Positions 1-64,000 of a stretch of DNA of 64,000 bases are shown in pieces. Source of the stretch: Niallia circulans (GTDB lineage: Bacteria; Bacillota; Bacilli; Bacillales; Cytobacillaceae); NCBI RefSeq assembly GCF_003726095.1, contig NZ_CP026031.1:1178001-1242000 (forward strand). Direction: 5' to 3'. The notes beneath the pieces were generated by a model that was given only the letters and a program-made list of their open reading frames with translations, searched no databases and was not told where the DNA came from. Positions within the stretch are counted from its first letter, which is position 1. Each line of letters begins with the position of its first letter. The position numbers were made by a program, and so were the translations under genes.

Positions 1-7
1 TAATCGG

Positions 8-3000
8 ATGGTAGAATCATTGTATTCGAAGGAATATATAACAGAAACGAGTTATACCGATATTAAGTCTGGTTTCCAAAAGTATTTAGAGGACGAGGCG
101 ATAAAAGAAAATGGAGAAATAGAAGAAAAAGTAAAAGTAAAAGTAATGGAGAAACAAGAAAAGAAAAAGCAGCCTTCCATACAAAAGAAACAACATACTC
201 CTGAACAGCTGCGCGAACGAAATATAGGGGTGTTGCTTTATTTAGGAGTTTTTCTATTATTAATAGGTGGATTAGTGGTTGCAACTAGTAATTGGGACTC
301 TATGCCCGGTTGGTTGAAGGCAGTATCTATTTTCTTTGTTTCGATCTTATTTTTTGGTTTTGCCATGTTATCGAAAAAAATAATAAAGATCGACCATACA
401 GCCTTTGCTTTCTTTCTTCTGGGGAGTCTTTTTCTTCCAATAGGATTTTTGTCAATAAGCTTTTTTCAGTTAGCAGGTGACTATCTTTCTATATATGGCG
501 AGGGACGTTTCTTATTAGGAGTAATCGCTGGTTTGGTACTATTCCCTATATATGCAGCTTTAGCGATTTATTTAAAGTCCCGTCTCTATAAAATACTAAC
601 GATTGGGACTATCACTGGAACGATTGCCTTTCTGCTTGCTTTTTTACCATTAGCACTAGATGGATTCTTCTTCTTTATGATCATTTATCAATTTATAACC
701 ATCTATGTTTTATTAAGGTATCAGCACTTGAAATGGATTAATTATTTTCAGAAGGAACTCACACCCATTGTTCAAGTGCAATTAATCTTAACTGCTTTAT
801 TTATGACTTTTCTGTTTGAGAGCAGTGTGATAAATGGCTTTTACTATTTGATAATCAGCAGTCTATTTATTATGACCGTAGCATTAACGAAACGAAAGCA
901 TGATCATTTTTACATAACTACTGCTATAGCCTTTGGGCTTTATCGAATTTTTACCTATCCAATTCTAGAAGACTTATTGCCAATAGCCTTTGCTTGCTTT
1001 AGTATTTTCCTTCTTTCTTTTGTCTTTATCTTAAAAGGAAAGATAGAGTGGGGGAAAGTTTGGGAGTTTACAAGCTTTGTCATTGCTCTGGCAACATTTT
1101 TCGTAACCATTCTTTTTTATTGGGAACTTTTTCTCGCTGGAAGTTTGTATTTAGTGTTTGCCTATCTCTTACTGGCTGTAGAATTCATCCTTTTAGCAAA
1201 AAGGCTAACATATGTAATTATTCGTTATTTGCCGGTTCTCTTTATCAACCTAGCTTTATGGAATCTTGCTCTGTTAATTCCATTAATAAAAGATCTCGAC
1301 AGTTTTTTCCTTGTCAGCTACGGGATTAATATCGGGCTTTTATTTTTGCTAGGGATTTTTAATAATTGGTATCCATTACAGGATATTAGAAAACCTTCTG
1401 CCATTTATAATATTGCCTGGATGGTACTAATAGCCTTTTTATCAACAGCAATCTTTTTAGGGAAATGGTATATACCTTTTATGATAGCAGGAATTGCCCT
1501 AAGTCTATATAGCGGCAGTCGTTTCATAAAAAATAAAAGGCAGCAGCAACTTCTTGCCTATATAATTCCGTTTACTGTTTTTTGTGTTTATTTTACAACA
1601 GCAGAATCCATTAGCTTAATCCAGAAGCAAGGACTTCCATTGTCAATAGCATTAGGAAGTTTAGTTACCATCTTAACGGGAAGTATATATGAAAAAATCG
1701 ATAAGCAGATGGGGAGAAACGGCTATTTCATTGGACAAATCATGTACGGATTTGGATTGCTGTTAATTTTGGAATATTTCATACTAAACAAATGGGTGGC
1801 TACAGGAATATATTTAGCGTCAATTTTTATTTTTTATGATTTGTACCGAAAAATAAAAAACATCCTTATAGCCTGGTTAATCGGAATCGTTAGTTTGATT
1901 AGCTATTTCAGTCTTGTAGGTTCTATTTGGAACACAGATACAATTGTTTTTGAACTACTTATGAAGTATGGCTGGATTGGTCTGTTTATGCTGTCTTTAG
2001 GATTAAAAAACACATCATTCAAGCTACCGTTTCTCACACTTTCCCATATTTATATTATCGGAAGTATTATCATTGATCGATTAATAATAGAAAATAATTC
2101 CTTCCTGCCGTTTATCTATTTATTCATTGCTTATAGTATAAGTGTCTATTTAGTAGCGAATAAATATGTAAAAATGACATTTCGATATGGTAGCTATCTA
2201 TCTAGTTATTTCTTTATAGCAGCGGCTTTTCCTTTTGGCTTTGCAGGAGGGAATGCTTATAACATCGCATTTACGGTAATGTCAATGGCGTTATTTGGGA
2301 TTTATTATCTGAAAAAAGAAAAGAAAGAGCTTGTTTTCTTTTTCTTACCATTTAGTTCAGTTGGGATAATATATTGGATGTTTGCATCACCTTTTACTAT
2401 CATAACTTACACCATCATCCTTGTTTATATTGCACTCCTGCTACTTATTATCCATCTAGAAAAATTATATCTTGTTTCGTTTATTGGAATAGTTTTCCTA
2501 TTTATGAATAATGAAGTATTCATGCATGATTTTCTGCCAATCGATCGGTATCTGTTTACGCTGGTTTGGGGAGTTATATTTATGCTTATTAGCACTATTG
2601 TATATCCATTCATTACAAAGTGGCAGGAAGAAGGAGAAAAGTGGATTGATTTTTATTTCCTAGCAAGTTTTCTTACCATTTTCTCTTTATACGTAATAGA
2701 AACAAATTTAAAGTGGGATAATGTTATTCCGGGAGTGTTACTCGCATTGCTAGTATTTATCCAAAAAAATAGGGTGGGGAAAGAAATTAAATGGGTACCT
2801 CAACTTATTGGGTTGGTTACACTCCTGTTGCCATATTACTCTATGTTATCAATTATTTCTATCCAGGAATATATCGAGACAGAGCTAAAAGTATTACCAG
2901 TACTTGTCGTCATGGTTGCCGCAAAGAAGATCGTCAAGCATGCGTCCGGACTACTAACGAAGATCGAATGGGGCGTTGTAACCATTTCGGCCTTGCTCTT

Positions 3001-3328
3001 AGCAATGGATGGCTATCTCTCTCATACAATCTATGATGCCATCATTTTGGGTGGGCTTGCGGTAATATCCATTTTATCAGGATTTTATTTCCGCTATAAA
3101 TCTTATTTCTTTGTGGGAATTGGTGTATTAATATTAAATGTATTATTGCAAACTAGACCATATTGGGGTAATTTTCCTTGGTGGGTATATTTATTAATCG
3201 CTGGAACTATTCTAATTACCATTGCAAGTATGTATGAAATGCAAAAGCAAGGAAAACAACCAAAAATATTCACAAAAATACTTTTGTGGAAAAATAGAAT
3301 AAGGAAGTTTTTAAAAACTTGGAAATAG
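8..3328 (+). CDS. Very large polytopic membrane protein, function unknown
   Basis: The frame is open for 1106 residues. Residues 1-70 are charged and hydrophilic with a Lys/Glu-rich stretch at about 40-65. From about residue 75 to 1085 there is an almost unbroken series of hydrophobic segments, consistent with well over 20 membrane spans, and the tail is short and basic. Architecture and size recall the giant DUF2157/SCO7613-like membrane proteins of Gram-positive bacteria, but I see no diagnostic motif. The frame is already open at the window edge, so the ATG used here may be internal and the true N-terminus may lie outside. A strong terminator follows. No function is proposed. Confidence 0.75.
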   Translation: MVESLYSKEYITETSYTDIKSGFQKYLEDEAIKENGEIEEKVKVKVMEKQEKKKQPSIQKKQHTPEQLRERNIGVLLYLGVFLLLIGGLVVATSNWDSMPGWLKAVSIFFVSILFFGFAMLSKKIIKIDHTAFAFFLLGSLFLPIGFLSISFFQLAGDYLSIYGEGRFLLGVIAGLVLFPIYAALAIYLKSRLYKILTIGTITGTIAFLLAFLPLALDGFFFFMIIYQFITIYVLLRYQHLKWINYFQKELTPIVQVQLILTALFMTFLFESSVINGFYYLIISSLFIMTVALTKRKHDHFYITTAIAFGLYRIFTYPILEDLLPIAFACFSIFLLSFVFILKGKIEWGKVWEFTSFVIALATFFVTILFYWELFLAGSLYLVFAYLLLAVEFILLAKRLTYVIIRYLPVLFINLALWNLALLIPLIKDLDSFFLVSYGINIGLLFLLGIFNNWYPLQDIRKPSAIYNIAWMVLIAFLSTAIFLGKWYIPFMIAGIALSLYSGSRFIKNKRQQQLLAYIIPFTVFCVYFTTAESISLIQKQGLPLSIALGSLVTILTGSIYEKIDKQMGRNGYFIGQIMYGFGLLLILEYFILNKWVATGIYLASIFIFYDLYRKIKNILIAWLIGIVSLISYFSLVGSIWNTDTIVFELLMKYGWIGLFMLSLGLKNTSFKLPFLTLSHIYIIGSIIIDRLIIENNSFLPFIYLFIAYSISVYLVANKYVKMTFRYGSYLSSYFFIAAAFPFGFAGGNAYNIAFTVMSMALFGIYYLKKEKKELVFFFLPFSSVGIIYWMFASPFTIITYTIILVYIALLLLIIHLEKLYLVSFIGIVFLFMNNEVFMHDFLPIDRYLFTLVWGVIFMLISTIVYPFITKWQEEGEKWIDFYFLASFLTIFSLYVIETNLKWDNVIPGVLLALLVFIQKNRVGKEIKWVPQLIGLVTLLLPYYSMLSIISIQEYIETELKVLPVLVVMVAAKKIVKHASGLLTKIEWGVVTISALLLAMDGYLSHTIYDAIILGGLAVISILSGFYFRYKSYFFVGIGVLILNVLLQTRPYWGNFPWWVYLLIAGTILITIASMYEMQKQGKQPKIFTKILLWKNRIRKFLKTWK

Positions 3329-3353
3329 CCTAAGTTTATGAAATTCCGCCATA

Positions 3354-3392
3354 GCACACGAAGGTACAACTTTAACCTTCGTGTGTTTGTTT
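3354..3392 (+). terminator. Rho-independent terminator after the large membrane protein gene
   Basis: An 11-bp perfect stem (arms 3355-3365 and 3375-3385, starting CACACGAAGG) with a 9-nt loop is followed by a T-rich tail. It sits 25 bp after the stop codon. Confidence 0.8.
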
Positions 3393-3450
3393 GGGATTTA
3401 ATTGGCTGTGGTACGTGCATATGTAAAAATCATTCTAACTAGTTAGGGGA

Positions 3451-4035
3451 TTATTCTGATCGATTATTTTTTCCGAATTCCTCTGAATGTGTTAACGTAG
3501 CTGTTACTACATATCTTTTTGGTGCATGTCCTATAAAGGAGAAAGGATAACAGGTAGTTAGTGTTAGGACAGGTCTTGATTTAGGAGTAAGAATGGTTCG
3601 GTCATTAGGCGAGACAATAGAGAATTTCGTAATTTTATATTCATATTCTTTTTCCATTGTTTGAATTATAAGAGAATCATTCTTTTTTAAATCTCTCAAG
3701 AATCGGAAAAAGGTGTCACGATGTCCTGACAATACAACATTGTTGTTTTCGCCAGGTAAAGCACTTTTGGGGTAATGACCTGCTCCCTTAGTTAAAATCC
3801 CCGTACTTATCCCCTCATAAATAGGAATCGTTTTCTCTGATTTCGGCACGAGGATGACTCCCATTTTTTCTCCTTCTTTTAAAAATACTGATGGAGAGAA
3901 AACTACTTGACTATCTTTAGGAAGGAATGGTTGTTTTGTAATAGTTTCCACTTTCATATAACAAGACAAAGTATAGAAAATCATTCCTAATCCTATCAAA
4001 ATAGAGAGTATCCCCATTTTCTTTCTAATTTTCAT
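3451..4035 (-). CDS. Class D sortase
   Basis: This is a membrane-anchored cysteine transpeptidase of 194 residues. An N-terminal signal anchor spans about residues 7-25. The catalytic triad is visible: His105 in SGHRDT, Cys162 in TLTTCYPF, and Arg174 in PKRYVV. The TLTTCYPF form and the overall length fit class D rather than housekeeping class A sortase. The start overlaps the end of the upstream gene by 11 bp, with AGGAAAG as ribosome binding site inside that gene, so the two are translationally coupled. That gene encodes a protein with an LPNTA sorting signal, the LPXTA type known for class D enzymes, so it is the obvious substrate. Class D sortases of Bacillus act on developmental or stationary-phase surface proteins. 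Confidence 0.92.
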   Translation of the reverse strand: MKIRKKMGILSILIGLGMIFYTLSCYMKVETITKQPFLPKDSQVVFSPSVFLKEGEKMGVILVPKSEKTIPIYEGISTGILTKGAGHYPKSALPGENNNVVLSGHRDTFFRFLRDLKKNDSLIIQTMEKEYEYKITKFSIVSPNDRTILTPKSRPVLTLTTCYPFSFIGHAPKRYVVTATLTHSEEFGKNNRSE

Positions 4036-4966
4036 AGGGAACTTTCCTGAAGGTTACAAACAACCCTAGTAATACTAGCATATACCCTATGCAAAGCATA
4101 ATGGGAAGAGAAGATGCCGTATTAGGAAGCTGAGCAGCATATAAATTAGCTAAACCTTCTGTCACTTCCGTCAATTCAACTACTTTGTCGATAGCATCTA
4201 CAGAAGATACCATATCAGATGTCACAATTGCATCTCCAATTAAAAATTGATCATGATCGTATAATTCAATCGCAACTGTCGTATCCATCTGTTTATGTTT
4301 TAGATCATTCAAGGAAAGTTCGTTTCTTTTTCCATTATCATCGATACTAATGATGACTGGCTTTAAAGCAGTTGCTGTAAAAAAATCTTTCCAGAAATCA
4401 GTTAATGCATGGTTTCCTTCCTTGCTTATTCCGCCTTCTTGATCCATAGCTTGAAATGTTGATAATTTTACTTTCCAATCCTCCACTTTTGCAGCTAAGA
4501 AAGCAGGGTCCAATTTATTCAGATGGCCATAAAATTGTTGCTTCTCCTTATCATCAAAACCAATATTCTCAAGAAATTTTTCTAATTGCAGCATCTTATC
4601 TTCATGGTTTTTATAAAAATCAATCGCTACTTCTAAATCTTCTAAAAACCAGAAATCATCTACACTTTCATGAAATCCAGCCAATAAAATATCTAATTCT
4701 TCCTGTGTCATCGAATTTTGTACAAGCAATTTATCGAGATTAGCTGGCGTGATTGGAGTTCCAAGTTGTTTTTTCAAAACACGAATATTATCAAAATCAC
4801 TTATTTTTAATCCTTTAAAGGATAAATACTCTTCTAAGTCTTCTGTGCTCCATCCTAAGTTATTGGCTAAGCTCTCAATCTCTTTCTCACTTGGAGAGGC
4901 GGCAACTGAAGAAGCTTGAAGAGATAAACCCCAAAAAAGAAGAAAAGAAAAAAGAACTTTTTTCAT
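4025..4966 (-). CDS. Processed acidic surface protein with LPXTA sorting signal
   Basis: This is a 313-residue secreted protein with a signal peptide (residues 1-24, cleaved near SVAASP). The long Asp/Glu-rich body holds repeated short helical DLEEYL and TQEELDIL-like segments. The C-terminal sorting signal is LPNTA, then a hydrophobic span and a short basic tail (FRKVPYEN). The layout fits the 'processed acidic surface protein' family described next to class D sortases in Bacilli. It is first in a two-gene operon with the sortase and starts at ATG after a clear GGAGGG site. The role of the mature wall-bound protein is not known to me. Confidence 0.88.
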   Translation of the reverse strand: MKKVLFSFLLFWGLSLQASSVAASPSEKEIESLANNLGWSTEDLEEYLSFKGLKISDFDNIRVLKKQLGTPITPANLDKLLVQNSMTQEELDILLAGFHESVDDFWFLEDLEVAIDFYKNHEDKMLQLEKFLENIGFDDKEKQQFYGHLNKLDPAFLAAKVEDWKVKLSTFQAMDQEGGISKEGNHALTDFWKDFFTATALKPVIISIDDNGKRNELSLNDLKHKQMDTTVAIELYDHDQFLIGDAIVTSDMVSSVDAIDKVVELTEVTEGLANLYAAQLPNTASSLPIMLCIGYMLVLLGLFVTFRKVPYEN

Positions 4967-5124
4967 TAGACAAACCCTCCATCATCTTTGTATTGGTAGT
5001 GTTTGTTAATTTATGAAAATAATACGTGCATATTAGAAGAGATTTTGGAAATAGGGACGATTTTTTTAGGTGGTGAAAGATTATTGGCGAAAGTCGAGAG
5101 GATTTCTAGACTAAAGCGGAAAAT

Positions 5125-5245
5125 ATCAGCCAAAATGGGGAGGGAATCAGCCAAAGGAGAGAAAGAATCAGCCAAAGTGGGGAGGAAATCAGCCAAAGGA
5201 GAGAAAGAATCAGCCAAAGCACAAAAATATCAGCCAAAGCATAAC
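5125..5245. repeat. 21-bp tandem repeat, about six copies
   Basis: The core ATCAGCCAAA recurs at 5125, 5146, 5167, 5188, 5209 and 5229, so the period is 21, 21, 21, 21 and 20 bp. Spacers alternate between GGAGAGAAAGA-like and TGGGGAGGAA-like forms. Because the period is a multiple of three, both strands stay open across it: the plus strand would read a SAKGEKE-type heptad in a 99-codon TTG-start frame (5003-5302), and the minus strand reads a LADSFSP-type heptad. Neither frame has a convincing ribosome binding site or non-repeat domain, so I treat it as an intergenic tandem repeat rather than a gene. Confidence 0.85.
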
Positions 5246-5247
5246 AA

Positions 5248-5276
5248 ATACAAAACCCGTAAAGCGGGTTTTGTAT
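5248..5276 (-). terminator. Terminator after the GNAT gene
   Basis: A 12-bp stem (5248-5259 with 5265-5276, GC core CCCG/CGGG) has a 5-nt loop. On the minus strand it is followed by a T-rich run. It lies about 40 bp downstream of the minus-strand GNAT gene. Confidence 0.7.
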
Positions 5277-5314
5277 ATAAAAAATTATTTAAACTAGAGT
5301 AAACATAAAATCGA

Positions 5315-5761
5315 TTAATTATTCAAATCTAATTCATAATGAAAAAATTGCGTATCCTTTTTATAGCCATTCTTCTCATATAATCTTTGGGCAGTTAAAT
5401 TATCTACAGCTGTACTAAGACTTAGACTATTGGCTCCGTTATTCTTTGCGTATTCTTTTGCTTGTTGTAATAACATTTTTCCGATACCTTTTTTCCTTGC
5501 TCTTTTTTGAACATATAAATCATTTAATATCCATGTTTTTTTCATCGATAAAGAGGAATAGGTAGGATAAAGTTGAGTAAAGCCTATGTAATCATCACCG
5601 TCTTGAACAACGAAGATTACAGATTCGCTGTTTTCGATTCGTTCTTTTATATAACTTGCTGCACTCACGATATCATCTTCTCGTTTATAAAACATGCGAT
5701 ATTCATTAAATAAGCGAGCTACTCCTTCGATGTCTTTCTTTGTTGCTTGCGATATGTTCAT
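5315..5761 (-). CDS. GNAT-family N-acetyltransferase
   Basis: This 148-residue single-domain acetyltransferase shows the acetyl-CoA loop of motif A (VQKRARKKGIGKMLL, residues about 89-103) and the C-terminal AQRLYEKNGYKK motif B. The substrate cannot be told from sequence. It is transcribed away from a MocR/GabR-type regulator gene 157 bp upstream. MocR regulators commonly control a divergent neighbour, so this gene is a candidate target. Confidence 0.88.
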   Translation of the reverse strand: MNISQATKKDIEGVARLFNEYRMFYKREDDIVSAASYIKERIENSESVIFVVQDGDDYIGFTQLYPTYSSLSMKKTWILNDLYVQKRARKKGIGKMLLQQAKEYAKNNGANSLSLSTAVDNLTAQRLYEKNGYKKDTQFFHYELDLNN

Positions 5762-5860
5762 TTTACGCTTACCTCCACCAAAAATAATTTGTCACACATT
5801 AAAATCATTTCCTTCTATTTCTTGTCCCTTTATTTTAAAATGAAATGAGTATATTACATA

Positions 5861-5890
5861 GGTACAGTTAGGAGATATTTTAAGGGTACA
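5861..5890. promoter_or_regulatory. Possible MocR operator: direct GGTACA repeats
   Basis: Two direct copies of GGTACA (5861-5866 and 5885-5890) are 24 bp apart in the divergent region between the GNAT and mocR-type genes. GabR, the best-studied member of the family, binds paired direct repeats in its divergent promoter region. Assignment is by position and pattern only. Confidence 0.35.
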
Positions 5891-5918
5891 AAACCGAGAG
5901 AAAAAGGAGAGGGAGAGC

Positions 5919-7313
5919 ATGAATATGGCTATTCATTTGCATAAAGACAGCACGGAGCCAGTATATATGCAATTATATAATTATTTTAAAGCAGAGATTT
6001 TAACAGGGAAGATAGAAGCGGGCACAAAACTACCATCCATTCGATATTTAGCAAATTATATGCAGATTAGTAAAAATACTGTTATTGATGCATACCAGCA
6101 ATTATGGATGGAAGGGTATGTAGAAAGTAAAGAAAAAAGTGGGTATACGGTTGTTTCCTTACCTAGTTATGAGTATAAAGATGGACAAAATCAGTCAGAG
6201 CATAAAAATAATGAGAAGCAAATGGAGCCGTATTCCGTTAATTTTCATTATGGAGATATTGATCAAACTAATTTTCCAACAAATGCTTGGAAAAAGACCC
6301 TTAAAGAAATAATGGAGGACAAGCATAATAGGTGGATGAATTATGGAGATAAGCAGGGAGAATTAAAATTAAGAGAAGAAGTGGCTGGATACTTATATAG
6401 GTCACGTGGAATTCAGACGACAGCCGATCAGCTTGTTATTACAGCGGGGACAGAGCAGCTAATCCGAGTTGTATTATCACTTTTAAATGATTGCCCATTA
6501 CATATAGGGATGGAGGAGCCAGGTTATAATGACGTGCGCAATGTATTCCAGGAAAAAGGGCTTGCCATATCTTCTATTCCAGTATTAGAAACAGAAGGAC
6601 ATGACTTATCTTCCTTATTAAATAGTTCTTGTAATTTGGTCTATATTACCCCTTCCCATCAGTTTCCTACAGGAAAGATTATGCCTATTTCAAAGCGGAT
6701 TGAGCTATTAGAGTGGGCAGAAAGGGAGAACGGTTATATAGTAGAAGATGATTATGACAGCGAATTTCGTTTTCAAGGTTCGCCAATCCCAAGTATGAAA
6801 GCAATTGACCAGCATGATCGAGTTATATATATGGGGACTTTTTCTAAATCATTCTTACCAACATTAAGAATAAGCTATATGGTATTACCTAATGTTTTAC
6901 TGGAAAAATGGAAAACGAAAAGGTATAACGAGACTCAATCGAGCTCCCCGCTATTACAGCTAGCTTTAGGGAAATTTATCCAAAAAGGAGGATTTGAACG
7001 GCATATTAAGCGTATGCGAAAAGTATATGAAAGAAAATATACTTTTTTGATCCAATGCATCAAGCAGTATATGGGAGATAAGGTAGAAATAATTGGTGAA
7101 AAAGCAGGTTTACATTTGCTTATTCGTATAGCTTTTAAAAATGAAGCCATTCTGCTATCAGAAGCAGAAAAAATAGGGATTAAGGTTTATTCTACAAAAC
7201 CATATTTTGCTGAGGAAAGAGAGTGTTATCCTCTGTTATTAGGGTTTGGAGGATTAGAAGAAAAGGAAATAGAAGAAGGAATTATAAGCCTAGCAGACGC
7301 ATGGTTTATGTAG
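5919..7313 (+). CDS. MocR/GabR-family PLP-dependent transcriptional regulator
   Basis: This 464-residue fusion has a GntR-type winged helix at residues about 10-75 (the LPSIRYLANYMQISKNTV recognition region) and a fold-type I aminotransferase domain at about 110-460. The Schiff-base lysine is Lys310 in GTFSKSF, and DDYDSEFR supplies the PLP-pyridine contact. Such proteins use PLP as an effector-sensing cofactor and usually do not turn over substrate. The start has AAGGAGAG eight bases upstream; a second in-frame ATG two codons later is possible. The gene is divergent from a GNAT gene and is followed 13 bp later by a membrane-protein gene, probably cotranscribed. Confidence 0.9.
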   Translation: MNMAIHLHKDSTEPVYMQLYNYFKAEILTGKIEAGTKLPSIRYLANYMQISKNTVIDAYQQLWMEGYVESKEKSGYTVVSLPSYEYKDGQNQSEHKNNEKQMEPYSVNFHYGDIDQTNFPTNAWKKTLKEIMEDKHNRWMNYGDKQGELKLREEVAGYLYRSRGIQTTADQLVITAGTEQLIRVVLSLLNDCPLHIGMEEPGYNDVRNVFQEKGLAISSIPVLETEGHDLSSLLNSSCNLVYITPSHQFPTGKIMPISKRIELLEWAERENGYIVEDDYDSEFRFQGSPIPSMKAIDQHDRVIYMGTFSKSFLPTLRISYMVLPNVLLEKWKTKRYNETQSSSPLLQLALGKFIQKGGFERHIKRMRKVYERKYTFLIQCIKQYMGDKVEIIGEKAGLHLLIRIAFKNEAILLSEAEKIGIKVYSTKPYFAEERECYPLLLGFGGLEEKEIEEGIISLADAWFM

Positions 7314-7326
7314 AGGAGGAATATTT

Positions 7327-7959
7327 TTGGTATCTTTTGGCACATTTATAATCGGAGTAGCTGTAGCAATTATTACTTTTTTTGTACTCGACAATTTTAC
7401 ACCTCCTCTATTTCTAAATATTTTTATATGTTATGTACTTGTATTTGTTACGATGTTAATGACAACCTGGTATCGTATTCATACAACTAGAAATATTGAG
7501 AAATTGGAAAAACTTTTTAGAAAGAATAAAAAGCATCCCTATTATAGCTTTGTTTATGCTTTAAGTTTGAAAGAGGATAAAAGGGTAATTATAAGCTACC
7601 GGAAACTAATGAAACGAAAAAAATATCAAGCTCATTATCCGTTATTTACGATTTTATTTTCTCTTTATTTTGGAAAAACTCTAGGCCTTAGAGAAGAAGC
7701 TGAGAAAATAAAAGATTCGGAAATGAAGTCCTATTATTTAGCTTTAATAAATATTGAAGAGCGGCAATTTAATGCTGCCTGGCAATGGATAGAAAGGGTA
7801 AATAAGAAATGGATGAAAGAAGCACTATTAGCGGAAATTGCATTAAAAAAAGAAGAAAAGGATGTAGCGAAAAAGCATGCTAAAAGTGCTTTAAAGCATA
7901 CGAAAGGAATCCAATATTATATCTTAAAAAAGACATATGAAAGAGAATTCGCCTTATAA
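7327..7959 (+). CDS. Membrane-anchored helical-repeat protein, function unknown
   Basis: This 210-residue protein starts at TTG seven bases after GAGGAGG. Two hydrophobic spans occupy residues about 4-24 and 30-48. The remainder is a basic, helix-rich region whose spacing (for example YLALINIEERQFNAAWQWIERV and ALLAEIALKKEEKDVAKKHAKSAL) resembles degenerate TPR units facing the cytoplasm. It follows the mocR-type gene closely and its 3' end overlaps a convergent gene by 6 bp. I do not recognise a named family. Confidence 0.65.
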   Translation: MVSFGTFIIGVAVAIITFFVLDNFTPPLFLNIFICYVLVFVTMLMTTWYRIHTTRNIEKLEKLFRKNKKHPYYSFVYALSLKEDKRVIISYRKLMKRKKYQAHYPLFTILFSLYFGKTLGLREEAEKIKDSEMKSYYLALINIEERQFNAAWQWIERVNKKWMKEALLAEIALKKEEKDVAKKHAKSALKHTKGIQYYILKKTYEREFAL

Positions 7960-8337
7960 AAATTGAATGTCAATAATAGATGTTAGTTTCTTGTTTTGCT
8001 GTTGTTCCTTCTGAATAAAAATTTCAAGAATTTCATTTGCGAATACAGCATGAATGGGATTTTGATCAATTGAAACTGGAAATTCAATTGATCTTTGTTT
8101 TTCTTCAAAAAGATTAGAATCATGAATCATTGCCTTAATAGTAAGCACATTTTTATTTACAGAAAGATAGATGCTGCTCTTCTGGCAATTCGTTAATAAT
8201 GCTTCCACAATAAATTCTTTATCCGTTTCGTACACATCAATTCGAAACTCAGTTTCATCTAATACCGAAGTCAACGGATCAAGAAAATGGTTTTTCAGCC
8301 ATTCATCCATTAAACTTAACCTGTTATCATCATTCAT
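7954..8337 (-). CDS. Hsp20/alpha-crystallin-like protein, CotP/GerT type
   Basis: This 127-residue protein has the strand pattern of a small heat-shock domain: FRIDVYETDKEFIVEA, then IYLSVNKNVLTIKA, then RSIEFPVSID and ILEIFIQK. An N-terminal helix (LMDEWLKNHFLDPL) precedes the domain. Bacillus has short Hsp20-like proteins that act in the spore coat or germination (CotP, GerT), and the sporulation neighbours favour that reading. The start is set by AAGGAGG seven bases upstream. The Hsp20 fold is moderately certain; the spore role is inferred from context. Confidence 0.65.
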   Translation of the reverse strand: MNDDNRLSLMDEWLKNHFLDPLTSVLDETEFRIDVYETDKEFIVEALLTNCQKSSIYLSVNKNVLTIKAMIHDSNLFEEKQRSIEFPVSIDQNPIHAVFANEILEIFIQKEQQQNKKLTSIIDIQFL

Positions 8338-8388
8338 ATATAATCCTCCTTAGTATATTTAACATATTCTGATAAGGAGGAAAGCGTG

Positions 8389-8433
8389 ATGAAAAATGTA
8401 AAAAGGTTGTCTAAAGGCATTACACCTTATTAA
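8389..8433 (+). CDS. Putative 14-codon microORF overlapping a terminator
   Basis: An ATG follows AAGGAGG (8374-8380) with a normal gap and opens 14 codons, MKNVKRLSKGITPY. The stop lies inside the 3' arm of the downstream hairpin. The arrangement resembles a leader peptide or a very short basic peptide gene. It may be fortuitous, since coding potential cannot be judged at this length. Confidence 0.25.
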   Translation: MKNVKRLSKGITPY

Positions 8434-8448
8434 GACAACCCTTTTTTT
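8401..8448. terminator. Bidirectional terminator before the yteA-type gene
   Basis: The outer stem GGTTGTCT/AGACAACC (8405-8412 with 8433-8440) and inner stem AAGG/CCTT are flanked by A and T runs on both sides. It serves the minus-strand yteA-type gene and would also end transcripts through the microORF. Confidence 0.75.
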
Positions 8449-9205
8449 ACTCATCATTTTCCACATAAGGCTCATGCTCGTATGCAGGCAAGTCACCGAA
8501 CGTTGTCATAATGCCTTCTTCATCCAAGCTTTCTTCATAGCGTTTATGCTGTTCATTTGGATAAACCGTTATATTTTTCCCTTCTATATCCACACCGACA
8601 AAGTTTTCGTAATCTTCCACATAGCCAATGTTCTCATCACTTTCTGTGTAGACGTCATTATAATGGTCATAAACAGGATGTGCAAAATCAGATGGCGTTT
8701 CCGATGTTCCCCAGCTAGATACTTCCTGCCAAGAATCCTCTGCATCATATACGACAGATTCATCTTTATTATCCATATCGAATTTTCCGAAAGGAGGCAT
8801 TAATATTTCTTCTTCCACAGGTCGCTTCTCAGAAATTTTCTGATCAGGAGAATGCTCCTTACAATAAAGTGTTGTAGGGATAACTTCCAATCTTTCTATT
8901 GGTATATCTTGAGAGCATTCCGCACATTTTCCGTATGTTCCTTCATCTATTGCCTTTAAAGCATTTAACACACCCATATATTCATGATGGTAATGTTCAG
9001 CAAGGGCAATATCCTTTTCGCGTTCATAAAGCTCCGTTCCTTCATCTCCTGGATGATTATCATAACTGGATAGCTCTCCAAGAGACTCATGGTAATGTCC
9101 ATCTTTCAAATCTAAGTTATCATTATGTTCAAATCTCACTTCTAAATCACGTTTTTGTTCCGTTAATACTTTTTGAAAATGGGACATTTGTTGTTTATTT
9201 AGCAT
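8447..9205 (-). CDS. yteA: YteA-family sporulation protein, TraR/DksA-type zinc finger
   Basis: This 252-residue acidic protein has an N-terminal coiled-coil-like region (residues 1-90, including the HESLGELSSYDNHPGDEGTEL segment typical of the YteA group). A TraR/DksA-type finger follows near residues 95-120, with CAEC and then CKEH as metal-binding pairs. The C-terminal half is a long Asp/Glu-rich tail. The family is Bacillus-specific and sporulation-associated, and no catalytic activity is known. The start ATG has AAAGGATTAGG upstream. The gene is divergent from a coat operon. Confidence 0.85.
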   Translation of the reverse strand: MLNKQQMSHFQKVLTEQKRDLEVRFEHNDNLDLKDGHYHESLGELSSYDNHPGDEGTELYEREKDIALAEHYHHEYMGVLNALKAIDEGTYGKCAECSQDIPIERLEVIPTTLYCKEHSPDQKISEKRPVEEEILMPPFGKFDMDNKDESVVYDAEDSWQEVSSWGTSETPSDFAHPVYDHYNDVYTESDENIGYVEDYENFVGVDIEGKNITVYPNEQHKRYEESLDEEGIMTTFGDLPAYEHEPYVENDE

Positions 9206-9415
9206 AATAACCTAATCCTTTCAAGAAGTCGTTTGCTTTATTAGTATGAGCAAAAGAAACGATAACATTAAAGGAAATATGTACATAATTCAATTTCTAC
9301 GAAAATAAAGATGTTTTTTATTCCAAAAAAAATCGTTAAATATTGCTAGCGAATTGAGAAAAAAAGTAGGGGAAAATAGCATAGTATTTCTTATTTGAAT
9401 AGGAGGTAATTGATC

Positions 9416-9682
9416 ATGGAAAGGAAAAGCTTTGCTCCACACGAATCATTAGATTTACATGAAGTAATAAATTTTAAAACACTCTGTGTAGCAAAATCCA
9501 AGTTAATGCAAGGGCTTGTGTTTGATGAAGATTTAAAAAAATTAATGCAAAAAGATGTAGAACAGTCTATTCAAGCACTTAGCGAGTTACAAGAAGCATA
9601 TAAGGATGTGCCATTCGCAGCAGAAATTCCTCAAATGCGTCCAACGCCAATTATAGGTGGAGAGGAGGGTGTTATCCATTGA
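9416..9682 (+). CDS. yraG: Spore coat protein, YraG-like
   Basis: This 88-residue protein is the first gene of a cluster matching the B. subtilis yraG-yraF-adhB-yraE-yraD order. The segment [20 protein letters not shown] is closely echoed in the small protein after adhB, as expected for the YraG/YraE pair. An earlier in-frame TTG at 9410 is only 3 nt from AGGAGG, so the ATG at 9416 with a 9-nt gap is preferred. A CATAGTAT box at 9380 could be a mother-cell sigma -10 element, but I see no firm -35. Its stop overlaps the next start. Confidence 0.8.
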
Positions 9683-10047
9683 ATAATGACTACTTAGATC
9701 CCATTAATGCGTTAAATATGCCAGAGCTTGCTGATATGACATTTGCGGTTGATTTTCTTATTCGCGCAAAAGAAGGAGTGAGAAATATAGCAACAGCGTT
9801 AACTGAAACAGCTTCACCAGACTTAAGAGTACTTTTACGAAAACAGCTTAACCAAGCAATCCAGATGCACCAAGAAATAACAGATTTAATGGTAGAAAAA
9901 AAATGGTTCCATCCCCATGATCTGAGTCAACAATATAAGTTAGATCAACTTTCGGCAAAGAATACTATTATGATTGGAAATATGCATTTGTTTACTGGTG
10001 AAACGAATCGAAAAGGAATGTTTGATCGGACGCCTGATCAGCATTAA
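9679..10047 (+). CDS. yraF: CotF-family spore coat protein, YraF-like
   Basis: This 122-residue protein starts at TTG overlapping the previous stop (TTGA), with GAGGAGGG just upstream, so translation is coupled. It carries the CotF-family core: a helix ([23 protein letters not shown]), then [16 protein letters not shown] and [14 protein letters not shown], ending in a WFHPHD motif. Paralogous to the last gene of the operon, whose helices align with it. It is a predicted spore coat component made in the mother cell. Its pairing with an alcohol dehydrogenase is conserved in Bacillus but unexplained. Confidence 0.87.
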
Positions 10048-10065
10048 ATAAGGAGGTTAGATAGA

Positions 10066-11202
10066 ATGAAAGCAGTAACGTACCAAGGGATTAAAAATGT
10101 AGAAGTAAAAGAAGTGGAAGATCCGAAGATTTTAAAACCTGATGATATGATCATTAAAGTGACAAGTACTGCAATATGCGGATCTGATTTACATTTAATT
10201 CATGGAATGATGCCAAACTTACAAGAAAATTATGTGATTGGCCATGAACCGATGGGAATAGTTGAAGAGGTTGGACCAGAAGTGACAAAAGTTAAAAAGG
10301 GTGACCGGGTTATTATTCCTTTCAATATTGCCTGTGGGGAATGCCAGTACTGCAAAAGTAATTTAGAAAGTCAATGTGACAATTCCAATGATAATGGAGA
10401 TGTTGGTGCTTATTTTGGCTATTCAGGCAATGCTGGTGATTATCCAGGCGGACAAGCAGAGTATTTAAGGGTTCCTTTCGCAAATTTCACTCACTTTAAG
10501 ATTCCAGAAACTTGTGAAGAACCGGATGAAAAATTGACGGTTATTGCCGATGCAATGACAACTGGATATTGGAGTGTAGATAATGCAGGTGTGAAAGATG
10601 GAGATACAGTCATAGTGTTTGGGTGTGGACCAGTTGGATTATTTGCGCAAAAATTCGCATGGCTGAAAGGGGCAAAACGCGTCATTGCTGTCGATTATGT
10701 TGATTATCGTCTACAGCATGCGAAACGTACAAATAAGGTAGAAATTGTTAATTTTGAACAGGTAGAAAATGTGGGTGCTTACTTAAAAGAACTCACAAAA
10801 GGCGGTGCCGATGTGGTGATTGATGCTGTTGGCATGGATGGAAAAATGAGTGATATGGAATTTCTAGCGAGCGGCATGAAGCTGCAAGGCGGTACAATGA
10901 GCGCTCTTGTGATGGCTGCCCAAGCGGTTCGGAAATGTGGAACCATTCAAATTACTGGCGTTTATGGCGGCAGATATAATGCTTTTCCATTAGGAGATAT
11001 CATGCAGCGCAATGTCAATATTCGTACTGGACAAGCACCTGTTATTCATTACATGCCATATATGTTTGAATTAGTTTCTACTGGAAAAATTGATCCGAGT
11101 GATGTCGTAAGTCACGTATTACCATTGAGTGAAGCAAAACGAGGCTATGAAATTTTTGATACGAAAATGGATAATTGTATAAAAGTTGTCTTAAAACCAT
11201 AA
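10066..11202 (+). CDS. adhB: Zinc-dependent alcohol dehydrogenase, AdhB-like
   Basis: This 378-residue medium-chain dehydrogenase oxidises an alcohol or aldehyde adduct with NAD(P). Catalytic zinc ligands are Cys38 (ICGSD) and His60-Glu61 (GHEP). The structural zinc lobe uses Cys90, Cys93, Cys96 and Cys104. The Rossmann turn is GCGPVG, followed by an acidic Asp in AVDYVD that suggests NAD preference. The sequence resembles the formaldehyde-dehydrogenase-like branch. It sits between two pairs of coat-protein genes, exactly as adhB in the yra cluster of B. subtilis, with AAGGAGG ahead of its ATG. Confidence 0.92.
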   Translation: MKAVTYQGIKNVEVKEVEDPKILKPDDMIIKVTSTAICGSDLHLIHGMMPNLQENYVIGHEPMGIVEEVGPEVTKVKKGDRVIIPFNIACGECQYCKSNLESQCDNSNDNGDVGAYFGYSGNAGDYPGGQAEYLRVPFANFTHFKIPETCEEPDEKLTVIADAMTTGYWSVDNAGVKDGDTVIVFGCGPVGLFAQKFAWLKGAKRVIAVDYVDYRLQHAKRTNKVEIVNFEQVENVGAYLKELTKGGADVVIDAVGMDGKMSDMEFLASGMKLQGGTMSALVMAAQAVRKCGTIQITGVYGGRYNAFPLGDIMQRNVNIRTGQAPVIHYMPYMFELVSTGKIDPSDVVSHVLPLSEAKRGYEIFDTKMDNCIKVVLKP

Positions 11203-11220
11203 GAAAGGCAGGAGTATGAA

Positions 11221-11442
11221 ATGGATTATGTACTACATGAAGTATTAGAAGTTCAAGAACTAGCTACATTCAAAACGATTTGCATAACAAAAGCTAAAAC
11301 GATGCGCGCACTTGTTTCCGATCCACAATTAAAAGAATTAATGCTGCAAGATGTGGATATATCAACAAGGCAGCTACAGGAATTTTCATCTATTTTATCG
11401 AAGGCGCAAGAAATGCCAGGAATTGGGGGAGAGAACGGATGA
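11221..11442 (+). CDS. yraE: Spore coat protein, YraE-like
   Basis: This 73-residue protein resembles the first gene of the operon (LHEVLEVQELATFKTICITKAKTMRAL against [21 protein letters not shown]), consistent with duplication of a two-gene coat module on either side of adhB. It starts 18 bp after adhB and overlaps the next start by 4 bp (ATGA). A role as minor coat protein is inferred from the family. Confidence 0.8.
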   Translation: MDYVLHEVLEVQELATFKTICITKAKTMRALVSDPQLKELMLQDVDISTRQLQEFSSILSKAQEMPGIGGENG

Positions 11443-11738
11443 ATTCCATTATTGAATATTTTACAGGTATGGATGCATTAACAGATCAAATGATTGCAAC
11501 AGATCTATTAATTTCTGCCAAGAGCGGAATTAGAAATTATTCTATGGCCATCACAGAAACGGGACATCCGGAGATAAAAGAAATCCTTGTCCGCCATCTA
11601 AATGAAGCACTTGACTTACATGAACAACTATCCAGTTATATGGCTGAAAAAGGGTGGTACCATGCATGGGATCCAAAGGAACAAGTGAACTTTAATTTGC
11701 AAAACATTCATACTGCTTTAAACTTACCGATACTTTAA
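11439..11738 (+). CDS. yraD: CotF-family spore coat protein, YraD-like
   Basis: This 99-residue protein has the same helix order as the YraF-like protein: MIATDLLISAKSGIRNYSMAITE, HPEIKEILVRHLNEAL, LHEQLSSYMAEKGWYHA. Length equals that given for B. subtilis YraD as I recall it. It is the last gene of the coat/adhB operon and is followed by a terminator. Confidence 0.85.
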   Translation: MNSIIEYFTGMDALTDQMIATDLLISAKSGIRNYSMAITETGHPEIKEILVRHLNEALDLHEQLSSYMAEKGWYHAWDPKEQVNFNLQNIHTALNLPIL

Positions 11739-11744
11739 GATATA

Positions 11745-11780
11745 GAAGGAACTCGTTTGTTTGAACAGTTCCTTTTTTCT
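11745..11780 (+). terminator. Terminator of the coat/adhB operon
   Basis: AAGGAACT/AGTTCCTT (11746-11753 with 11767-11774), an inner GTT/AAC pair and a following run of six T. Confidence 0.8.
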
Positions 11781-12267
11781 TTTGGGAAAAGTTGTAACTA
11801 TAAAACAAAGTAATTAGGGAGAATAGTTAAAATATTTACTTGTAATGTAGTATAAAAGCTGATTAGTAAAGTAACTTTTTGAAAAGTGAGAATAATTATT
11901 GAAACCCCTTACAATTAATGTTAATATGCCTATATACCAGCTGTGATTATTAGTCAGATAGAAAACTTTATTACATAAACAATTCGCTGAAGGAAGAACT
12001 GTAAGATTCAACATGCTGAAAGTTTGAACATAGCGAATCAGTCAAATGTTACTTACACAGGGAGCTGCGTTATTGGTTTTAAAGAATGGAGGAGCATAAA
12101 AAGCAGAAGCTTATATTCCTAAAGATAATCTGTCAGCAATTTAGGAAGAAAGAAAATTTATTTGATAGCATCTTTTATGAATGGACTGTGGCACAGGGAT
12201 AGGAATGAATGCGAAAGGAATATCAGTAAACGGAAAAATCAAAGAATGCTGGGAGGAGAGGATTACT
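11781..12267. other. Intergenic stretch upstream of the broken melA
   Basis: About 490 bp with no convincing intact gene. Short open stretches on the plus strand just before the melA start lack ribosome binding sites. A weak catabolite-response-like word, TTGAAACCCCTTACA (11899-11913, two mismatches to the cre consensus), is the only regulatory candidate, and it would suit an alpha-galactoside gene. Confidence 0.3.
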
Positions 12268-13595
12268 ATGTCGAAAATTACATTTCTTGGTGCAGGAAGT
12301 ACCGTATTTGCTAAAAATGTTCTTGGAGATTGTATGTTCGTTGATGCCTTAGAAGGATATGAGTTTGCGTTATATGATATTGATAAACAGCGTTTACAGG
12401 ATTCGGAACAAATGCTTACTAATTTGCAGGAAAGTCTAGGAAAAAACATTATCGTAAAAGCGTATACGGATCGAAAAGAGTCTTTGAGAGGAGCTAAGTA
12501 TGTAATCAATGCGATTCAGGTAGGCGGCTATAAACCAAGTACGGTAATTGATTTTGAAATCCCCAAAAAATATGGCTTACGACAAACGATTGCCGATACA
12601 GTCGGTATTGGGGGATATTTAGAAATTTACGAACTATTCCCGTTATGCTTGATTTTGCAAAAGACATGGAAGAAGTTTGTCCAGATGCCTTATTCTTAAA
12701 TTACACAAACCCTATGGCTGTGCTAACCGGAGTTATGAATCGTTTCACGCCGATTAAAACAATTGGACTGTGTCATAGTGTGCAAATTTGTATAAAAGAA
12801 TTATTTGAAGCAGTAGGGATGGACCGAACAGGAGTGAAAGAGAAAATTGCCGGTATAAATCATATGGCATGGCTTCTTGAAGTAAGCAAGGATGGAGTTG
12901 ATTTATATCCAGAAATTAAGCGGAGAGCTCGTGAATTGCAAAATACAAAGCATGGCGATATGGTTCGATTTGAATTGATGGATAAGTTTGGTTATTATGT
13001 AACAGAGTCATCTGAACATAATGCGGAATATCATCCGTATTTTATTAAATCTCGTTATCCTGAGTTAATTGACCGTTTCAATATTCCATTAGATGAATAT
13101 CCTCGTCGCTGTGAAAAGCAAATTAATGATTGGGTTGCAATGAGAGAGGATCTAGTTAACAATAAAGCCTTGGAACATGTTCGTTCCCGTGAATATGGAT
13201 CACGCATTATCGAAGCGATTGAAACAGATATCCCCTTTAAATTTGGTGGCAATGTGCTTAATACAGGAAGATTGATCAGCAATCTGCCGGAAAAAGCATG
13301 TGTAGAGGTTCCTTGTATTGCGGATCGAAGCGGGATTACTCCAACCTATGTAGGAGATCTCCCTGAACAGCTTGCAGCTTTAAACCGGACAAATATTAAC
13401 ACACAATTGCTGACAATTGAAGCAGCAATGACATTGAAAAAGGAATATATTTACCAGGCGGCAATGCTTGATCCACATACAGCTTCTGAGTTATCGATGG
13501 ACGATATCATCTCCTTATGTGACGAGTTAATAGAAGCACATGGTGACTGGCTGCCGAATTTTACAACGGAAACTAGTGTTGGGTTAGCTAAATAG
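12268..13595 (+). pseudogene. melA: Alpha-galactosidase, glycoside hydrolase family 4, frameshifted
   Basis: The true start is ATG 12268 after GGAGGAGAG. The first frame runs to the end of IADTVGIGG and then loses homology (stop at 12699). The other frame continues with the expected family sequence, FAKDMEEVCPDALFLNYTNPMAV and onward. Restoring one base, most simply an A after the G run near 12615, gives a 442-codon gene. GH4 signatures are present: the N-terminal NAD loop GAGSTVFAKN, then NYTNP, the metal cysteine in GLCHS, and INHMAW. Family members are NAD+ and Mn2+ dependent and hydrolyse melibiose or raffinose-type galactosides. Either a real null allele or a sequencing error; no transporter lies nearby. 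Confidence 0.88.
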
Positions 13596-13610
13596 TACTC
13601 TCAAATATAG

Positions 13611-13647
13611 AGTGATCGTTTCCTTAAGGATTCGGTCTCTTTTTTCT
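13611..13647 (+). terminator. Probable terminator after melA
   Basis: Imperfect hairpin around CCTT/AAGG with flanking GAG/CTC pairs and a run of T at 13640-13646. Confidence 0.5.
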
Positions 13648-13961
13648 TAAGATGCTCATTCATCATACATAAAAGGATTGTAAATTTGTATTTGTATTCT
13701 TATTATTAGTATAAAAACTATTTCATGGATTAATTACTGAAAAACAGTCAATTTAAAATGATGGAGAGGAAGGGTGTGCATTTTTATCCTTATTGACTGA
13801 TGTTGGTTAGGCTATTTAATTAAAAAGGCCAAATGAGTGGCCGCATATTGACCACACATTTGACCACACATATGCATTAATTAGGGTAAATACTTGAAAA
13901 ACATTTTAATATAAGCTGCTTTGTTAACTAGAATGTTGTAGAGTGAATTAGTGTACTTTTC
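13648..13961. other. Intergenic stretch with a tandem 12-bp repeat
   Basis: No gene is supported here. It contains a GGCC-AAATGAGT-GGCC hairpin (near 13828-13842) and two adjacent copies of TTGACCACACAT (13848-13859 and 13860-13871). Their role is unknown. Confidence 0.5.
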
Positions 13962-14105
13962 TTACATATCGTGATGATTATTATGTTTTTGTCTAGAATG
14001 GTTACGGTTCTTCACCTTTTTGCTCCCGCTAAGTGGCTCTGGCTGACCAGATTGATTTCCTTTAGGAGCATTTCTGTGCATATCTTTGCTATCATTTTTG
14101 TTCAC
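13962..14105 (-). CDS. sspP: Small acid-soluble spore protein P
   Basis: This 47-residue protein starts at GTG with AAAGGAG upstream. The sequence reads [16 protein letters not shown], then [17 protein letters not shown], ending in HNNHHDM. These are the features of Bacillus SspP (formerly CotL), a minor SASP made in the forespore. In B. subtilis sspP and sspO lie next to citB; here aconitase is likewise close by, but I found no sspO. It is shorter than the usual 60-codon ORF cut-off and would be missed by simple ORF calling. Confidence 0.9.
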
Positions 14106-14259
14106 TTTTTTCTCTCCTTTCTATTATCATGAAGAGGTAATGCAATACTATCCTTTATAGAATGGTTTTTTATACACTGATTTATACCGCATATTTTCAC
14201 GATTCTCTGCACAACTTATTGGTAAGCACCATGAATATAACTAGCAGGAGGATAAGAAT

Positions 14260-14517
14260 ATGCCTTATCATAGTAATAAACAAGAAGCTTTTCAAGATGC
14301 TCAACGGAATTTATTTGAAACACAAAATCTTTATCAAGATATCGTAAAAGATTCTGCAAACTATGGACATCAACTAAAGCATTTAAAACAAGAAATTAAT
14401 GAGACCTATCAACAAATTGAGAATGCTCTGGAAGTAGCATCTGAGCATCAAAGACAGCAATTAGAAAGCTTTCAAAGAGACTTAAAAAGCATTGTGGATG
14501 AAGTAAATGAAATTTAA
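14260..14517 (+). CDS. Small coiled-coil protein, possibly DUF2524/YtzC-like
   Basis: This 85-residue, almost fully helical, Gln/Glu-rich protein starts at ATG eight bases after AGGAGG. The C-terminal SEHQRQQLESFQRDLKSI resembles the SNDQQREQL region of YtzC (DUF2524) as I recall it, but this match is loose. A strong terminator follows directly, which supports a real single-gene unit between sspP and aconitase. The function is unknown. Confidence 0.7.
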   Translation: MPYHSNKQEAFQDAQRNLFETQNLYQDIVKDSANYGHQLKHLKQEINETYQQIENALEVASEHQRQQLESFQRDLKSIVDEVNEI

Positions 14518-14519
14518 AG

Positions 14520-14567
14520 AAGTAGACCATCAGAAAGTTTGCAGCTTTTTCGATGGTCTACTTTTTG
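14520..14567 (+). terminator. Terminator after the small coiled-coil gene
   Basis: AGTAGACCATC pairs with GATGGTCTACT (14521-14531 with 14552-14562), followed by TTTTT. Confidence 0.85.
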
Positions 14568-14584
14568 CTTTGAAAAGAAATGCC

Positions 14585-14611
14585 ATAAGATAAACTTATC
14601 GTATTTGATAA
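14585..14611 (+). promoter_or_regulatory. CcpC-type dyad upstream of aconitase
   Basis: ATAA-N7-TTAT (14585-14588 and 14596-14599) is an exact match to the dyad recognised by the citrate-responsive regulator CcpC at citB and citZ in B. subtilis. An additional ATAA half-site lies downstream at 14608-14611. The core promoter was not resolved; a TTGTAT/TAGATA-like pair around 14640-14669 is possible. Binding is inferred. Confidence 0.55.
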
Positions 14612-14737
14612 CTTTCTTATTATTTACTTATCACATTCCTTGTATTAAAATTATAAATGGTAAATAGATAATAGAGATCAAATTGTTCGACTATTTTTCT
14701 ATTGTTGGTATATGATTACAATGAGGGGGTAATACAT

Positions 14738-17443
14738 ATGGCAAAAGATTTTTATAATGCCCGCCAAACGTTTGAAGTGGGTGGGAAGCGTTATCACTAC
14801 TATCAATTAGCAGCTTTAGAAAAAGCAGGAATCGGTAAAGTATCGAAATTACCGTATTCTATCAAGGTATTACTAGAATCAGTTTTACGACAAATGGATG
14901 ATTTTGTTATTAAACAAGAGCATGTAGAAAATCTCGCAAAATGGGGAACAGATGAGGTAAAGGAAATTGATGTTCCTTTCAAACCTTCGAGGGTAATCCT
15001 CCAGGATTTCACAGGTGTTCCAGCAGTGGTTGACCTTGCATCTTTACGTAAAGCAATGGCTGACCTAGGGGGAGATCCTAGCAAAATTAATCCGGAGAAA
15101 CCAGTTGATTTAGTTATCGACCATAGTGTTCAGGTTGATAAATATGGAACACCGGATGCATTAAAAGCAAATATGGAATTAGAATTTGAAAGAAATGCAG
15201 AAAGATATCAATTTTTAAGCTGGGCGCAAAAGGCATTTGATAACTATCGTGCTGTACCACCAGCAACTGGTATCGTTCACCAAGTGAATTTAGAATATTT
15301 AGCAAATGTAGTACATGTAAATGAAACAGCTGAAGGCGAGTATGAAACATTCCCTGATACGTTAGTAGGTACTGATTCTCATACAACGATGATTAATGGT
15401 ATTGGTGTTCTTGGCTGGGGTGTTGGTGGTATCGAAGCGGAAGCAGGTATGTTAGGACAACCTTCTTATTTTCCAGTTCCGGAAGTTGTAGGGGTAAAAC
15501 TTGTTGGCGAAATGCCAAATGGCTCTACTGCAACAGACTTAGCCTTAAAGGTAACGCAAGTACTTCGTGCAAAAGGAGTAGTTGGAAAGTTTGTTGAATT
15601 CTACGGACCTGGTGTGCCGCAATTACCACTTGCTGATCGGGCAACTATTGCGAATATGGCACCAGAATATGGAGCAACATGCGGTTTCTTCCCAGTTGAT
15701 AAAGAATCTTTAGCTTATATGAGACTAACTGGTCGTTCTGAAGAGCAAATCAATGTGGTTGAAGCTTACTGTAAGGAAAACGGTTTATTCTTCGATCCAA
15801 ACTTAGAACCGGTTTATACAGATATTGTAGAAATTGACTTAGCAGAAATTGAGCCAAATCTTTCTGGTCCAAAGCGTCCTCAAGATTTAATTCCACTTTC
15901 TAAATTGAAAGAGGTATTCAATGAGTCTGTAACAGCTCCAGAAGGAAACCAAGGGTTTGGCTTAAAAGCAGACGAATTTGATAAAGAAGTAGTAGTGAAC
16001 TTTGCAAATGGGGATTCTACTACAATGAAGACAGGTTCTGTTGCTATCGCCGCAATTACAAGCTGTACAAATACATCGAATCCATATGTATTAGTTGGTG
16101 CAGGCTTAGTTGCGAAAAAAGCAGTCGAAAAAGGAATGGAAGTACCTAAATTTGTAAAAACTTCTTTAGCACCAGGTTCAAAGGTTGTTACTGGTTATTT
16201 AAGAGATTCTGGCCTTCTTCCTTATTTAGAACAAATTGGATTCAACCTTGTAGGATATGGATGTACTACATGTATCGGTAACTCTGGTCCGCTTCGCGAG
16301 GAAATCGAGAAGGCTATCGCGGATTCTGATTTACTTGTAACAAGTGTGCTATCTGGTAATCGTAACTTTGAAGGACGTATCCACCCACTAGTTAAAGCAA
16401 ACTATTTAGCTTCACCGCCATTAGTAGTTGCATATGCTCTTGCTGGTACTGTTGATATTGACTTGCAAAAAGAACCAATTGGAAAAGATAAGGATGGGAA
16501 TGATGTATTCTTCAAGGATATTTGGCCATCTACAGAAGAAGTAAATGAAGTAGTACATCGTACAGTTACACCTGAACTATTTAATAAAGAATATGAAAGA
16601 GTATTTGATGATAACGAACGCTGGAATGAAATTCAAACTAGCAGTGATTCTTTATATAGCTTTGATGATACGTCTACTTATATTCAAAACCCGCCATTCT
16701 TTGAAGGCTTAAAACCTGATCCAGAGCAAGTATTACCATTAAAAGGCTTAAGAGTTGTAGGGAAATTCGGTGATTCTGTAACGACTGACCATATTTCTCC
16801 AGCTGGTGCCATTGGTGTAAATACTCCTGCAGGTAAGTACTTAAAAGATAATGGTGTACAGCCACGTGATTTCAACTCATATGGCTCTCGTCGTGGTAAC
16901 CACGAAGTAATGATGAGAGGGACATTTGCGAATATCCGTATTCGTAACCAAATTGCTCCAGGTACAGAGGGTGGTTTCACTACGCACTGGCCAACTGGGG
17001 AAGTTACCTCCATTTATGATGCATGTATGAAGTATAAAGACGAAGGAACTGGCTTAATGGTTATTGCAGGGAAAGATTACGGAATGGGATCATCTCGTGA
17101 CTGGGCTGCAAAAGGAACAAATCTGTTAGGCATTAAGACGGTTATCGCAGAAAGCTTCGAAAGAATTCATCGTTCTAACTTAGTGTTAATGGGAGTACTT
17201 CCACTACAGTTTAAAGAAGGCGAGAATGCGGAAAGCTTGGGATTAACTGGAAAAGAAACATTCAATGTTTATGTAGATGAAACAGTTAAACCACGTGATT
17301 TTTTAGAAGTTACAGCTACTACGGAAGATGGTAAGAAAATCACTTTTGAAGCATTAGTACGTTTCGATTCAGAAGTAGAGATTGATTACTATCGCCATGG
17401 TGGTATTTTACCAATGGTATTACGTGATAAATTAAAAAATTAA
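14738..17443 (+). CDS. acnA: Aconitate hydratase
   Basis: This 901-residue aconitase (B. subtilis citB) interconverts citrate and isocitrate. Iron-sulfur ligands are visible: the first Cys in [10 protein letters not shown] and the CTTC pair in [12 protein letters not shown]. The C-terminal swivel domain carries [12 protein letters not shown] and [12 protein letters not shown]. The ATG at 14738 follows GAGGGGG; an upstream in-frame TTG at 14702 has no site and is rejected. In Bacilli the apoenzyme also binds RNA. The upstream CcpC-type dyad indicates citrate-controlled repression. The 3' untranslated region has unusual extended complementarity, described separately. Confidence 0.97.
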
Positions 17444-17455
17444 TAGATTAAGAGA

Positions 17456-17556
17456 AAAACTCTCTCTATTTAAAGTTGACTTTATTTTCTAATCTTTGGG
17501 TGAAATTCTTTGCTCACAAGTTAGTAAAAAGTCTCTCTATAGAGAGAGTTTTGTCA
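17456..17556 (+). terminator. Structured 3' region and terminator of acnA
   Basis: A compact palindrome CTCTCTATAGAGAG (17533-17546) followed by AGTTTTG can act as a terminator. Its right half, ATAGAGAGAGTTTT (17539-17552), is also perfectly complementary over 14 bp to AAAACTCTCTCTAT (17456-17469), enclosing about 70 nt. Two exclusive foldings are therefore possible. Confidence 0.6.
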
Positions 17557-17615
17557 TTCTAACTAAAAGTCTATTTTACTTAATAGAAACTATAACTTAA
17601 GGAGAAAGCTATTTT

Positions 17616-18164
17616 ATGAAAATAATTCCTGTACGTTATGATGTGAATAAGCTTCCTTATATAATAAGAAGTGCGGAGGAAAGCGATGCAGAACAGCTTG
17701 CTAGTGTTAGGTTACAGATCGATGGAGAAACAACTTTTCTAGATCGCGAACCTGGAGAGGGCTTACTTACTGAAAAAGAATTTAAACACTTAATCCGCTC
17801 AGATAGCGAAGCGCCAAATCATTTGTTTTTACTTGCAGAGAGAGAAGATGGGCAAATTATTGGCTTTTCTCGTTGTGAGGGTTCTAGTTTGCGACGTCTT
17901 AAGCATAAAGTCGAGTTCGGTATTGCTGTCTTAGAAGAATATTGGGGATATCAAATAGGTACCCATTTATTAGAAGAATCCATAAATTGGGGAGCGGAAA
18001 ATGATATTACAAAAATGACATTATCGGTTATAGAGTTAAATGAAAAAGCGATTAAACTATATAAACGATTTGGCTTTGAAATAGAAGGAGTCTTAAAAAA
18101 AGATAAACGATTAACTAACGGGAAATATTATTCTACCATTTTAATGTCTCGATTTTTCTCCTAA
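17616..18164 (+). CDS. GNAT-family acetyltransferase, RimJ/RimL-like
   Basis: This 182-residue acetyltransferase has motif A as EFGIAVLEEYWGYQIGTHLLEES and motif B as NEKAIKLYKRFGFEIEG, followed by the typical LKKDKRLTNGKYYSTILMS end. This pattern is shared by the RimJ/RimL and spermidine acetyltransferase-like group. The acceptor is unknown. It starts at ATG after AAGGAG and stands alone between acnA and a rhodanese gene. Confidence 0.88.
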   Translation: MKIIPVRYDVNKLPYIIRSAEESDAEQLASVRLQIDGETTFLDREPGEGLLTEKEFKHLIRSDSEAPNHLFLLAEREDGQIIGFSRCEGSSLRRLKHKVEFGIAVLEEYWGYQIGTHLLEESINWGAENDITKMTLSVIELNEKAIKLYKRFGFEIEGVLKKDKRLTNGKYYSTILMSRFFS

Positions 18165-18246
18165 TGGTATGGAAAACGATTCATTAGTAATTTAGAATAA
18201 ACTTTGTTACTATGTATATGTTAGATAATAAAGGAGTGATGAAGAT

Positions 18247-18636
18247 ATGGCATTAACTTTTGGAAAATTGGTAGAAGAGGCTAGAAAAAATGTTCCTGGT
18301 ATTTCTTCTGTTGAGGCAAAAAAGAAAATTGAAGAAAACCCAAATACTTACATAATTGATGTTCAAGATGCTGCAGATGCTGGTGCTTGTGGTTTAATTC
18401 CTAGTTCTGTTAATATCTCTTTAGGAATGCTTCCAATTCGCGCAGATTTGGAATTACCTGAAGAATTAAGAGATCCAGAATTAGCGGATCGTAACCGTCC
18501 AGTTATTGTTACATGTGGTCTTGGTGGACAAGCGTCACTTGGTGCCTACCTATTAAAGCAAATGGGCTTCACAGATGTAGCCTTCATTGAGGGTGGAACT
18601 ACCGCGTGGAAAAAAGAGGGTTTTGAAACAGTTTAA
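18247..18636 (+). CDS. Rhodanese-like sulfurtransferase domain protein
   Basis: This 129-residue single rhodanese domain has the CDC25-like helix, YIIDVQDAADA, and the active-site loop at Cys90 in VTCGLGGQASLGAYLL, ending FIEGGTTAWKKEGF. The catalytic Cys is present. The loop reads CGLGGQ instead of the usual CxxGxR, so the Arg that cradles the persulfide is Gln here, which may alter substrate or activity. It starts at ATG after AAAGGAG and is probably monocistronic. Confidence 0.85.
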   Translation: MALTFGKLVEEARKNVPGISSVEAKKKIEENPNTYIIDVQDAADAGACGLIPSSVNISLGMLPIRADLELPEELRDPELADRNRPVIVTCGLGGQASLGAYLLKQMGFTDVAFIEGGTTAWKKEGFETV

Positions 18637-18654
18637 TTAAGATATGTTATTAAA

Positions 18655-18700
18655 TCTGCCGGTAAACAAATGTTTATCGGCAGTAATAGTCTTTTCCTTA
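18655..18700. terminator. Terminator between convergent genes
   Basis: CTGCCGGTAAAC pairs with GTTTATCGGCAG (one G-U) around an AAAT loop, with only a modest T tract. It lies between the rhodanese and hydroxyacid dehydrogenase genes. Confidence 0.6.
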
Positions 18701-18705
18701 TGTTA

Positions 18706-19689
18706 TTAATACCCCAATTGTTTATCTACGAGGTTCAAAAGTTCCTTGCCTTCTTTAAAGCGCTCGATATTTTCTAAGAATACATCCATGTAACGCTCAA
18801 GAGTATTGGGAGAAAAATATGCATTATGTGGGGAAATAATCAGATTTTCCAATTGCCAAATAGGATGTTGTGGTGGTAATGGCTCTGTTTCAAAGACATC
18901 AAGAGCTGCTCCTGCAATTTTCTTTTCTTTTAAGTGATTAATGAGCTCTTCTTCCACAATTGTATTTCCTCTTCCGATATTAATTAAAAAACTAGTTTTT
19001 TTCATGCTTTCTAATTTTTCTTTATTAATAAGATGGTACGTTTCTGGCGTTGAAGGTAAGGCTAGGATCAAAAAATCAGTTTCTGCCATCACTGATTCTA
19101 GCTGTTCAAGCCCGACAATTTTGTCGGCAGGATCGTCAGTTGCACGTATGGACGGTCTTTTTTTGCAGCCAATCACAAACATATCAAGTGCTTTAGCACG
19201 TTTCGCGATTTGCTTGCCAATCTCCCCATAACCAATAATCGCAACGGTTGCCCCTGAAAGATCGGTTATAGGGGTAGATGTCCAACTTCGATTTAGCTGA
19301 TTCCGAATCATATAAGAAATTCCCCTCGCTAAACCTGTCATCATTGCAATTGTATGCTCTGCTATAGGTACAGAAGTGCATCCTTTTGTATTTGTAATGA
19401 TGATATCATTCTTTTTCATTTTCTCTGTCAAAAGTGCATCTAAGCCAACACTTAAAGATTGAACCCATTTAATATAGGGCGCTTGTTCAGTGATGGCTAA
19501 TGAATCTGTTAATCCCAAAGTCAAGACTATGTTGCAATCACTAATATCTTGCTTTATTGGCGGTTCGGGCTCCCCGAATTGCCATGGATCTACTATATAT
19601 TCCGCGCCTGAAGATTTTATTTTATCTAAATACTTTTGTGGAATAGTTCTTCTGATATATATTTTAGGAATTGTTTTCCTGTTTATCAT
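18706..19689 (-). CDS. D-isomer-specific 2-hydroxyacid dehydrogenase
   Basis: This 327-residue NAD(P)-dependent enzyme reduces 2-ketoacids. The Rossmann loop is IIGYGEIGKQIAKRAKAL. Catalytic Arg lies in INIGRGNTI, Glu in DVFETEPLP, and His in SPHNAYFS. No substrate can be assigned from sequence. Its ATG overlaps the stop of the upstream aminotransferase (TAATG), so the two are coupled. The pair could interconvert an amino acid and its hydroxy acid through the ketoacid, which is an inference from operon structure. Confidence 0.92.
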   Translation of the reverse strand: MINRKTIPKIYIRRTIPQKYLDKIKSSGAEYIVDPWQFGEPEPPIKQDISDCNIVLTLGLTDSLAITEQAPYIKWVQSLSVGLDALLTEKMKKNDIIITNTKGCTSVPIAEHTIAMMTGLARGISYMIRNQLNRSWTSTPITDLSGATVAIIGYGEIGKQIAKRAKALDMFVIGCKKRPSIRATDDPADKIVGLEQLESVMAETDFLILALPSTPETYHLINKEKLESMKKTSFLINIGRGNTIVEEELINHLKEKKIAGAALDVFETEPLPPQHPIWQLENLIISPHNAYFSPNTLERYMDVFLENIERFKEGKELLNLVDKQLGY

Positions 19690-20909
19690 TAATTTACTCC
19701 CTTAATCATTTGTTTGCTATTTACATACTCATAATAAGTATTTGCGAGTCGTTTAATGGCTTCTTCAATGATATCCTCCTGACAGAAAGTAAAGCATAAT
19801 CGCATATGATTATATCCTTCGTCTTTTAAGAAGAAATGCTTACCAGCGATATAGGAAACTCCGGCTGATGCTGCAGCATCTATAAATTCACTTGTGTCAA
19901 TATGGCAAGGAAAGGTAATCCAAAGAAAAAATCCGCCATTTGCTTCATGAAAGGTAACATCATTACCAAAATATTGCTTTATGGCGGAAACCATGGCGTT
20001 TTTACGCGATAAATAAAGAGAATTTAAATAGCAAATATGTTCATCCATACCGATTTGATCAAGTAAATTTTTTGTAACCTCTTGAACATAGACGCTTGTT
20101 AACCCATCTATTTTTAAAATTCTCATTTTTTCGATAATTTCTGTTAAGCCAATAGCCCAGCCGAGTCGTAAACCTGGGGCGATAATTTTGGAAAAAGTAC
20201 TTAAGTAAACGACTCGTTCAGGTCCGTACGAATAGATAGCAGGATTATATATTCCGTCAAAAGAAAGCTCGACATAAGCATCATCTTCGATAATAAAGAA
20301 ATTATACTCATAGGCTAATTCAGCAAGTCGTTTTCTTCTGTCTACTGATAGATTAACCCCACCAGGATTTTGATAATTCGGTATTACATACATTAATTTG
20401 GGGAGCGGTAAATTGTTTTTTACTCTTTCGCTTAATTCTTGTTCCACTAAATCGACTCTTAAGCCATTTTCATCAATAGGAAAAGAAGCTAATTTTGTTT
20501 CTGCTAATTGAAATGTTTTCAATGCGCCGAAGAATGTAGGGGCTTCTACCCATACTTCATCGCCAGGGTCGGTTAAGGTTCTTGTAACTAAATCTATTGC
20601 TTGTGAACTGCCTGCAGTTATAAGTATTTCATTCTCTGTGGCTTTTATCTCACGTAACTTTGATCTTTCTTTAATCCAGTTAATAACAGCGTTTACTCCT
20701 GTTCCGCCACTATAAGCTAATGCATGTCTTCCTTGTGTTTGCATGGCAGCTTCTGTAGCGGCGGTCATTTTATCAACCGGAAGTGATTCGGGTGCTGGAA
20801 AACCAAATGATAAGGGAATCAGATTTTCTTGATTTTGAGCGAAGGCGGAACCGATTACCTCGATGTCAGGAAATCTTCTACTATAGGAAAAAGGTTTTAA
20901 TAATTGCAT
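19689..20909 (-). CDS. PLP-dependent aminotransferase, LysN/2-aminoadipate type
   Basis: This is about 406 residues of class I/II aminotransferase without an N-terminal DNA-binding domain. Key parts are YVIPNYQNPGGV (with the PLP-contact Asn), EDDAYVELSF, and the Schiff-base Lys in YLSTFSKIIAPGLRLGW. This is the subgroup of 2-aminoadipate and aromatic/branched aminotransferases. The longer GTG start at 20918 is possible; ATG 20909 is preferred because GGTGAT lies just upstream. It leads an operon with the hydroxyacid dehydrogenase. Confidence 0.88.
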   Translation of the reverse strand: MQLLKPFSYSRRFPDIEVIGSAFAQNQENLIPLSFGFPAPESLPVDKMTAATEAAMQTQGRHALAYSGGTGVNAVINWIKERSKLREIKATENEILITAGSSQAIDLVTRTLTDPGDEVWVEAPTFFGALKTFQLAETKLASFPIDENGLRVDLVEQELSERVKNNLPLPKLMYVIPNYQNPGGVNLSVDRRKRLAELAYEYNFFIIEDDAYVELSFDGIYNPAIYSYGPERVVYLSTFSKIIAPGLRLGWAIGLTEIIEKMRILKIDGLTSVYVQEVTKNLLDQIGMDEHICYLNSLYLSRKNAMVSAIKQYFGNDVTFHEANGGFFLWITFPCHIDTSEFIDAAASAGVSYIAGKHFFLKDEGYNHMRLCFTFCQEDIIEEAIKRLANTYYEYVNSKQMIKGVN

Positions 20910-21049
20910 GCGTATCACCGTCCAAAGATTATTTAAAAGCTTTATAAAGATAGATTTTAATAAATATAAGCTATTTATTTCGTGATGGGAAATATTAAAA
21001 ATGCCTAAAAATGAGAGAAAACAAGAGATAGCTCGATAAAAACACAGTT

Positions 21050-21079
21050 AAATAACGAATATTCGGAATTTTGTTATTT
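21050..21079. promoter_or_regulatory. Inverted repeat in the divergent region
   Basis: AAATAAC (21050-21056) and GTTATTT (21073-21079) flank a perfect CGAATATTCG palindrome (21056-21065). It lies between the divergent aminotransferase and glutamine synthetase genes. It does not fit the TnrA/GlnR consensus TGTNA-N7-TNACA. Confidence 0.35.
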
Positions 21080-21224
21080 TTATAATAAATATTTGTTATT
21101 GCTATCCATATAGGTAAATATCTGTTTCGGTCAATAATCTTACATATGACCATCTTTCGACAAAAATTGCAAAAACTATCTAACAGGATATAGGTGGAAA
21201 AACGGACAATACGGTAAGAAATAA

Positions 21225-21239
21225 ATGTAAACGCTACCT
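21225..21239 (+). promoter_or_regulatory. Candidate cre (CcpA) site upstream of glutamine synthetase
   Basis: ATGTAAACGCTACCT matches the cre consensus WTGNAARCGYWWWCA at 13 of 15 positions. It ends about 30 bp before the -35 box, the type of upstream position at which CcpA can activate. Confidence 0.4.
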
Positions 21240-21270
21240 AATAAAATTTTTAAAAAATTAAAAAAAAACA

Positions 21271-21299
21271 TTGTTTTAACAGAATTTTTTTCTTATAAT
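21271..21299 (+). promoter_or_regulatory. Sigma-A promoter of the glutamine synthetase gene
   Basis: TTGTTT (21271-21276), a 17-bp spacer and TATAAT (21294-21299), 45 bp before the start codon. An A-tract lies directly upstream as a possible UP-like element. Confidence 0.75.
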
Positions 21300-21344
21300 G
21301 AAATCAAGTTAGATAATAGAACATGAATTGTGAGGTAAGTTAAC

Positions 21345-22679
21345 ATGAGTGAAATTACATTAGAGAAAATTGAAAGTATTGTAAAAGAAAAAAATGTAGA
21401 ATTATTACATCTACAATTTGTGGATATTGAAGGAATTTTAAAAAATATTACAATTACTGCTCAACAATTAGATGATGCTGTTGAAGGAAAAATCATGATT
21501 GACGGTTCATCCATTAAAGGATTTTCTCCTATTAACAAATCAGATTCTTATTTATTACCAGACTTAAACACATTCGCAGTTTTACCTTGGACTGAAACAG
21601 AAGGATATTCAGAAGCGCGGTTCCTTTGTTCTGTAACAAATCCTGATGGATCTTTATTTGAAGGTGATACTCGTAATGTTCTCAAGAAAACAGTCGAGCG
21701 CGCTGCTGAAAATGGATATAGTATTTCTGTCGGACCAGAGTTAGAATTCTTCCTATTTGCAACCGACGAAAATGGATATCCAACTACAGAATTAGGAGAT
21801 AGAGGCGGCTATTTTGAACCATCACCAAAGGATTTGGGAGAAAAAGTCCGCGTTGAAATTTTCAAAACATTAAGAGCAATGGGCTTCACTATCGAAGCAC
21901 TTCACCATGAAGTAGCAGAAGGTCAACATGAGATTAACTTCAAATATGCAGATGCATTAACTGCAGCTGACTTGGCTACAACATATAAATGGGTTGTGAA
22001 AACAATCGCTTCTCAATATGGTTTACACGCAACATTTATGCCAAAACCAGTATTCGGAATTAATGGTTCAGGAATGCATGTTAATATGTCATTCTTTAAA
22101 GATGGAGAAAATTGCTTCTATGATGCGGACGATGATTTAGAATTATCTGAAACAGCCTATTCGTTTATAGCGGGTGTTTTAGAAAATGTTAAGAGTTTCG
22201 TAGCTGTTACAAATCCTCTAGTAAACTCTTATAAGCGTTTAGTACCAGGATATGAAGCACCTTGCTACTTAGCATGGTCTGCATCCAATCGTTCTGCTTT
22301 AATCCGTATTCCTGCCAAACGCGGAATGGCTACTCGTGTGGAGCTTCGTTGTCCAGACCCATCATCTAATCCATATTTAACATTTGCTGTTATCGCTGCA
22401 GCAGGTTTAGATGGAGTGGAAAAAGGCTTAAGAGCACCAGCACCAATTAACGAAGATATCTTCCATATGACAGATGATCGTCGTGAAGAACTTGGAATTG
22501 ACAGCTTACCTGGTGGTTTAGAAGCTGCTATTGCTGAACTAGAAGCAGGAGAAATTGGTCTTAAAACACTTGGAGAGCATGTATTCACTGAGTATGTTGC
22601 TGCGAAGAAAGAAGAGTGGGATAGCTACCGTACAACAATCCATACTTGGGAAATTGAAAACTATCAATATAAATTCTAA
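21345..22679 (+). CDS. Type I glutamine synthetase, stand-alone paralogue lacking Arg62
   Basis: This 444-residue ligase makes glutamine from glutamate, ammonia and ATP, with the same length as B. subtilis GlnA. Conserved elements include DGSSIKGF, GPELEFFLF, HHEVAEGQHEI, NGSGMHVN, the Glu-flap RLVPGYEAPCY, and NRSALIRIP. The position of B. subtilis Arg62, needed for glutamine feedback inhibition and for signalling to TnrA, reads Pro (SIKGFSPINKSD against SIEGFVRIEESD). No glnR precedes it, unlike the usual glnRA operon. I infer a second glutamine synthetase with altered feedback behaviour, so I give no gene symbol. It is monocistronic with its own promoter and terminator. Confidence 0.95.
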   Translation: MSEITLEKIESIVKEKNVELLHLQFVDIEGILKNITITAQQLDDAVEGKIMIDGSSIKGFSPINKSDSYLLPDLNTFAVLPWTETEGYSEARFLCSVTNPDGSLFEGDTRNVLKKTVERAAENGYSISVGPELEFFLFATDENGYPTTELGDRGGYFEPSPKDLGEKVRVEIFKTLRAMGFTIEALHHEVAEGQHEINFKYADALTAADLATTYKWVVKTIASQYGLHATFMPKPVFGINGSGMHVNMSFFKDGENCFYDADDDLELSETAYSFIAGVLENVKSFVAVTNPLVNSYKRLVPGYEAPCYLAWSASNRSALIRIPAKRGMATRVELRCPDPSSNPYLTFAVIAAAGLDGVEKGLRAPAPINEDIFHMTDDRREELGIDSLPGGLEAAIAELEAGEIGLKTLGEHVFTEYVAAKKEEWDSYRTTIHTWEIENYQYKF

Positions 22680-22700
22680 TTTATAAGTTAATAGATTCCA

Positions 22701-22750
22701 TAAACTGCAAATAACCACCTTTTCGGGTTGCTGATTTGCAGTTTTTCTTT
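22701..22750 (+). terminator. Terminator after glutamine synthetase
   Basis: AAACTGCAAAT pairs with ATTTGCAGTTT (22702-22712 with 22734-22744), with an inner AACC/GGTT stem and a T-rich tail. Confidence 0.88.
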
Positions 22751-22912
22751 TTATTCAAGCAATAAGCGTAATATTCACTATGCCTCTAGGGGAATTCCTT
22801 CTCTTTTTTATGTTCTTTTCTTTAATTTCCGGTAAGTTATGATAAAATAAAGAAGGATGTATGAAATAGAATGGATACGTCATCAGATTATTGTAATAAG
22901 GAGATTTGCTAA

Positions 22913-23845
22913 ATGGAAAAAGTATTGATATTTGGTCATAAAAATCCGGATACGGATACTATTTGTTCTGCGATTGCGTATGCAGAATTAAAAAAGGCAC
23001 TTGGAGTAGAAGCAGAGGCTGTTCGTCTTGGTGACGTTAGTGGAGAAACAAAATTCGCATTAGATTATTTTAAAACAGAGGCTCCTCGTTTTATTGAAAA
23101 GGCAGCTACAGAAGCTAATTCAGTTATCTTGGTAGATCACAATGAATTCCAACAAAGTGTGGAAGACATTAAAGATGTTACAATTTTAGAGGTTATTGAT
23201 CACCATCGTATCGCTAATTTCGAGACAAGTGATCCTTTATACTACCGTGCTGAACCAGTAGGTTGTACGGCAACTATATTAAATAAAATGTATAAAGAAA
23301 ATAATGTAGAAATTAAGAAAGAAGTTGCTGGATTAATGCTTTCAGCTATTATTTCTGATTCCTTATTATTTAAGTCACCAACTTGCACAGAACAAGATGT
23401 ACAAGCTGCCAAGGAATTAGCGGAAATTGCTGGTGTAAATGCAGAACAGTATGGATTAGACATGCTGAAAGCTGGTGCTGATTTAAGTGATAAAACAGTT
23501 GATCAATTACTAAGTATTGATGCAAAAGAATTTACAATGGGTACATATAAAGTAGAAATTGCGCAAGTGAATGCAGTTGATACAAATGATGTCATTTCCA
23601 AACAAGCTGAATTAGAAACGTCTATTCAAGCAATTATCGACAAAAAAGGATTAGATTTATTCTTGCTTGTCGTAACGGATATTTTAAATAACGATTCTGT
23701 TGCTGTTGCTTTAGGCAATAAAGCAGAAACAGTAGAGAAGGCATTTAATGTATTATTAGAAAATAATAGTGCCTTATTAAAAGGTGTCGTATCTCGTAAA
23801 AAACAAATCGTACCAGTTTTAACAGAGACTTTTGAAGCGCTATAA
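22913..23845 (+). CDS. ppaC: Manganese-dependent inorganic pyrophosphatase
   Basis: This 310-residue family II (DHH) pyrophosphatase hydrolyses PPi to phosphate in the cytosol. Metal-binding motifs are GHKNPDTD near the N-terminus, VDHNEF, and [10 protein letters not shown]. The C-terminal DHHA2 domain ends with the substrate-binding [12 protein letters not shown]. Length equals the usual 309-310. It starts at ATG after AAGGAGA, and a terminator follows. Confidence 0.96.
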
Positions 23846-23913
23846 TCACTTGTTCAAATGGTCTTTTAATAAATGGTGCTGATTGGGAAAGCAAACAAGT
23901 GAATTAGAGCATA

Positions 23914-23957
23914 AGAGGCAGGTCTGTTCGCATTGTGAACGGTTCTGCCTTTTTTAT
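23914..23957 (+). terminator. Terminator after ppaC
   Basis: AGGCAG/CTGCCT outer stem and GTTC/GAAC inner stem, followed by TTTTTT. Confidence 0.8.
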
Positions 23958-24067
23958 TGGTCTAAGTGTAATTGGTTGAAATACTGCTGTCCTATTAGTT
24001 ATGTAATTAATTGGTGAATTTTTGTTGGGATATATGATACGTTTAAAGTAAATGAAGAGGGCGTGAT

Positions 24068-24178
24068 ATGAAAGTAATATTCAAATTGTTTATAGGGATA
24101 TTTATTGTTTTTACATTAACAGGGTGCTGTGGTGAAGATACATGTGAACTGCACTCCATTTTTTGTACACTAAAATAA
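24068..24178 (+). CDS. Putative 36-residue cysteine-rich microlipoprotein
   Basis: ATG, 12 bases after GAAGAGGG, opens MKVIFKLFIGIFIVFTLTGC, a complete lipoprotein signal peptide with lipobox LTGC. A 17-residue mature part with four cysteines follows (Cys20, Cys21, Cys26, Cys33). It may be a real tiny lipoprotein, or the start of a larger lipoprotein gene truncated by a stop. No homologue is recognised. Confidence 0.45.
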   Translation: MKVIFKLFIGIFIVFTLTGCCGEDTCELHSIFCTLK

Positions 24179-24482
24179 TCGGGATGCAGTGCAACGTTGA
24201 AGTTGTTGTGGCTTAATCTATGGAAAGCGAAGTGATTCTGTCGACGTTTTTTCTATAATATGTAAGTTGAATTATATATATTTCATTTCCAAAGAACTAC
24301 TTATACTTTTAATGGGAGTCAAAAAAGCCGTCATTGTAACTAGAATGCAAATTATCTTCCTGTTAAAAATTCAACAAATTTTACGCACTCAATTTAATAA
24401 TTATAAATTAATTGGTTAATCTATAAGAAGGTTAACAGTAGAACTTAGAAAAATACTTTACCAAATAAGAGGAGGAGGGCAT

Positions 24483-24980
24483 ATGTCACTAAAAAAAACA
24501 ATATTTATCTTTCTGTTTTTTTCTAGCTTTTTCCTTATTATGTCCACTAATGTAGAAGCAAAAACAGGTTTAAATATTGGTGAGGAAGCGCCAGATTTTA
24601 AACTGAACGATTTAAATGGAAAGACAGTGCGGTTGTCTGATTATAGAGGAAAATCTGTCATGATAAATTTTTGGGCAACTTGGTGTCCACCTTGTAAAAA
24701 AGAGATGCTTGATATAGAAACTTTTTCTAAAAAAATGCAAGATCATTGGGTTGTTCTCGCGGTTAATGTGGATGGTGGAAATGAAAGAGGAGTTAGACAG
24801 TTTGTAAAGGAAAGAAATTTAACATTCCCTGTCTTAATAGATAATAACGATATGGTTTCAAATCAATATCACATTCTTAGTATTCCCACAACGTTTTTTC
24901 TTAATGAAGAGGGAATCATTATTAATAAGGGTTTCAGTATGTTAACACTTCAACAAATGATGAAAATGACACAAGATTAA
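24483..24980 (+). CDS. yneN: TlpA/ResA-like thiol-disulfide oxidoreductase
   Basis: This 165-residue exported thioredoxin-fold protein has a hydrophobic N-terminal signal sequence or anchor at residues 5-26, then NIGEEAPDFKLNDLNGK and the redox motif WCPPC (Cys68, Cys71). The cis-Pro loop is SIPTTFFLNEEG. It acts outside the membrane on protein or haem-related disulfides; the partner is unknown. In B. subtilis yneN lies downstream of citB and before sspN, and that order is kept here with extra genes between. The start is ATG after GAGGAGG. Confidence 0.88.
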   Translation: MSLKKTIFIFLFFSSFFLIMSTNVEAKTGLNIGEEAPDFKLNDLNGKTVRLSDYRGKSVMINFWATWCPPCKKEMLDIETFSKKMQDHWVVLAVNVDGGNERGVRQFVKERNLTFPVLIDNNDMVSNQYHILSIPTTFFLNEEGIIINKGFSMLTLQQMMKMTQD

Positions 24981-25017
24981 CAGAGTAAAGTTCACAAAAA
25001 ATTAACAATGTAAGCGG

Positions 25018-25046
25018 TTTACAAAGGGAGCAACCTATACTATAAT
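25018..25046 (+). promoter_or_regulatory. Strong sigma-A-like promoter with cre-like overlap
   Basis: TTTACA (25018-25023), a 17-bp spacer and TATAAT (25041-25046). The word TGTAAGCGGTTTACA overlaps the -35 and resembles a cre with one extra base. A transcript from here would carry an AAAGGAG site and a very short TTG frame before the fbpB-like gene. Confidence 0.6.
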
Positions 25047-25131
25047 TACAAATGTAGCAAAGGAGTGCACACCTTGTTTATTTTCTGAAAAAACAAACTT
25101 TTCAAATAGATTTAAAGATTATTTCTTTTTA

Positions 25132-25146
25132 TTGTAATAATTATCT
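25132..25146 (+). promoter_or_regulatory. Candidate Fur box upstream of the fbpB-like gene
   Basis: TTGTAAT-A-ATTATCT matches the 7-1-7 Fur consensus TGATAATNATTATCA at 11 of 14 fixed positions. It lies 52 bp before the fbpB-like start, and FbpB of B. subtilis is Fur-regulated. Confidence 0.45.
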
Positions 25147-25197
25147 AACTTTTTGGGAAATATGTGAATACAAAATACTTATTAAAGGAGAATGAAG

Positions 25198-25329
25198 ATG
25201 AGAAAACCTCGTAAACGTTCATTTCAAGAACTCGTATTAGAAAATAAAATGCAGTTATTAAAGGATCGAGAAGCGATTGAAAAAATAGAAGAACGGTTAG
25301 AAAGAAAACATTTGAAAAAAGCACGTTAA
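25198..25329 (+). CDS. FbpB-family small basic protein
   Basis: This 43-residue basic protein begins [21 protein letters not shown] and continues [21 protein letters not shown], the pattern of the FbpB family of small basic proteins. B. subtilis FbpB is an iron-limitation protein proposed to help small-RNA-mediated repression as an RNA chaperone. The ATG follows AAAGGAG with a normal gap. A Fur-like box lies upstream. It was too short for ordinary ORF calling. Confidence 0.75.
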
Positions 25330-25393
25330 TGAAGAAATTACCATCAATTCTGCTTGTTCTTTTGTACAAACTATAGTTGAAGGAGTTGATTTG

Positions 25394-25537
25394 ATGAGTG
25401 ATCCTAAAAAAGACAGCAAACACTTTGTTCCAAGTCATATCGGAACTAAATCTAGAAGCTTTGGTGGGAACAAAGGAAAGCAAATGCAGGACAAATCAGG
25501 ACAACATGCTCAAGTAATACAAACAAAGGGCGAATAA
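25394..25537 (+). CDS. sspN: Small acid-soluble spore protein N
   Basis: This 47-residue protein has the SspN pattern: [19 protein letters not shown], then [20 protein letters not shown] at the end. It is a minor forespore protein. The start ATG has GAAGGAG upstream. In B. subtilis sspN is followed by tlp and then yneP; here the next genes belong to an accessory insert and no tlp was found. Confidence 0.9.
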
Positions 25538-25566
25538 TCCTTCCTATCGAATAAAGGAAGATGAAT

Positions 25567-25611
25567 AAAAAGCAATGGCTTCTTTTCTAATTGAGGCTAT
25601 TGCTTTTTTTG
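25567..25611 (+). terminator. Terminator after sspN
   Basis: AAAAGCAATGGC-type arm pairs with GGCTATTGCTTTT (one G-U), followed by T7. Confidence 0.85.
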
Positions 25612-25766
25612 CCTTCTATGATTGAGTTACACATTTTTCAAGGATAGCAATTTGCATCCTGCATATATTATGGTTATCAGATATTCACAGTGTGAAAAGT
25701 ACATAATCATTAACGAAAAAGAAGGAATATGTTAGTATTAATAAGGAATTAAATTTATTAAGAGAT

Positions 25767-28115
25767 GTGAATATATTGAATAACGAGAAAATAATTACAA
25801 ATAGAAAATATCCAGAAATTTTTCTGATAGAAAAGGAATTTGAAGAACATGGATTTGTGCAAGATGAAAAGAAGATTTTAGATGAAATACAAAAATTAAC
25901 TGAGGGTGAGAATGGAAAAGAAATCTCTCAGTTATTAACGATTGCTGCTTTATCAAGAATGTACACCGATAAAGAAGATACGATAGCGGTTGCCTGGTTG
26001 AATAAAGCGATTGAGCTGGATGAAGAGAATAAAACAGCTCTAAAATACCTTTCCCAATTCGATTGGAAAAATTTCAGCGGCTTACTGGATTCACTGGTTT
26101 TTCCTAATATTCGCGAAACGGATAATCGGACCGCCAAACGAAAAATTGCTGAGCAATATATTAATAATTGCCGCTCGTTTTTAGAACAGATGGATGAGGA
26201 AGCTACCCATCTGCAAAATCAGAAGAAAAATGCATCCCTATATGAAAATAGGGATGCTGTTGCAAAATATGAAGCAATTGAAGAATTATTACAAAAGGTA
26301 ATGGAGAAAACGTCTCAGTTATTAAAATCAGCAGAAGAATATGAAGAGTCTATTAGCGGCGTGTTTCACACATCGATTTATTATGAGAGTGTAAAAGAAT
26401 TAATTGAAGAATTGACTGAATTAAAGGATGAATGGACAAGCCTTTTTGTAGAAGATGTAGAGGAAGATAATAAGTCTCTTTCCTCTTTAGAGGAACTAGA
26501 GCAAATGGTAGGATTGGATGCTGTAAAAAAAAGAGTTTATGATTTTTATCAATTTTTACATTATCAAAAGTCTCGGAAAAAGCTAGGCTATAATATTCAA
26601 GATGAATTAAGCTTAAATATGATATTTACAGGAAATCCAGGTACTGGGAAAACTACTTTGGCAAGATTGATGGCAAAGATTTATCATGAATTGGGCGTAT
26701 TGCCAAGCGCTGAAGTTGTGGAGACAGATCGGTCTCAATTAATCGGCGGCTTTATGGGACAAACAGAGGAAAATGTCCGTTCTGTGGTAAAACAAGCGGT
26801 TGGCGGTGTCTTATTTATCGATGAAGCCTATAGCCTAAAAAGAGAAGGACAGTCTGGAAATGATTATGGTCAAACGGCAATAGATACTCTTGTATCTTTA
26901 ATGACAGGTTCAGAATTTGGTGGTAAATTTGCTGTCATTTTAGCAGGATATCCTGAAGAAATGCGTCAATTTTTAGACGGAAACCATGGTTTAAGAAGTC
27001 GCTTTCCTGCTTCTAATATGATTCATTTGCCAGATTATACACCAACGGAATTATTGGTGATAGGAGAAAGAATTGCTTCAGCGAATGACTATGTCATGAC
27101 TGAGGACGGAAAAAAAGCATTGCTAAAAAGGCTTGAGAGAGAACAGGTAGATGAGAGCTTCGGAAATGCTCGAGCTGTTCGCAATATTGTGCTGGATGCA
27201 ATATTTAGCAAAGGTTCTCGCAAAGCAAACGAACAAGAAATATTTAAATATACTCTATTGCAAGAGGCTGATTTTGTTTGTGAAGAAGATGACAAACAAC
27301 TTGATCCTGCAAAAGAGCTTAATAAATTGATTGGATTAGCAAAAGTAAAAGATGAAATAAAAAAAATTATTGCGCTTGTTAAGGTGCAGCAATTGAGACA
27401 GACTAAAGCCAAAAAGAATCTGCCTATTCAACTGCATGCTGTCTTTACGGGAAATCCAGGTACCGGAAAAACTACGGTAGCTAAACTATACGCCCAGTTT
27501 CTTAAGGATTGCGGAATATTAAAAAGAGGTCACTTAGTTGTTACAAGCAGGGCAGATTTTGTCGCCGGCTATGTTGGCCAATCAGCTATTAAGACAAGAA
27601 AAAAAATAAGAGAAGCCCTTGGCGGGGTGCTATTTATCGATGAAGCTTATTCATTGTTAGGAAATAGTGGTCAGGATTTTGGGAAAGAGGTTGTTGATAC
27701 ATTAGTCATGGAAATGACAAAGCATAATGAGAATTTAGTTGTTATTCTTGCAGGATATCCGAATGAAACCAATACTCTATTACAAAGCAACCCAGGATTA
27801 ACTTCAAGGTTTAAAAAATTTATCCATTTTGAAGATTATTCTGCAGCAGAATTGGTTGAAATCATGAAGTTATATGCAGATAAATACGATTATTTATTAT
27901 CAACAGATGCAATCCAATTACTGCAAAATATGCTGCCGACAGTATCTACGGATGGAAATGGACGATTTGCAACTAATTTAATCGATGAAGCAGTTCAATT
28001 ACAGGCTTTACGACTATCTGAGCAATTAGAACAAGGAATAGATGCAGATGTTTCTACGATAACTGCTGAGGATATTGAAAGTGTACTAAAAGAGAAAAGG
28101 AGAATCGACGAATAG
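25767..28115 (+). CDS. Tandem-AAA CbxX/CfxQ (SpoVK-like) ATPase
   Basis: This 782-residue protein has an N-terminal helical, TPR-like region (residues about 1-110), a coiled-coil stretch (about 125-240) and two AAA domains of the CbxX/SpoVK class. Each AAA domain has Walker A GNPGTGKTT (about 289-297 and 562-570) and Walker B VLFIDEAYSL (about 348-357 and 621-630), with LAGYP sensor segments and RSRF/TSRF arginine fingers, so both look active. Family members remodel or activate partner proteins; SpoVK acts in sporulation and the eukaryotic-type relative activates Rubisco. The GTG start lacks a strong ribosome site, and TTG 25776 is an alternative. First gene of an insert between sspN and yneP. 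Confidence 0.88.
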   Translation: MNILNNEKIITNRKYPEIFLIEKEFEEHGFVQDEKKILDEIQKLTEGENGKEISQLLTIAALSRMYTDKEDTIAVAWLNKAIELDEENKTALKYLSQFDWKNFSGLLDSLVFPNIRETDNRTAKRKIAEQYINNCRSFLEQMDEEATHLQNQKKNASLYENRDAVAKYEAIEELLQKVMEKTSQLLKSAEEYEESISGVFHTSIYYESVKELIEELTELKDEWTSLFVEDVEEDNKSLSSLEELEQMVGLDAVKKRVYDFYQFLHYQKSRKKLGYNIQDELSLNMIFTGNPGTGKTTLARLMAKIYHELGVLPSAEVVETDRSQLIGGFMGQTEENVRSVVKQAVGGVLFIDEAYSLKREGQSGNDYGQTAIDTLVSLMTGSEFGGKFAVILAGYPEEMRQFLDGNHGLRSRFPASNMIHLPDYTPTELLVIGERIASANDYVMTEDGKKALLKRLEREQVDESFGNARAVRNIVLDAIFSKGSRKANEQEIFKYTLLQEADFVCEEDDKQLDPAKELNKLIGLAKVKDEIKKIIALVKVQQLRQTKAKKNLPIQLHAVFTGNPGTGKTTVAKLYAQFLKDCGILKRGHLVVTSRADFVAGYVGQSAIKTRKKIREALGGVLFIDEAYSLLGNSGQDFGKEVVDTLVMEMTKHNENLVVILAGYPNETNTLLQSNPGLTSRFKKFIHFEDYSAAELVEIMKLYADKYDYLLSTDAIQLLQNMLPTVSTDGNGRFATNLIDEAVQLQALRLSEQLEQGIDADVSTITAEDIESVLKEKRRIDE

Positions 28116-28935
28116 GCTGGTGACGAATACAGATGGACAATTACTTTCTCTCAATAAGGGATATTGAAATGGATTATGTTGATATCGATATGATAGGGTG
28201 CTCGTTAAACAATTGCTAAAAAAGTCAAGCTTCAAATGTTGAATTAGAGCATAAACCTTGATATATAGGGATTTATTGGAGTTTTTTATTTGTTTTTTAA
28301 CTTGCTGATTTTTCCTAACTTATCCTGAATTATTCTTGTAATTAACAAATTGCGGTGATTATAGTCAATCCAAGATAATCACCGTGACAACAAGTTGGTA
28401 AAAAATATACATCATTTGTTTAATGATGGAATTTTAGTTGCCAGAAGAGACCTAGTTGTAAGTGTAGGAGGGAGAGGTTAGAAGGGGGGGATTTTTGAAA
28501 GTGAATAAAGAAAAATAAACGATATACTAAACATTAGAAATCGTGCGCAAGAATTTGTTGCCTATAAGTATAAAAAAAAACTGAGGCTGAAAGAGAAAAA
28601 ATAAATAACTTATATTAGCACTTGCATTATTAGGAAATAAACATAAGGAATCCTCATCCTAACCCTAGAACTCCTTAGCCATAGACTTAAAAGAAACAGA
28701 ATTAAAATCGAACTTGATGAGTTTAAAGGTATATAATAGCTCCATAATACGACATTTGCTAAATTTTATTATATGTTGGTACTTTTTATAGAATTTACAA
28801 CAAAAAGTAAAACAAATACAAATCTACAGAGCCTGCAAGAAAATTATGGATATAGTACGATAGAAACAGAGTGAAAATGAAGTGTAAAACTAAAAGAAGT
28901 ATGGTTTAGGGAATATTTTCAATTGGAGTGATTAA
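28116..28935. other. Long AT-rich gap between the AAA and TerD-type genes
   Basis: 820 bp without an intact gene. It holds a perfect 10-bp inverted repeat, CGGTGATTAT/ATAATCACCG (28353-28362 and 28375-28384, 12-nt loop, no T tract), more like an operator than a terminator. It also holds a short broken ORF at 28501-28604, described separately. Confidence 0.6.
28501..28604 (+). pseudogene. Short frameshifted ORF relic
   Basis: GTG at 28501 follows a GAAGGGGGG site. Adding one A in the AAAAA run near 28515 would give an uninterrupted basic, helical peptide of about 34 residues (NDILNIRNRAQEFVAYKYKK core). As it stands the frame stops after five codons. Origin unknown. Confidence 0.3.
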
Positions 28936-31017
28936 ATGGTTATAAATGATGTTTACCTAAGAAGAAAAAACAAATTACTATTGAATAAAGGTAATGAAAA
29001 AACTCCACAGAAAAAATACATTGCGACAATATTATTAAACATTGATAATTTGGGATTTACATTATCAAATGATATTATTGAAATCCTATATACATATTCC
29101 ATAAGTCAATTAAATAGTTTCTACATTGCTTTAGTTAAAAATTTAAAAGAGTTAGTAGGAGCAAACAAACAATACAATCCAATGTATCCTAATTTTCCCC
29201 ACCAAGTAATGGATGCAGATGCCTCAGAATTATTCATTAATGCTATTTTTCATTACTGGTCTTTTGGATCATTACTTCCTAATTATAACAAAGAAGAGAG
29301 ATTACCATTATATGATATAACAACCAAGAAAGTAATAGAGACGGGTACCGAGGAAGAATTTGAAAGTATTTTTATAAATCTATTATCTTCTAAAACTTCT
29401 ATTTCTGAAACTGATAAAGAGGATTTAAGTTGGTTTTTCAATGAATATCCTGACAAAGTTAACAATATCTTACCTAAAGAAATACCTTCAAAAGAAAATG
29501 TAGCTTTGTTATCTATATTGTTACTGCATAATAACATAAATACTTCTGTATTATTTGATTATGTAAAGACAGCTACTGATGTATTAAGAATTGCCGTTGC
29601 TATGTCAGAAGGCGATATTAGTTTAGCAACTAATACAAAGTTTAAAAGTTTCAAACGTAAGCAAAGACGTTTATTAATGTCCTTATTAGAAAATTGTTCT
29701 AATATTGAAGAGGATATGAAACGATATAAGAATAGATGGATTAGATTAGGTGAAAGATTACATCCTACAGAATTTAAAAAATATGAAAAAGTAAAAGAGG
29801 CTTTTACTAAGCTGAGAAATAATCAACCAATTCAAACTTTTAATGGTGTGTTAACTAATGCGCTAGAAAATAATAGAATGGATCAAGCATTATCTTTATT
29901 AGTGAAAAGACCAGGGGAATTCGCACGTAAATTAGATCATTTAATAAGATTGCATACTAACCCAAATGTAATACTAAATGAATTTAAAATTGTGGCGGAT
30001 AGTGTTGAAACTACAGTGCTATTGCAAGTTAGGGAGCACTTTAAAAATAGAAATAATCAAAAAGAGAAAAGAACATTTTTCCCTAAAGGTAATGTTGCTA
30101 AATTATTTGTCATTGATAATAACCTTCCTGAGATTGAGGAGAATATATGCAATAGCATAGTACAAATCTGCGAAAATAGTTTAGTAAATGAATATAAGAA
30201 AAGGGACTATCTTGGTAAGGTTTATCTAGATGAATCATTAAAAAATTATCTTGTGCCTTTTTCGCAACGTTCAGCAAGTAAGTCACTTAAATCAGTAGTA
30301 AGAGGTTCAAAATTAGATATAAGCGATTCAACCAGTACTATTCGCTCCTTTATTTATTGGAAAGAAAATAATTTGGATAGAGCCGATATAGATTTGTCTG
30401 CAGTAATGTATGATGATAATTGGGATTACTTAGAGCATGTGTCCTATACAAATCTGAGATCATCAAAGTATAAAGCTTTTCATAGTGGTGATATTACTTC
30501 AGCTTCTCATGGAGCAAGTGAATTTATCGATTTAGAAATTGAATCTGTTAGAAAATTTGGAGGAAGATATATAGTGCTTTCAATCCAATCCTTTACAGGT
30601 CAAACTTTTAGTGAGTTACCCGAATGTTTTATGGGATGGATGAGCAGGGAAAATCCCAATTCTGGAGAAATTTACGAACCTAAAACAGTGGAGAACAGAA
30701 TGGATGTAACTTCTGAAGCTAGAGTAAGTATACCTATGATAATCGATCTTCATGAAAACAAAGTGATATGGACAGATATAGCACTTAGAAACAATCCTGA
30801 TTATTACAATAATGTGGAAGGTAATAAAATAGGTATGGTATTAATGGGTAAAGCAATGACTACTTTAATTAAACCTAATCTTTATGAGTTAATAGAATTG
30901 AATATTAAGGCAAGAGGGGAAAAATGTGATAATATAGAAGAGGCAGATATTGTATTTTCTATAAATCAAGGTGTTACTCCTTTTGACCAGGATGTAATTG
31001 TGTCACAATATTTATAA
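28936..31017 (+). CDS. TerD-type stress protein, MXAN_6230/SCO0854-like, without RING region
   Basis: This 693-residue protein has a long helical N-terminal part, including MYPNFPHQVM, TATDVLRIAVAMSEGD, RWIRLGERLHP and FFPKGNVAKLF. These landmarks match the MXAN_6230/SCO0854 group as I know it. From about residue 470 it carries a TerD-related beta domain with DIDLSAV (about 483-489), HSGDIT (516-521) and FTGQTFSELPECFMGWM. The Asp-rich loops correspond to the metal sites of TerD proteins. Named family members usually carry an N-terminal RING-type zinc domain; no Cys/His cluster exists here. Function unknown; the wider Ter group is linked to stress, tellurite and phage resistance. Start ATG follows GGAG. 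Confidence 0.8.
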   Translation: MVINDVYLRRKNKLLLNKGNEKTPQKKYIATILLNIDNLGFTLSNDIIEILYTYSISQLNSFYIALVKNLKELVGANKQYNPMYPNFPHQVMDADASELFINAIFHYWSFGSLLPNYNKEERLPLYDITTKKVIETGTEEEFESIFINLLSSKTSISETDKEDLSWFFNEYPDKVNNILPKEIPSKENVALLSILLLHNNINTSVLFDYVKTATDVLRIAVAMSEGDISLATNTKFKSFKRKQRRLLMSLLENCSNIEEDMKRYKNRWIRLGERLHPTEFKKYEKVKEAFTKLRNNQPIQTFNGVLTNALENNRMDQALSLLVKRPGEFARKLDHLIRLHTNPNVILNEFKIVADSVETTVLLQVREHFKNRNNQKEKRTFFPKGNVAKLFVIDNNLPEIEENICNSIVQICENSLVNEYKKRDYLGKVYLDESLKNYLVPFSQRSASKSLKSVVRGSKLDISDSTSTIRSFIYWKENNLDRADIDLSAVMYDDNWDYLEHVSYTNLRSSKYKAFHSGDITSASHGASEFIDLEIESVRKFGGRYIVLSIQSFTGQTFSELPECFMGWMSRENPNSGEIYEPKTVENRMDVTSEARVSIPMIIDLHENKVIWTDIALRNNPDYYNNVEGNKIGMVLMGKAMTTLIKPNLYELIELNIKARGEKCDNIEEADIVFSINQGVTPFDQDVIVSQYL

Positions 31018-31653
31018 GTTAAAATTGGGCTATTGCTTGTCTTCCTTCTATATCCATCTTCCTGAATTAGATGAGCAAATTCCCCGATTGTTTAATTAAG
31101 GCTATGTTATATCTTCCTTCAAACTACAATCTGTGTGAATGAATTAGATATGACAATTTCCTTTATAAAGGTTAGGGTGATAATAGCCCTGACCTTTTAT
31201 TTACTATATTGCGATTGGATTTATTTAAAAGATGTAGTATTATGGATAATATTCATTGGTCTTTTCTGTTTTGAAGCAGTAATAACCAGGGAATTGGACT
31301 ACTTAAGATGCTTTCTAATGAAAAATTAAATTCTAGTTGATACCATATTTACATACATAAAATGAGTAATATTATGACTGTATTAAAAGAATTTGTTGAA
31401 TAAATAAAAAAGAGAAAGTGTAAGTCTCTATTATAAGTAATTTAGTTGATGAATTTATGAGACTAGGTGAAAGAGTTATTAAATTAAACAGCTTATATAT
31501 AATGTTGGACAATAAAAATCTTTTTAAGAACCTATGGTCATATAATGCATCAATTGCCATATCTGATGCAGTTAAGAAATTTAACGTTATCACAGAGTGA
31601 TAAAAATGGTGATTATTTTATAAAAAGTTGAGAAAAAGGAAGTGCTAGAAACC
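31018..31653. other. Gap with possible gene remnants before yneP
   Basis: No intact gene with a ribosome site is seen. A 64-codon GTG frame (31135-31329) would encode two hydrophobic segments but has no Shine-Dalgarno. A 47-codon ATG frame at 31457-31600 (MRLGERVIKLNSLYIMLDNK at its start) has protein-like composition and also lacks a site. Both may be remains of genes in the insert. Confidence 0.4.
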
Positions 31654-32088
31654 GTGGTATATGTGAGTTCTAGGGATATTGAATTGTATTATGCTGATAC
31701 CGATATGATGGGGGTTATTTATCATGCGAATTATCTTAAATTTTTTGAACGAGGAAGAACTGGTTTAATTGAAGATCTTGGGTATAGCTATTTAGAAATG
31801 GAGAACAAGGGGTATTTTGCACCTGTTTATGATGTGTATGCCCAATATAAAAAGCCATTACGCTATGGAGATCAGGCAAAGGTGAAAACCTGGGTAGAAA
31901 CAAACGATGGCATAAAAACAGTTTATGGATATCAGATAATTAATCAGGACGAAGAAGTTTGCGTAGAGGGAACTACTACGCATATTATCGTTTCAAAAGA
32001 AACATTTCGTCCTAAATCGTTTAAAAAGATGTTTCCAGAATGGTTTAATAAATATGAAGAAATTAAAAAGCAACCTTCTGACAAGTAA
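31654..32088 (+). CDS. yneP: Acyl-CoA thioesterase, 4HBT hotdog family (YneP)
   Basis: This is about 144 residues of a hotdog-fold thioesterase. The family motif is YADTDMMGVIYHANYLKFFERGR, with the catalytic Asp of TDMMGVIYH. THIIVSKETFRPKSFKK closes the fold. It hydrolyses short or aromatic acyl-CoA thioesters in the YbgC style. Two GTG starts are possible; 31654 is chosen because AAGGAAGTG ends nine bases before it, whereas 31642 overlaps that site. Next gene is yneQ, as in B. subtilis. Confidence 0.88.
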   Translation: MVYVSSRDIELYYADTDMMGVIYHANYLKFFERGRTGLIEDLGYSYLEMENKGYFAPVYDVYAQYKKPLRYGDQAKVKTWVETNDGIKTVYGYQIINQDEEVCVEGTTTHIIVSKETFRPKSFKKMFPEWFNKYEEIKKQPSDK

Positions 32089-32112
32089 GGATAGCAAAAG
32101 GGAGTTGCCGAT

Positions 32113-32403
32113 ATGGCCTTTGGTTTGAAGAAAAGCGAACTAAGAGAATGGAAAAGAAAAATTGATAATGGAGAAATTGCTTTTTTAACTCATTATTGGC
32201 TGGATGATCGTTTTCCAGGCTGTAAGACTGTTACGAAAGTTGGCTGTGCGGATCTAGAGAAATTAAAAACCTGGGGAAAGAAATATGGCTTAAAAGAGGA
32301 ATGGATACATTATCGTCATGACGGCTATTCCCATTTTGACCTATTAGGCGATACTCAAAAGAAGATTTTAAAAGAGGAAGGGATTGACCAACCTTTACGA
32401 TAG
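32113..32403 (+). CDS. yneQ: YneQ-like conserved small protein
   Basis: This 96-residue basic cytoplasmic protein contains LTHYWLDDRFPGCKTVTKVGC and EEWIHYRHDGYSHFDLLG. It is a conserved Bacillus protein of unknown function, always next to yneP and yneR in my knowledge. It starts at ATG after AAAGGGAG, 24 bp after yneP, and a bidirectional terminator follows. Confidence 0.85.
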   Translation: MAFGLKKSELREWKRKIDNGEIAFLTHYWLDDRFPGCKTVTKVGCADLEKLKTWGKKYGLKEEWIHYRHDGYSHFDLLGDTQKKILKEEGIDQPLR

Positions 32404-32468
32404 AGATTAGGTATTGGAAGGTAACTTTTTTTACACTTGATCGAGATAAAGCTAGAAAAAATGTTATT

Positions 32469-32512
32469 ATAAAAAAACAGTGAGACACTAGATGTATCTC
32501 ACTGTTTTTTAA
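32469..32512. terminator. Bidirectional terminator between yneQ and yneR
   Basis: AACAGTGAGA/TCTCACTGTT (32476-32485 with 32497-32506), with A7 before and T6 after, so it works in both directions. Confidence 0.9.
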
Positions 32513-32540
32513 CATTCGTACCACTAAACAATAATAGTGC

Positions 32541-32831
32541 TTAATGAGCATGACGGTATTCTGGTTCATTTGCAACTTCATTGAAATCTGCAAATAGATC
32601 ATGATCATCAAAATACCATAAATCCTTTTCTTCGATATAGTAATGGATACCATCTTTTTCTGTTTCTACTCCAATGTTAACCGGCTGCTCATTAGAGATT
32701 CCTAATGAAAATCCTTGCTGAACAGTACTGCATCCACCATAACGTGCAAAGAAGCGTACATAGTCACCGTCTTTTAACATCATTTCATCTTTATACCATT
32801 CAGCTGCTTTATCACTAATTACAATTTTCAT
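32541..32831 (-). CDS. yneR: HesB/IscA-like protein YneR
   Basis: This 96-residue HesB-like protein begins MKIVISDKAAEWYKDEMML, continues DYVRFFARYGGCSTVQQGFSLGIS and ends DFNEVANEPEY. Only one cysteine (GGCS) is present, so it lacks the three-Cys set of true IscA scaffold proteins, as is typical for the YneR branch. An upstream in-frame start would add 14 residues, but AAGAGGTG lies just before 32831. Convergent with yneQ. Confidence 0.88.
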   Translation of the reverse strand: MKIVISDKAAEWYKDEMMLKDGDYVRFFARYGGCSTVQQGFSLGISNEQPVNIGVETEKDGIHYYIEEKDLWYFDDHDLFADFNEVANEPEYRHAH

Positions 32832-32982
32832 ATTAACACCTCTTATGAATTTTGCTTCGACCATTGGAAGCATTTTAATTCTATTCTAATTATATGTTCA
32901 TTATAAAGGAATGGACGAGAATTATCTAATATTTGAATTTAAGATTATTTTAAAATGTTTGTAAAGAGCTGCAAGTTTTATT

Positions 32983-34131
32983 TTAGTCTGCCTGTCCCTC
33001 TTTTTGCATATGCTCCATGATTTCTTTATAAATAGAAGGACTGTATTTATTGATTGCATGCTGTGAATCTTGCAATGGATACATTTTATAATCTTTTTCA
33101 GCCTTACTAGAAACAAAAGTGGGATAGAAAGAAGGTGCTTCCATCGTAATAGATGTCTGCTTTCCTAATTGCTTTTTCTTGACTGTAACAGTTACCATTC
33201 CACCAATATCCCGATACTCTTCGTCCTGACCAGATAAAAAGTTTCCTAATGAATAGACTACTAATCCTTTATGTCCATTATGACCTTTTACCCACTCGAT
33301 TGGCTGCAAAACATGTGGATGACTGCCGAATATAATATGCACACCTTCATCTACAAAAAATTGTGCCAATTCTTTTTGCTCATTAGATGGGAACCGTTGA
33401 TATTCGTTTCCCAAATGAATCATCATCACGACAACATCTGCTTCTTTTTTTGCTTTTTGGATTTCATTGCTCATTCTTTTTTTATCCAAGATATTTACAA
33501 TATACTCTTTTCCTTCAGGAATAGGGATTCCATTTAACCCATAAGTATAGGCTAAATAAGCAACTTTAATGCCCTTTTTCTCTAAGACAACGACTTTATC
33601 TTGATCATCCTTAGACAAGTAAGTTCCAACATGAGGGAGACCAATTTGATTTAAATAATCAAGGGAGAGCTTTTGTGCATCAACTCCTCGATCGAGGGCA
33701 TGATTATTAGCCGTTGTGACAATATCGATGCCTGCTTTTTTTAAACTATCGGCAATTTCATGAGGGCTATTGAAAGCAGGATATCCGGATAAACCAATCG
33801 ATTCTCCGGCAACAATTGTTTCTTGATTTGCTATTAGCAAATCAGGTTTTTTTAATTCACTTGCTATATTATCTAGCATTTTATCAAAATTAAACCGATT
33901 TCCTTCTCGTGCGTCATTGTAGACACGATCATGGATTAAAATATCGCCGATAGCAGCTAATGTTATTTCGCTGGATTCTTCTTTTGCTAAATTTCCTTTG
34001 TCTCTCCCTGAATTAGAACGTACTTCTTTATAGGTAGAAGAGGAGTTGTCGATTGTATTTATAAGTATTATGCCGATTATACCAAAAAGAAGAAGGATGA
34101 AAACGAATAGTAGATATGTTTTTTTCTGCAT
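32983..34131 (-). CDS. CapA-family (PGA_cap) metallophosphatase-like protein
   Basis: This is about 382 residues. An N-terminal membrane anchor occupies residues 4-24 and the body faces outside. The CapA domain contains AAIGDILIHDRVY, LLIANQETIV, TTANNHALDRG, MMIHLGNEYQRFP, IIFGSHPHVLQPIEW and YSLGNFLSGQ, all typical metallophosphoesterase-like loops. Full CapA proteins belong to poly-gamma-glutamate capsule systems, but no capB, capC or capD lies here, so a capsule role is not supported. The start at 34131 has AAAGAGG upstream; the longer frame lacks one. Confidence 0.87.
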   Translation of the reverse strand: MQKKTYLLFVFILLLFGIIGIILINTIDNSSSTYKEVRSNSGRDKGNLAKEESSEITLAAIGDILIHDRVYNDAREGNRFNFDKMLDNIASELKKPDLLIANQETIVAGESIGLSGYPAFNSPHEIADSLKKAGIDIVTTANNHALDRGVDAQKLSLDYLNQIGLPHVGTYLSKDDQDKVVVLEKKGIKVAYLAYTYGLNGIPIPEGKEYIVNILDKKRMSNEIQKAKKEADVVVMMIHLGNEYQRFPSNEQKELAQFFVDEGVHIIFGSHPHVLQPIEWVKGHNGHKGLVVYSLGNFLSGQDEEYRDIGGMVTVTVKKKQLGKQTSITMEAPSFYPTFVSSKAEKDYKMYPLQDSQHAINKYSPSIYKEIMEHMQKEGQAD

Positions 34132-34269
34132 AACTAGCCTCTTTACTAATCTAAATTTTATTTGTTTCTTTACAATTAATAGCATACCAAAAAAATACTA
34201 GTTTGTAAGGAAAATAGGGGATTTTTACATAAAATAGGCTAACAGTAACTTTTTTGTTTCATATTTTCT

Positions 34270-35094
34270 TTAAGAAATATACAACGGAAAACAGATACTC
34301 ATAGTTGTACCTTTGTCCTGTAAACTCCAGACTTTCATCTTTCCATCATATTTCTCAATTAGTTGTTTACATACATATAGTCCCATGCCTGTTCCGTTTT
34401 TTTTAGTTGTTTGCAGTGGTGTAAATAAGTTGTTTAATTGTGCTTTCGGTATTCCGCAGCCATTGTCTTTAATCTCAATAACTAATTGATTTTTTTGTTT
34501 TCTTGTGACAATTGCTACTTCTTTTGGAACAGATGAAAGATTTGCTTCTGTAGCTTCAAAAGCATTTTTCACTATATTAACAAACACCTGTGTGAAATGG
34601 TGTTTAGTGCCTTTACATAAAAGTTCATCTCTAGAAAATTTCGTTATTAGATTTATGTCTTTTAAATTAGCTTCACATTTAAAAATAGGTATTAAATTTA
34701 GGAGTAATTCGTTTATAGATAATGGAGTAATATCGTCTCCTTGTGTTTTCGAAAGTGTTAAAAAGTTTGTGATTAGCTCATTTGCTCGTGCTAATTCTCC
34801 CAGAGCGATAGCAGTGTACTGGTGAATAAGTTCGACATTATTTGTTTGCTTTATTAATTGAAGGAAGCCACTTACAGTAGTTAATGGATTACGCACTTCA
34901 TGTGTAATACTAGTAACCATTTTAGCGATATTTTCACTGTAAGTGGTGGAAAGGGACAGTGATTGCAAACTATCAGTTAGTGCTTCCATGGTTGCTGATT
35001 GTTCTTGCAGCTTTGCCTCCACACGCTTCCATTTATTGATAAAACATTGAAAAGTTGCCTCGGGTTCATGAAAAGATGTAGTTGGTAAGGTCAT
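34270..35094 (-). CDS. Soluble histidine kinase without sensor domain
   Basis: This 274-residue kinase has a short coiled N-terminus (residues 15-45), a dimerisation/phosphoacceptor domain with His65 in SITHEVRNPLTT, and a complete HATPase with N box NIVKNAFEAT, G1 DNGCGIP, and G2 GTGMGLYVC. This resembles the catalytic cores of the sporulation kinases. No membrane span, PAS domain or cognate response regulator is adjacent, so it is an orphan kinase. Input must come through the N-terminal helix or partners. It could feed a phosphorelay, which is an inference. Confidence 0.85.
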   Translation of the reverse strand: MTLPTTSFHEPEATFQCFINKWKRVEAKLQEQSATMEALTDSLQSLSLSTTYSENIAKMVTSITHEVRNPLTTVSGFLQLIKQTNNVELIHQYTAIALGELARANELITNFLTLSKTQGDDITPLSINELLLNLIPIFKCEANLKDINLITKFSRDELLCKGTKHHFTQVFVNIVKNAFEATEANLSSVPKEVAIVTRKQKNQLVIEIKDNGCGIPKAQLNNLFTPLQTTKKNGTGMGLYVCKQLIEKYDGKMKVWSLQDKGTTMSICFPLYIS

Positions 35095-35171
35095 TTCGCA
35101 TTCGCTCCTTTAACAATTATAGTAAAAGGTATGACGAAATAAATCATTTTATGTCAAATAAATATTCGACC

Positions 35172-35205
35172 AAGAAAAAAAGACCATAATCGGTCTTTTT
35201 TTCTT
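35172..35205 (-). terminator. Terminator of plsY
   Basis: AAGAAAAAAAGACC pairs with GGTCTTTTTTTCTT around ATAATC. The stem overlaps the plsY stop codon, and the minus strand ends in a T run. Confidence 0.8.
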
Positions 35206-35806
35206 ATAACCAGTTTACTTTTGGCTCTGTTTTATTAATAATTCTTTTAATATTCGCTCGATGTCTATAGACAACAAAAATAGTAAGAATCGCCAAGATG
35301 ATAATGAGTAATTTATCTTCCCATAGAATAAAGGAATATATTAAACCTGCCAAACCAGCAACCATAGAGGACAGCGAAACATATTTTGATAAATAGAGGG
35401 AAATAAAAAAGACCGCAACAATAATCAGGAATAAGATAGGTTCGTGTCCAAGAAGAATTCCTGCTGAAGTAGCAACTGCTTTTCCTCCCTTAAAACCTGC
35501 GAAAATGGGATACATATGGCCAATAACAGCAAATACTCCAATTATAAGTGGATTTATATCCATTTCCACATTCCAAATAAGTGTGACCAACAGTGGAAGG
35601 ACTGTTGCAATCGTTCCTTTCAGTATATCGGAGATTGTAACAGCAAAGCCTGCTTTTTTTCCAAGAACGCGAAATGTATTTGTACCACCTAAATTTCCAC
35701 TGCCATGTTCTCGTATATCTATATTGTAAAAGGATTTGCCTATTATTAGTCCAGAAGGAATAGATCCAATTAAATAAGCGAGTATAATTAAAAGTCCAAT
35801 AATCAA
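35204..35806 (-). CDS. plsY: Acyl-phosphate glycerol-3-phosphate acyltransferase
   Basis: This 200-residue membrane enzyme transfers acyl groups from acyl-phosphate to glycerol-3-phosphate to make lysophosphatidate. Signature motifs are [24 protein letters not shown], and [12 protein letters not shown], with five to six membrane spans. The open frame extends to a GTG at 35824, but AAGGAG lies inside that extension nine bases before a TTG at 35806, and TTG gives the N-terminus expected from B. subtilis PlsY (YneS). It follows the yne gene order of B. subtilis; parE and parC are not next to it here. Confidence 0.93.
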
Positions 35807-35966
35807 TTTCGTATTCTCCTTCACGTATGTATACTATTTGCCTTTATATTGTACCATGTAATTGCTAAAACTCATCATTTTTTCAAAAAAATAATCTATA
35901 TATCTTGCCATTAAAGGTAAAAACTAAAGGAATACAAGCTGAAATTTGGTGAGAAGAGGGGAAGAG

Positions 35967-37394
35967 ATGAAACGAATATTCTTTCTTCTATTTATTATTT
36001 TTATCATGTTTTATAGTGGTACCATTTATCATCATTTGAAAAAGCCACTGCCTAAAGGGTTGTCTATAGAAGGTGTTATTCATCAGGTAAAGGATGTTGA
36101 ACTATTAATAGATATAACCTACAAAAACAATAAAAAAAACAGAATGGTTCAACATGAAATAATTAATTCTATGTTAAAGGAAGTAGAGAAGGCAAATGAA
36201 TTTATCATAATTGATATGTTTTTATTTAATAATGATACAAATGAAGACCAACAATATCCAAAGATAGTAGAAAAATTTACAGAAGCGTTAATTAAGAAAA
36301 AGCAAGAAAACCCAATGATAAATATTATTTTTATAACGGATAAAATTAATACTGTGTACGATTCGTATCCGTCAGAAGAATTTAAACAATTAAAAGAAAA
36401 CGGAGTGAAAGTGATTGAAACTGAGCTGAACGATTTGCGAGATTCTAATCCACTTTACTCTGGCTTTTGGCGTATGTTTGGACAGTGGGTAAAAACAAGA
36501 GGAAATGGACATCTGCCAAATTTTCTTGCAAAAAGCGCTCCAAAAGTTTCAGCTATATCCTATTTAGAGTTACTAAACATAAAAGCAAATCATCGTAAAG
36601 TTATGATTACTGAAAATACAGCAATTATCTCGAGTGGTAATATTCATAATGCAAGCGGTTATCATTCAAATGTTGCCTTTAAATTGCATGGGAATATCCT
36701 TAACGAATTGCTGAAAAGTGAGGAGAGTGCAGCAAGATTAAGTGAACCGATTGATTTGCCGAGAATAAAAGAACAAGCTGAAACAAAAAATACTAATGTG
36801 AAAATTCAATTATTAACAGAAGGAAAAATTGGTAAGCATATACTACAAGAAATTAAAAATACCCAAAAAAGTGAAGTTATTTGGATTGGCATGCTCTATT
36901 TAGCAGATCAAAAAGTAATCAAGGAAATAAAGGCAGCTGCCAAAAGAGATGTAAAGATATATATAATATTAGACCCAAATCAAAATGCATTTGGCAATAA
37001 AAAAACAGGCTTACCCAATATCCCCGTTGTAGCTGAACTAAGAAAAGCAAAAGCCGCAAACAACATTCACATTAAATGGTATAACGCAGGAAAAGAGCAA
37101 TTTCACCCGAAACTCTTATATATAGAAAGATTGAAAGCTAGAGAAAGCACCATTATAAGCGGCTCAGCCAATCTTACGCAAAGAAATCTTTATGACTTTA
37201 ATTTGGAGACAGATATAAAAATTATCGCGAGACAAAAAGAAAAAATTATGAGAGATACAAAGAGGTATTTCCAAAAATTATGGGAAAATGAGCAGGCTGA
37301 TTTTACAAAAGAAGTTGATAGGCAAAAAAACTTCCCCATTTTTCGCTATATTATTTATCGTTTGCAAAGGATGCTAGGCTTTACGACTTATTAA
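35967..37394 (+). CDS. Phospholipase D-like protein with variant HKD motifs
   Basis: This is about 475 residues with an N-terminal membrane anchor (residues 2-20) and two PLD half-domains. The motifs read NHRKVMITE and FHPKLLYIE, each HxKx4E instead of HxKx4D, and are followed by SSGN and SGSANLT. Cardiolipin synthases and PLD enzymes use the same His/Lys geometry, so a phosphodiesterase or phosphatidyltransferase role at the membrane is plausible. The Asp to Glu change in both copies is unusual. ATG 35967 is preferred over GTG 35946 because AGAGGGGAAG precedes it. Confidence 0.82.
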   Translation: MKRIFFLLFIIFIMFYSGTIYHHLKKPLPKGLSIEGVIHQVKDVELLIDITYKNNKKNRMVQHEIINSMLKEVEKANEFIIIDMFLFNNDTNEDQQYPKIVEKFTEALIKKKQENPMINIIFITDKINTVYDSYPSEEFKQLKENGVKVIETELNDLRDSNPLYSGFWRMFGQWVKTRGNGHLPNFLAKSAPKVSAISYLELLNIKANHRKVMITENTAIISSGNIHNASGYHSNVAFKLHGNILNELLKSEESAARLSEPIDLPRIKEQAETKNTNVKIQLLTEGKIGKHILQEIKNTQKSEVIWIGMLYLADQKVIKEIKAAAKRDVKIYIILDPNQNAFGNKKTGLPNIPVVAELRKAKAANNIHIKWYNAGKEQFHPKLLYIERLKARESTIISGSANLTQRNLYDFNLETDIKIIARQKEKIMRDTKRYFQKLWENEQADFTKEVDRQKNFPIFRYIIYRLQRMLGFTTY

Positions 37395-37455
37395 ATTAAT
37401 TAATAATTTCTGATCCTTTTCAAATACTAATATTACGGAAACGGAGGGAAAGATA

Positions 37456-38463
37456 ATGAATAAAAAAGATATATTAACCTCATCAGAGCTTGCAACATTA
37501 TGGATGACTTATCAAGAAAAAACAATGTTTCTTCGATTTGTTGAATATTTCCATGCTGTTAATGAAGACAAGAAAGAGAAGAACTTCTATGAAAGTCATC
37601 TCACCAAGTTAGCAAAAGAAATAAAGAAAATTGAAGCAATATTGACAGCGGAAGGAGCTATTATTCCGCATGGGTTTTCTGACCAAGATGTGAATAAACA
37701 AGCACCGCCTTTATTTCAGCCAACTTTCGCCTTGCAAATCGTAAGAATGCTCGCAGAAATAGGCATGGGACTACACGCTTTACATTTAGCAAGATCTTAT
37801 CGAAAGGATATAATTCGTTTATACCAAGATTTATCTGTTACAACCCAGCATTGTTATGAAGAATGTACTGAACTGCTAATAGATAAAGGAGCCTTAAGCC
37901 GCCCGCCTCAAGTCGCAATGCCTGAACAAGTAGAAGTGGTTGTTAGTACGGAATATTTGAAAGGTACAAACATATTAGGTGATAAAAGAGTTTTAAATAC
38001 GGTAGAGGTTTCTTTTCTCTATCAATCAATTGAAAGCAATAGTATTGGGCAACAATTAATAACTGGATTCGCTCAAGTAACAAAAGATCCTGAGTTAAAA
38101 AAATTCTTTACACAAGGTAAAGAACTTTCCAAAAAAATAATTGCGAAACTTTCAAAGAAATTAACGGATGATGATATACAAGTTCCATTAGGGTGGGTTG
38201 GTAGTCCAACGCTTTCTACGATTGCTCCATTTTCCGATAAATTAATGCTTTATTGTATAAGTTTATTTTGTAGTTTTGGACTTGGCAGCAATGCCATTGG
38301 TACGACCTTTAGCTTGCGCAAAGATTTGTCAGCAACCTTTATTCCTCTTATTGCGAAGATTTATGATTATGGAGTACAAGGGGCGGAGTTAATGGCTGAA
38401 AAAGGATATACAGAAGAGCCGCCAGCAATGGAGAATCGTCAAAATTTAATAAACAGAAAATAG
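37456..38463 (+). CDS. DUF3231-family protein
   Basis: This 335-residue protein is built of two related helical halves (about 1-165 and 170-330). Each half contains a LLFxxI/GFAQVTKDPELKKFF-type helix-loop pattern reminiscent of four-helix ferritin-like bundles. The C-terminal SLRKDLSATFIPLIAKIYDYGVQGAELMAEKGY with YTEEPP is typical of DUF3231 proteins of Bacilli, many of which are annotated as spore-associated. No metal-ligand set can be claimed. Start ATG after ACGGAGGG. Confidence 0.8.
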   Translation: MNKKDILTSSELATLWMTYQEKTMFLRFVEYFHAVNEDKKEKNFYESHLTKLAKEIKKIEAILTAEGAIIPHGFSDQDVNKQAPPLFQPTFALQIVRMLAEIGMGLHALHLARSYRKDIIRLYQDLSVTTQHCYEECTELLIDKGALSRPPQVAMPEQVEVVVSTEYLKGTNILGDKRVLNTVEVSFLYQSIESNSIGQQLITGFAQVTKDPELKKFFTQGKELSKKIIAKLSKKLTDDDIQVPLGWVGSPTLSTIAPFSDKLMLYCISLFCSFGLGSNAIGTTFSLRKDLSATFIPLIAKIYDYGVQGAELMAEKGYTEEPPAMENRQNLINRK

Positions 38464-38565
38464 TTCTTTCCTATTTAAAGGGAATGGCATTTTACTTATC
38501 AGTATATAGAAATAGTGCTATGATATACCATATAGATGATCTTGTTAAAGGGAGATGGCGCTATA

Positions 38566-39714
38566 GTGACTGGATTTTTCAGTTTGGAAAAAGATTTAGC
38601 ACAAAAAATAAATAAACTTAAGGAAATGAGCAGGGGATTCTCAGAAAGAGCAAAGGAAATAGATGAAAGTGCATCTTTTCCTTTTGATAATGTTAAAGAA
38701 TTACAGGAATCAGGTTACACAAGTTTAACCATACCAAAAGAGTTTGGCGGTCAAGAAATTTCTTTATATGAAATGGTAAGACTACAAGAAGTGATTGCCC
38801 AAGGTGATGGGTCTACTGCTTTATCCATCGGTTGGCACATGGGAATCGTAAGAAATATCCAAGAAGCAAATTGGAATAAAGATACATTAAGAGAGATATA
38901 TGAGAAATTATTAACTGGCTCCTTAATAAATGGAGCTGCGACAGAACCGCAAACTGGTAGTCCCACTAGAGGTGGAAAACCTCATACAACCGCTGAAAAA
39001 AAGGGCGAGGATTGGGTTATAAATGGTCATAAAACCTTTACAACAATGTCTCCTGTTTTAGATTATTTTCTTGTAACAGCATCCATAAAAGATACAGATA
39101 ATGTAGGGAATTTCTTAATACCTAAAGAGTGCAGAGGCATTCGTATTGAAAACACATGGGATAGCATTGCTTTAAGAGGAACAGGAAGCAATGATGTTTA
39201 TTTTGAAAATGTGGAAATTCCAGCTCGTTATTTTGTTGAAAAATTAGATAGTCGAAAAAAAATCAATCCATGGCTTCTGCATATTCCGGCATGTTATTTA
39301 GGAATCGCCGGTGCTGCACAAAAAGAAGCAGTTACTTTTGCGAAAAACTATTCTCCAAATAGTATTAAAGGAACAATCAGCGATATTCCGAGTGTAAGAT
39401 CTAAAATAGGAGACATAGAGTTAAAAATGCAAACGGCTAAACACTTTCTATATTCTGTAAGTAAAAAATGGGATGAAGCAAATAAAGAGCAACAATCCCA
39501 TATGCAGCCAGAATTAAGTGCTGTTAAGTTAGTAGCCACGAATACTGCCATTGAAGTGGTAGATATGGCAATGCGCATCGTCGGCGCCCGCAGTCTTTCT
39601 GCAAAAAGTCCGCTTCAACGCTATTACCGAGATGTACGCGCAGGCTTACATAACCCACCAATGGATGATATGACACTTGATCAGCTGGCGCAAAAGTCTA
39701 TTAATGAATATTAA
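38566..39714 (+). CDS. Acyl-CoA dehydrogenase-fold flavoprotein, YdbM/DszC-like
   Basis: This is about 382 residues with the full acyl-CoA dehydrogenase fold: an N-terminal helical domain, a beta domain around GSPTRGGKP, FTTMSPVLDYFLV and LRGTGSNDVYFENVEIP, and a C-terminal helical domain ending RYYRDVRAGLHNPPMDDM. The usual catalytic Glu of a YEGT-type motif is absent, and the alternative Glu site in the PWLLHIPACYLGIA helix is also not acidic. This matches the branch of FMN-dependent monooxygenases such as DszC/SfnB and Bacillus YdbM better than true dehydrogenases. GTG 38566 is chosen because AAAGGGAG lies about 11 bases upstream; ATG 38536 has none. Confidence 0.83.
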   Translation: MTGFFSLEKDLAQKINKLKEMSRGFSERAKEIDESASFPFDNVKELQESGYTSLTIPKEFGGQEISLYEMVRLQEVIAQGDGSTALSIGWHMGIVRNIQEANWNKDTLREIYEKLLTGSLINGAATEPQTGSPTRGGKPHTTAEKKGEDWVINGHKTFTTMSPVLDYFLVTASIKDTDNVGNFLIPKECRGIRIENTWDSIALRGTGSNDVYFENVEIPARYFVEKLDSRKKINPWLLHIPACYLGIAGAAQKEAVTFAKNYSPNSIKGTISDIPSVRSKIGDIELKMQTAKHFLYSVSKKWDEANKEQQSHMQPELSAVKLVATNTAIEVVDMAMRIVGARSLSAKSPLQRYYRDVRAGLHNPPMDDMTLDQLAQKSINEY

Positions 39715-39805
39715 ATAATATTTCAAAAGGAATTTTTGAAAAAAACTTATCTATCATCGGAGTCGAGCGTATTAGGAAACAACGGATGTTTGTTTTGGAA
39801 ATAGA

Positions 39806-39837
39806 TGGTGGCTGGAATACTACTATCCCAGCCACCA
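39806..39837. repeat. Inverted repeat, possible weak terminator
   Basis: TGGTGGCTGG pairs with CCAGCCACCA (39806-39815 with 39828-39837) around a 12-nt loop. Neither side has a good T tract. It could serve the small minus-strand ORF that ends at 39849. Confidence 0.5.
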
Positions 39838-39848
39838 CAAACATATGT

Positions 39849-40073
39849 TTAGCTAACTTTTTTCCTGTCAACCTTTATTCTATACGTCTGATAAAGGCGT
39901 AGAAAATAATTTTCTATTTTAAACGCACCATTTATGTATCTTTTTAATCCAATCACTACCAATTCCTCTATCAAAATTAAACCAAGGAATGCAAAAATGA
40001 AAATACTCAATAAAAATCCCTCCTTCAGCAAGCTTATAACTTCTATTTCTATTCCTTTTTTTTCGAAAATCAA
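39849..40073 (-). CDS. Small putative membrane protein
   Basis: A 74-codon TTG-start frame has one strong hydrophobic span (LLSIFIFAFLGLILIEELVVIGL) and a basic C-terminus. There is no convincing Shine-Dalgarno. A hairpin just after its stop and its isolation on this strand are weak support. Confidence 0.35.
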   Translation of the reverse strand: MIFEKKGIEIEVISLLKEGFLLSIFIFAFLGLILIEELVVIGLKRYINGAFKIENYFLRLYQTYRIKVDRKKVS

Positions 40074-40295
40074 AACAATGGACTATCATAAAATAATATG
40101 AACATCTATCTTTTTAAGAACATAAATATAAATAGTAAATTCCAATAAAAAAGTAGTGCGAAACCATTGAAAAATATAGAAGAATAACGCATAATCATAT
40201 CTTGAATAATCGTTTTTAAGAATTTTAAACACATTTATAAAAAAGTGCTTTACCTATATAAGGATATAAAATAAACATATAAAGGGAGATGGAAG

Positions 40296-41165
40296 ATGAA
40301 AATAAGAGTTTCTGCCGTACAATACAAATTAGAAAACATTAAGTCATTTGAAGAATTTGCTAAACAATGTGAGCATTATGTTCGAACAGCACTTGAATTT
40401 GGTGCAGAATTTGTGTTATTTCCTGAATTTTTTACAACACAGCTTTTATCCATGGGAGATGAAAATAACGCTTTAACAATTAATGAGCTTCCAGGATTTA
40501 CGGAGCAATATCAGGAATTATTCAGATCATTTGCTGTGCAAACGGGAATGCATATTATCGGTGGAACTCATGTCATTCGCAAAGAAGATAAATTATATAA
40601 TGTAGCGCATTTGTTTTATCCAGATGGAAGAATAGAAGAACAAGCAAAGCTTCATATCACACCTACAGAGGAATATGAATGGAATATGGAAAAAGGAGAC
40701 TCCTTCCGTATTTTTGATACAGAGAAAGGAAAAATTGCCATTCTAACTTGTTATGATATTGAATTTCCAGAAATTGTCCGTATGGCAAAAGCAGCAGGAG
40801 CAGATGTGATTTTTTGTCCTTCTTGTACAGATGATCGTCATGGTTTTCATCGTGTTCGCTATACTTGTCATGCAAGAGCCATTGAAAATCAAGTATATGT
40901 AGTTGTAACAGGAACAATTGGAAGCTTAACGAATGTGGATTTTATGCGAGCCAACTTTGGGCAGGCAGCAGTCATTACTCCTAATGATATCCCATTCCCC
41001 CCACAAGGAATTCTCGTTGAAGGGGAATTAAATAATGATATGATTGTAACAGCAGATTTAGATCTTTCCTTATTATATGAAGTAAGAGAAAAAGGTTCTG
41101 TCACAACATGGAGAGATAGAAGAACAGATCTTTATCCAGACTGGAATTCGACTGTGGAAGGATGA
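40296..41165 (+). CDS. Carbon-nitrogen hydrolase (nitrilase superfamily), YhcX C-half-like
   Basis: This 289-residue amidohydrolase has the Glu-Lys-Cys triad: Glu44 in LFPEFF, Lys118 in EQAKLHITP, and Cys152 in LTCYDIEFPE. It cleaves a carbon-nitrogen amide bond; the substrate is unknown. Seven bases later comes a GNAT gene that resembles the N-terminal half of B. subtilis YhcX, a single protein with GNAT and nitrilase parts. The two genes therefore encode the two halves separately and in reversed order, and the products probably act together. Start ATG after AAGGGAG. Confidence 0.92.
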   Translation: MKIRVSAVQYKLENIKSFEEFAKQCEHYVRTALEFGAEFVLFPEFFTTQLLSMGDENNALTINELPGFTEQYQELFRSFAVQTGMHIIGGTHVIRKEDKLYNVAHLFYPDGRIEEQAKLHITPTEEYEWNMEKGDSFRIFDTEKGKIAILTCYDIEFPEIVRMAKAAGADVIFCPSCTDDRHGFHRVRYTCHARAIENQVYVVVTGTIGSLTNVDFMRANFGQAAVITPNDIPFPPQGILVEGELNNDMIVTADLDLSLLYEVREKGSVTTWRDRRTDLYPDWNSTVEG

Positions 41166-41172
41166 TTACTGC

Positions 41173-41841
41173 ATGATCTTTAGTGAGTTTTTTCTTTATG
41201 ATGAGGAAAAACCGATTCGATGTACGGTCCGAAATTATCAAGAAAAGGATTTTAACGAACTAATGGCTATTCAAGCAGAATGTTTTCCTGCCCCGTTTCC
41301 AGAAGATCTCTGGTGGAACGATGAACAATTAGCAAATCATCTTGCTTATTTCCCACAAGGGGCAATCTGTGTGGAAGTGGAGGGAGAACTTGCTGGATCA
41401 TTAACAAGTCTCCGTACAATTTATGATCCTGAACATTCCCAGCACACATGGGGGAAAATAACCGATAATGGCTATATTACCACACATGATGAGAATGGAA
41501 ATGCCTTATATGTAGTCGATATTAGTATCCGGCCAAAATATCGTAAGCTCGGTTTAGGTAAAGTGCTAATACAAAGTGCCTATTATTTAGTTATACACTT
41601 AGGCATAGAGCGATTGCTTGGTGGTGGAAGAATGCCAGGTTACAGAAAAGTGGCCGACAAACTTTCTCCCGCAAAATATTTAGACTATGTGATGGCAGGT
41701 AAATTGCAAGACCCTGTTCTAACGTTTTTACTGCGATGCGGAAGAACGCCAGTAACGATATTGTCTAACTACTTGGACGATGAAGATTCTTTAAATTATG
41801 CCGTATTAATGGAATGGAAAAATCCCTTTCAAAACATATAA
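41173..41841 (+). CDS. GNAT-family protein, YhcX N-half-like
   Basis: This 222-residue protein has an acetyl-CoA motif in VVDISIRPKYRKLGLGKVLIQSAYYL. Distinctive blocks are HTWGKITDNGYITTHDENGN, LGGGRMPGYRKVADKLSP, DPVLTFLLRCG and YAVLMEWKNP, which I recognise from the N-terminal domain of YhcX-type bifunctional proteins. It follows the nitrilase gene by 7 bp, so they form an operon, ended by a long terminator. The start is a plain ATG with GAAGGATGA upstream. The acceptor is unknown. Confidence 0.88.
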   Translation: MIFSEFFLYDEEKPIRCTVRNYQEKDFNELMAIQAECFPAPFPEDLWWNDEQLANHLAYFPQGAICVEVEGELAGSLTSLRTIYDPEHSQHTWGKITDNGYITTHDENGNALYVVDISIRPKYRKLGLGKVLIQSAYYLVIHLGIERLLGGGRMPGYRKVADKLSPAKYLDYVMAGKLQDPVLTFLLRCGRTPVTILSNYLDDEDSLNYAVLMEWKNPFQNI

Positions 41842-41847
41842 AACAGC

Positions 41848-41918
41848 GAATGTCTTATTTGATCTTCGAGGAGTGAATAGATTACTCCTCTTAAGATCGA
41901 GTGAGACATTTTTTATTA
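41848..41918 (+). terminator. Long terminator hairpin after the nitrilase-GNAT operon
   Basis: AATGTCT/AGACATT, GATCTT/AAGATC and GAGGAGT/ACTCCTC pair successively along one long stem, followed by TTTTTT. Confidence 0.85.
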
Positions 41919-42040
41919 TTTAAGGTATTCGGATTATGGTTGAGATTTCCTACTTAAAAGAAAACACCTAACATTAATCGGATAATAGTCACAATTTCCC
42001 CATTCATATAGAAAATCTCATAAAAAATATCCTCTAACTA

Positions 42041-42071
42041 TTGACACTTACGTTGCGTAATTCTTTACAGT
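42041..42071 (+). promoter_or_regulatory. MerR-type promoter/operator
   Basis: TTGACA (42041-42046) and TACAGT (42066-42071) are 19 bp apart. A perfect dyad TTACG-TTG-CGTAA (42048-42060) fills the spacer. A stretched spacer with a centred dyad is the mark of MerR-family activated promoters (TipA/Mta-like). No merR gene is in the window. Confidence 0.6.
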
Positions 42072-42095
42072 AGCAGTTGAAGGAGGTACAAAAAG

Positions 42096-42330
42096 ATGGA
42101 TAGGAGAGTAAAAGGAGTAGCTGAAGCGGGATATAATTTTCAATAAACTTGCACCCTTTGTGATCTATCTCCCGAATCTAAAAAAATATAAGTAAAATTA
42201 AAGAATGGTATGACTTTTTTAATGAAAAACTTGCCAAATACTATCCTGTTCCCTTTATGGATAGACAATCCATATTAACGATTTACCGAAAAACTTTGAT
42301 AAATATGGTATTCAGATAAGCAAAAAAGGT
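42096..42330 (+). pseudogene. Decayed ORF downstream of the MerR-type promoter
   Basis: GGAGGTA precedes ATG 42096. The frame reads MDRRVKGVAEAGYNFQ, then a TAA, then continues in frame as TCTLCDLSPESKK before shifting. A second frame continues as KIKEWYDFFNEKLAKYYPVP, and a third as FDKYGIQISKKGG. One nonsense and two frameshift changes would be needed to restore a gene of about 75 codons. The protein is not recognised. Confidence 0.5.
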
Positions 42331-42337
42331 GGTAGCA

Positions 42338-43231
42338 ATGAAAATAGTAATCGAAAATACAACCGAGCAATATGAAAAGTTGTTCTCTATGGAGGATGAA
42401 AAAGAAAACTACTTTCGGTATTCCATGATGAAACCTTTTGAAAAAATGTGGAATACTATTAATGTTCCTTTAAAAGCTAATCAATCTAATGGATATGACG
42501 TAATATTGGCTACAAAAATGCTTGGGTATCTTGATGTTACGAAAACCGAAATCGGAAAGATAGCGTTAGAGAATCTAAAGAAGATTCAAGCACTTCAAAC
42601 GGCATATGATACCTTAAATCACTGTGTTGATTTTATACAAGAGAACAACTTAAAATTAAATACTGATGAATTGAAATTTGGAATGTATATAGCTGATCCT
42701 AAAAAGCTAGAATTACAAAAAGGTTATTGTGGCTTTGGGGGAATTCCTGGGTTTATTCAAGTGGCAATTTTCCCCAACTCTTATAATATACCTAAAATCC
42801 CTGCTGTCATTGCACATGAATTTCATCATAATCTCCGTTTCTCTTATTTTGATTGGGATCATGGTAATGTTACGGTTGGAGATTACCTAATAATAGAAGG
42901 TTTAGCAGAGTCATTTGCAAAAGAGTTATACGGAGAAAAACATTTAGGTCCTTGGGTTACTTCTTTTCATAAAGAGGATTTAGAATACTCAATCGAAGTA
43001 ATAAAAGATGCATTAAATGTTAAGGGATTTGCGGAGGTTAGCAGTTATATGTTTGGTGACACCATTGCAATAGAACAGGGATATCAACCTGTTGGCCTAT
43101 CACCGTTTGCGGGATATGCAGTTGGGTATCATGCAGTACAGTCCTTCATAAAAACCAATAATGTGGGGATAGGAGAAGCAACCTTACTTAGTGCAGAGGA
43201 AATACTAAACAATTGTGAAATGTTTTCTTAA
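42338..43231 (+). CDS. DUF2268-type putative zinc metalloprotease
   Basis: This 297-residue protein has a gluzincin-like HEFHH motif (VIAHEFHHNLRFSYF, about residues 160-174). IIEGLAESFAKELYG follows about 30 residues later and can provide the third, Glu, ligand. This is the layout of DUF2268 predicted Zn-dependent proteases of Bacilli. There is no signal peptide, so it is probably cytosolic. ATG 42338 is chosen because AAGGTGG lies upstream; GTG 42329 overlaps that site. It may be transcribed from the MerR-type promoter through the decayed ORF. Confidence 0.82.
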   Translation: MKIVIENTTEQYEKLFSMEDEKENYFRYSMMKPFEKMWNTINVPLKANQSNGYDVILATKMLGYLDVTKTEIGKIALENLKKIQALQTAYDTLNHCVDFIQENNLKLNTDELKFGMYIADPKKLELQKGYCGFGGIPGFIQVAIFPNSYNIPKIPAVIAHEFHHNLRFSYFDWDHGNVTVGDYLIIEGLAESFAKELYGEKHLGPWVTSFHKEDLEYSIEVIKDALNVKGFAEVSSYMFGDTIAIEQGYQPVGLSPFAGYAVGYHAVQSFIKTNNVGIGEATLLSAEEILNNCEMFS

Positions 43232-43247
43232 ATCGTTTTTTTTATAT

Positions 43248-43437
43248 GAGGGGCTGGGACAAAACTAAAAAGGCTATGCTTAAAGCTGAATAATCATTTG
43301 GTTACTGGAGCGCAATGGAACGAACTTGTTTTTTAGCTATAAAAAGGATAAATCAATGAAAAAATCGAACTATTACAATGTTTTATTGTATTATAGTTCG
43401 GTTTTTCTTTGTGTAAAATCCTTTTGCCCCACCCTCT
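43248..43437. mobile_element. MITE-like repeat with imperfect inverted ends
   Basis: About 190 bp starts GAGGGGCTGGGACAAAA and ends TTTTGCCCCACCCTC, which are imperfect inverted copies. An internal strong hairpin (CGAACTAT/ATAGTTCG with TACAAT/ATTGTA, about 43365-43402) has flanking A and T runs. It has no coding capacity. GGGGCTGGGACAAAA-type ends are familiar from repeated non-coding elements of Gram-positive bacteria. Copy number in this genome is unknown. Confidence 0.5.
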
Positions 43438-43847
43438 TTTCTTGTTTAAGCAATTCATAAATGATTTTTATTGAATATAACCAATACAATAAAGGAAATG
43501 AAATAATGATCACCAATATGCTCTAAGATTCTTGATAGGAAGGAGAGTAAATCTGATTATAAATATCTGAGGAGAGAATACTTTATTATCCTCTCCTCAT
43601 TACCAATAATAAGGTACAAGTGCTAATTACAAAGCCTTTACCGATTCTTTGAATCGTTTAATCAAGACGTTGTTCGAGATTACACATTTGAAGCCATTAG
43701 ATTTAACCCTCTTTTTATATTCTTTTCCGATTACCATAATAGAGTTTAATTTCTATAATTTAAAAGCTTCTTGTACGAAAAAAGCAGCATAAACTGGGAT
43801 AAAGTCTTTTTTTATATAATGAGGAAAAAACAATAAAACAAAAATAA
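43438..43847. other. Gap without a recognised gene
   Basis: About 400 bp of AT-rich sequence between the MITE-like repeat and the marR promoter. I see no ORF with a ribosome site and no other element. Confidence 0.5.
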
Positions 43848-43876
43848 TTGACATGTAATTAATTAAGTTATATATT
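43848..43876 (+). promoter_or_regulatory. Promoter of the marR-mfs operon
   Basis: TTGACA (43848-43853), a 17-bp spacer and TATATT (43871-43876) form a near-consensus sigma-A promoter. The overlapping TAATTAATTAAGTTA and TTAATAATTAA words are AT-rich dyads that could be the MarR operator. Confidence 0.7.
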
Positions 43877-43945
43877 ATTAAATGGTTAATAATTAAGAAG
43901 TTAAACATTTATTTATTAAGTAATTTTAGAAAGGACGGGGGATAG

Positions 43946-44365
43946 GTGCATAATGGCGAAGAGCTTTTTGAAGTTGCAGCGATGTTTGGCAACTTTATTA
44001 AAAATATAACTAGTGATTTTAATAAAAATAGCAGTAATTTAAATATTACTCAATATAAACTGCTTTTTCATTTAGATAAGGAAGGATCCCTAAATGTTTC
44101 AGATCTTGCTAAAAGCGTACACATTACAAATGCTGCTGTAACAACTATAACCGATCAGCTATTGGCGGAAGACTATATTACAAAAGATCGATCAAAAACT
44201 GATCGAAGAGTGGTCAATATTACCATTACCGATAAAGGAAGAAGTATCGTTAATAATATGAAAAAAGAGCAGCAGAATAAAATGAAGGAACACTTTCATA
44301 AGCTAACAGAGGAAGATATTCAACATTTAAAACGTATCTTTAAATTATTAAACGAAAATTTCTAA
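43946..44365 (+). CDS. MarR-family transcriptional regulator
   Basis: This 139-residue winged-helix regulator has a dimerisation helix at the N-terminus and an HTH (GSLNVSDLAKSVHITNAAVTTITDQL), followed by the wing with the conserved RSKTDRRVVNITITDKGR. It starts at GTG after AGGACGGGGG. The next gene, 26 bp later, encodes a 14-span drug exporter. This is the usual operon of a MarR repressor relieved by the exported compound. Ligand unknown. Confidence 0.92.
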   Translation: MHNGEELFEVAAMFGNFIKNITSDFNKNSSNLNITQYKLLFHLDKEGSLNVSDLAKSVHITNAAVTTITDQLLAEDYITKDRSKTDRRVVNITITDKGRSIVNNMKKEQQNKMKEHFHKLTEEDIQHLKRIFKLLNENF

Positions 44366-44391
44366 AATTTTATAAGAAAAGAGAGAATGCA

Positions 44392-46011
44392 ATGGAACAT
44401 TTAACACACAAGAAAAAACTGTCAATTATGATAGCTATCATGGCAGCTATGTTTTTTGCAGCGATTAACCAAACAATCGTTAGTACTGCAATGCCGAAAA
44501 TTATTTCTATCCTAGATGGGATGGACTATTATACATGGACCATTAATATTTATATGCTTACATCCACAATTGCCACAGTTCTTGTAGGCAAGCTATCCGA
44601 TATGTATGGACGTAAGCCGTTTTTATTAATCGGGATATTATTATTTATGGTTGGTGCTTTCTTAACAGGTACTTCCAATGACGTATTTCAATTTATTGCC
44701 TACCGTGGTATCCAAGGGATAGGTGCTGGTATTATTCAATCTTCCGCTTTTACAGCAGTTGGTGACTTATTCCCGCCTCGTGAACGTGGAAAATGGATGG
44801 GATTATTAACAGCTGTATTTGGTTTCTCCAGTGTTCTAGGACCTCTATTAGGAGGCTACTTAGTTGATCATTTAGATTGGCACTGGTTATTCTGGATTTT
44901 CTTACCAATTGGTATTATTGCTTTCGGTATGATTATGGCACTATTCCCTAAAGTTGAAGGAAACGGAAAACAAAGTATTGATTATATTGGATCTTTATTT
45001 ATGACTGTTGCTATTGTTCCATTATTATTGGCCTTTTCATGGGCAGGAACAGAGTATGCATGGGGATCTGTACAAATTCTCGGATTGATTGCAGCTAGTA
45101 TTGTTTTTGCTATTGTGTTTGTATTGGTGGAAAAGAAAGCAAAAAATCCAATTTTACCATTACATCTATTCAAAAATAATATTGTGACTGTTTCTAATAT
45201 AATTGGTTTTATTATGAACTTTGGAATGATGGGTGCCATGATTTATCTATCTTTCTTTGTTCAAGGGGTATTAGGGATTTCTCCTACTTATGCTGGTTAT
45301 GTAACAATGCCGATGTCTATTGTTATGGTTATCTCCAGTACCATTATCGGTCAGTTAATTTCAAAAACAGGGAAATATAAACGTTTTGCATTAATCGGAG
45401 TTCCAACAATGATCGCTGGTATGGCCATTATGATCTTTATGAATAGTGTACCAATGGCGATTTTAAGTATGATTGTGTTTGGTTTGGGATTAGGTATTGG
45501 TATGCCGGTATTTTCAATTGCTACCCAAAATGCCGTTTCCCATAAAGAATTGGGAGTAGTAACTGCTTCCACTCAATTATTCCGTAATCTAGGTGGTACA
45601 ATTGGTATTGCTGTCATGGGTACCGTTATGGCAAATAATCTAAAGACAAACTTGCAAGATACGATGCAAAACTCGCCAGTAGTGAAAGATTTAGCAACAT
45701 TAGATCCGAAAGTAACAGAGCAAATGGTTGGTTTCGCCAATCCACAAGCATTGATGAATAAACCATTACTTGAACAGACAGAAGCAAATTTACCCGCAGA
45801 TGTACAACCGATATTTGCACAAATGATTCAAGGAATCAGAGATGCATTAGGAGATACATTATCAACGGTATTCTTAACTGGAACCATCGTATTAGTTGTT
45901 GCCTTTTTATTAGTATTCTTCTTAAAAGAAATTCCTTTAAGAACATCTAATCAAGCAGCTCCTGAAGAAAAGAAGGAAGAAAATATCGTTTTAGATAGAC
46001 AAAAATCTTAA
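44392..46011 (+). CDS. MFS multidrug exporter, DHA2 (EmrB/QacA) family
   Basis: This 539-residue transporter has about 14 membrane spans. Motif A GKLSDMYGRKP lies between spans 2 and 3, RGIQGIGAGIIQ is motif B, and the antiporter motif C GFSSVLGPLLGG is in span 5. These assign it to proton-driven DHA2 exporters. A large extracytoplasmic loop lies near residues 425-480, before the last span. Substrate unknown. Cotranscribed with the marR gene and followed by a strong terminator. Confidence 0.95.
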   Translation: MEHLTHKKKLSIMIAIMAAMFFAAINQTIVSTAMPKIISILDGMDYYTWTINIYMLTSTIATVLVGKLSDMYGRKPFLLIGILLFMVGAFLTGTSNDVFQFIAYRGIQGIGAGIIQSSAFTAVGDLFPPRERGKWMGLLTAVFGFSSVLGPLLGGYLVDHLDWHWLFWIFLPIGIIAFGMIMALFPKVEGNGKQSIDYIGSLFMTVAIVPLLLAFSWAGTEYAWGSVQILGLIAASIVFAIVFVLVEKKAKNPILPLHLFKNNIVTVSNIIGFIMNFGMMGAMIYLSFFVQGVLGISPTYAGYVTMPMSIVMVISSTIIGQLISKTGKYKRFALIGVPTMIAGMAIMIFMNSVPMAILSMIVFGLGLGIGMPVFSIATQNAVSHKELGVVTASTQLFRNLGGTIGIAVMGTVMANNLKTNLQDTMQNSPVVKDLATLDPKVTEQMVGFANPQALMNKPLLEQTEANLPADVQPIFAQMIQGIRDALGDTLSTVFLTGTIVLVVAFLLVFFLKEIPLRTSNQAAPEEKKEENIVLDRQKS

Positions 46012-46023
46012 TACGAATGCGAT

Positions 46024-46060
46024 TTGGCTGTCTCCAAATTTTTGGAGACAGCCTTTTGTT
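46024..46060 (+). terminator. Terminator of the marR-mfs operon
   Basis: GGCTGTCTCCA/TGGAGACAGCC (46026-46036 with 46043-46053) with a TTTTG tail. Confidence 0.88.
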
Positions 46061-46184
46061 TGCTTATTTCATGACAAGAACACAAATTGCAACCTATTTT
46101 TGGAAAAAGCTGAAATTTTCTCGCACAACCTTTTTTCTGTTATAATAAGTTATAGTAATAGAATGAAAAAAGTAGGGATGTTAA

Positions 46185-46892
46185 ATGAAAATTATCTGTT
46201 TTGGAGATAGCCTAACTAGAGGTGTCTCATTTGTAAAAGGTAGGATAAGAATTATTAAAGATAATTATCCCGCTTTGCTTGGAAAATTATTTGCCTTAAA
46301 TAATTCGGATGATACGATTGTCTTAAATAAAGGTGTATTTAATGACAATTCTGATTTATTACTGAAGCGACTAGAGAAGGATGTTCTTTCTGAGGAGCCG
46401 AATTATGTTTTATTAAACGTTGGTGGGAATGATTGCAATTTTCAATGGCAAGAAGTAGCCGAAGATCCTGATAGTAATCATGAGCCGATTGTTCCGATAA
46501 ATCAATATATCGAAAACATTGCTCAAATGGTCACAAAAATGAAGCAATCTAATATCACGCCAATATTGTTAACTTTGCCACCACTTGATCCAGTAAGATA
46601 TTATAAATCAATTGCAGAAAGATATGGGACAACTATTAGTCATTGGATTAGCTGCTGTGGTGGGATAGAGCATTGGCATGGTTTATATAATTTTCATTTA
46701 AACAAATTAATTGAGCAATTAAATCTTCCAAGTATTGATGTTCGCTCAGCTCTTAAAAAGGCTGGGAATATTGCTGATTTTATCAGTGATGATGGAATTC
46801 ATTTAAATGCTGAAGGTTACAAGAAAATGAGTTATTTCATTTTTGAGGAGATGAATCGATTAACCGGCAGACAACACGAACAATTATCGTAA
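46185..46892 (+). CDS. SGNH/GDSL-family hydrolase
   Basis: This 235-residue esterase-like protein has block I CFGDSLTRG (Ser9), block III NVGGNDCNF (Asn), and block V SDDGIHLNAEGY with the Asp-His pair. It has no signal peptide and is predicted cytosolic. Substrate could be an acyl ester or a modified carbohydrate. A TATAAT word at 46141-46146 may be its -10. Starts at ATG after AAGTAGGGA. Confidence 0.9.
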   Translation: MKIICFGDSLTRGVSFVKGRIRIIKDNYPALLGKLFALNNSDDTIVLNKGVFNDNSDLLLKRLEKDVLSEEPNYVLLNVGGNDCNFQWQEVAEDPDSNHEPIVPINQYIENIAQMVTKMKQSNITPILLTLPPLDPVRYYKSIAERYGTTISHWISCCGGIEHWHGLYNFHLNKLIEQLNLPSIDVRSALKKAGNIADFISDDGIHLNAEGYKKMSYFIFEEMNRLTGRQHEQLS

Positions 46893-47026
46893 CTTATCTT
46901 TTTTTGTAAGAAAATAGTGGAAATAGTTTTTATACACACTAGGTATGGAATATTTTTGGAATTTGCGATAAGATAATGGGACAAGCAGTCATCAATAGGT
47001 AGATTTAAATAGTGGAGGAAATTCAG

Positions 47027-47590
47027 ATGAGCACATTGTACGAAAAAATAATTGATGTTTTGCAACAAAAAGGACCGACAACCCTTTCCGCTATTTTTAA
47101 TGAATTAAATAGTTATTTAGGAGAGGAAGAAACACCTATTTCTATGTCCTCCATAAAGTCTGTACTTTCTCGAAAAAAAGACTTGTTTGAGGTTTACGAT
47201 GATATAGTATCCATTCACCCAGAAAAAGAAATTACAAAACTAATTGTTGAATATAAAGTAAATCAAGAACATTCTTTCAGTATTCATATCGATTTTGATC
47301 TTCGCAACTACTTAATTCAAGAATGGAGTCAGTTTCCAATTGTGATTCCTCCGGTTTTTAATAAAATTGAACCGGAAGAGTTTGATGCTTTAAGGATGGA
47401 ATTATATCGCTTGAAAATGTGGGATTGGGAAGAAGAAATGCTAGGAATTGAAACAGTTAAATGTACTGCCCGATTGGTTACTGTAACCTCGACTTATACG
47501 GTCGATTTAGTGAATATGCAATCAAAGGAATGGAGACAACTGCAGAAAATGATTTCTCTTTTTACTGATTTAGAATTATTGCTTAAATAA
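47027..47590 (+). CDS. Winged-helix (HARE-HTH-like) protein, function unknown
   Basis: This is about 187 residues. Residues 1-65 (STLYEKIIDVLQQKGPTTLSAIFNELN, then SIKSVLSRKKDLFEVYDDIVSI) look like the HARE-HTH fold found at the RNA polymerase delta N-terminus. The C-terminal 115 residues form a mixed alpha/beta domain with WDWEEEMLG that I do not recognise. The ATG at 47027 is preferred; GTG 47012 overlaps the GTGGAGGA ribosome site. A DNA- or RNA-binding role is suggested by the N-terminal fold only. Confidence 0.7.
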   Translation: MSTLYEKIIDVLQQKGPTTLSAIFNELNSYLGEEETPISMSSIKSVLSRKKDLFEVYDDIVSIHPEKEITKLIVEYKVNQEHSFSIHIDFDLRNYLIQEWSQFPIVIPPVFNKIEPEEFDALRMELYRLKMWDWEEEMLGIETVKCTARLVTVTSTYTVDLVNMQSKEWRQLQKMISLFTDLELLLK

Positions 47591-47691
47591 GTTAATCGAT
47601 TGGGAAGTATGAGTGATAAATAGACGCAGTTATTGTCCCTTGATAAGGTAAAGAGGCTAGCTGCAACCATTCATTTATAATAGGGATAACA

Positions 47692-47741
47692 AAGCCAAAC
47701 AATTATACACAACTTCGTATAATTGTTTGGCTTTTTATTTT
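47692..47741. terminator. Strong terminator between convergent genes
   Basis: AGCCAAACAATTATAC pairs over 16 bp with GTATAATTGTTTGGCT around an ACAACTTC loop, followed by TTTTATTTT. Confidence 0.9.
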
Positions 47742-47833
47742 GTTTCATATTAGAAATAGTTCGTTTTCTAGATTATTTCATACGTGTTAGGTGGAAAATA
47801 TCTTAGGAATCATTTGGGAAATATCGGAAGGAT

Positions 47834-48619
47834 TTAGCGATACATAGTCCATAATCCAATATCTTCAAAGCCGATTTTTTTATAAATTTTACCAGCGTCA
47901 GGATTATCGTAAAATAAGCAGACAAACTGTTTGTCGTCTAATATATCATTAACAAGAGCCGTCATTAGCTTACTTGCCAATCCTTTATTTCTGTAGCCTT
48001 TATGTGTACAGACGCCGACAATCATTGCTGAATGGGAATTTTCGGCCGTAGTGGAGACCGTTGATATAATTTCTCCTTTATCGTTTTCCAGAAAATATGT
48101 CCGCCCAGTTTGAGACTCGATCGCTTTCTTGAGCATATTTTTCGAATCTTCTGTAGTAGTAAATTCAGCAATAGAATTCCGTAATGTGACAATGCGATCA
48201 ATATCATCAAGGGTAGCCTTTTTGATCATATCTATTTGTTTGATCTCTCGCTTTTTGCCGCATTGAGCAAAATAAGTCACTTTTTTCTTTCCTAAATTTA
48301 AAGAGGGAAGCTTTTCAAATTTGTCTACTAAATCAGCTCTTCCTGATAAGGTTACTGGATTCGTATTGGTTTCCATTATAGCTGCAAAAGCTTGGACATC
48401 AAAATGATCTTTATCGACAGCGTAAAATATATAGCTTTCAAAATATTTGAGAAGTACTGCTTTTATCTCTCCACTATGGAATTCTCCCCAAAGTTTTTGA
48501 AATGCAGAATGATACCCGAATGCCTCAATATCGCCAATAATAAAAAGATTCATTGAAGGGTCTTGAAGCAAAAATCTCATTACCTCAGCATGATCTTGCT
48601 CTGTAAGTTCTCGAATCAT
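47834..48619 (-). CDS. GNAT-family acetyltransferase with two half-domains
   Basis: This is about 261 residues. The C-terminal domain (about 140-261) has motif A MIVGVCTHKGYRNKGLASKLMTALVN and motif B NPDAGKIYKKIGFEDIG. The N-terminal half (REITEQDHAEVMRFLLQDPSMNLFIIGDIE type) is the degenerate partner domain seen in two-domain GNAT proteins. Substrate unknown. The start at 48619 has AAAGAAGG; the longer frame (to 48670) does not. Convergent with the winged-helix gene. Confidence 0.86.
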   Translation of the reverse strand: MIRELTEQDHAEVMRFLLQDPSMNLFIIGDIEAFGYHSAFQKLWGEFHSGEIKAVLLKYFESYIFYAVDKDHFDVQAFAAIMETNTNPVTLSGRADLVDKFEKLPSLNLGKKKVTYFAQCGKKREIKQIDMIKKATLDDIDRIVTLRNSIAEFTTTEDSKNMLKKAIESQTGRTYFLENDKGEIISTVSTTAENSHSAMIVGVCTHKGYRNKGLASKLMTALVNDILDDKQFVCLFYDNPDAGKIYKKIGFEDIGLWTMYR

Positions 48620-48763
48620 TGTATAACCTTCTTTCTGCTTTCTGAAAATAGTTAATTGTAAGTTTATCATAATATTAAGAATGTATATAGAACTAAAAGG
48701 ATAAAAATAGGATAATTATAAATAGTATTTTACAGTTAAAAAATGAACACAGACAGAGGAAAG

Positions 48764-48805
48764 AAAAATCCAATCCAGCTTTGCTATCAGCTGGATTGGA
48801 TTTTT
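48764..48805 (-). terminator. Terminator of the methionine operon
   Basis: A 17-bp nearly perfect stem (arms AAAAATCCAATCCAGCT and its complement) with an 8-nt loop. It lies just after the metH stop and gives a T run on the minus strand. Confidence 0.92.
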
Positions 48806-48837
48806 GAAGTTAGTAAACATCTTACTAGAGAATAATA

Positions 48838-51800
48838 TTAATAGGAATTGCTGGATAAGACGTTAAAGTAACGTGCATCTGGATGGGCAAATACCATTGC
48901 TGAAACAGATGCCTCTGGCTCCATCATACATTCTTCTGACAAGGTTATGCCAATATCTTCGGGTGACAATAAGCTGAACAATTTTTTCTGGTCTTCCAAT
49001 TCAGGACAAGCTGGATATCCAAATGAAAATCTTTGTCCTTGATATTTTGCTGTAAAGCGATCCTTCATTGTAAAAGTTGCCGGGTCAGGGAATCCCCATC
49101 TATCTCTAATTTGACGATGAATTAATTCTGCTAACCCCTCAGCTGTTTCTAGTGCAAGGGATTGAAGGGCATGGGATTCAAGAAATCTTCCATCTCGTTT
49201 TAGCTGTTCTCCTGCTTCCCGTATACCAGTACCAGCTGTTACAGCAAAAAAAGCAACATAGTCCATCACTCCACTATCCACTGATTTTAGATAGTCTGCT
49301 AAGCATAAAAATGGTTCTCTTTCTTGTCTTGGAAAATCAAAGGTTTCGATTATTTTCGTTTTGTCTTTTGAATCATAGATATAGATCTTGTTGCCATCTG
49401 ATTGAGCAGGGAAGAAGCGATAAACCGCTTTTGGCAGTATCCAATTATTTTGTTCAGCCTCATTTAACAGTTGTTCAATCATATTATTTAATTGGACAGC
49501 TTTATCGTCTTTCTTTTCTAGCAAAACATCAATTTTTCCTTTAACTCCTAAATGGTGACCTAAGAGCATTTGTTTATTAATATATGGTTTAATATGACTA
49601 GTCGTATAAGTCGTTAATATATGTCTTTTGATATCTTGCGGGACAAAGACGGGAGCCTCTGTGTTAACAGTTTTTCTTTTAATACCAGTGATAACAGGTT
49701 TTGTATATTCTTTTACAGGACTAGCTGAAAGTAATTGCTTTTTCTTTTCATGTTCCTGTTTAAGCAAATCGAATTCGTCTTTATTAGTCAGCTGATTTGC
49801 AAGAGATAAGCCATTCATAGCATCTTTTGCATATAACACTAATCCATCATATTCACGTGAAATTTTTGTGTCGGTAAATTTTCTTGATAATGCTGCTCCG
49901 CCTACTAAGATAGGAACTTCTATGCCAGCTTGTTTCATGTCTGCAGCTGTTAGTACCATCTGTTGTGCCGATTTGACAAGTAAGCCAGACAAGCCAACAA
50001 TATTTGGTTGTTCCTTTTTAATAGCAGAAACTAAATCTGCTGGGGGAACTTTGATGCCGAGATCAATCACTTCATATCCGTTATTAGAGAGAATGATATC
50101 AACGAGATTTTTGCCGATATCATGAACATCTCCTTTAACAGTTGCTAAAATAACTTTCCCTTTAGTAGAGGTAGAAACATTTTTGTCCATATATCCTTCT
50201 AAAAAGGAAACAGCCGTTTTCATTACTTCTGCGCTTTGCAGCACTTCTGCGACAATTAGCTGATTATCATTAAATAAGCGGCCAACTTCCTTCATTCCAT
50301 CCATAAGAGGACCATTAATAATATCTAGTGGGGCACTATATGTAGTAAGTGCAATGGCTAAATCAGCTATTAATCCTTCTTTAGTTCCTTCAACAACATA
50401 ATAAGCTAACCGTTCATCTAATGTTAAATTTTCAAGTGAATTGATCTTTTCTTTTTTCTTATCTCGATAAAAGTCCGTAAAAATAGCCAACGTTTCATCT
50501 GTTGTTTCAAATAATAGCTTTTCAGCTAATTCAATTTCTTCTTTACTAATGGACGCAAATCTTTCCAATTTTTCTGTATTAACGATTGCGTAGTCAAGGC
50601 CTGCTTGTGTGCAGTGATAAAGAAAGACACTATTTAATATTTCTCGACCGACAGGAGGGAGACCAAAGGAAACATTGCTTATGCCAAGAATAGTTTGGAC
50701 GTCCGGGCATGCTTGCTTTATTTCCTTAATTCCTTCAACTGTCGCTAATGCTGAGCCGATGTACTGTTCATCTCCCGTTCCTACAGGAAAGACAAGGGGA
50801 TCAAATATTATGTCTTGACCATTAATTTGATATTTTTTCGTTAACAAATCATATGATCGCTTTGCTATTTGTAGTTTTTTCTCTACAGTAACTCCCATGC
50901 CATCTTCATCAATAGTTCCAACAACAACAGCGGCTCCATACTTATGGATGAGAGGGGCGATAGCTTGAAATCTTTCTTCGCCATCCTCCAGGTTAATACT
51001 ATTAATGATTGCTTTTCCTTGTGAGTAGGAGAGTGCCTTTTCTATTACTTGTTCATCAGTTGAATCAATAACAAGTGGTACCTTGACTTTTTTTACAACT
51101 TCTTTCATGAAAAGCTCCATGTCTTGCATTTCATCTCTATCGGGATCTGCTAAGCAAATATCAATAACATGGGCTCCGCCTTTGACTTGAGCTCTGGCAA
51201 TTTCTGATGCTTCTTCGTATTTTCCTTCTTTTATCAACCTTTTAAATTTTCTAGAACCAATAACATTTGTCCGTTCTCCAACCATAATTGGTCTTAATGT
51301 AGGATCATCATAAATAAAGGGCTCAATTCCAGAAACCATGTGAAAATTAGTTTCTGCAACTTTTCGCGGGGAGATTTCTTTCATTTTTTCGGCAATTACA
51401 CGAATATGCTCAGGTGTAGTACCACAGCAGCCTCCAACAATATTTAGCCAGCCTTCTTCTGCGAATCCAACGAGTTTATTGGCTAGAGAGGAGGCAGTTT
51501 CGTGATAGTTTCCTTCTTCATCAGGCAAGCCAGCATTAGGATAACAGCTAACAGCAAACTTAGACAGACTTGAAAGTGAGCGAATATGATCCTGCATAAA
51601 CTCTGGGCCTGTTGCACAGTTTAAGCCAATAGCGATAGGATGCATATGTTCAACGGAAATGTAAAATGCTTCGATCGACTGTCCGGCAAGAGTAGTCCCC
51701 ATTGGTTCAATCGTGCCAGAAATCATTAGCGGAAGTTCTTTCCCAGTTTTTGTAAATGCTTGTTTAATACCTAAAAATCCAGCTTTAACATTCAGCATAT

Positions 51801-52296
51801 CCTGACTTGTTTCTAGAAGGAGAAGATCAACACCGCCGTCGATTAATCCTAATGCTTGCTCTTCGTAAGAAGAAATGAGTTCTTCGAATGTAGTGCCGCC
51901 AGTGACACTTAATGTTTTCGTTGTTGGGCCCATTGCACCAGCAATAAATCTTGGCCAATCAGGTGTAGAATATTTCCTGACTGCTTCTTTGGCAAGTTTT
52001 GCTGCTTTAACATTTAGCTGGTAAGCAATGTGTCCTAGATGATATTCATCTAGGACAATTTTAGTTGCACCAAATGTATTGGTTTCAATAATATCTGCTC
52101 CGGCATGGAGATAGGATTCATGAATTTTCGTGATAATATCTGGTCTTGTTAGATTAAGATTTTCATTGCATCCTTCTAATTCTTCTCCACCAAAATCGTC
52201 TGCCGTTAAGTTCTCTCGCTGGAGCATTGTTCCCATTGCGCCATCCATAATGATAATTTTTCGTTTAAGCTGTTCAGCTAATGAAGTTTGTTGCAT
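48838..52296 (-). CDS. metH: Cobalamin-dependent methionine synthase
   Basis: This 1152-residue enzyme transfers a methyl group from methyltetrahydrofolate via cobalamin to homocysteine. Domains run in the usual order: the homocysteine domain with zinc cysteines in [10 protein letters not shown] (about 287-296), the pterin domain beginning [13 protein letters not shown], the four-helix cap, the B12 domain with DVHDIGKN (about 723-730, cobalt-ligating His), and the activation domain with [15 protein letters not shown] (about 1090). It is complete and of normal length. It overlaps the preceding yitJ by 23 bp, is last in the operon, and depends on imported or made cobalamin. It takes the place of metE-type synthases in other Bacilli. 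Confidence 0.97.
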
Positions 52297-54145
52297 CAGT
52301 TGTCCTCCTAAGTGCAGCAGTTCGTAATTTCGTATAGCGAGCTAATTCTACAGAAAGCTCATACCGCAAAAACGGTGTTATTAAGTAAATACCGTTAAAA
52401 TAATTGGCTGCAGTGTCGATTAAAGATTTGGTGATTTTGAGACCTTGCTGTGCTGCTTGTACTGGGTTGTCTTTAAATTGTGCCATGGTGCGCCGAATGG
52501 AGTCATCTATTTTTATGCCAGGAACCTCGTTGTGTAAAAACTCCGCATTGTTACTGCTTGTTAATGGCATTAAACCAATATAGATAGGTGTGTCAATGTG
52601 TTTTGTCGCTTCATATAATTCGATTATTTTTTGTTCGGAGTAAACAGGCTGGGTTATAATGTAATCAGCACCGCATTCTATTTTTTTCTCTAACCGTTTT
52701 ACCGCTTTTTCTACCTGACGTACATTTGGATTAAATGCAGCTGAAACAGAAAATGTCGTTTTTTGTCCTAGATTTTTCCCAGAGAAAGAGAGACCTTCAT
52801 TTAATTGCTTAATCATCGAAATTAAGTCAAATGAAGTCATATCATAGACAGAAGAAGCACCAGGAAAATCCCCAACTCGAGCTGGATCTCCTGTAATAGC
52901 TAGGACATCATGAATTCCTAATGTATGTAGTCCCATTAAGTGAGACTGTAAACCAATTATATTACGATCCCGACAAGCAATATGAACGAGAGGGCGAAGC
53001 CCAATGTTTTGCTTTACTAATGTAGCAATTGCTGTATTGGAAATCCGTGCAGAGGCTAAACTGTTGTCTGCAAGTGTTAATGCATCTATACCTTCTTCTT
53101 TAAGTTTTTTTGCACCTTCAAAGAAGCGCGTCGTATCTAGTTTTCTTGGAGGATCTAATTCCACAATAACAGAAGCTCTGGTTTTTACAATTTCCTCCAA
53201 AGGGGTGTAATCCCTAGGGGGAGGGGAATGCTCCAATATAGAATCAACAACAGCCTTATTAGTTTCAATTGTTTTTTCTGTAATAGGAGAGGCATCCTTC
53301 AACACTTTTGCGAAATTTCTGATATGTTCAGGTGTTGTTCCACAGCAGCCTCCTAAAAGTCGAACGCCTTGCTTTCTAAATTCTTCTGCTGATCTTTGGA
53401 AATATTCCGCATTGTCTTTATATTCGAATTTTCCGTCAATATAACTTGGTAAACTAGCATTTGGAAAGGCAGATAAGTATGCATTCCTCGGTAATGGTAT
53501 TTGTTCAAGTGAAGCAATCATATGGTGTGGTCCCAATCTGCAATTCAACCCAATAATATCAGCACCTAAATTCTCTAATCTATCGAAAGCAGAAGCAAGG
53601 GATATTTGGTTTTGTAAAATCCCTATTTCGTGTATGGAAAGCTGGGCTAGGACTGGAATATCTGTTTCTTTTTTCGTAATTTCCAGGACTGTTTCGAGTT
53701 CCTCCAAATCATAAAATGTTTCCAAAAGAATGCCGTCGACATCTTCTAATAACAAGCAGTAAAGCTGTTCACGGAAACTGCGCTTCAACTCTTCTAAACT
53801 AATAGCTTGAGGCTTCATTCCTCTATTTCCACCAATTGTACCAAGTACATTTACATTTTTATTTTCCACGGCTTTTTTGGCAATTTTTACGGCTGCGCTG
53901 TTTATTTCCTTCACGTTATCTTCTAATCCGTATCTTTGTAATTTTAAATAGTTGGCAGCATATGTATTGGTTTGGATAATATCTGCGCCGGCATGGATAT
54001 ATGCTTGATGAACCTGCTCAATCTGTTCAGGGTGAGAAAGGTTTAAAGATTCAAAGCATGTATCTTTTCCATAAGAATAGAGGAGGGTGCCCATAGCACC
54101 ATCACCAATTAAGATTTCATTTTTTAGCCTATCGAGAAAGTTCAT
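52274..54145 (-). CDS. yitJ: Bifunctional homocysteine S-methyltransferase / methylenetetrahydrofolate reductase
   Basis: This 623-residue fusion has an N-terminal homocysteine methyltransferase domain (residues 1-300, zinc motif [10 protein letters not shown] near 265). The MetF domain (about 315-605) shows [31 protein letters not shown], and ITQPVYSEQ. It reduces 5,10-methylene-THF to the methyl-THF used by MetH. The fusion is the YitJ form of B. subtilis. Third gene of the S-box operon, 13 bp after metC, with its 3' end inside metH. Confidence 0.95.
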
Positions 54146-54158
54146 TGTAAGCCTCCAG

Positions 54159-55328
54159 TTAAATAAAATGTAACTCTGCTGTCTTCTTAAGAGCTATATC
54201 AAAGTCATTGATTAAATCTAGTGGATTTTCTAATCCAACGGATAAACGTAGAAGGGAATCTGTAATTCCCCGTTCTGCTCTAGCTAAAGGATTCATCGCA
54301 GCATGAGACATTTTTGCTGGATAGGATAGAATCGATTCAACCGCACCAAGACTAACGGCGAATACAGGCAGTTTTACATTCTCTACAAAAGTACGCATTG
54401 CTTCTTCTGAATATAACTCAAAGGAGAAAACCGCGCCTGGATTTAGCGCTTGTTTTCTTTGGATCGCATATTGAGGGTGGTCTTCGAATCCTGGATAATG
54501 CACTTTTTTTATTAATGGGTGGTTTTGCAAATGCTCTGCGATCACTCTTGCCCCTTCACTTGAATGCTTCATCCGAACATGCAAGGTCTTTATTCCTCTA
54601 AGGAGTAGCCAGCAATCCTGAACACCAAGAACTGCGCCAAACGAATTTTGTAAATAACCAATTTGCTTTGCGAGCTCTGCATCTTTAACTACTGCTACTC
54701 CAGCGATTACATCGCTATGACCAGATAAGAACTTAGTAGCACTATGAAGTACAACATCCGCACCTAGCGTTAATGGTTTTTGTAAGGCTGGTGTTAAAAA
54801 CGTATTATCCACGAAAGTAAGTGCACTGTATTTTTTGGCAAGTAAGCTAATTGTTTCAATATCTGTTACTTTTAATAAAGGATTGGAAGGAGTTTCTACA
54901 TAAAGCACTTTTGTGTTTGGTAAAATAGCTGCTTCAACTTCTTCTAGATTCGTCATATCTACAAAGGTATGATCGATTCCAAATCGGTTCAATACGGTCG
55001 TCACCATACGATATGTTCCACCATATACATCTTCAGAAATAACGACATGATCACCTTGTGATAATAATAGAAAAGCAGTTGAAATTGCAGCCATTCCAGA
55101 AGAGAAGGCAAAGCCATGCGTTCCTTCTTCTAATTCTGCCACCACTTCTTCTAGTGCTTCTCTTGTCGGATTTAAGCTTCTGCTATAATCATATTTTCCA
55201 AATTCATCAATATCCTTTTGGTGAAAGGTGGAAGCGTGCTGAATTGGCACGCTGACAGCTCCAGTGTCTGGATCGAATTTATGTTTATTATGAAGCAATT
55301 TTGTTTCAAATGTATATGATGTTGTCAT
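54159..55328 (-). CDS. metC: Cystathionine beta-lyase
   Basis: This 389-residue PLP enzyme of the Cys/Met metabolism family makes homocysteine from cystathionine. The Schiff-base Lys is in [12 protein letters not shown], the PLP Asp in FVDNTFLTP, and [24 protein letters not shown] and [13 protein letters not shown] are typical. Family members differ little by sequence; assignment as MetC rests on order (after metI) and length near 390. It overlaps metI by 4 bp. Confidence 0.92.
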
Positions 55329-56446
55329 ATTGTTACCTCCTGTGCAATTCCCTTTGCAATAGAGAAAGCTTTATCTAGATCTTTGATTAAATCATTTGCA
55401 TTTTCAATACCAACTGAAAAACGTAATAGTCGATTATCGACACCAGTTTCTAATCTGACTTCTAATGGAATATCTGCATGAGTTTGAGTGGCAGGATATG
55501 TAATAAAACTTTCCACCCCTCCAAGACTTTCGGCAAATGAGATTAACGTTAAGCTTTGCAAAAATGGATTTACCCAAGATTCACTTTGGATTCTAAACGA
55601 GATCATTCCGCCACGACCAGGGTAGAGGACATCTACAACAGCCTCATGTTTTTGCAGAAAAGTAGACAGTATTTTCGCATTCTCTTCATGTTTTTCCATT
55701 CTTAACGCCAGTGTTTTCATTCCTCTCATCAATAACCAAGAATCAAAGGGACTTAAAACAGCTCCAGCAGAATTATGGTGTAAGGCGAGCTCATTACAAA
55801 GCTCTTCTCCTTTTGCAACAATAAGACCAGCAAGAACGTCATTATGCCCACCTAAATATTTTGTTGCACTGTGGATAACGATATCAGCACCTAAACGGAT
55901 CGGCTGTTGGATAATAGGAGTATAAAATGTATTGTCAACAATAAGCAGAATATTGTGTTCTTTTGCGATGGAAGCAATCACAGAAATATCCGTTTGTTCC
56001 ATTAAAGGATTCGTAGGAGTTTCAAGGAAGATTGCTTTTGTTTTTGAGGAGATGGCCGCACGCACAGCATCTGTATCTGAAGTATTAACGTACGTACATC
56101 GAAGGCCCCATTTTTTATAACCTTGTTCTAATAGACGGTATGTGCCGCCATATAAATCTTTAGAAATAATCCATTCATCACCGCTTTGAAAAAGGGAAAG
56201 GATTGTTTGAATTGCTGCCATTCCTGAACTACACGCAAAGCCGCGGTCGCCTTCTTCTAATTCGGCAATTGCATTTTCTAATATTTCTCGTGTAGGATTT
56301 CCTGTCCGTGTATAATCATAGCCAGTCGACTCTCCAATACCTGTGTGACGATAGGCAGTGGAAAAATAAACGGGCGGATTAACTGCACCAGTAGTTGTTT
56401 CACTTCTATTACCAATTTGCGCTAACTTTGTTTCTAAACTATACAT
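55325..56446 (-). CDS. metI: Cystathionine gamma-synthase / acetylhomoserine sulfhydrylase
   Basis: This 373-residue PLP enzyme uses O-acetylhomoserine with cysteine or sulfide. The Schiff-base Lys is in HSATKYLGGHND, with YDYTRTGNPTR, FACSSGMAAIQ, IVDNTFYTP and SLGGVESFITYP. Length equals B. subtilis MetI (373). It is the first gene of the operon and lies about 75 bp after the S-box terminator, so its expression is set by SAM. A ribosome site GGAGAG precedes the ATG. Confidence 0.93.
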   Translation of the reverse strand: MYSLETKLAQIGNRSETTTGAVNPPVYFSTAYRHTGIGESTGYDYTRTGNPTREILENAIAELEEGDRGFACSSGMAAIQTILSLFQSGDEWIISKDLYGGTYRLLEQGYKKWGLRCTYVNTSDTDAVRAAISSKTKAIFLETPTNPLMEQTDISVIASIAKEHNILLIVDNTFYTPIIQQPIRLGADIVIHSATKYLGGHNDVLAGLIVAKGEELCNELALHHNSAGAVLSPFDSWLLMRGMKTLALRMEKHEENAKILSTFLQKHEAVVDVLYPGRGGMISFRIQSESWVNPFLQSLTLISFAESLGGVESFITYPATQTHADIPLEVRLETGVDNRLLRFSVGIENANDLIKDLDKAFSIAKGIAQEVTI

Positions 56447-56523
56447 TCTATAACTCTCCTATTCTCATATTTGGAATTTTTATGTAATCAAAACAAATCA
56501 AGAAGTGGTCAAGAAAAATGACA

Positions 56524-56562
56524 TGAAAAAAGTCTTCTTCGTTATAAGAAGAAGACTTTGAT
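56524..56562 (-). terminator. SAM-controlled terminator of the S-box leader
   Basis: AAAGTCTTCTTC pairs with GAAGAAGACTTT (56529-56540 with 56548-56559), followed on the minus strand by a T run. Its 5' arm can also pair with the 3' side of the aptamer P1 helix, giving the antiterminator. Confidence 0.9.
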
Positions 56563-56574
56563 TATTAATGGTCA

Positions 56575-56693
56575 TTCTTCTTATCTTTCAAGCTTAAATG
56601 CTTGATGGAATTAGCACCTTTTCAGTATGTAAAAATACTGAAGGTTGCTGAGGTTTCGCTGGGCCATTCCCTCTACCTCTCTTGATAAGAATT
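56575..56693 (-). promoter_or_regulatory. SAM riboswitch (S-box leader, SAM-I)
   Basis: The minus strand carries the S-box landmarks in order: CTTATCAAGAG (P1 5' side), AGGTAGAGGGAATGGCCC, GCGAAACCTCAGCAACC, a P3 hairpin with CAGTATTTTTACATACTG, GAAAAGGTGCTAATTCC, a P4 hairpin, and GATAAG closing P1. High SAM stabilises the aptamer and allows the downstream terminator to form. It controls the four-gene methionine operon. Confidence 0.96.
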
Positions 56694-56806
56694 ACTTATG
56701 TAATTGACTATTAATTTACTATATATTTCGTTTGTTGGCAAGAAATATTTTGTTATTTCTGAAAAGAAACTATATTCTACCTATTGTAATAAAGGTGAAT
56801 ATATCA

Positions 56807-56989
56807 TCACATTTCTTCGATAAGCTGGTACACATCAACATCTAACTCGTAATCTGGATTTGTTTTCGTATAGATAGTTGCTTTTTTTGTTTTTTCATTT
56901 ACATTCTGGATAATGATCTTTTCTCCTTGATAACTAACATCTACCATATCTGCAGCATTCATAATTTCAATCGCACGTCCAATATTCAT
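56807..56989 (-). CDS. sspH: Small acid-soluble spore protein H
   Basis: This 60-residue protein begins MNIGRAIEIMNAADMVDVSY and carries IIIQNVNEKTKKATIY then YELDVDVYQLIEEM, the pattern of H-type SASPs. These are minor forespore proteins. The ATG at 56989 follows AGGAGG by seven bases; an in-frame start at 57013 upstream of that site is rejected. No operon partner. Confidence 0.9.
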   Translation of the reverse strand: MNIGRAIEIMNAADMVDVSYQGEKIIIQNVNEKTKKATIYTKTNPDYELDVDVYQLIEEM

Positions 56990-57038
56990 TGATCGACCTC
57001 CTAAACTTACCAAAAACTCTCTATTTAATGAAAAGTAA

Positions 57039-57219
57039 TTAACGATTGTTCATATAGATAATTATATCTTCATGATCACTTCGATTCTTTCGTATGAATG
57101 TACTAAATCTGTTGTCAGGGCTGATAGTTATCCGAAAGGTTTCTAACATTATAATGGCTCATTCCATCAATTATATGCCTTATTTTTTTCTTCTCATCAA
57201 ATTTTAATGTTACTTTCAT
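57039..57219 (-). pseudogene. Frameshifted small ORF, unknown
   Basis: On the minus strand, ATG 57219 reads MKVTLKFDEKKKIRHIIDGM and onward but stops after 34 codons. Removing one A from AGAAACC about 80 bp in opens a second frame (FRITISPDNRFSTFIRKNRS) that runs to a stop at 57039, giving about 60 codons. There is no clear ribosome site. It may be a decayed or mis-sequenced small gene. Confidence 0.3.
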
Positions 57220-57391
57220 GCTTTTTTACAAAAAGAGGTATACCATAAGTTTTATTCACTTAAGCACATTAGAAAAGTTTTTTAACTTATAAAGTTAACA
57301 GAAAAAGTGCTTACTATATGTATTAATGGGGAATGGAATAATAATTCTCCATACTTTAATGCAAAAGTTCAATTCAAAGGAGAGATGAAAC

Positions 57392-57514
57392 ATGCATTTT
57401 CTTCGCATTGCGATGATTGTTTTTAGTTCCATAACTGCAGCGTCTTTATTCGGATTTCAATTTGTAGAAATGGCACATGCTATTATGGATTCAATGTTTT
57501 CGAAGCAAAATTAA
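57392..57514 (+). CDS. Small single-span membrane protein
   Basis: This 40-residue peptide begins MHFLRIAMIVFSSITAASLF and continues GFQFVEMAHAIMDSMFSKQN. One hydrophobic helix covers about residues 5-22. AAAGGAG sits eight bases before the ATG. No family recognised; the good ribosome site and clean membrane profile support a real gene. Confidence 0.6.
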   Translation: MHFLRIAMIVFSSITAASLFGFQFVEMAHAIMDSMFSKQN

Positions 57515-57674
57515 AGATTACGGGGTAAATTTTGTATATCAAGCTTCTAACATGATAAAATAATCATATCTTTAGGCAGGTTAAAGCAGTTTTGTTGAAA
57601 TTTCCTTTCATTATAAATCAAATTTCAACATTCCGCTTGTAACATTGCTTATGTAAAATAGAGAGCGTGGTATA

Positions 57675-58358
57675 ATGAAAAAAATTTTGATTATAGAAGA
57701 CGAAAAAAATTTATCGAGATTTATCGAGTTAGAATTAACATATGAAGGATATAAAACAGAGGTTTGCTCAGATGGTAGAAGCGGTCTTCAAAAGGCACTA
57801 GAGGAAGATTGGGATATTATCTTATTAGATTTAATGCTACCTGAATTAAATGGCATTGAAGTATGTAGAAGACTCCGTCAAACAAAAAACACCCCAATAT
57901 TAATGATAACTGCACGGGATAGCGTTTTAGATCGAGTTTCTGGATTAGATAGTGGCGCAGACGATTATTTGGTTAAGCCATTTGCGATTGAAGAACTGCT
58001 TGCTAGATTACGTGCATTATTTCGCCGTATAGAGCCACAAACAAATACTTCCAATCAAATTATGACAAAGTTGACTTATAAAGATATTACACTGGAGGTG
58101 GAATCACATATCGCCAAAAAAGGAGAAGAGATTCTGTCCTTAACCAAAAGAGAGTATGATTTGCTTTATATGTTCATGACCAATATTAATATTGTCTTAT
58201 CAAGAGATATATTATTAGAAAAAATCTGGGGCTATGAATCAGAAGTAGAAACAAACGTAATCGATGTATATGTTAGGTATTTAAGGAATAAGCTTGATCC
58301 ATCTGGACAAGAAGTATATATCGAAACGGTCAGAGGGATAGGATATGTGATGAGATGA
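57675..58358 (+). CDS. OmpR-family response regulator
   Basis: This 227-residue protein has a receiver domain with the acidic pair IIEDE, phosphoacceptor Asp52 in LLDLMLP, Thr79 and Lys101 in LVKPF. The winged-helix output (residues about 130-226) contains SLTKREYDLLYMFM and DVYVRYLRNKLD and ends VRGIGYVMR. It overlaps the kinase gene by 4 bp (ATGA). The pair resembles the ArlRS/YkoGH group, but stimulus and regulon cannot be read from sequence. Confidence 0.94.
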   Translation: MKKILIIEDEKNLSRFIELELTYEGYKTEVCSDGRSGLQKALEEDWDIILLDLMLPELNGIEVCRRLRQTKNTPILMITARDSVLDRVSGLDSGADDYLVKPFAIEELLARLRALFRRIEPQTNTSNQIMTKLTYKDITLEVESHIAKKGEEILSLTKREYDLLYMFMTNINIVLSRDILLEKIWGYESEVETNVIDVYVRYLRNKLDPSGQEVYIETVRGIGYVMR

Positions 58359-59746
58359 AATGGATAAAAAAAATATCTCTTTTACCTTGGAAATGGAAAT
58401 TAACGCTTGGATTATCATTTAGTATTTTTTTAACTTATTCTATTTTTTCCTTTTTTGAATTTCACACTGTTTCTTCTTGGTTATTAAATCAGGAAGAAAC
58501 AGATGTAAAACAAACAATGAATCAAGTTGTTAAACAATTGAACCTGCAAGAAAAGCATCCTACAGACGAAGAAATCACTGCAAATGTCACTTTATTAGAA
58601 AAACTCAATAACGATAACCAGCTTATTCGTATTTTAGATAAAAATGGACAAGCCATCCTTGCAGATATGAATGGAGATTTCCCAATTATTGAGCCAAATC
58701 AAATATATAATGATGAACAGTTTCATTATATTTCAATTGGAGATCATAATTCATTAGTTTATAGTAAGGAAATTAAGACAAAAGCATTTAATGGCAGAGT
58801 AGAAATTATTCGTTCCCTGGAATCCTTAGATAAAGTGAGAGAACACTTATGGTTTGCCATGACAATGTTTGCAATTGCTGCACTAATTATCAGTGCCCTT
58901 ATTGGTTATTTTATTTCCTATTTATTATTACGACCAATTAATTCGATGACAAAAACAATGAAAAAAATTAAAAACAGTGGTTTTAAGGAAAGGATGCCAG
59001 TCTATCCTCAAAAGGACGAAATCGCTGATTTATCTCATATTTTCAATGAGATGATGGATGTGATTGAACAATCCTTTCAGCAGCAAAAACAATTTATTGA
59101 AGACGCTTCCCATGAATTGAGAACACCGGTTTCTGTCTTAGAGGGTCATCTTTCCATGCTGAATAGATGGGGGAAGAATAATCAAGATATATTAGAAGAG
59201 TCACTCCAAACATCAACTGAAGAAGTTGCTCGACTAAAAAAACTAATTATCAGTTTATTAGACTTATCCAAATTAGAGCAAAATAGAATGGAGTCAGATT
59301 TAACGCCAGAGAGGGTAAAGTGGATTTTTGAGCATACTATTCGTGATTTTGTAATGCTTCATGATGATTTTACTTTCGAGGTAAAGCTTGACTCTCTCCA
59401 TCTTTATGAGGTATCTGAACAACATTTGCAGCAAATAACTACTATATTACTTGATAATGCGGTGAAATATTCTGTACATGAAAAAAATATTTTTCTGCAT
59501 ACGTATGAAACAGGCAACCATTTTATCCTAGAAATTACCGATCATGGAATTGGAATACCGAAAGAACATCTTGAAAAAGTATTTGATCGGTTTTATCGAG
59601 TAGATAAAGCTAGGAGTAGAGAACAAGGTGGAACAGGACTTGGATTAGCCATCGCAAAGCAAATTGTAAGCTTATATAATGGGTCAATTGAAATTAAAAG
59701 TAAGGTTGGTCAAGGAACAAAAGTAATTGTTCGCTTTAATATATAG
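58355..59746 (+). CDS. Sensor histidine kinase
   Basis: This 463-residue membrane kinase has a first span at about residues 14-34, an extracytoplasmic sensor of about 130 residues, and a second span at about 170-192. A HAMP (LLRPINSMTKTMKKI) follows, then HisKA with His253 in DASHELRTP, and HATPase with N box LLDNAVKYS, G1 DHGIGIP, F box FDRFYRVDKARS and G2 GGTGLGL. It pairs with the preceding response regulator and ends in a strong terminator about 100 bp later. Confidence 0.94.
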   Translation: MKWIKKISLLPWKWKLTLGLSFSIFLTYSIFSFFEFHTVSSWLLNQEETDVKQTMNQVVKQLNLQEKHPTDEEITANVTLLEKLNNDNQLIRILDKNGQAILADMNGDFPIIEPNQIYNDEQFHYISIGDHNSLVYSKEIKTKAFNGRVEIIRSLESLDKVREHLWFAMTMFAIAALIISALIGYFISYLLLRPINSMTKTMKKIKNSGFKERMPVYPQKDEIADLSHIFNEMMDVIEQSFQQQKQFIEDASHELRTPVSVLEGHLSMLNRWGKNNQDILEESLQTSTEEVARLKKLIISLLDLSKLEQNRMESDLTPERVKWIFEHTIRDFVMLHDDFTFEVKLDSLHLYEVSEQHLQQITTILLDNAVKYSVHEKNIFLHTYETGNHFILEITDHGIGIPKEHLEKVFDRFYRVDKARSREQGGTGLGLAIAKQIVSLYNGSIEIKSKVGQGTKVIVRFNI

Positions 59747-59849
59747 TTACTACTAAAGAAAAAGGGGGAAGATGAGCAGGGCGCCGAATATAGCCTGAGC
59801 GAAGCGCCTGCAATTTCTTTTGAAGTATTCATATTAAGAGCAACTAACT

Positions 59850-59892
59850 AAGCCAGACAAACAGATGAAACAATGTTTGTCTGGCTTTTTTA
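59850..59892 (+). terminator. Terminator after the two-component operon
   Basis: AGCCAGACAAAC pairs with GTTTGTCTGGCT (59851-59862 with 59875-59886), followed by TTTTTT. Confidence 0.88.
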
Positions 59893-60038
59893 TCCAAGTT
59901 AATTATATTTCACATTCTTTTCCTTTGTCATGTAAAATTTTATGCTGCATAAGATTACTAGTAAGATTGTTTTTTTTCTGAAGATAAGGCCGATAAAAAA
60001 TATTTTTAATTTTTTTACCATAAAAATGTGTAAAACTT

Positions 60039-60067
60039 TTGAAGCTGTAATTAAACCATGATAGAAT
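60039..60067 (+). promoter_or_regulatory. Sigma-A promoter of odhAB
   Basis: TTGAAG (60039-60044), a 17-bp spacer and TAGAAT (60062-60067), about 100 bp before the odhA start. Confidence 0.7.
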
Positions 60068-60071
60068 AGAA

Positions 60072-60086
60072 ATGTAAACGTTTTAA
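60072..60086 (+). promoter_or_regulatory. cre (CcpA) site over the odhAB transcription start
   Basis: ATGTAAACGTTTTAA matches WTGNAARCGYWWWCA at 14 of 15 positions. It begins 5 bp after the -10 box, so it covers the predicted start point. That is a classic roadblock or repressor position. Confidence 0.8.
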
Positions 60087-60169
60087 AAAAGTTTTTTCAC
60101 TACAAGGTGTAAAGCGCAATAACAAAGGGAAGATAAAAATGATAATTAAAGTGGTGGAGGGAAATTTTC

Positions 60170-62992
60170 ATGGAGAAGCCATCTGATGGTACAGTCTCAT
60201 ACCAACCAAGATTTTATGGGCCGAATTTAGGGCTTGTAATGGAGCTTTATGAGAAATACGTTCAAGATCCAAATTCAGTTGATGAAGAAATGAAAAGGCA
60301 TTTTGATCAATGGGGACCCCCGATTGATAATCAAGAGAAAACTAACACGAATCATTTATCTCTACAATCCGAAGTTCAAGTTGAAAAAATTATTGCAGCA
60401 GTAACATTAGTGAATAAGATAAGAGCCTATGGACATTTGGCGGCTGATATTTATCCATTAAAGGATCATAAGAGAGAGTATGAGTTATTTGATTTAGCTC
60501 GTTTTGATTTAACGAAAGAAGATTTAGAAAAGATTCCAGCCCGTTTAATTTGTCCAGATGCTCCTAACCATATATCAAATGGCTATGAAGCGGTTCAATA
60601 TTTAAAAGAAATTTATACAAAGACCATTGCATTTGAATACTATCATGTTAATGATATTAAAGAAAAAAACTGGCTGCAGTCTAAAGTAGAATCAGGGAGC
60701 TTAAAACCAGCATGTCATAGAGAGTTAAAAAGAAAGCTTCTAAAAAGGGTAATAGAAGTAGAAGAATTTGAAAGTTTTTTACATAGAACATATGTCGGTC
60801 AAAAGAGATTTTCGATTGAAGGTCTTGATACAATGGTCCCGATGATAGATAAGATTATATCTGAATCAGTAGTAAATGGTGCTCAAAATATTAATATAGG
60901 AATGGCGCATAGAGGGCGATTAAATGTGTTAGCACATGTATTAGAAAAGCCTTATGAAATGATATTTGCAGAATTTCAGCATGCTCCTAATAAACAGTTG
61001 GTACCATCTGAAGGGTCCATAGGTATTAGCTTTGGCTGGACTGGGGATGTAAAATACCATTTAGGCTTAGATCGACAAATTAAATCAAATAATGTTTCAA
61101 ATGTTCGGCTGACTCTTGCAAATAATCCAAGTCATCTTGAGTTTGTAGGTGCAGTAGTAGAAGGATTTACTAGAGCGTCACAGGATGACAGAACAAAACC
61201 TGGGTTTCCAGAGGAAGATTCTACTAAATCACTAGCTATTCTAATCCACGGAGATGCTGCTTTTCCTGGGCAAGGAATTGTTTCGGAGACTTTAAATTTA
61301 ACAGGATTAAAGGGTTATCGAACAGGTGGAACGATCCATATTATTGCTAACAATACAATTGGATTTACAACAGAATCTAGTGATTCGAGATCTACTAGAT
61401 ATGCTAGTGATCTTGCAAAAGGATTTGAGATTCCAATAATCCATGTTAATGCAGATGATCCAGAAGCATGTATAAAAGCTGCAAAACTAGCTATCGAATA
61501 CAGAGAGAAGTTTAAGAAGGACTTTTTAATCGATTTAATTGGCTATAGAAGATATGGTCATAATGAAATGGATGAACCAATGACGACAAATCCATTAATG
61601 TACAAGTTAATTCACGAACATCCAACCATTACTAAGCTGTACGGGGAAAAGCTAGTTGCGGAGGATGTGATAAAAGAAGAAGAAATCCAAGCTTTGAAAG
61701 AAGAAGTTACAAGAAAACTTAAAGAAGCACATGATAGAGTACCGAAGAAAAATGAAGATCCGGTTATTACTAATCCGCCTAATTCTGTGGAGCGACAATT
61801 GCCGAATGTTAATACGGCTGTTCCGATTGATCAATTAAAACATATAAATAATGAGTTGCTTTCCTATCCATCTCAATTTCAAGTTTTTGATAAATTAGGA
61901 AAAGTTTTAAAGCGGAGAAATGCTGCATTGGAAGGGGAAGGTAAAATCGATTGGTCTTTAGCGGAAACATTGGCTTTTGCAACGATTTTAGAAGACGGAA
62001 CACCAATCCGACTTTCTGGGCAGGATTCGGAACGTGGTACGTTTGCTCATCGTAATATTATTTTACATGACTATGTAACTGGCAACCAGTATTCACCTTT
62101 ACATACCTTATCTAAAGCGAAAGCATCATTTGCTGTTCATAACAGTCCGTTGTCTGAAGGTTCTGTATTAGGATTTGAGTACGGTTACAATGTTCATGCT
62201 CCCGAAACACTTGTGTTATGGGAAGCGCAATTTGGTGATTTTGCTAATGCAGCACAAGTAATGTTTGACCAATTTATTGCAGCTGGCAGAGCGAAATGGG
62301 GACAAAAATCTGGTTTAGTTATGCTTTTGCCACATGGTTATGAAGGACAGGGACCAGAGCATTCAAGTGCAAGATTGGAGCGATTCTTAATTTTAGCAGC
62401 TGAAAATAACTGGACTGTTGCAAACTTATCATCATCTGCTCAGTACTTTCATATTTTAAGAAGACAGGCAGCAATTTTAAACAAAGAAGAAGTACGACCT
62501 TTAGTTATTATGACACCAAAAAGCTTACTGCGTAATGCTGATGTTGCTTCTAATGGATTAGAATTCAGTGAAGGTGCTTTTCATTCTGTTTTGGAAGTAG
62601 ATAATACTGGTGAAAATGACAATGTTGTTACACGCATAGTTCTATCTACAGGTAAAATTTCGATTGACTTATATCAAGCACACAAAAAGCTTGAAAATGG
62701 AGAAGCAATCCATCTTGCAAGAGTTGAAGAAATTTATCCTTTCCCAGAAGAGAGGCTAACAGAAATTATTCAACGCTATCCAAATTTAAAAGAGGTAGTA
62801 TGGGTGCAAGAAGAACCAAAGAATATGGGAGCATGGAGCTTTATGGAACCAAGAATTAGAAAGCTAATTTCCAATTCTATTTCCTTACAATATGTTGGTA
62901 GAAGAAGAAGATCTAGTCCTGCTGAAGGGGATCCAATTGTTCATCGTAAAGATCAAGCAAGAATCATAAATGAAGCATTGACTATGGAATGA
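60170..62992 (+). CDS. odhA: 2-oxoglutarate dehydrogenase E1 component
   Basis: This 940-residue thiamine-diphosphate enzyme decarboxylates 2-oxoglutarate and passes succinyl to the E2 lipoyl arm. The N-terminal helix has [16 protein letters not shown]. ThDP/Mg motifs include [28 protein letters not shown] and the [13 protein letters not shown] loop. The transketolase-like part shows ERGTFAHRN and [17 protein letters not shown], and the C-terminal part has [13 protein letters not shown]. Length is near the 944 of B. subtilis. ATG 60170 follows TGGAGGG. odhB follows 19 bp later. Confidence 0.97.
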
Positions 62993-63011
62993 ATTGAGGG
63001 GGAAAATTAAA

Positions 63012-64000
63012 ATGGCAGAGATTAAGGTACCAGAATTAGCTGAATCAATCACCGAAGGAACTGTAGCGCAATGGTTAAAGAAAACAGGGGAATATGTGGA
63101 AAAGGGCGACTATATTGTTGAATTGGAAACAGATAAAGTAAATGTGGAAATTATATCAGAAGAAAGTGGAATCATTCAAGAATTAAAAGCAAATGAAGGA
63201 GATACTGTTCAAGTTGGTGAAACAATTGCGATAGTAAATGCAGAAGGAGCTGCTGAAGAACCACAGACAGCAGAAGAAAAAAAAGTTGAAAAGGTTGAAC
63301 CAGAAACTCCAAGTGCAGAAGAGCCAAAAGAACAAAAAGAAGAACTAGTTAATAAACAACATCCAATTGCTTCACCTGCTGCTCGCAAGCTGGCAAGAGA
63401 GCGAGGAATCGATTTAACAGCAGTCCAAACGAATGATCCATTAGGAAGAGTAAGAGCCCAAGATGTTGCAGCACATGATCAAAAGGCGGCTTCATCAGTT
63501 TCACCACAGTCAGCCCAAACGCCGAAAGTGGAAAAGGAAGCACCTGCTGTAGAATCAGATAATCGAGTGGAAAGAGTGAGAATGACAAGAAGAAGACAAA
63601 CGATCGCTAATCGATTATTAGAGGTTAAACAAAATACGGCAATGCTAACTACTTTTAATGAAGTTGATATGACTAATATTATGGCATTAAGAAATCGTAG
63701 AAAAGATGCATTTCAAAAAGAGAATGATGTGAAGCTGGGCTTTATGTCTTTCTTTACAAAAGCTGTCGTAGCAGCTCTAAAGAAAGCACCATTATTAAAT
63801 GCTGAAATCCAAGGTGACCAAATTGTCTTAAAAAAATATTATGATATTGGTATTGCTGTATCAACAGATGAAGGGCTTGTGGTACCAGTCTTAAGAGATG
63901 CTGACCGTAAAAACTTCGCTGAAATAGAAAGTGAAATATTAGACTTTGCAAGTAAAGCAAGAAGTAACAAACTATCTTTAAGCGATTTACAGGGTGGGAC
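63012..64000 (+). CDS. odhB: Dihydrolipoyl succinyltransferase (E2), 3' truncated by the window
   Basis: The frame runs off the window after about 329 codons. Visible domains are an N-terminal lipoyl domain with Lys42 in LETDKVNVE, a Glu/Lys/Pro linker (about 80-115), a peripheral-subunit-binding domain HPIASPAARKLARERGID, a second linker, and the start of the catalytic core RMTRRRQTIANRLLEVKQ. The catalytic His-Asp motif lies outside. AGGGGGAAA precedes ATG 63012, and it is cotranscribed with odhA. Confidence 0.96.
   Translation, partial: MAEIKVPELAESITEGTVAQWLKKTGEYVEKGDYIVELETDKVNVEIISEESGIIQELKANEGDTVQVGETIAIVNAEGAAEEPQTAEEKKVEKVEPETPSAEEPKEQKEELVNKQHPIASPAARKLARERGIDLTAVQTNDPLGRVRAQDVAAHDQKAASSVSPQSAQTPKVEKEAPAVESDNRVERVRMTRRRQTIANRLLEVKQNTAMLTTFNEVDMTNIMALRNRRKDAFQKENDVKLGFMSFFTKAVVAALKKAPLLNAEIQGDQIVLKKYYDIGIAVSTDEGLVVPVLRDADRKNFAEIESEILDFASKARSNKLSLSDLQGG

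Follow-up and report, generated by a model that had tools for sequence, protein, structure and literature searches.

A TerD family gene with a predicted Ro60-like helical part, inserted between a conserved AAA ATPase gene and yneP in Niallia

The 64,000-nucleotide stretch of DNA analysed here (the window) belongs to a 5.18-Mb single-contig Niallia genome. Between sspN, which ends at 25537, and yneP it carries two large open reading frames (ORFs), at 25767–28115 (782 aa) and 28936–31017 (693 aa), and non-coding DNA flanks the second on both sides (28116–28935 and about 31018–31640); these genes and gaps are as described in an earlier sequence-only reading. The small gene on the left we take to be sspN from that reading and from the B. 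subtilis gene order. The same reading had placed acnA next to yneN, but five ORFs of more than 180 aa (17616–23845) separate acnA (14702–17443) from yneN downstream. Below, "N. circulans" denotes a second genome with the same insert, distinct from the window genome. The features of the locus are as follows.

25394–25537, + strand: sspN, small acid-soluble spore protein N, 47 aa, left core neighbour (direct reading and tblastn)
25767–28115, + strand: tandem AAA ATPase of the SpoVK/CbbX/EccA clade, 782 aa, a core gene outside the insert
28133–28198, + strand: stub left by the original 5′ end of yneP, decayed; left boundary of the insert (42-nt repeat)
28199–28935, no strand: left non-coding part of the insert, eroding, without an ORF of at least 50 aa
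28936–31017, + strand: TerD family protein, 693 aa, a RING-less relative of NF041916 and the sole intact gene of the insert
29356–30195, + strand: predicted Ro60/TROVE-like helical part, about residues 141–420
30283–30855, + strand: TerD domain, about residues 450–640
30856–31014, + strand: conserved C-terminal tail, residues 641–693
31018–31635, no strand: right non-coding part of the insert, with 96% identity to N. circulans
31167–31197, + strand: weak terminator-like hairpin 3′ of the TerD-type gene (12-pair stem, T-rich tail)
31654–32088, + strand: yneP (thioesterase), functional copy (4HBT_2 match; start in the ORF list, 31642)
32113–32403, + strand: yneQ, right core neighbour (tblastn synteny in 13/13 Niallia genomes)

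Four terminator-like hairpins were found against 2.7 in shuffled sequence, which lends the one at 31167–31197 weak support. The bases at 31633–31644 are likely the ribosome-binding site of the intact yneP.

The 782-aa ATPase contains two stretches matching PF00004 and AAA_lid_6 and scores 506 bits against NCBIfam spore_V_K. Walker A and B are intact in both modules, GNPGTGKT and FIDEAYSL each occurring twice in the translation. The spore_V_K, EccA and CbbX models match both AAA modules, but the window ATPase differs from SpoVK, CbbX and EccA in joining two such modules to about 230 N-terminal residues. Shorter, single-AAA relatives (322–345 aa) are present in 12 of the 13 Niallia genomes, among the matches listed.

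The sequence-only reading had made this ATPase, along with the TerD-type protein, the core of an acquired, partly eroded island spanning 25.5–31.65 kb. The gene nevertheless occupies a constant position in all 13 Niallia genomes, with sspN before it and yneP, yneQ and yneR downstream, and in all 17 family loci compared outside the genus, these being the best-scoring ones (L057–L073; 16 from one genus, one from another). In each of the 17 the order is sspN, ATPase, yneP, yneQ, and the matched ends of ATPase and yneP lie 2–109 bases apart. A match at E ≤ 1e-100 was found in 180 of 193 family genomes, covering 22 of 25 genera. Its tetranucleotides and codon use are host-like, its GC content (35.8%) ranks at the 65th percentile when set against windows of equal length from a 400-kb sample of this genome, and its dN/dS against N. 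circulans is 0.061; PADLOC returned weak AAA matches only, the best being IetA at 58 bits. Synteny and composition thus rule out an island that includes the ATPase, which is a core gene adjoining yneP and is not to be counted as defence cargo. Tlp, too, had been brought into the argument. Its gene is indeed not found between sspN and yneP, but this is unrelated to the insert: every one of the 13 Niallia genomes has a single Tlp match elsewhere, and sspN and the ATPase are contiguous in all of them.

These observations bear on the proposal that the ATPase and the TerD-type protein form an acquired stress or defence module, a remodeller linked to a metal-binding protein. The proposal can point to two genomes, the window genome and N. 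circulans, in which the genes lie side by side, but within Niallia they adjoin in no others. While the ATPase is nearly ubiquitous in the family, the TerD-type gene was detected in 11 of the 193 genomes (one copy a fragment), with two at the ATPase–yneP site. No conserved ATPase–TerD pair emerged, and among 25 Bacilli loci any one neighbour cluster of the TerD-type gene is shared by 4 at most, so that no constant operon partner stands out. The outcome that the earlier reading had named as speaking against it, presence at this locus in most relatives with host-like composition, is what we observe for the ATPase, though not for the TerD-type gene. We reject such a module as extremely improbable.

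The acquired part of the locus is instead the insert bearing the TerD-type gene, about 28.2–31.67 kb. It is here, in the second half of the interval (28199–31671), that the sequence is visibly AT-richer: its GC content of 29.2% lies at the 1.3rd percentile of same-length host windows in the 400-kb sample, and its tetranucleotides place it among the 5% most deviant. The TerD-type gene alone is less extreme, with a GC content of 29.5% (2.6th percentile) and tetranucleotides from which 9% of host windows deviate equally or more, and its codon choice fits the host (90th percentile). Unlike the ATPase, it also lacks a conserved position, occurring at the ATPase–yneP site in 2 of 13 Niallia genomes. 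The left flank is diverging; across 773 aligned bases, the gap at 28116–28935 shares 83% identity with N. circulans. Low GC, restricted distribution, diverging flank and yneP stub together bear out the picture of an acquired, partly eroded segment for this part of the locus. Of the short broken ORFs that had been noted, the stub is real and no other could be identified.

The stub records how the insert arose. It sits just 3′ of the ATPase stop codon and is defined by a 42-nt direct repeat, 88% identical, between 28157–28198 and 31672–31713; it is present in N. circulans too (L021). Its 5′ form is that of three genomes in which yneP directly follows the ATPase, with matched ends 30–43 bases apart (G001, G004 and G010). 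The intact copy of yneP lies 3.5 kb further on and has the other 5′ form, common to G003, G005, G006, G007, G009, G011 and G012. In the ATPase tree, the window genome and N. circulans are sister to the insert-free G001, G004 and G010, so the insert is derived. We are therefore confident that direct adjacency of ATPase and yneP is ancestral, and that about 3.5 kb with one intact gene was later placed between them. This DNA may have entered in the common ancestor of N. circulans and the window genome, or in one of them with subsequent exchange. The native yneP 5′ end remains as the stub, while yneP now begins in the form found in other Niallia lineages. At the right end this is most simply read as recombination within yneP homology between the two allelic forms, and at the left as an illegitimate join; the yneP tree had too little length to locate the crossover.

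Could the insert instead be the remnant of a site-specific integrative element, with the 42-nt yneP repeat as attachment core and the element supplying the new yneP 5′ end? The direct repeat flanking the insert and the unlikeness of the right-hand 5′ end to the stub are what such an element would leave, and the site is occupied by other sequence in further genomes: 8 of 13 Niallia genomes have 1.8–3.5 kb between ATPase and yneP, six of them besides the window genome and N. circulans. Yet the insert holds no ORF above 84 aa besides the TerD-type gene, that is, no integrase or transposase of normal size, and no tRNA gene was found in the window (nor any Rfam match in the insert). The right-hand 5′ end resembles the yneP starts of other Niallia species, and none of the six other occupied genomes has a second yneP stub at E ≤ 1e-4. 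An integrative element is accordingly unlikely, and we retain the recombination history above. The sequences in the six other intervals are of their own kinds: that of G005 contains an ORF of 672 aa whose sequence looks like a chemoreceptor, and those of G003, G007, G009, G011 and G012 contain an ORF of 64–73 aa together with a longer one of about 255 aa, which is lipoprotein-like and, judged by eye, unbroken in two of the five.

The TerD-type gene is intact, its product is 97% identical to that of N. circulans NBRC 13626, and its dN/dS against N. circulans is 0.19, indicating purifying selection and hence a gene that is probably working. Its synonymous distance to N. circulans (0.077) is well below that of the ATPase (0.29), yneP (0.27), yneN (0.27) and yneQ (0.18). 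A recent exchange of the TerD-gene block between the two genomes would explain both this low distance and the contrast between flanks that are 96% and 83% identical. Anywhere in the genome, the gene occurs in 7 of 13 Niallia genomes, five of which have a 66–67% identical copy elsewhere, and is missing from six. In N. taxi, one of these five, the copy lies on a 1.44-Mb plasmid, and a blastn-level search of plasmid DNA returned one record, this same megaplasmid copy. The Niallia copies placed in a tree (five, with one further sequence) form one clade there (100/99), which fits movement of the gene within the genus. We rejected a phage origin, since the best phage relative is 46.5% identical; the nine BFVD structural rows at E ≤ 0.001 are all at most 21% identical to the TerD-type protein.

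Close relatives of the 693-aa protein are named TerD family protein by NCBI. It matches NF041916 (MXAN_6230/SCO0854 family RING domain-containing protein; also "TerD family protein" or "cytoplasmic protein") with 447 bits, under the cut-off of 600, which the Bacilli matches do not reach either; the best stretch covers residues 299–652. The homology runs along much of the protein, and both have the TerD domain in the C-terminal half, but the window protein is without the RING finger that Variovorax, Streptomyces and other relatives carry at about residue 130–165 (Prok-RING_4 in 5 of 24 diverse relatives). One search returned more than 4,000 scored relatives, and members occur in Bacilli, Actinomycetota, Pseudomonadota, Deinococcota and phages; in our class-wide sample, 43 of 398 genomes have a member. 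Pfam gave no match of any kind in the window protein, PF02342 included, and PF02342 matched 8 of 56 relatives. The TerD fold is nevertheless well supported by structural comparison, and the family has an invariant H-S-G-D..G..E block. TerD structures are of less than 200 aa and belong to ter operons, whereas here the domain lies within a protein of 693 aa, and no ter operon was seen around the window gene. PADLOC found nothing in the protein.

On these domains alone, the protein might be a classical Ter-system stress protein, a calcium-binding TerD acting with other Ter proteins in metal, tellurite or phage stress, with the helical part as a generic scaffold and RtcB (below) marking stress-rich, larger genomes. 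The TerD domain and its invariant block agree with this, as do a gene for TerB that lies roughly 2 kb from the family member in Deinococcus sp. KNUC1210 (one of 13 annotated plasmid or phage stretches) and the link of TerD proteins to stress in the available parts of PMC7824862 and PMC12363816. TerB, TerC, TerF and TelA were, however, not recognised beside the gene in the window or among the two nearest neighbours per side in the 25 Bacilli loci, as judged by clusters and sequence starts rather than by domain search. Such a role also leaves unexplained both the near-restriction of the gene to genomes with RtcB and the finding that, for the other 450 residues, the close fold match of greatest length is Ro60, and we consider it rather unlikely.

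The Ro60 match arose from structural comparison of predicted models. For the domain model of residues 141–450, Ro60 was the longest close match: three separate Ro60 entries align over 261–279 residues, compared with 78–107 for the other rows to rank 15, although Ro60 is tied by Z score with others. The full model matches human Ro60 over its whole length, the alignment to 9nen reaching the C-terminal end of both chains; Ro60 was absent from the best 50 Foldseek matches listed for this model. Sequence similarity of the window protein to Ro60 was not detectable. The TROVE Pfam profile did not match the window protein, and it is missing both from the 19 families with a match in 24 relatives (E ≤ 10) and from the families listed for 56 relatives (25 out of 30). 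Relative to Ro60 and Rsr, which are RNA-binding TROVE–vWA proteins, the window protein has a helical part whose predicted fold resembles theirs, but it has an inserted TerD domain and shows no conserved vWA metal-site motif, DxSxS being conserved at no position in 56 relatives. The tail of residues 641–693 may be the latter half of a vWA-like domain that TerD interrupts. Rfam found no Y RNA in 28000–31800. Taken together, the models make a TROVE-like fold of the 693-aa protein fairly probable. The likeness could also come down to a shared helical-repeat arrangement in a scaffold of some other function, its co-occurrence with RtcB due to ancestry; the far longer alignments to the three Ro60 entries argue against this, and we hold it to be improbable.

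RtcB is a ligase encoded beside rsr in some bacteria: according to the available text of PMC7790460, rsr and Y RNA genes inside some rtcBA operons are established in Salmonella and other bacteria. RtcB is nearly always present in genomes with the TerD-type gene. In the class sample it occurs in 41/43 genomes with the family and 91/355 without (Fisher p = 9e-20); in the family of G335, in 74/76 and 98/169 (p = 5e-12); and in the window's own family, in 10/11 and 30/182 (p = 5e-7). Genome size is uncontrolled in all three comparisons, the samples overlap and are not independent, and shared ancestry inflates the genome counts. By genus, all genera with the gene have RtcB (8/8, 9/9 and 2/2; p = 7e-5, 0.008 and 0.05), and within Niallia RtcB is found in 7/7 genomes with the gene and 3/6 without (p = 0.07). 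The class-sample exceptions are G563 and G572, the copy in G572 having five in-frame stops; those in the family of G335 are G785 and G794, of which G794 has a fragment of 259 aa.

Gene neighbourhoods point the same way in part. In Heyndrickxia camelliae, rtcB lies 2.1 kb downstream of the gene, the one case of rtcB beside it among 25 Bacilli loci. Variovorax has rtcR, which activates the RNA-repair operon, at a distance of 1.3 kb in divergent orientation; three small ORFs lie in the gap. Vibrio vulnificus encodes an RNA ligase family protein 3.2 kb from the gene, a Streptomyces plasmid has an RNB ribonuclease gene on the opposite strand 1 kb downstream, and in two phages the gene lies among tRNA genes. 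Plasmid and phage neighbourhoods comprised 14 stretches from 42 matching records; among the 13 annotated, RNA-repair or tRNA-type neighbours were found in five and none in eight. The contexts in Variovorax, Heyndrickxia, Vibrio and the two phages likewise speak against reading the Ro60 likeness as a shared helical-repeat arrangement in a scaffold of some other function. AAA/MoxR and vWA genes were also seen near three plasmid copies of the TerD-type gene. Aravind and colleagues reportedly surveyed Ter systems in 2012 and RNA repair in 2016. The literature we searched consisted mostly of papers outside subscription; in it, TerD and RtcB appeared together in PMC7824862 only, in separate sections of the part available, TerD and Ro60 together in that paper and a dermatomyositis review only, and SCO0854 and MXAN_6230 received no mention.

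The best overall explanation, to which we assign a probability of roughly 0.5, is that the insert is a single acquired gene for a remote Ro60/TROVE-type RNA scaffold with a TerD domain, functionally tied to RtcB. Our results are fold assignments and co-occurrence, from which we infer RNA binding, RtcB partnership and gating. The 693-aa protein would comprise a ring of helical repeats followed by a C-terminal domain into which TerD is inserted, and the ring may bind damaged, misfolded or cleaved RNA, probably tRNA-like, as Ro60 does. RtcB would supply ligase activity in trans, for RNA repair or quality control; a functional tie between the two seems somewhat favoured. TerD elsewhere is a calcium- or nucleotide-binding module. 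Placed where Ro60 has its vWA domain, it might shift conformation on a calcium or nucleotide signal, and we suggest only tentatively that it gates activity to stress.

The thousands of proteins annotated as "TerD family" or "MXAN_6230/SCO0854 RING" could conceivably be a large unrecognised branch of the Ro60 superfamily, a suggestion we put slightly below even odds: RNA-binding rings with a TerD sensor (and a RING in other phyla), working with RtcB-type RNA repair and moving one gene at a time among chromosomes, megaplasmids and large phages. Until now the TerD-type family has had a domain name only, and linking it to Ro60 and RtcB offers a function that can be tested. Such a link would widen bacterial RNA-repair systems past Rsr and Y RNA and point to what the TerD domain senses. 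The TerD-type gene that survives in this insert is a worthwhile lead into a widespread protein family.

Two genomes, G563 (locus L123) and G785, carry a copy of the TerD-type gene that is free of stops, yet RtcB, the RNA ligase, could not be detected in either genome, making them useful counter-examples to the co-occurrence of the two genes. Within Niallia, rtcB itself is interrupted in three genomes (G006, G007 and G009), at the same position within the active-site motif (VGV|DIGCGM):

L191:5135-5547, rtcB interruption in G006
L193:3070-3365, rtcB interruption in G007
L194 about 940-1225, rtcB interruption of 286 nt in G009, located by tblastn only

In short searches, the inserted pieces of G006 and G007 resembled the Rfam group I intron, with scores of 39.4 bits (E 1.2e-8) and 48.4 bits (E 1.7e-11), respectively, both under the gathering score of 50.

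Three plasmids (L162, L179 and L181), two from Streptomyces and one from Deinococcus, have AAA/MoxR ATPase and/or vWA genes no more than about 5 kb away from the TerD/RING gene. A relative of the TerD-type gene, at L137 in G386, appears by eye to be in pieces, with a TnpB-like 361-aa ORF in between.

Elsewhere in the window, the left flank also differs from the B. subtilis order, since acnA and yneN are separated by ORFs resembling, by eye, acetyltransferase, dehydrogenase, aminotransferase, glutamine synthetase and manganese pyrophosphatase genes. An overlapping ORF pair looks, on inspection, like a single glycosidase-type gene split by a frameshift.

12181-12699 and 12645-13595, overlapping ORF pair
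17616-23845, acnA-yneN interval
56578-56691, minus strand, SAM riboswitch (100.6 bits)

Six further Niallia genomes carry other sequence between the tandem AAA ATPase gene and the thioesterase gene yneP:

L026 4822-7510, ATPase-yneP interval of G005
L028-L032, ATPase-yneP intervals of G007, G009, G011, G003 and G012

These intervals contain either a chemoreceptor-like ORF, or small ORFs together with a lipoprotein-like ORF that is intact or decayed. The ATPase-yneP interval looks like a permissive insertion site.
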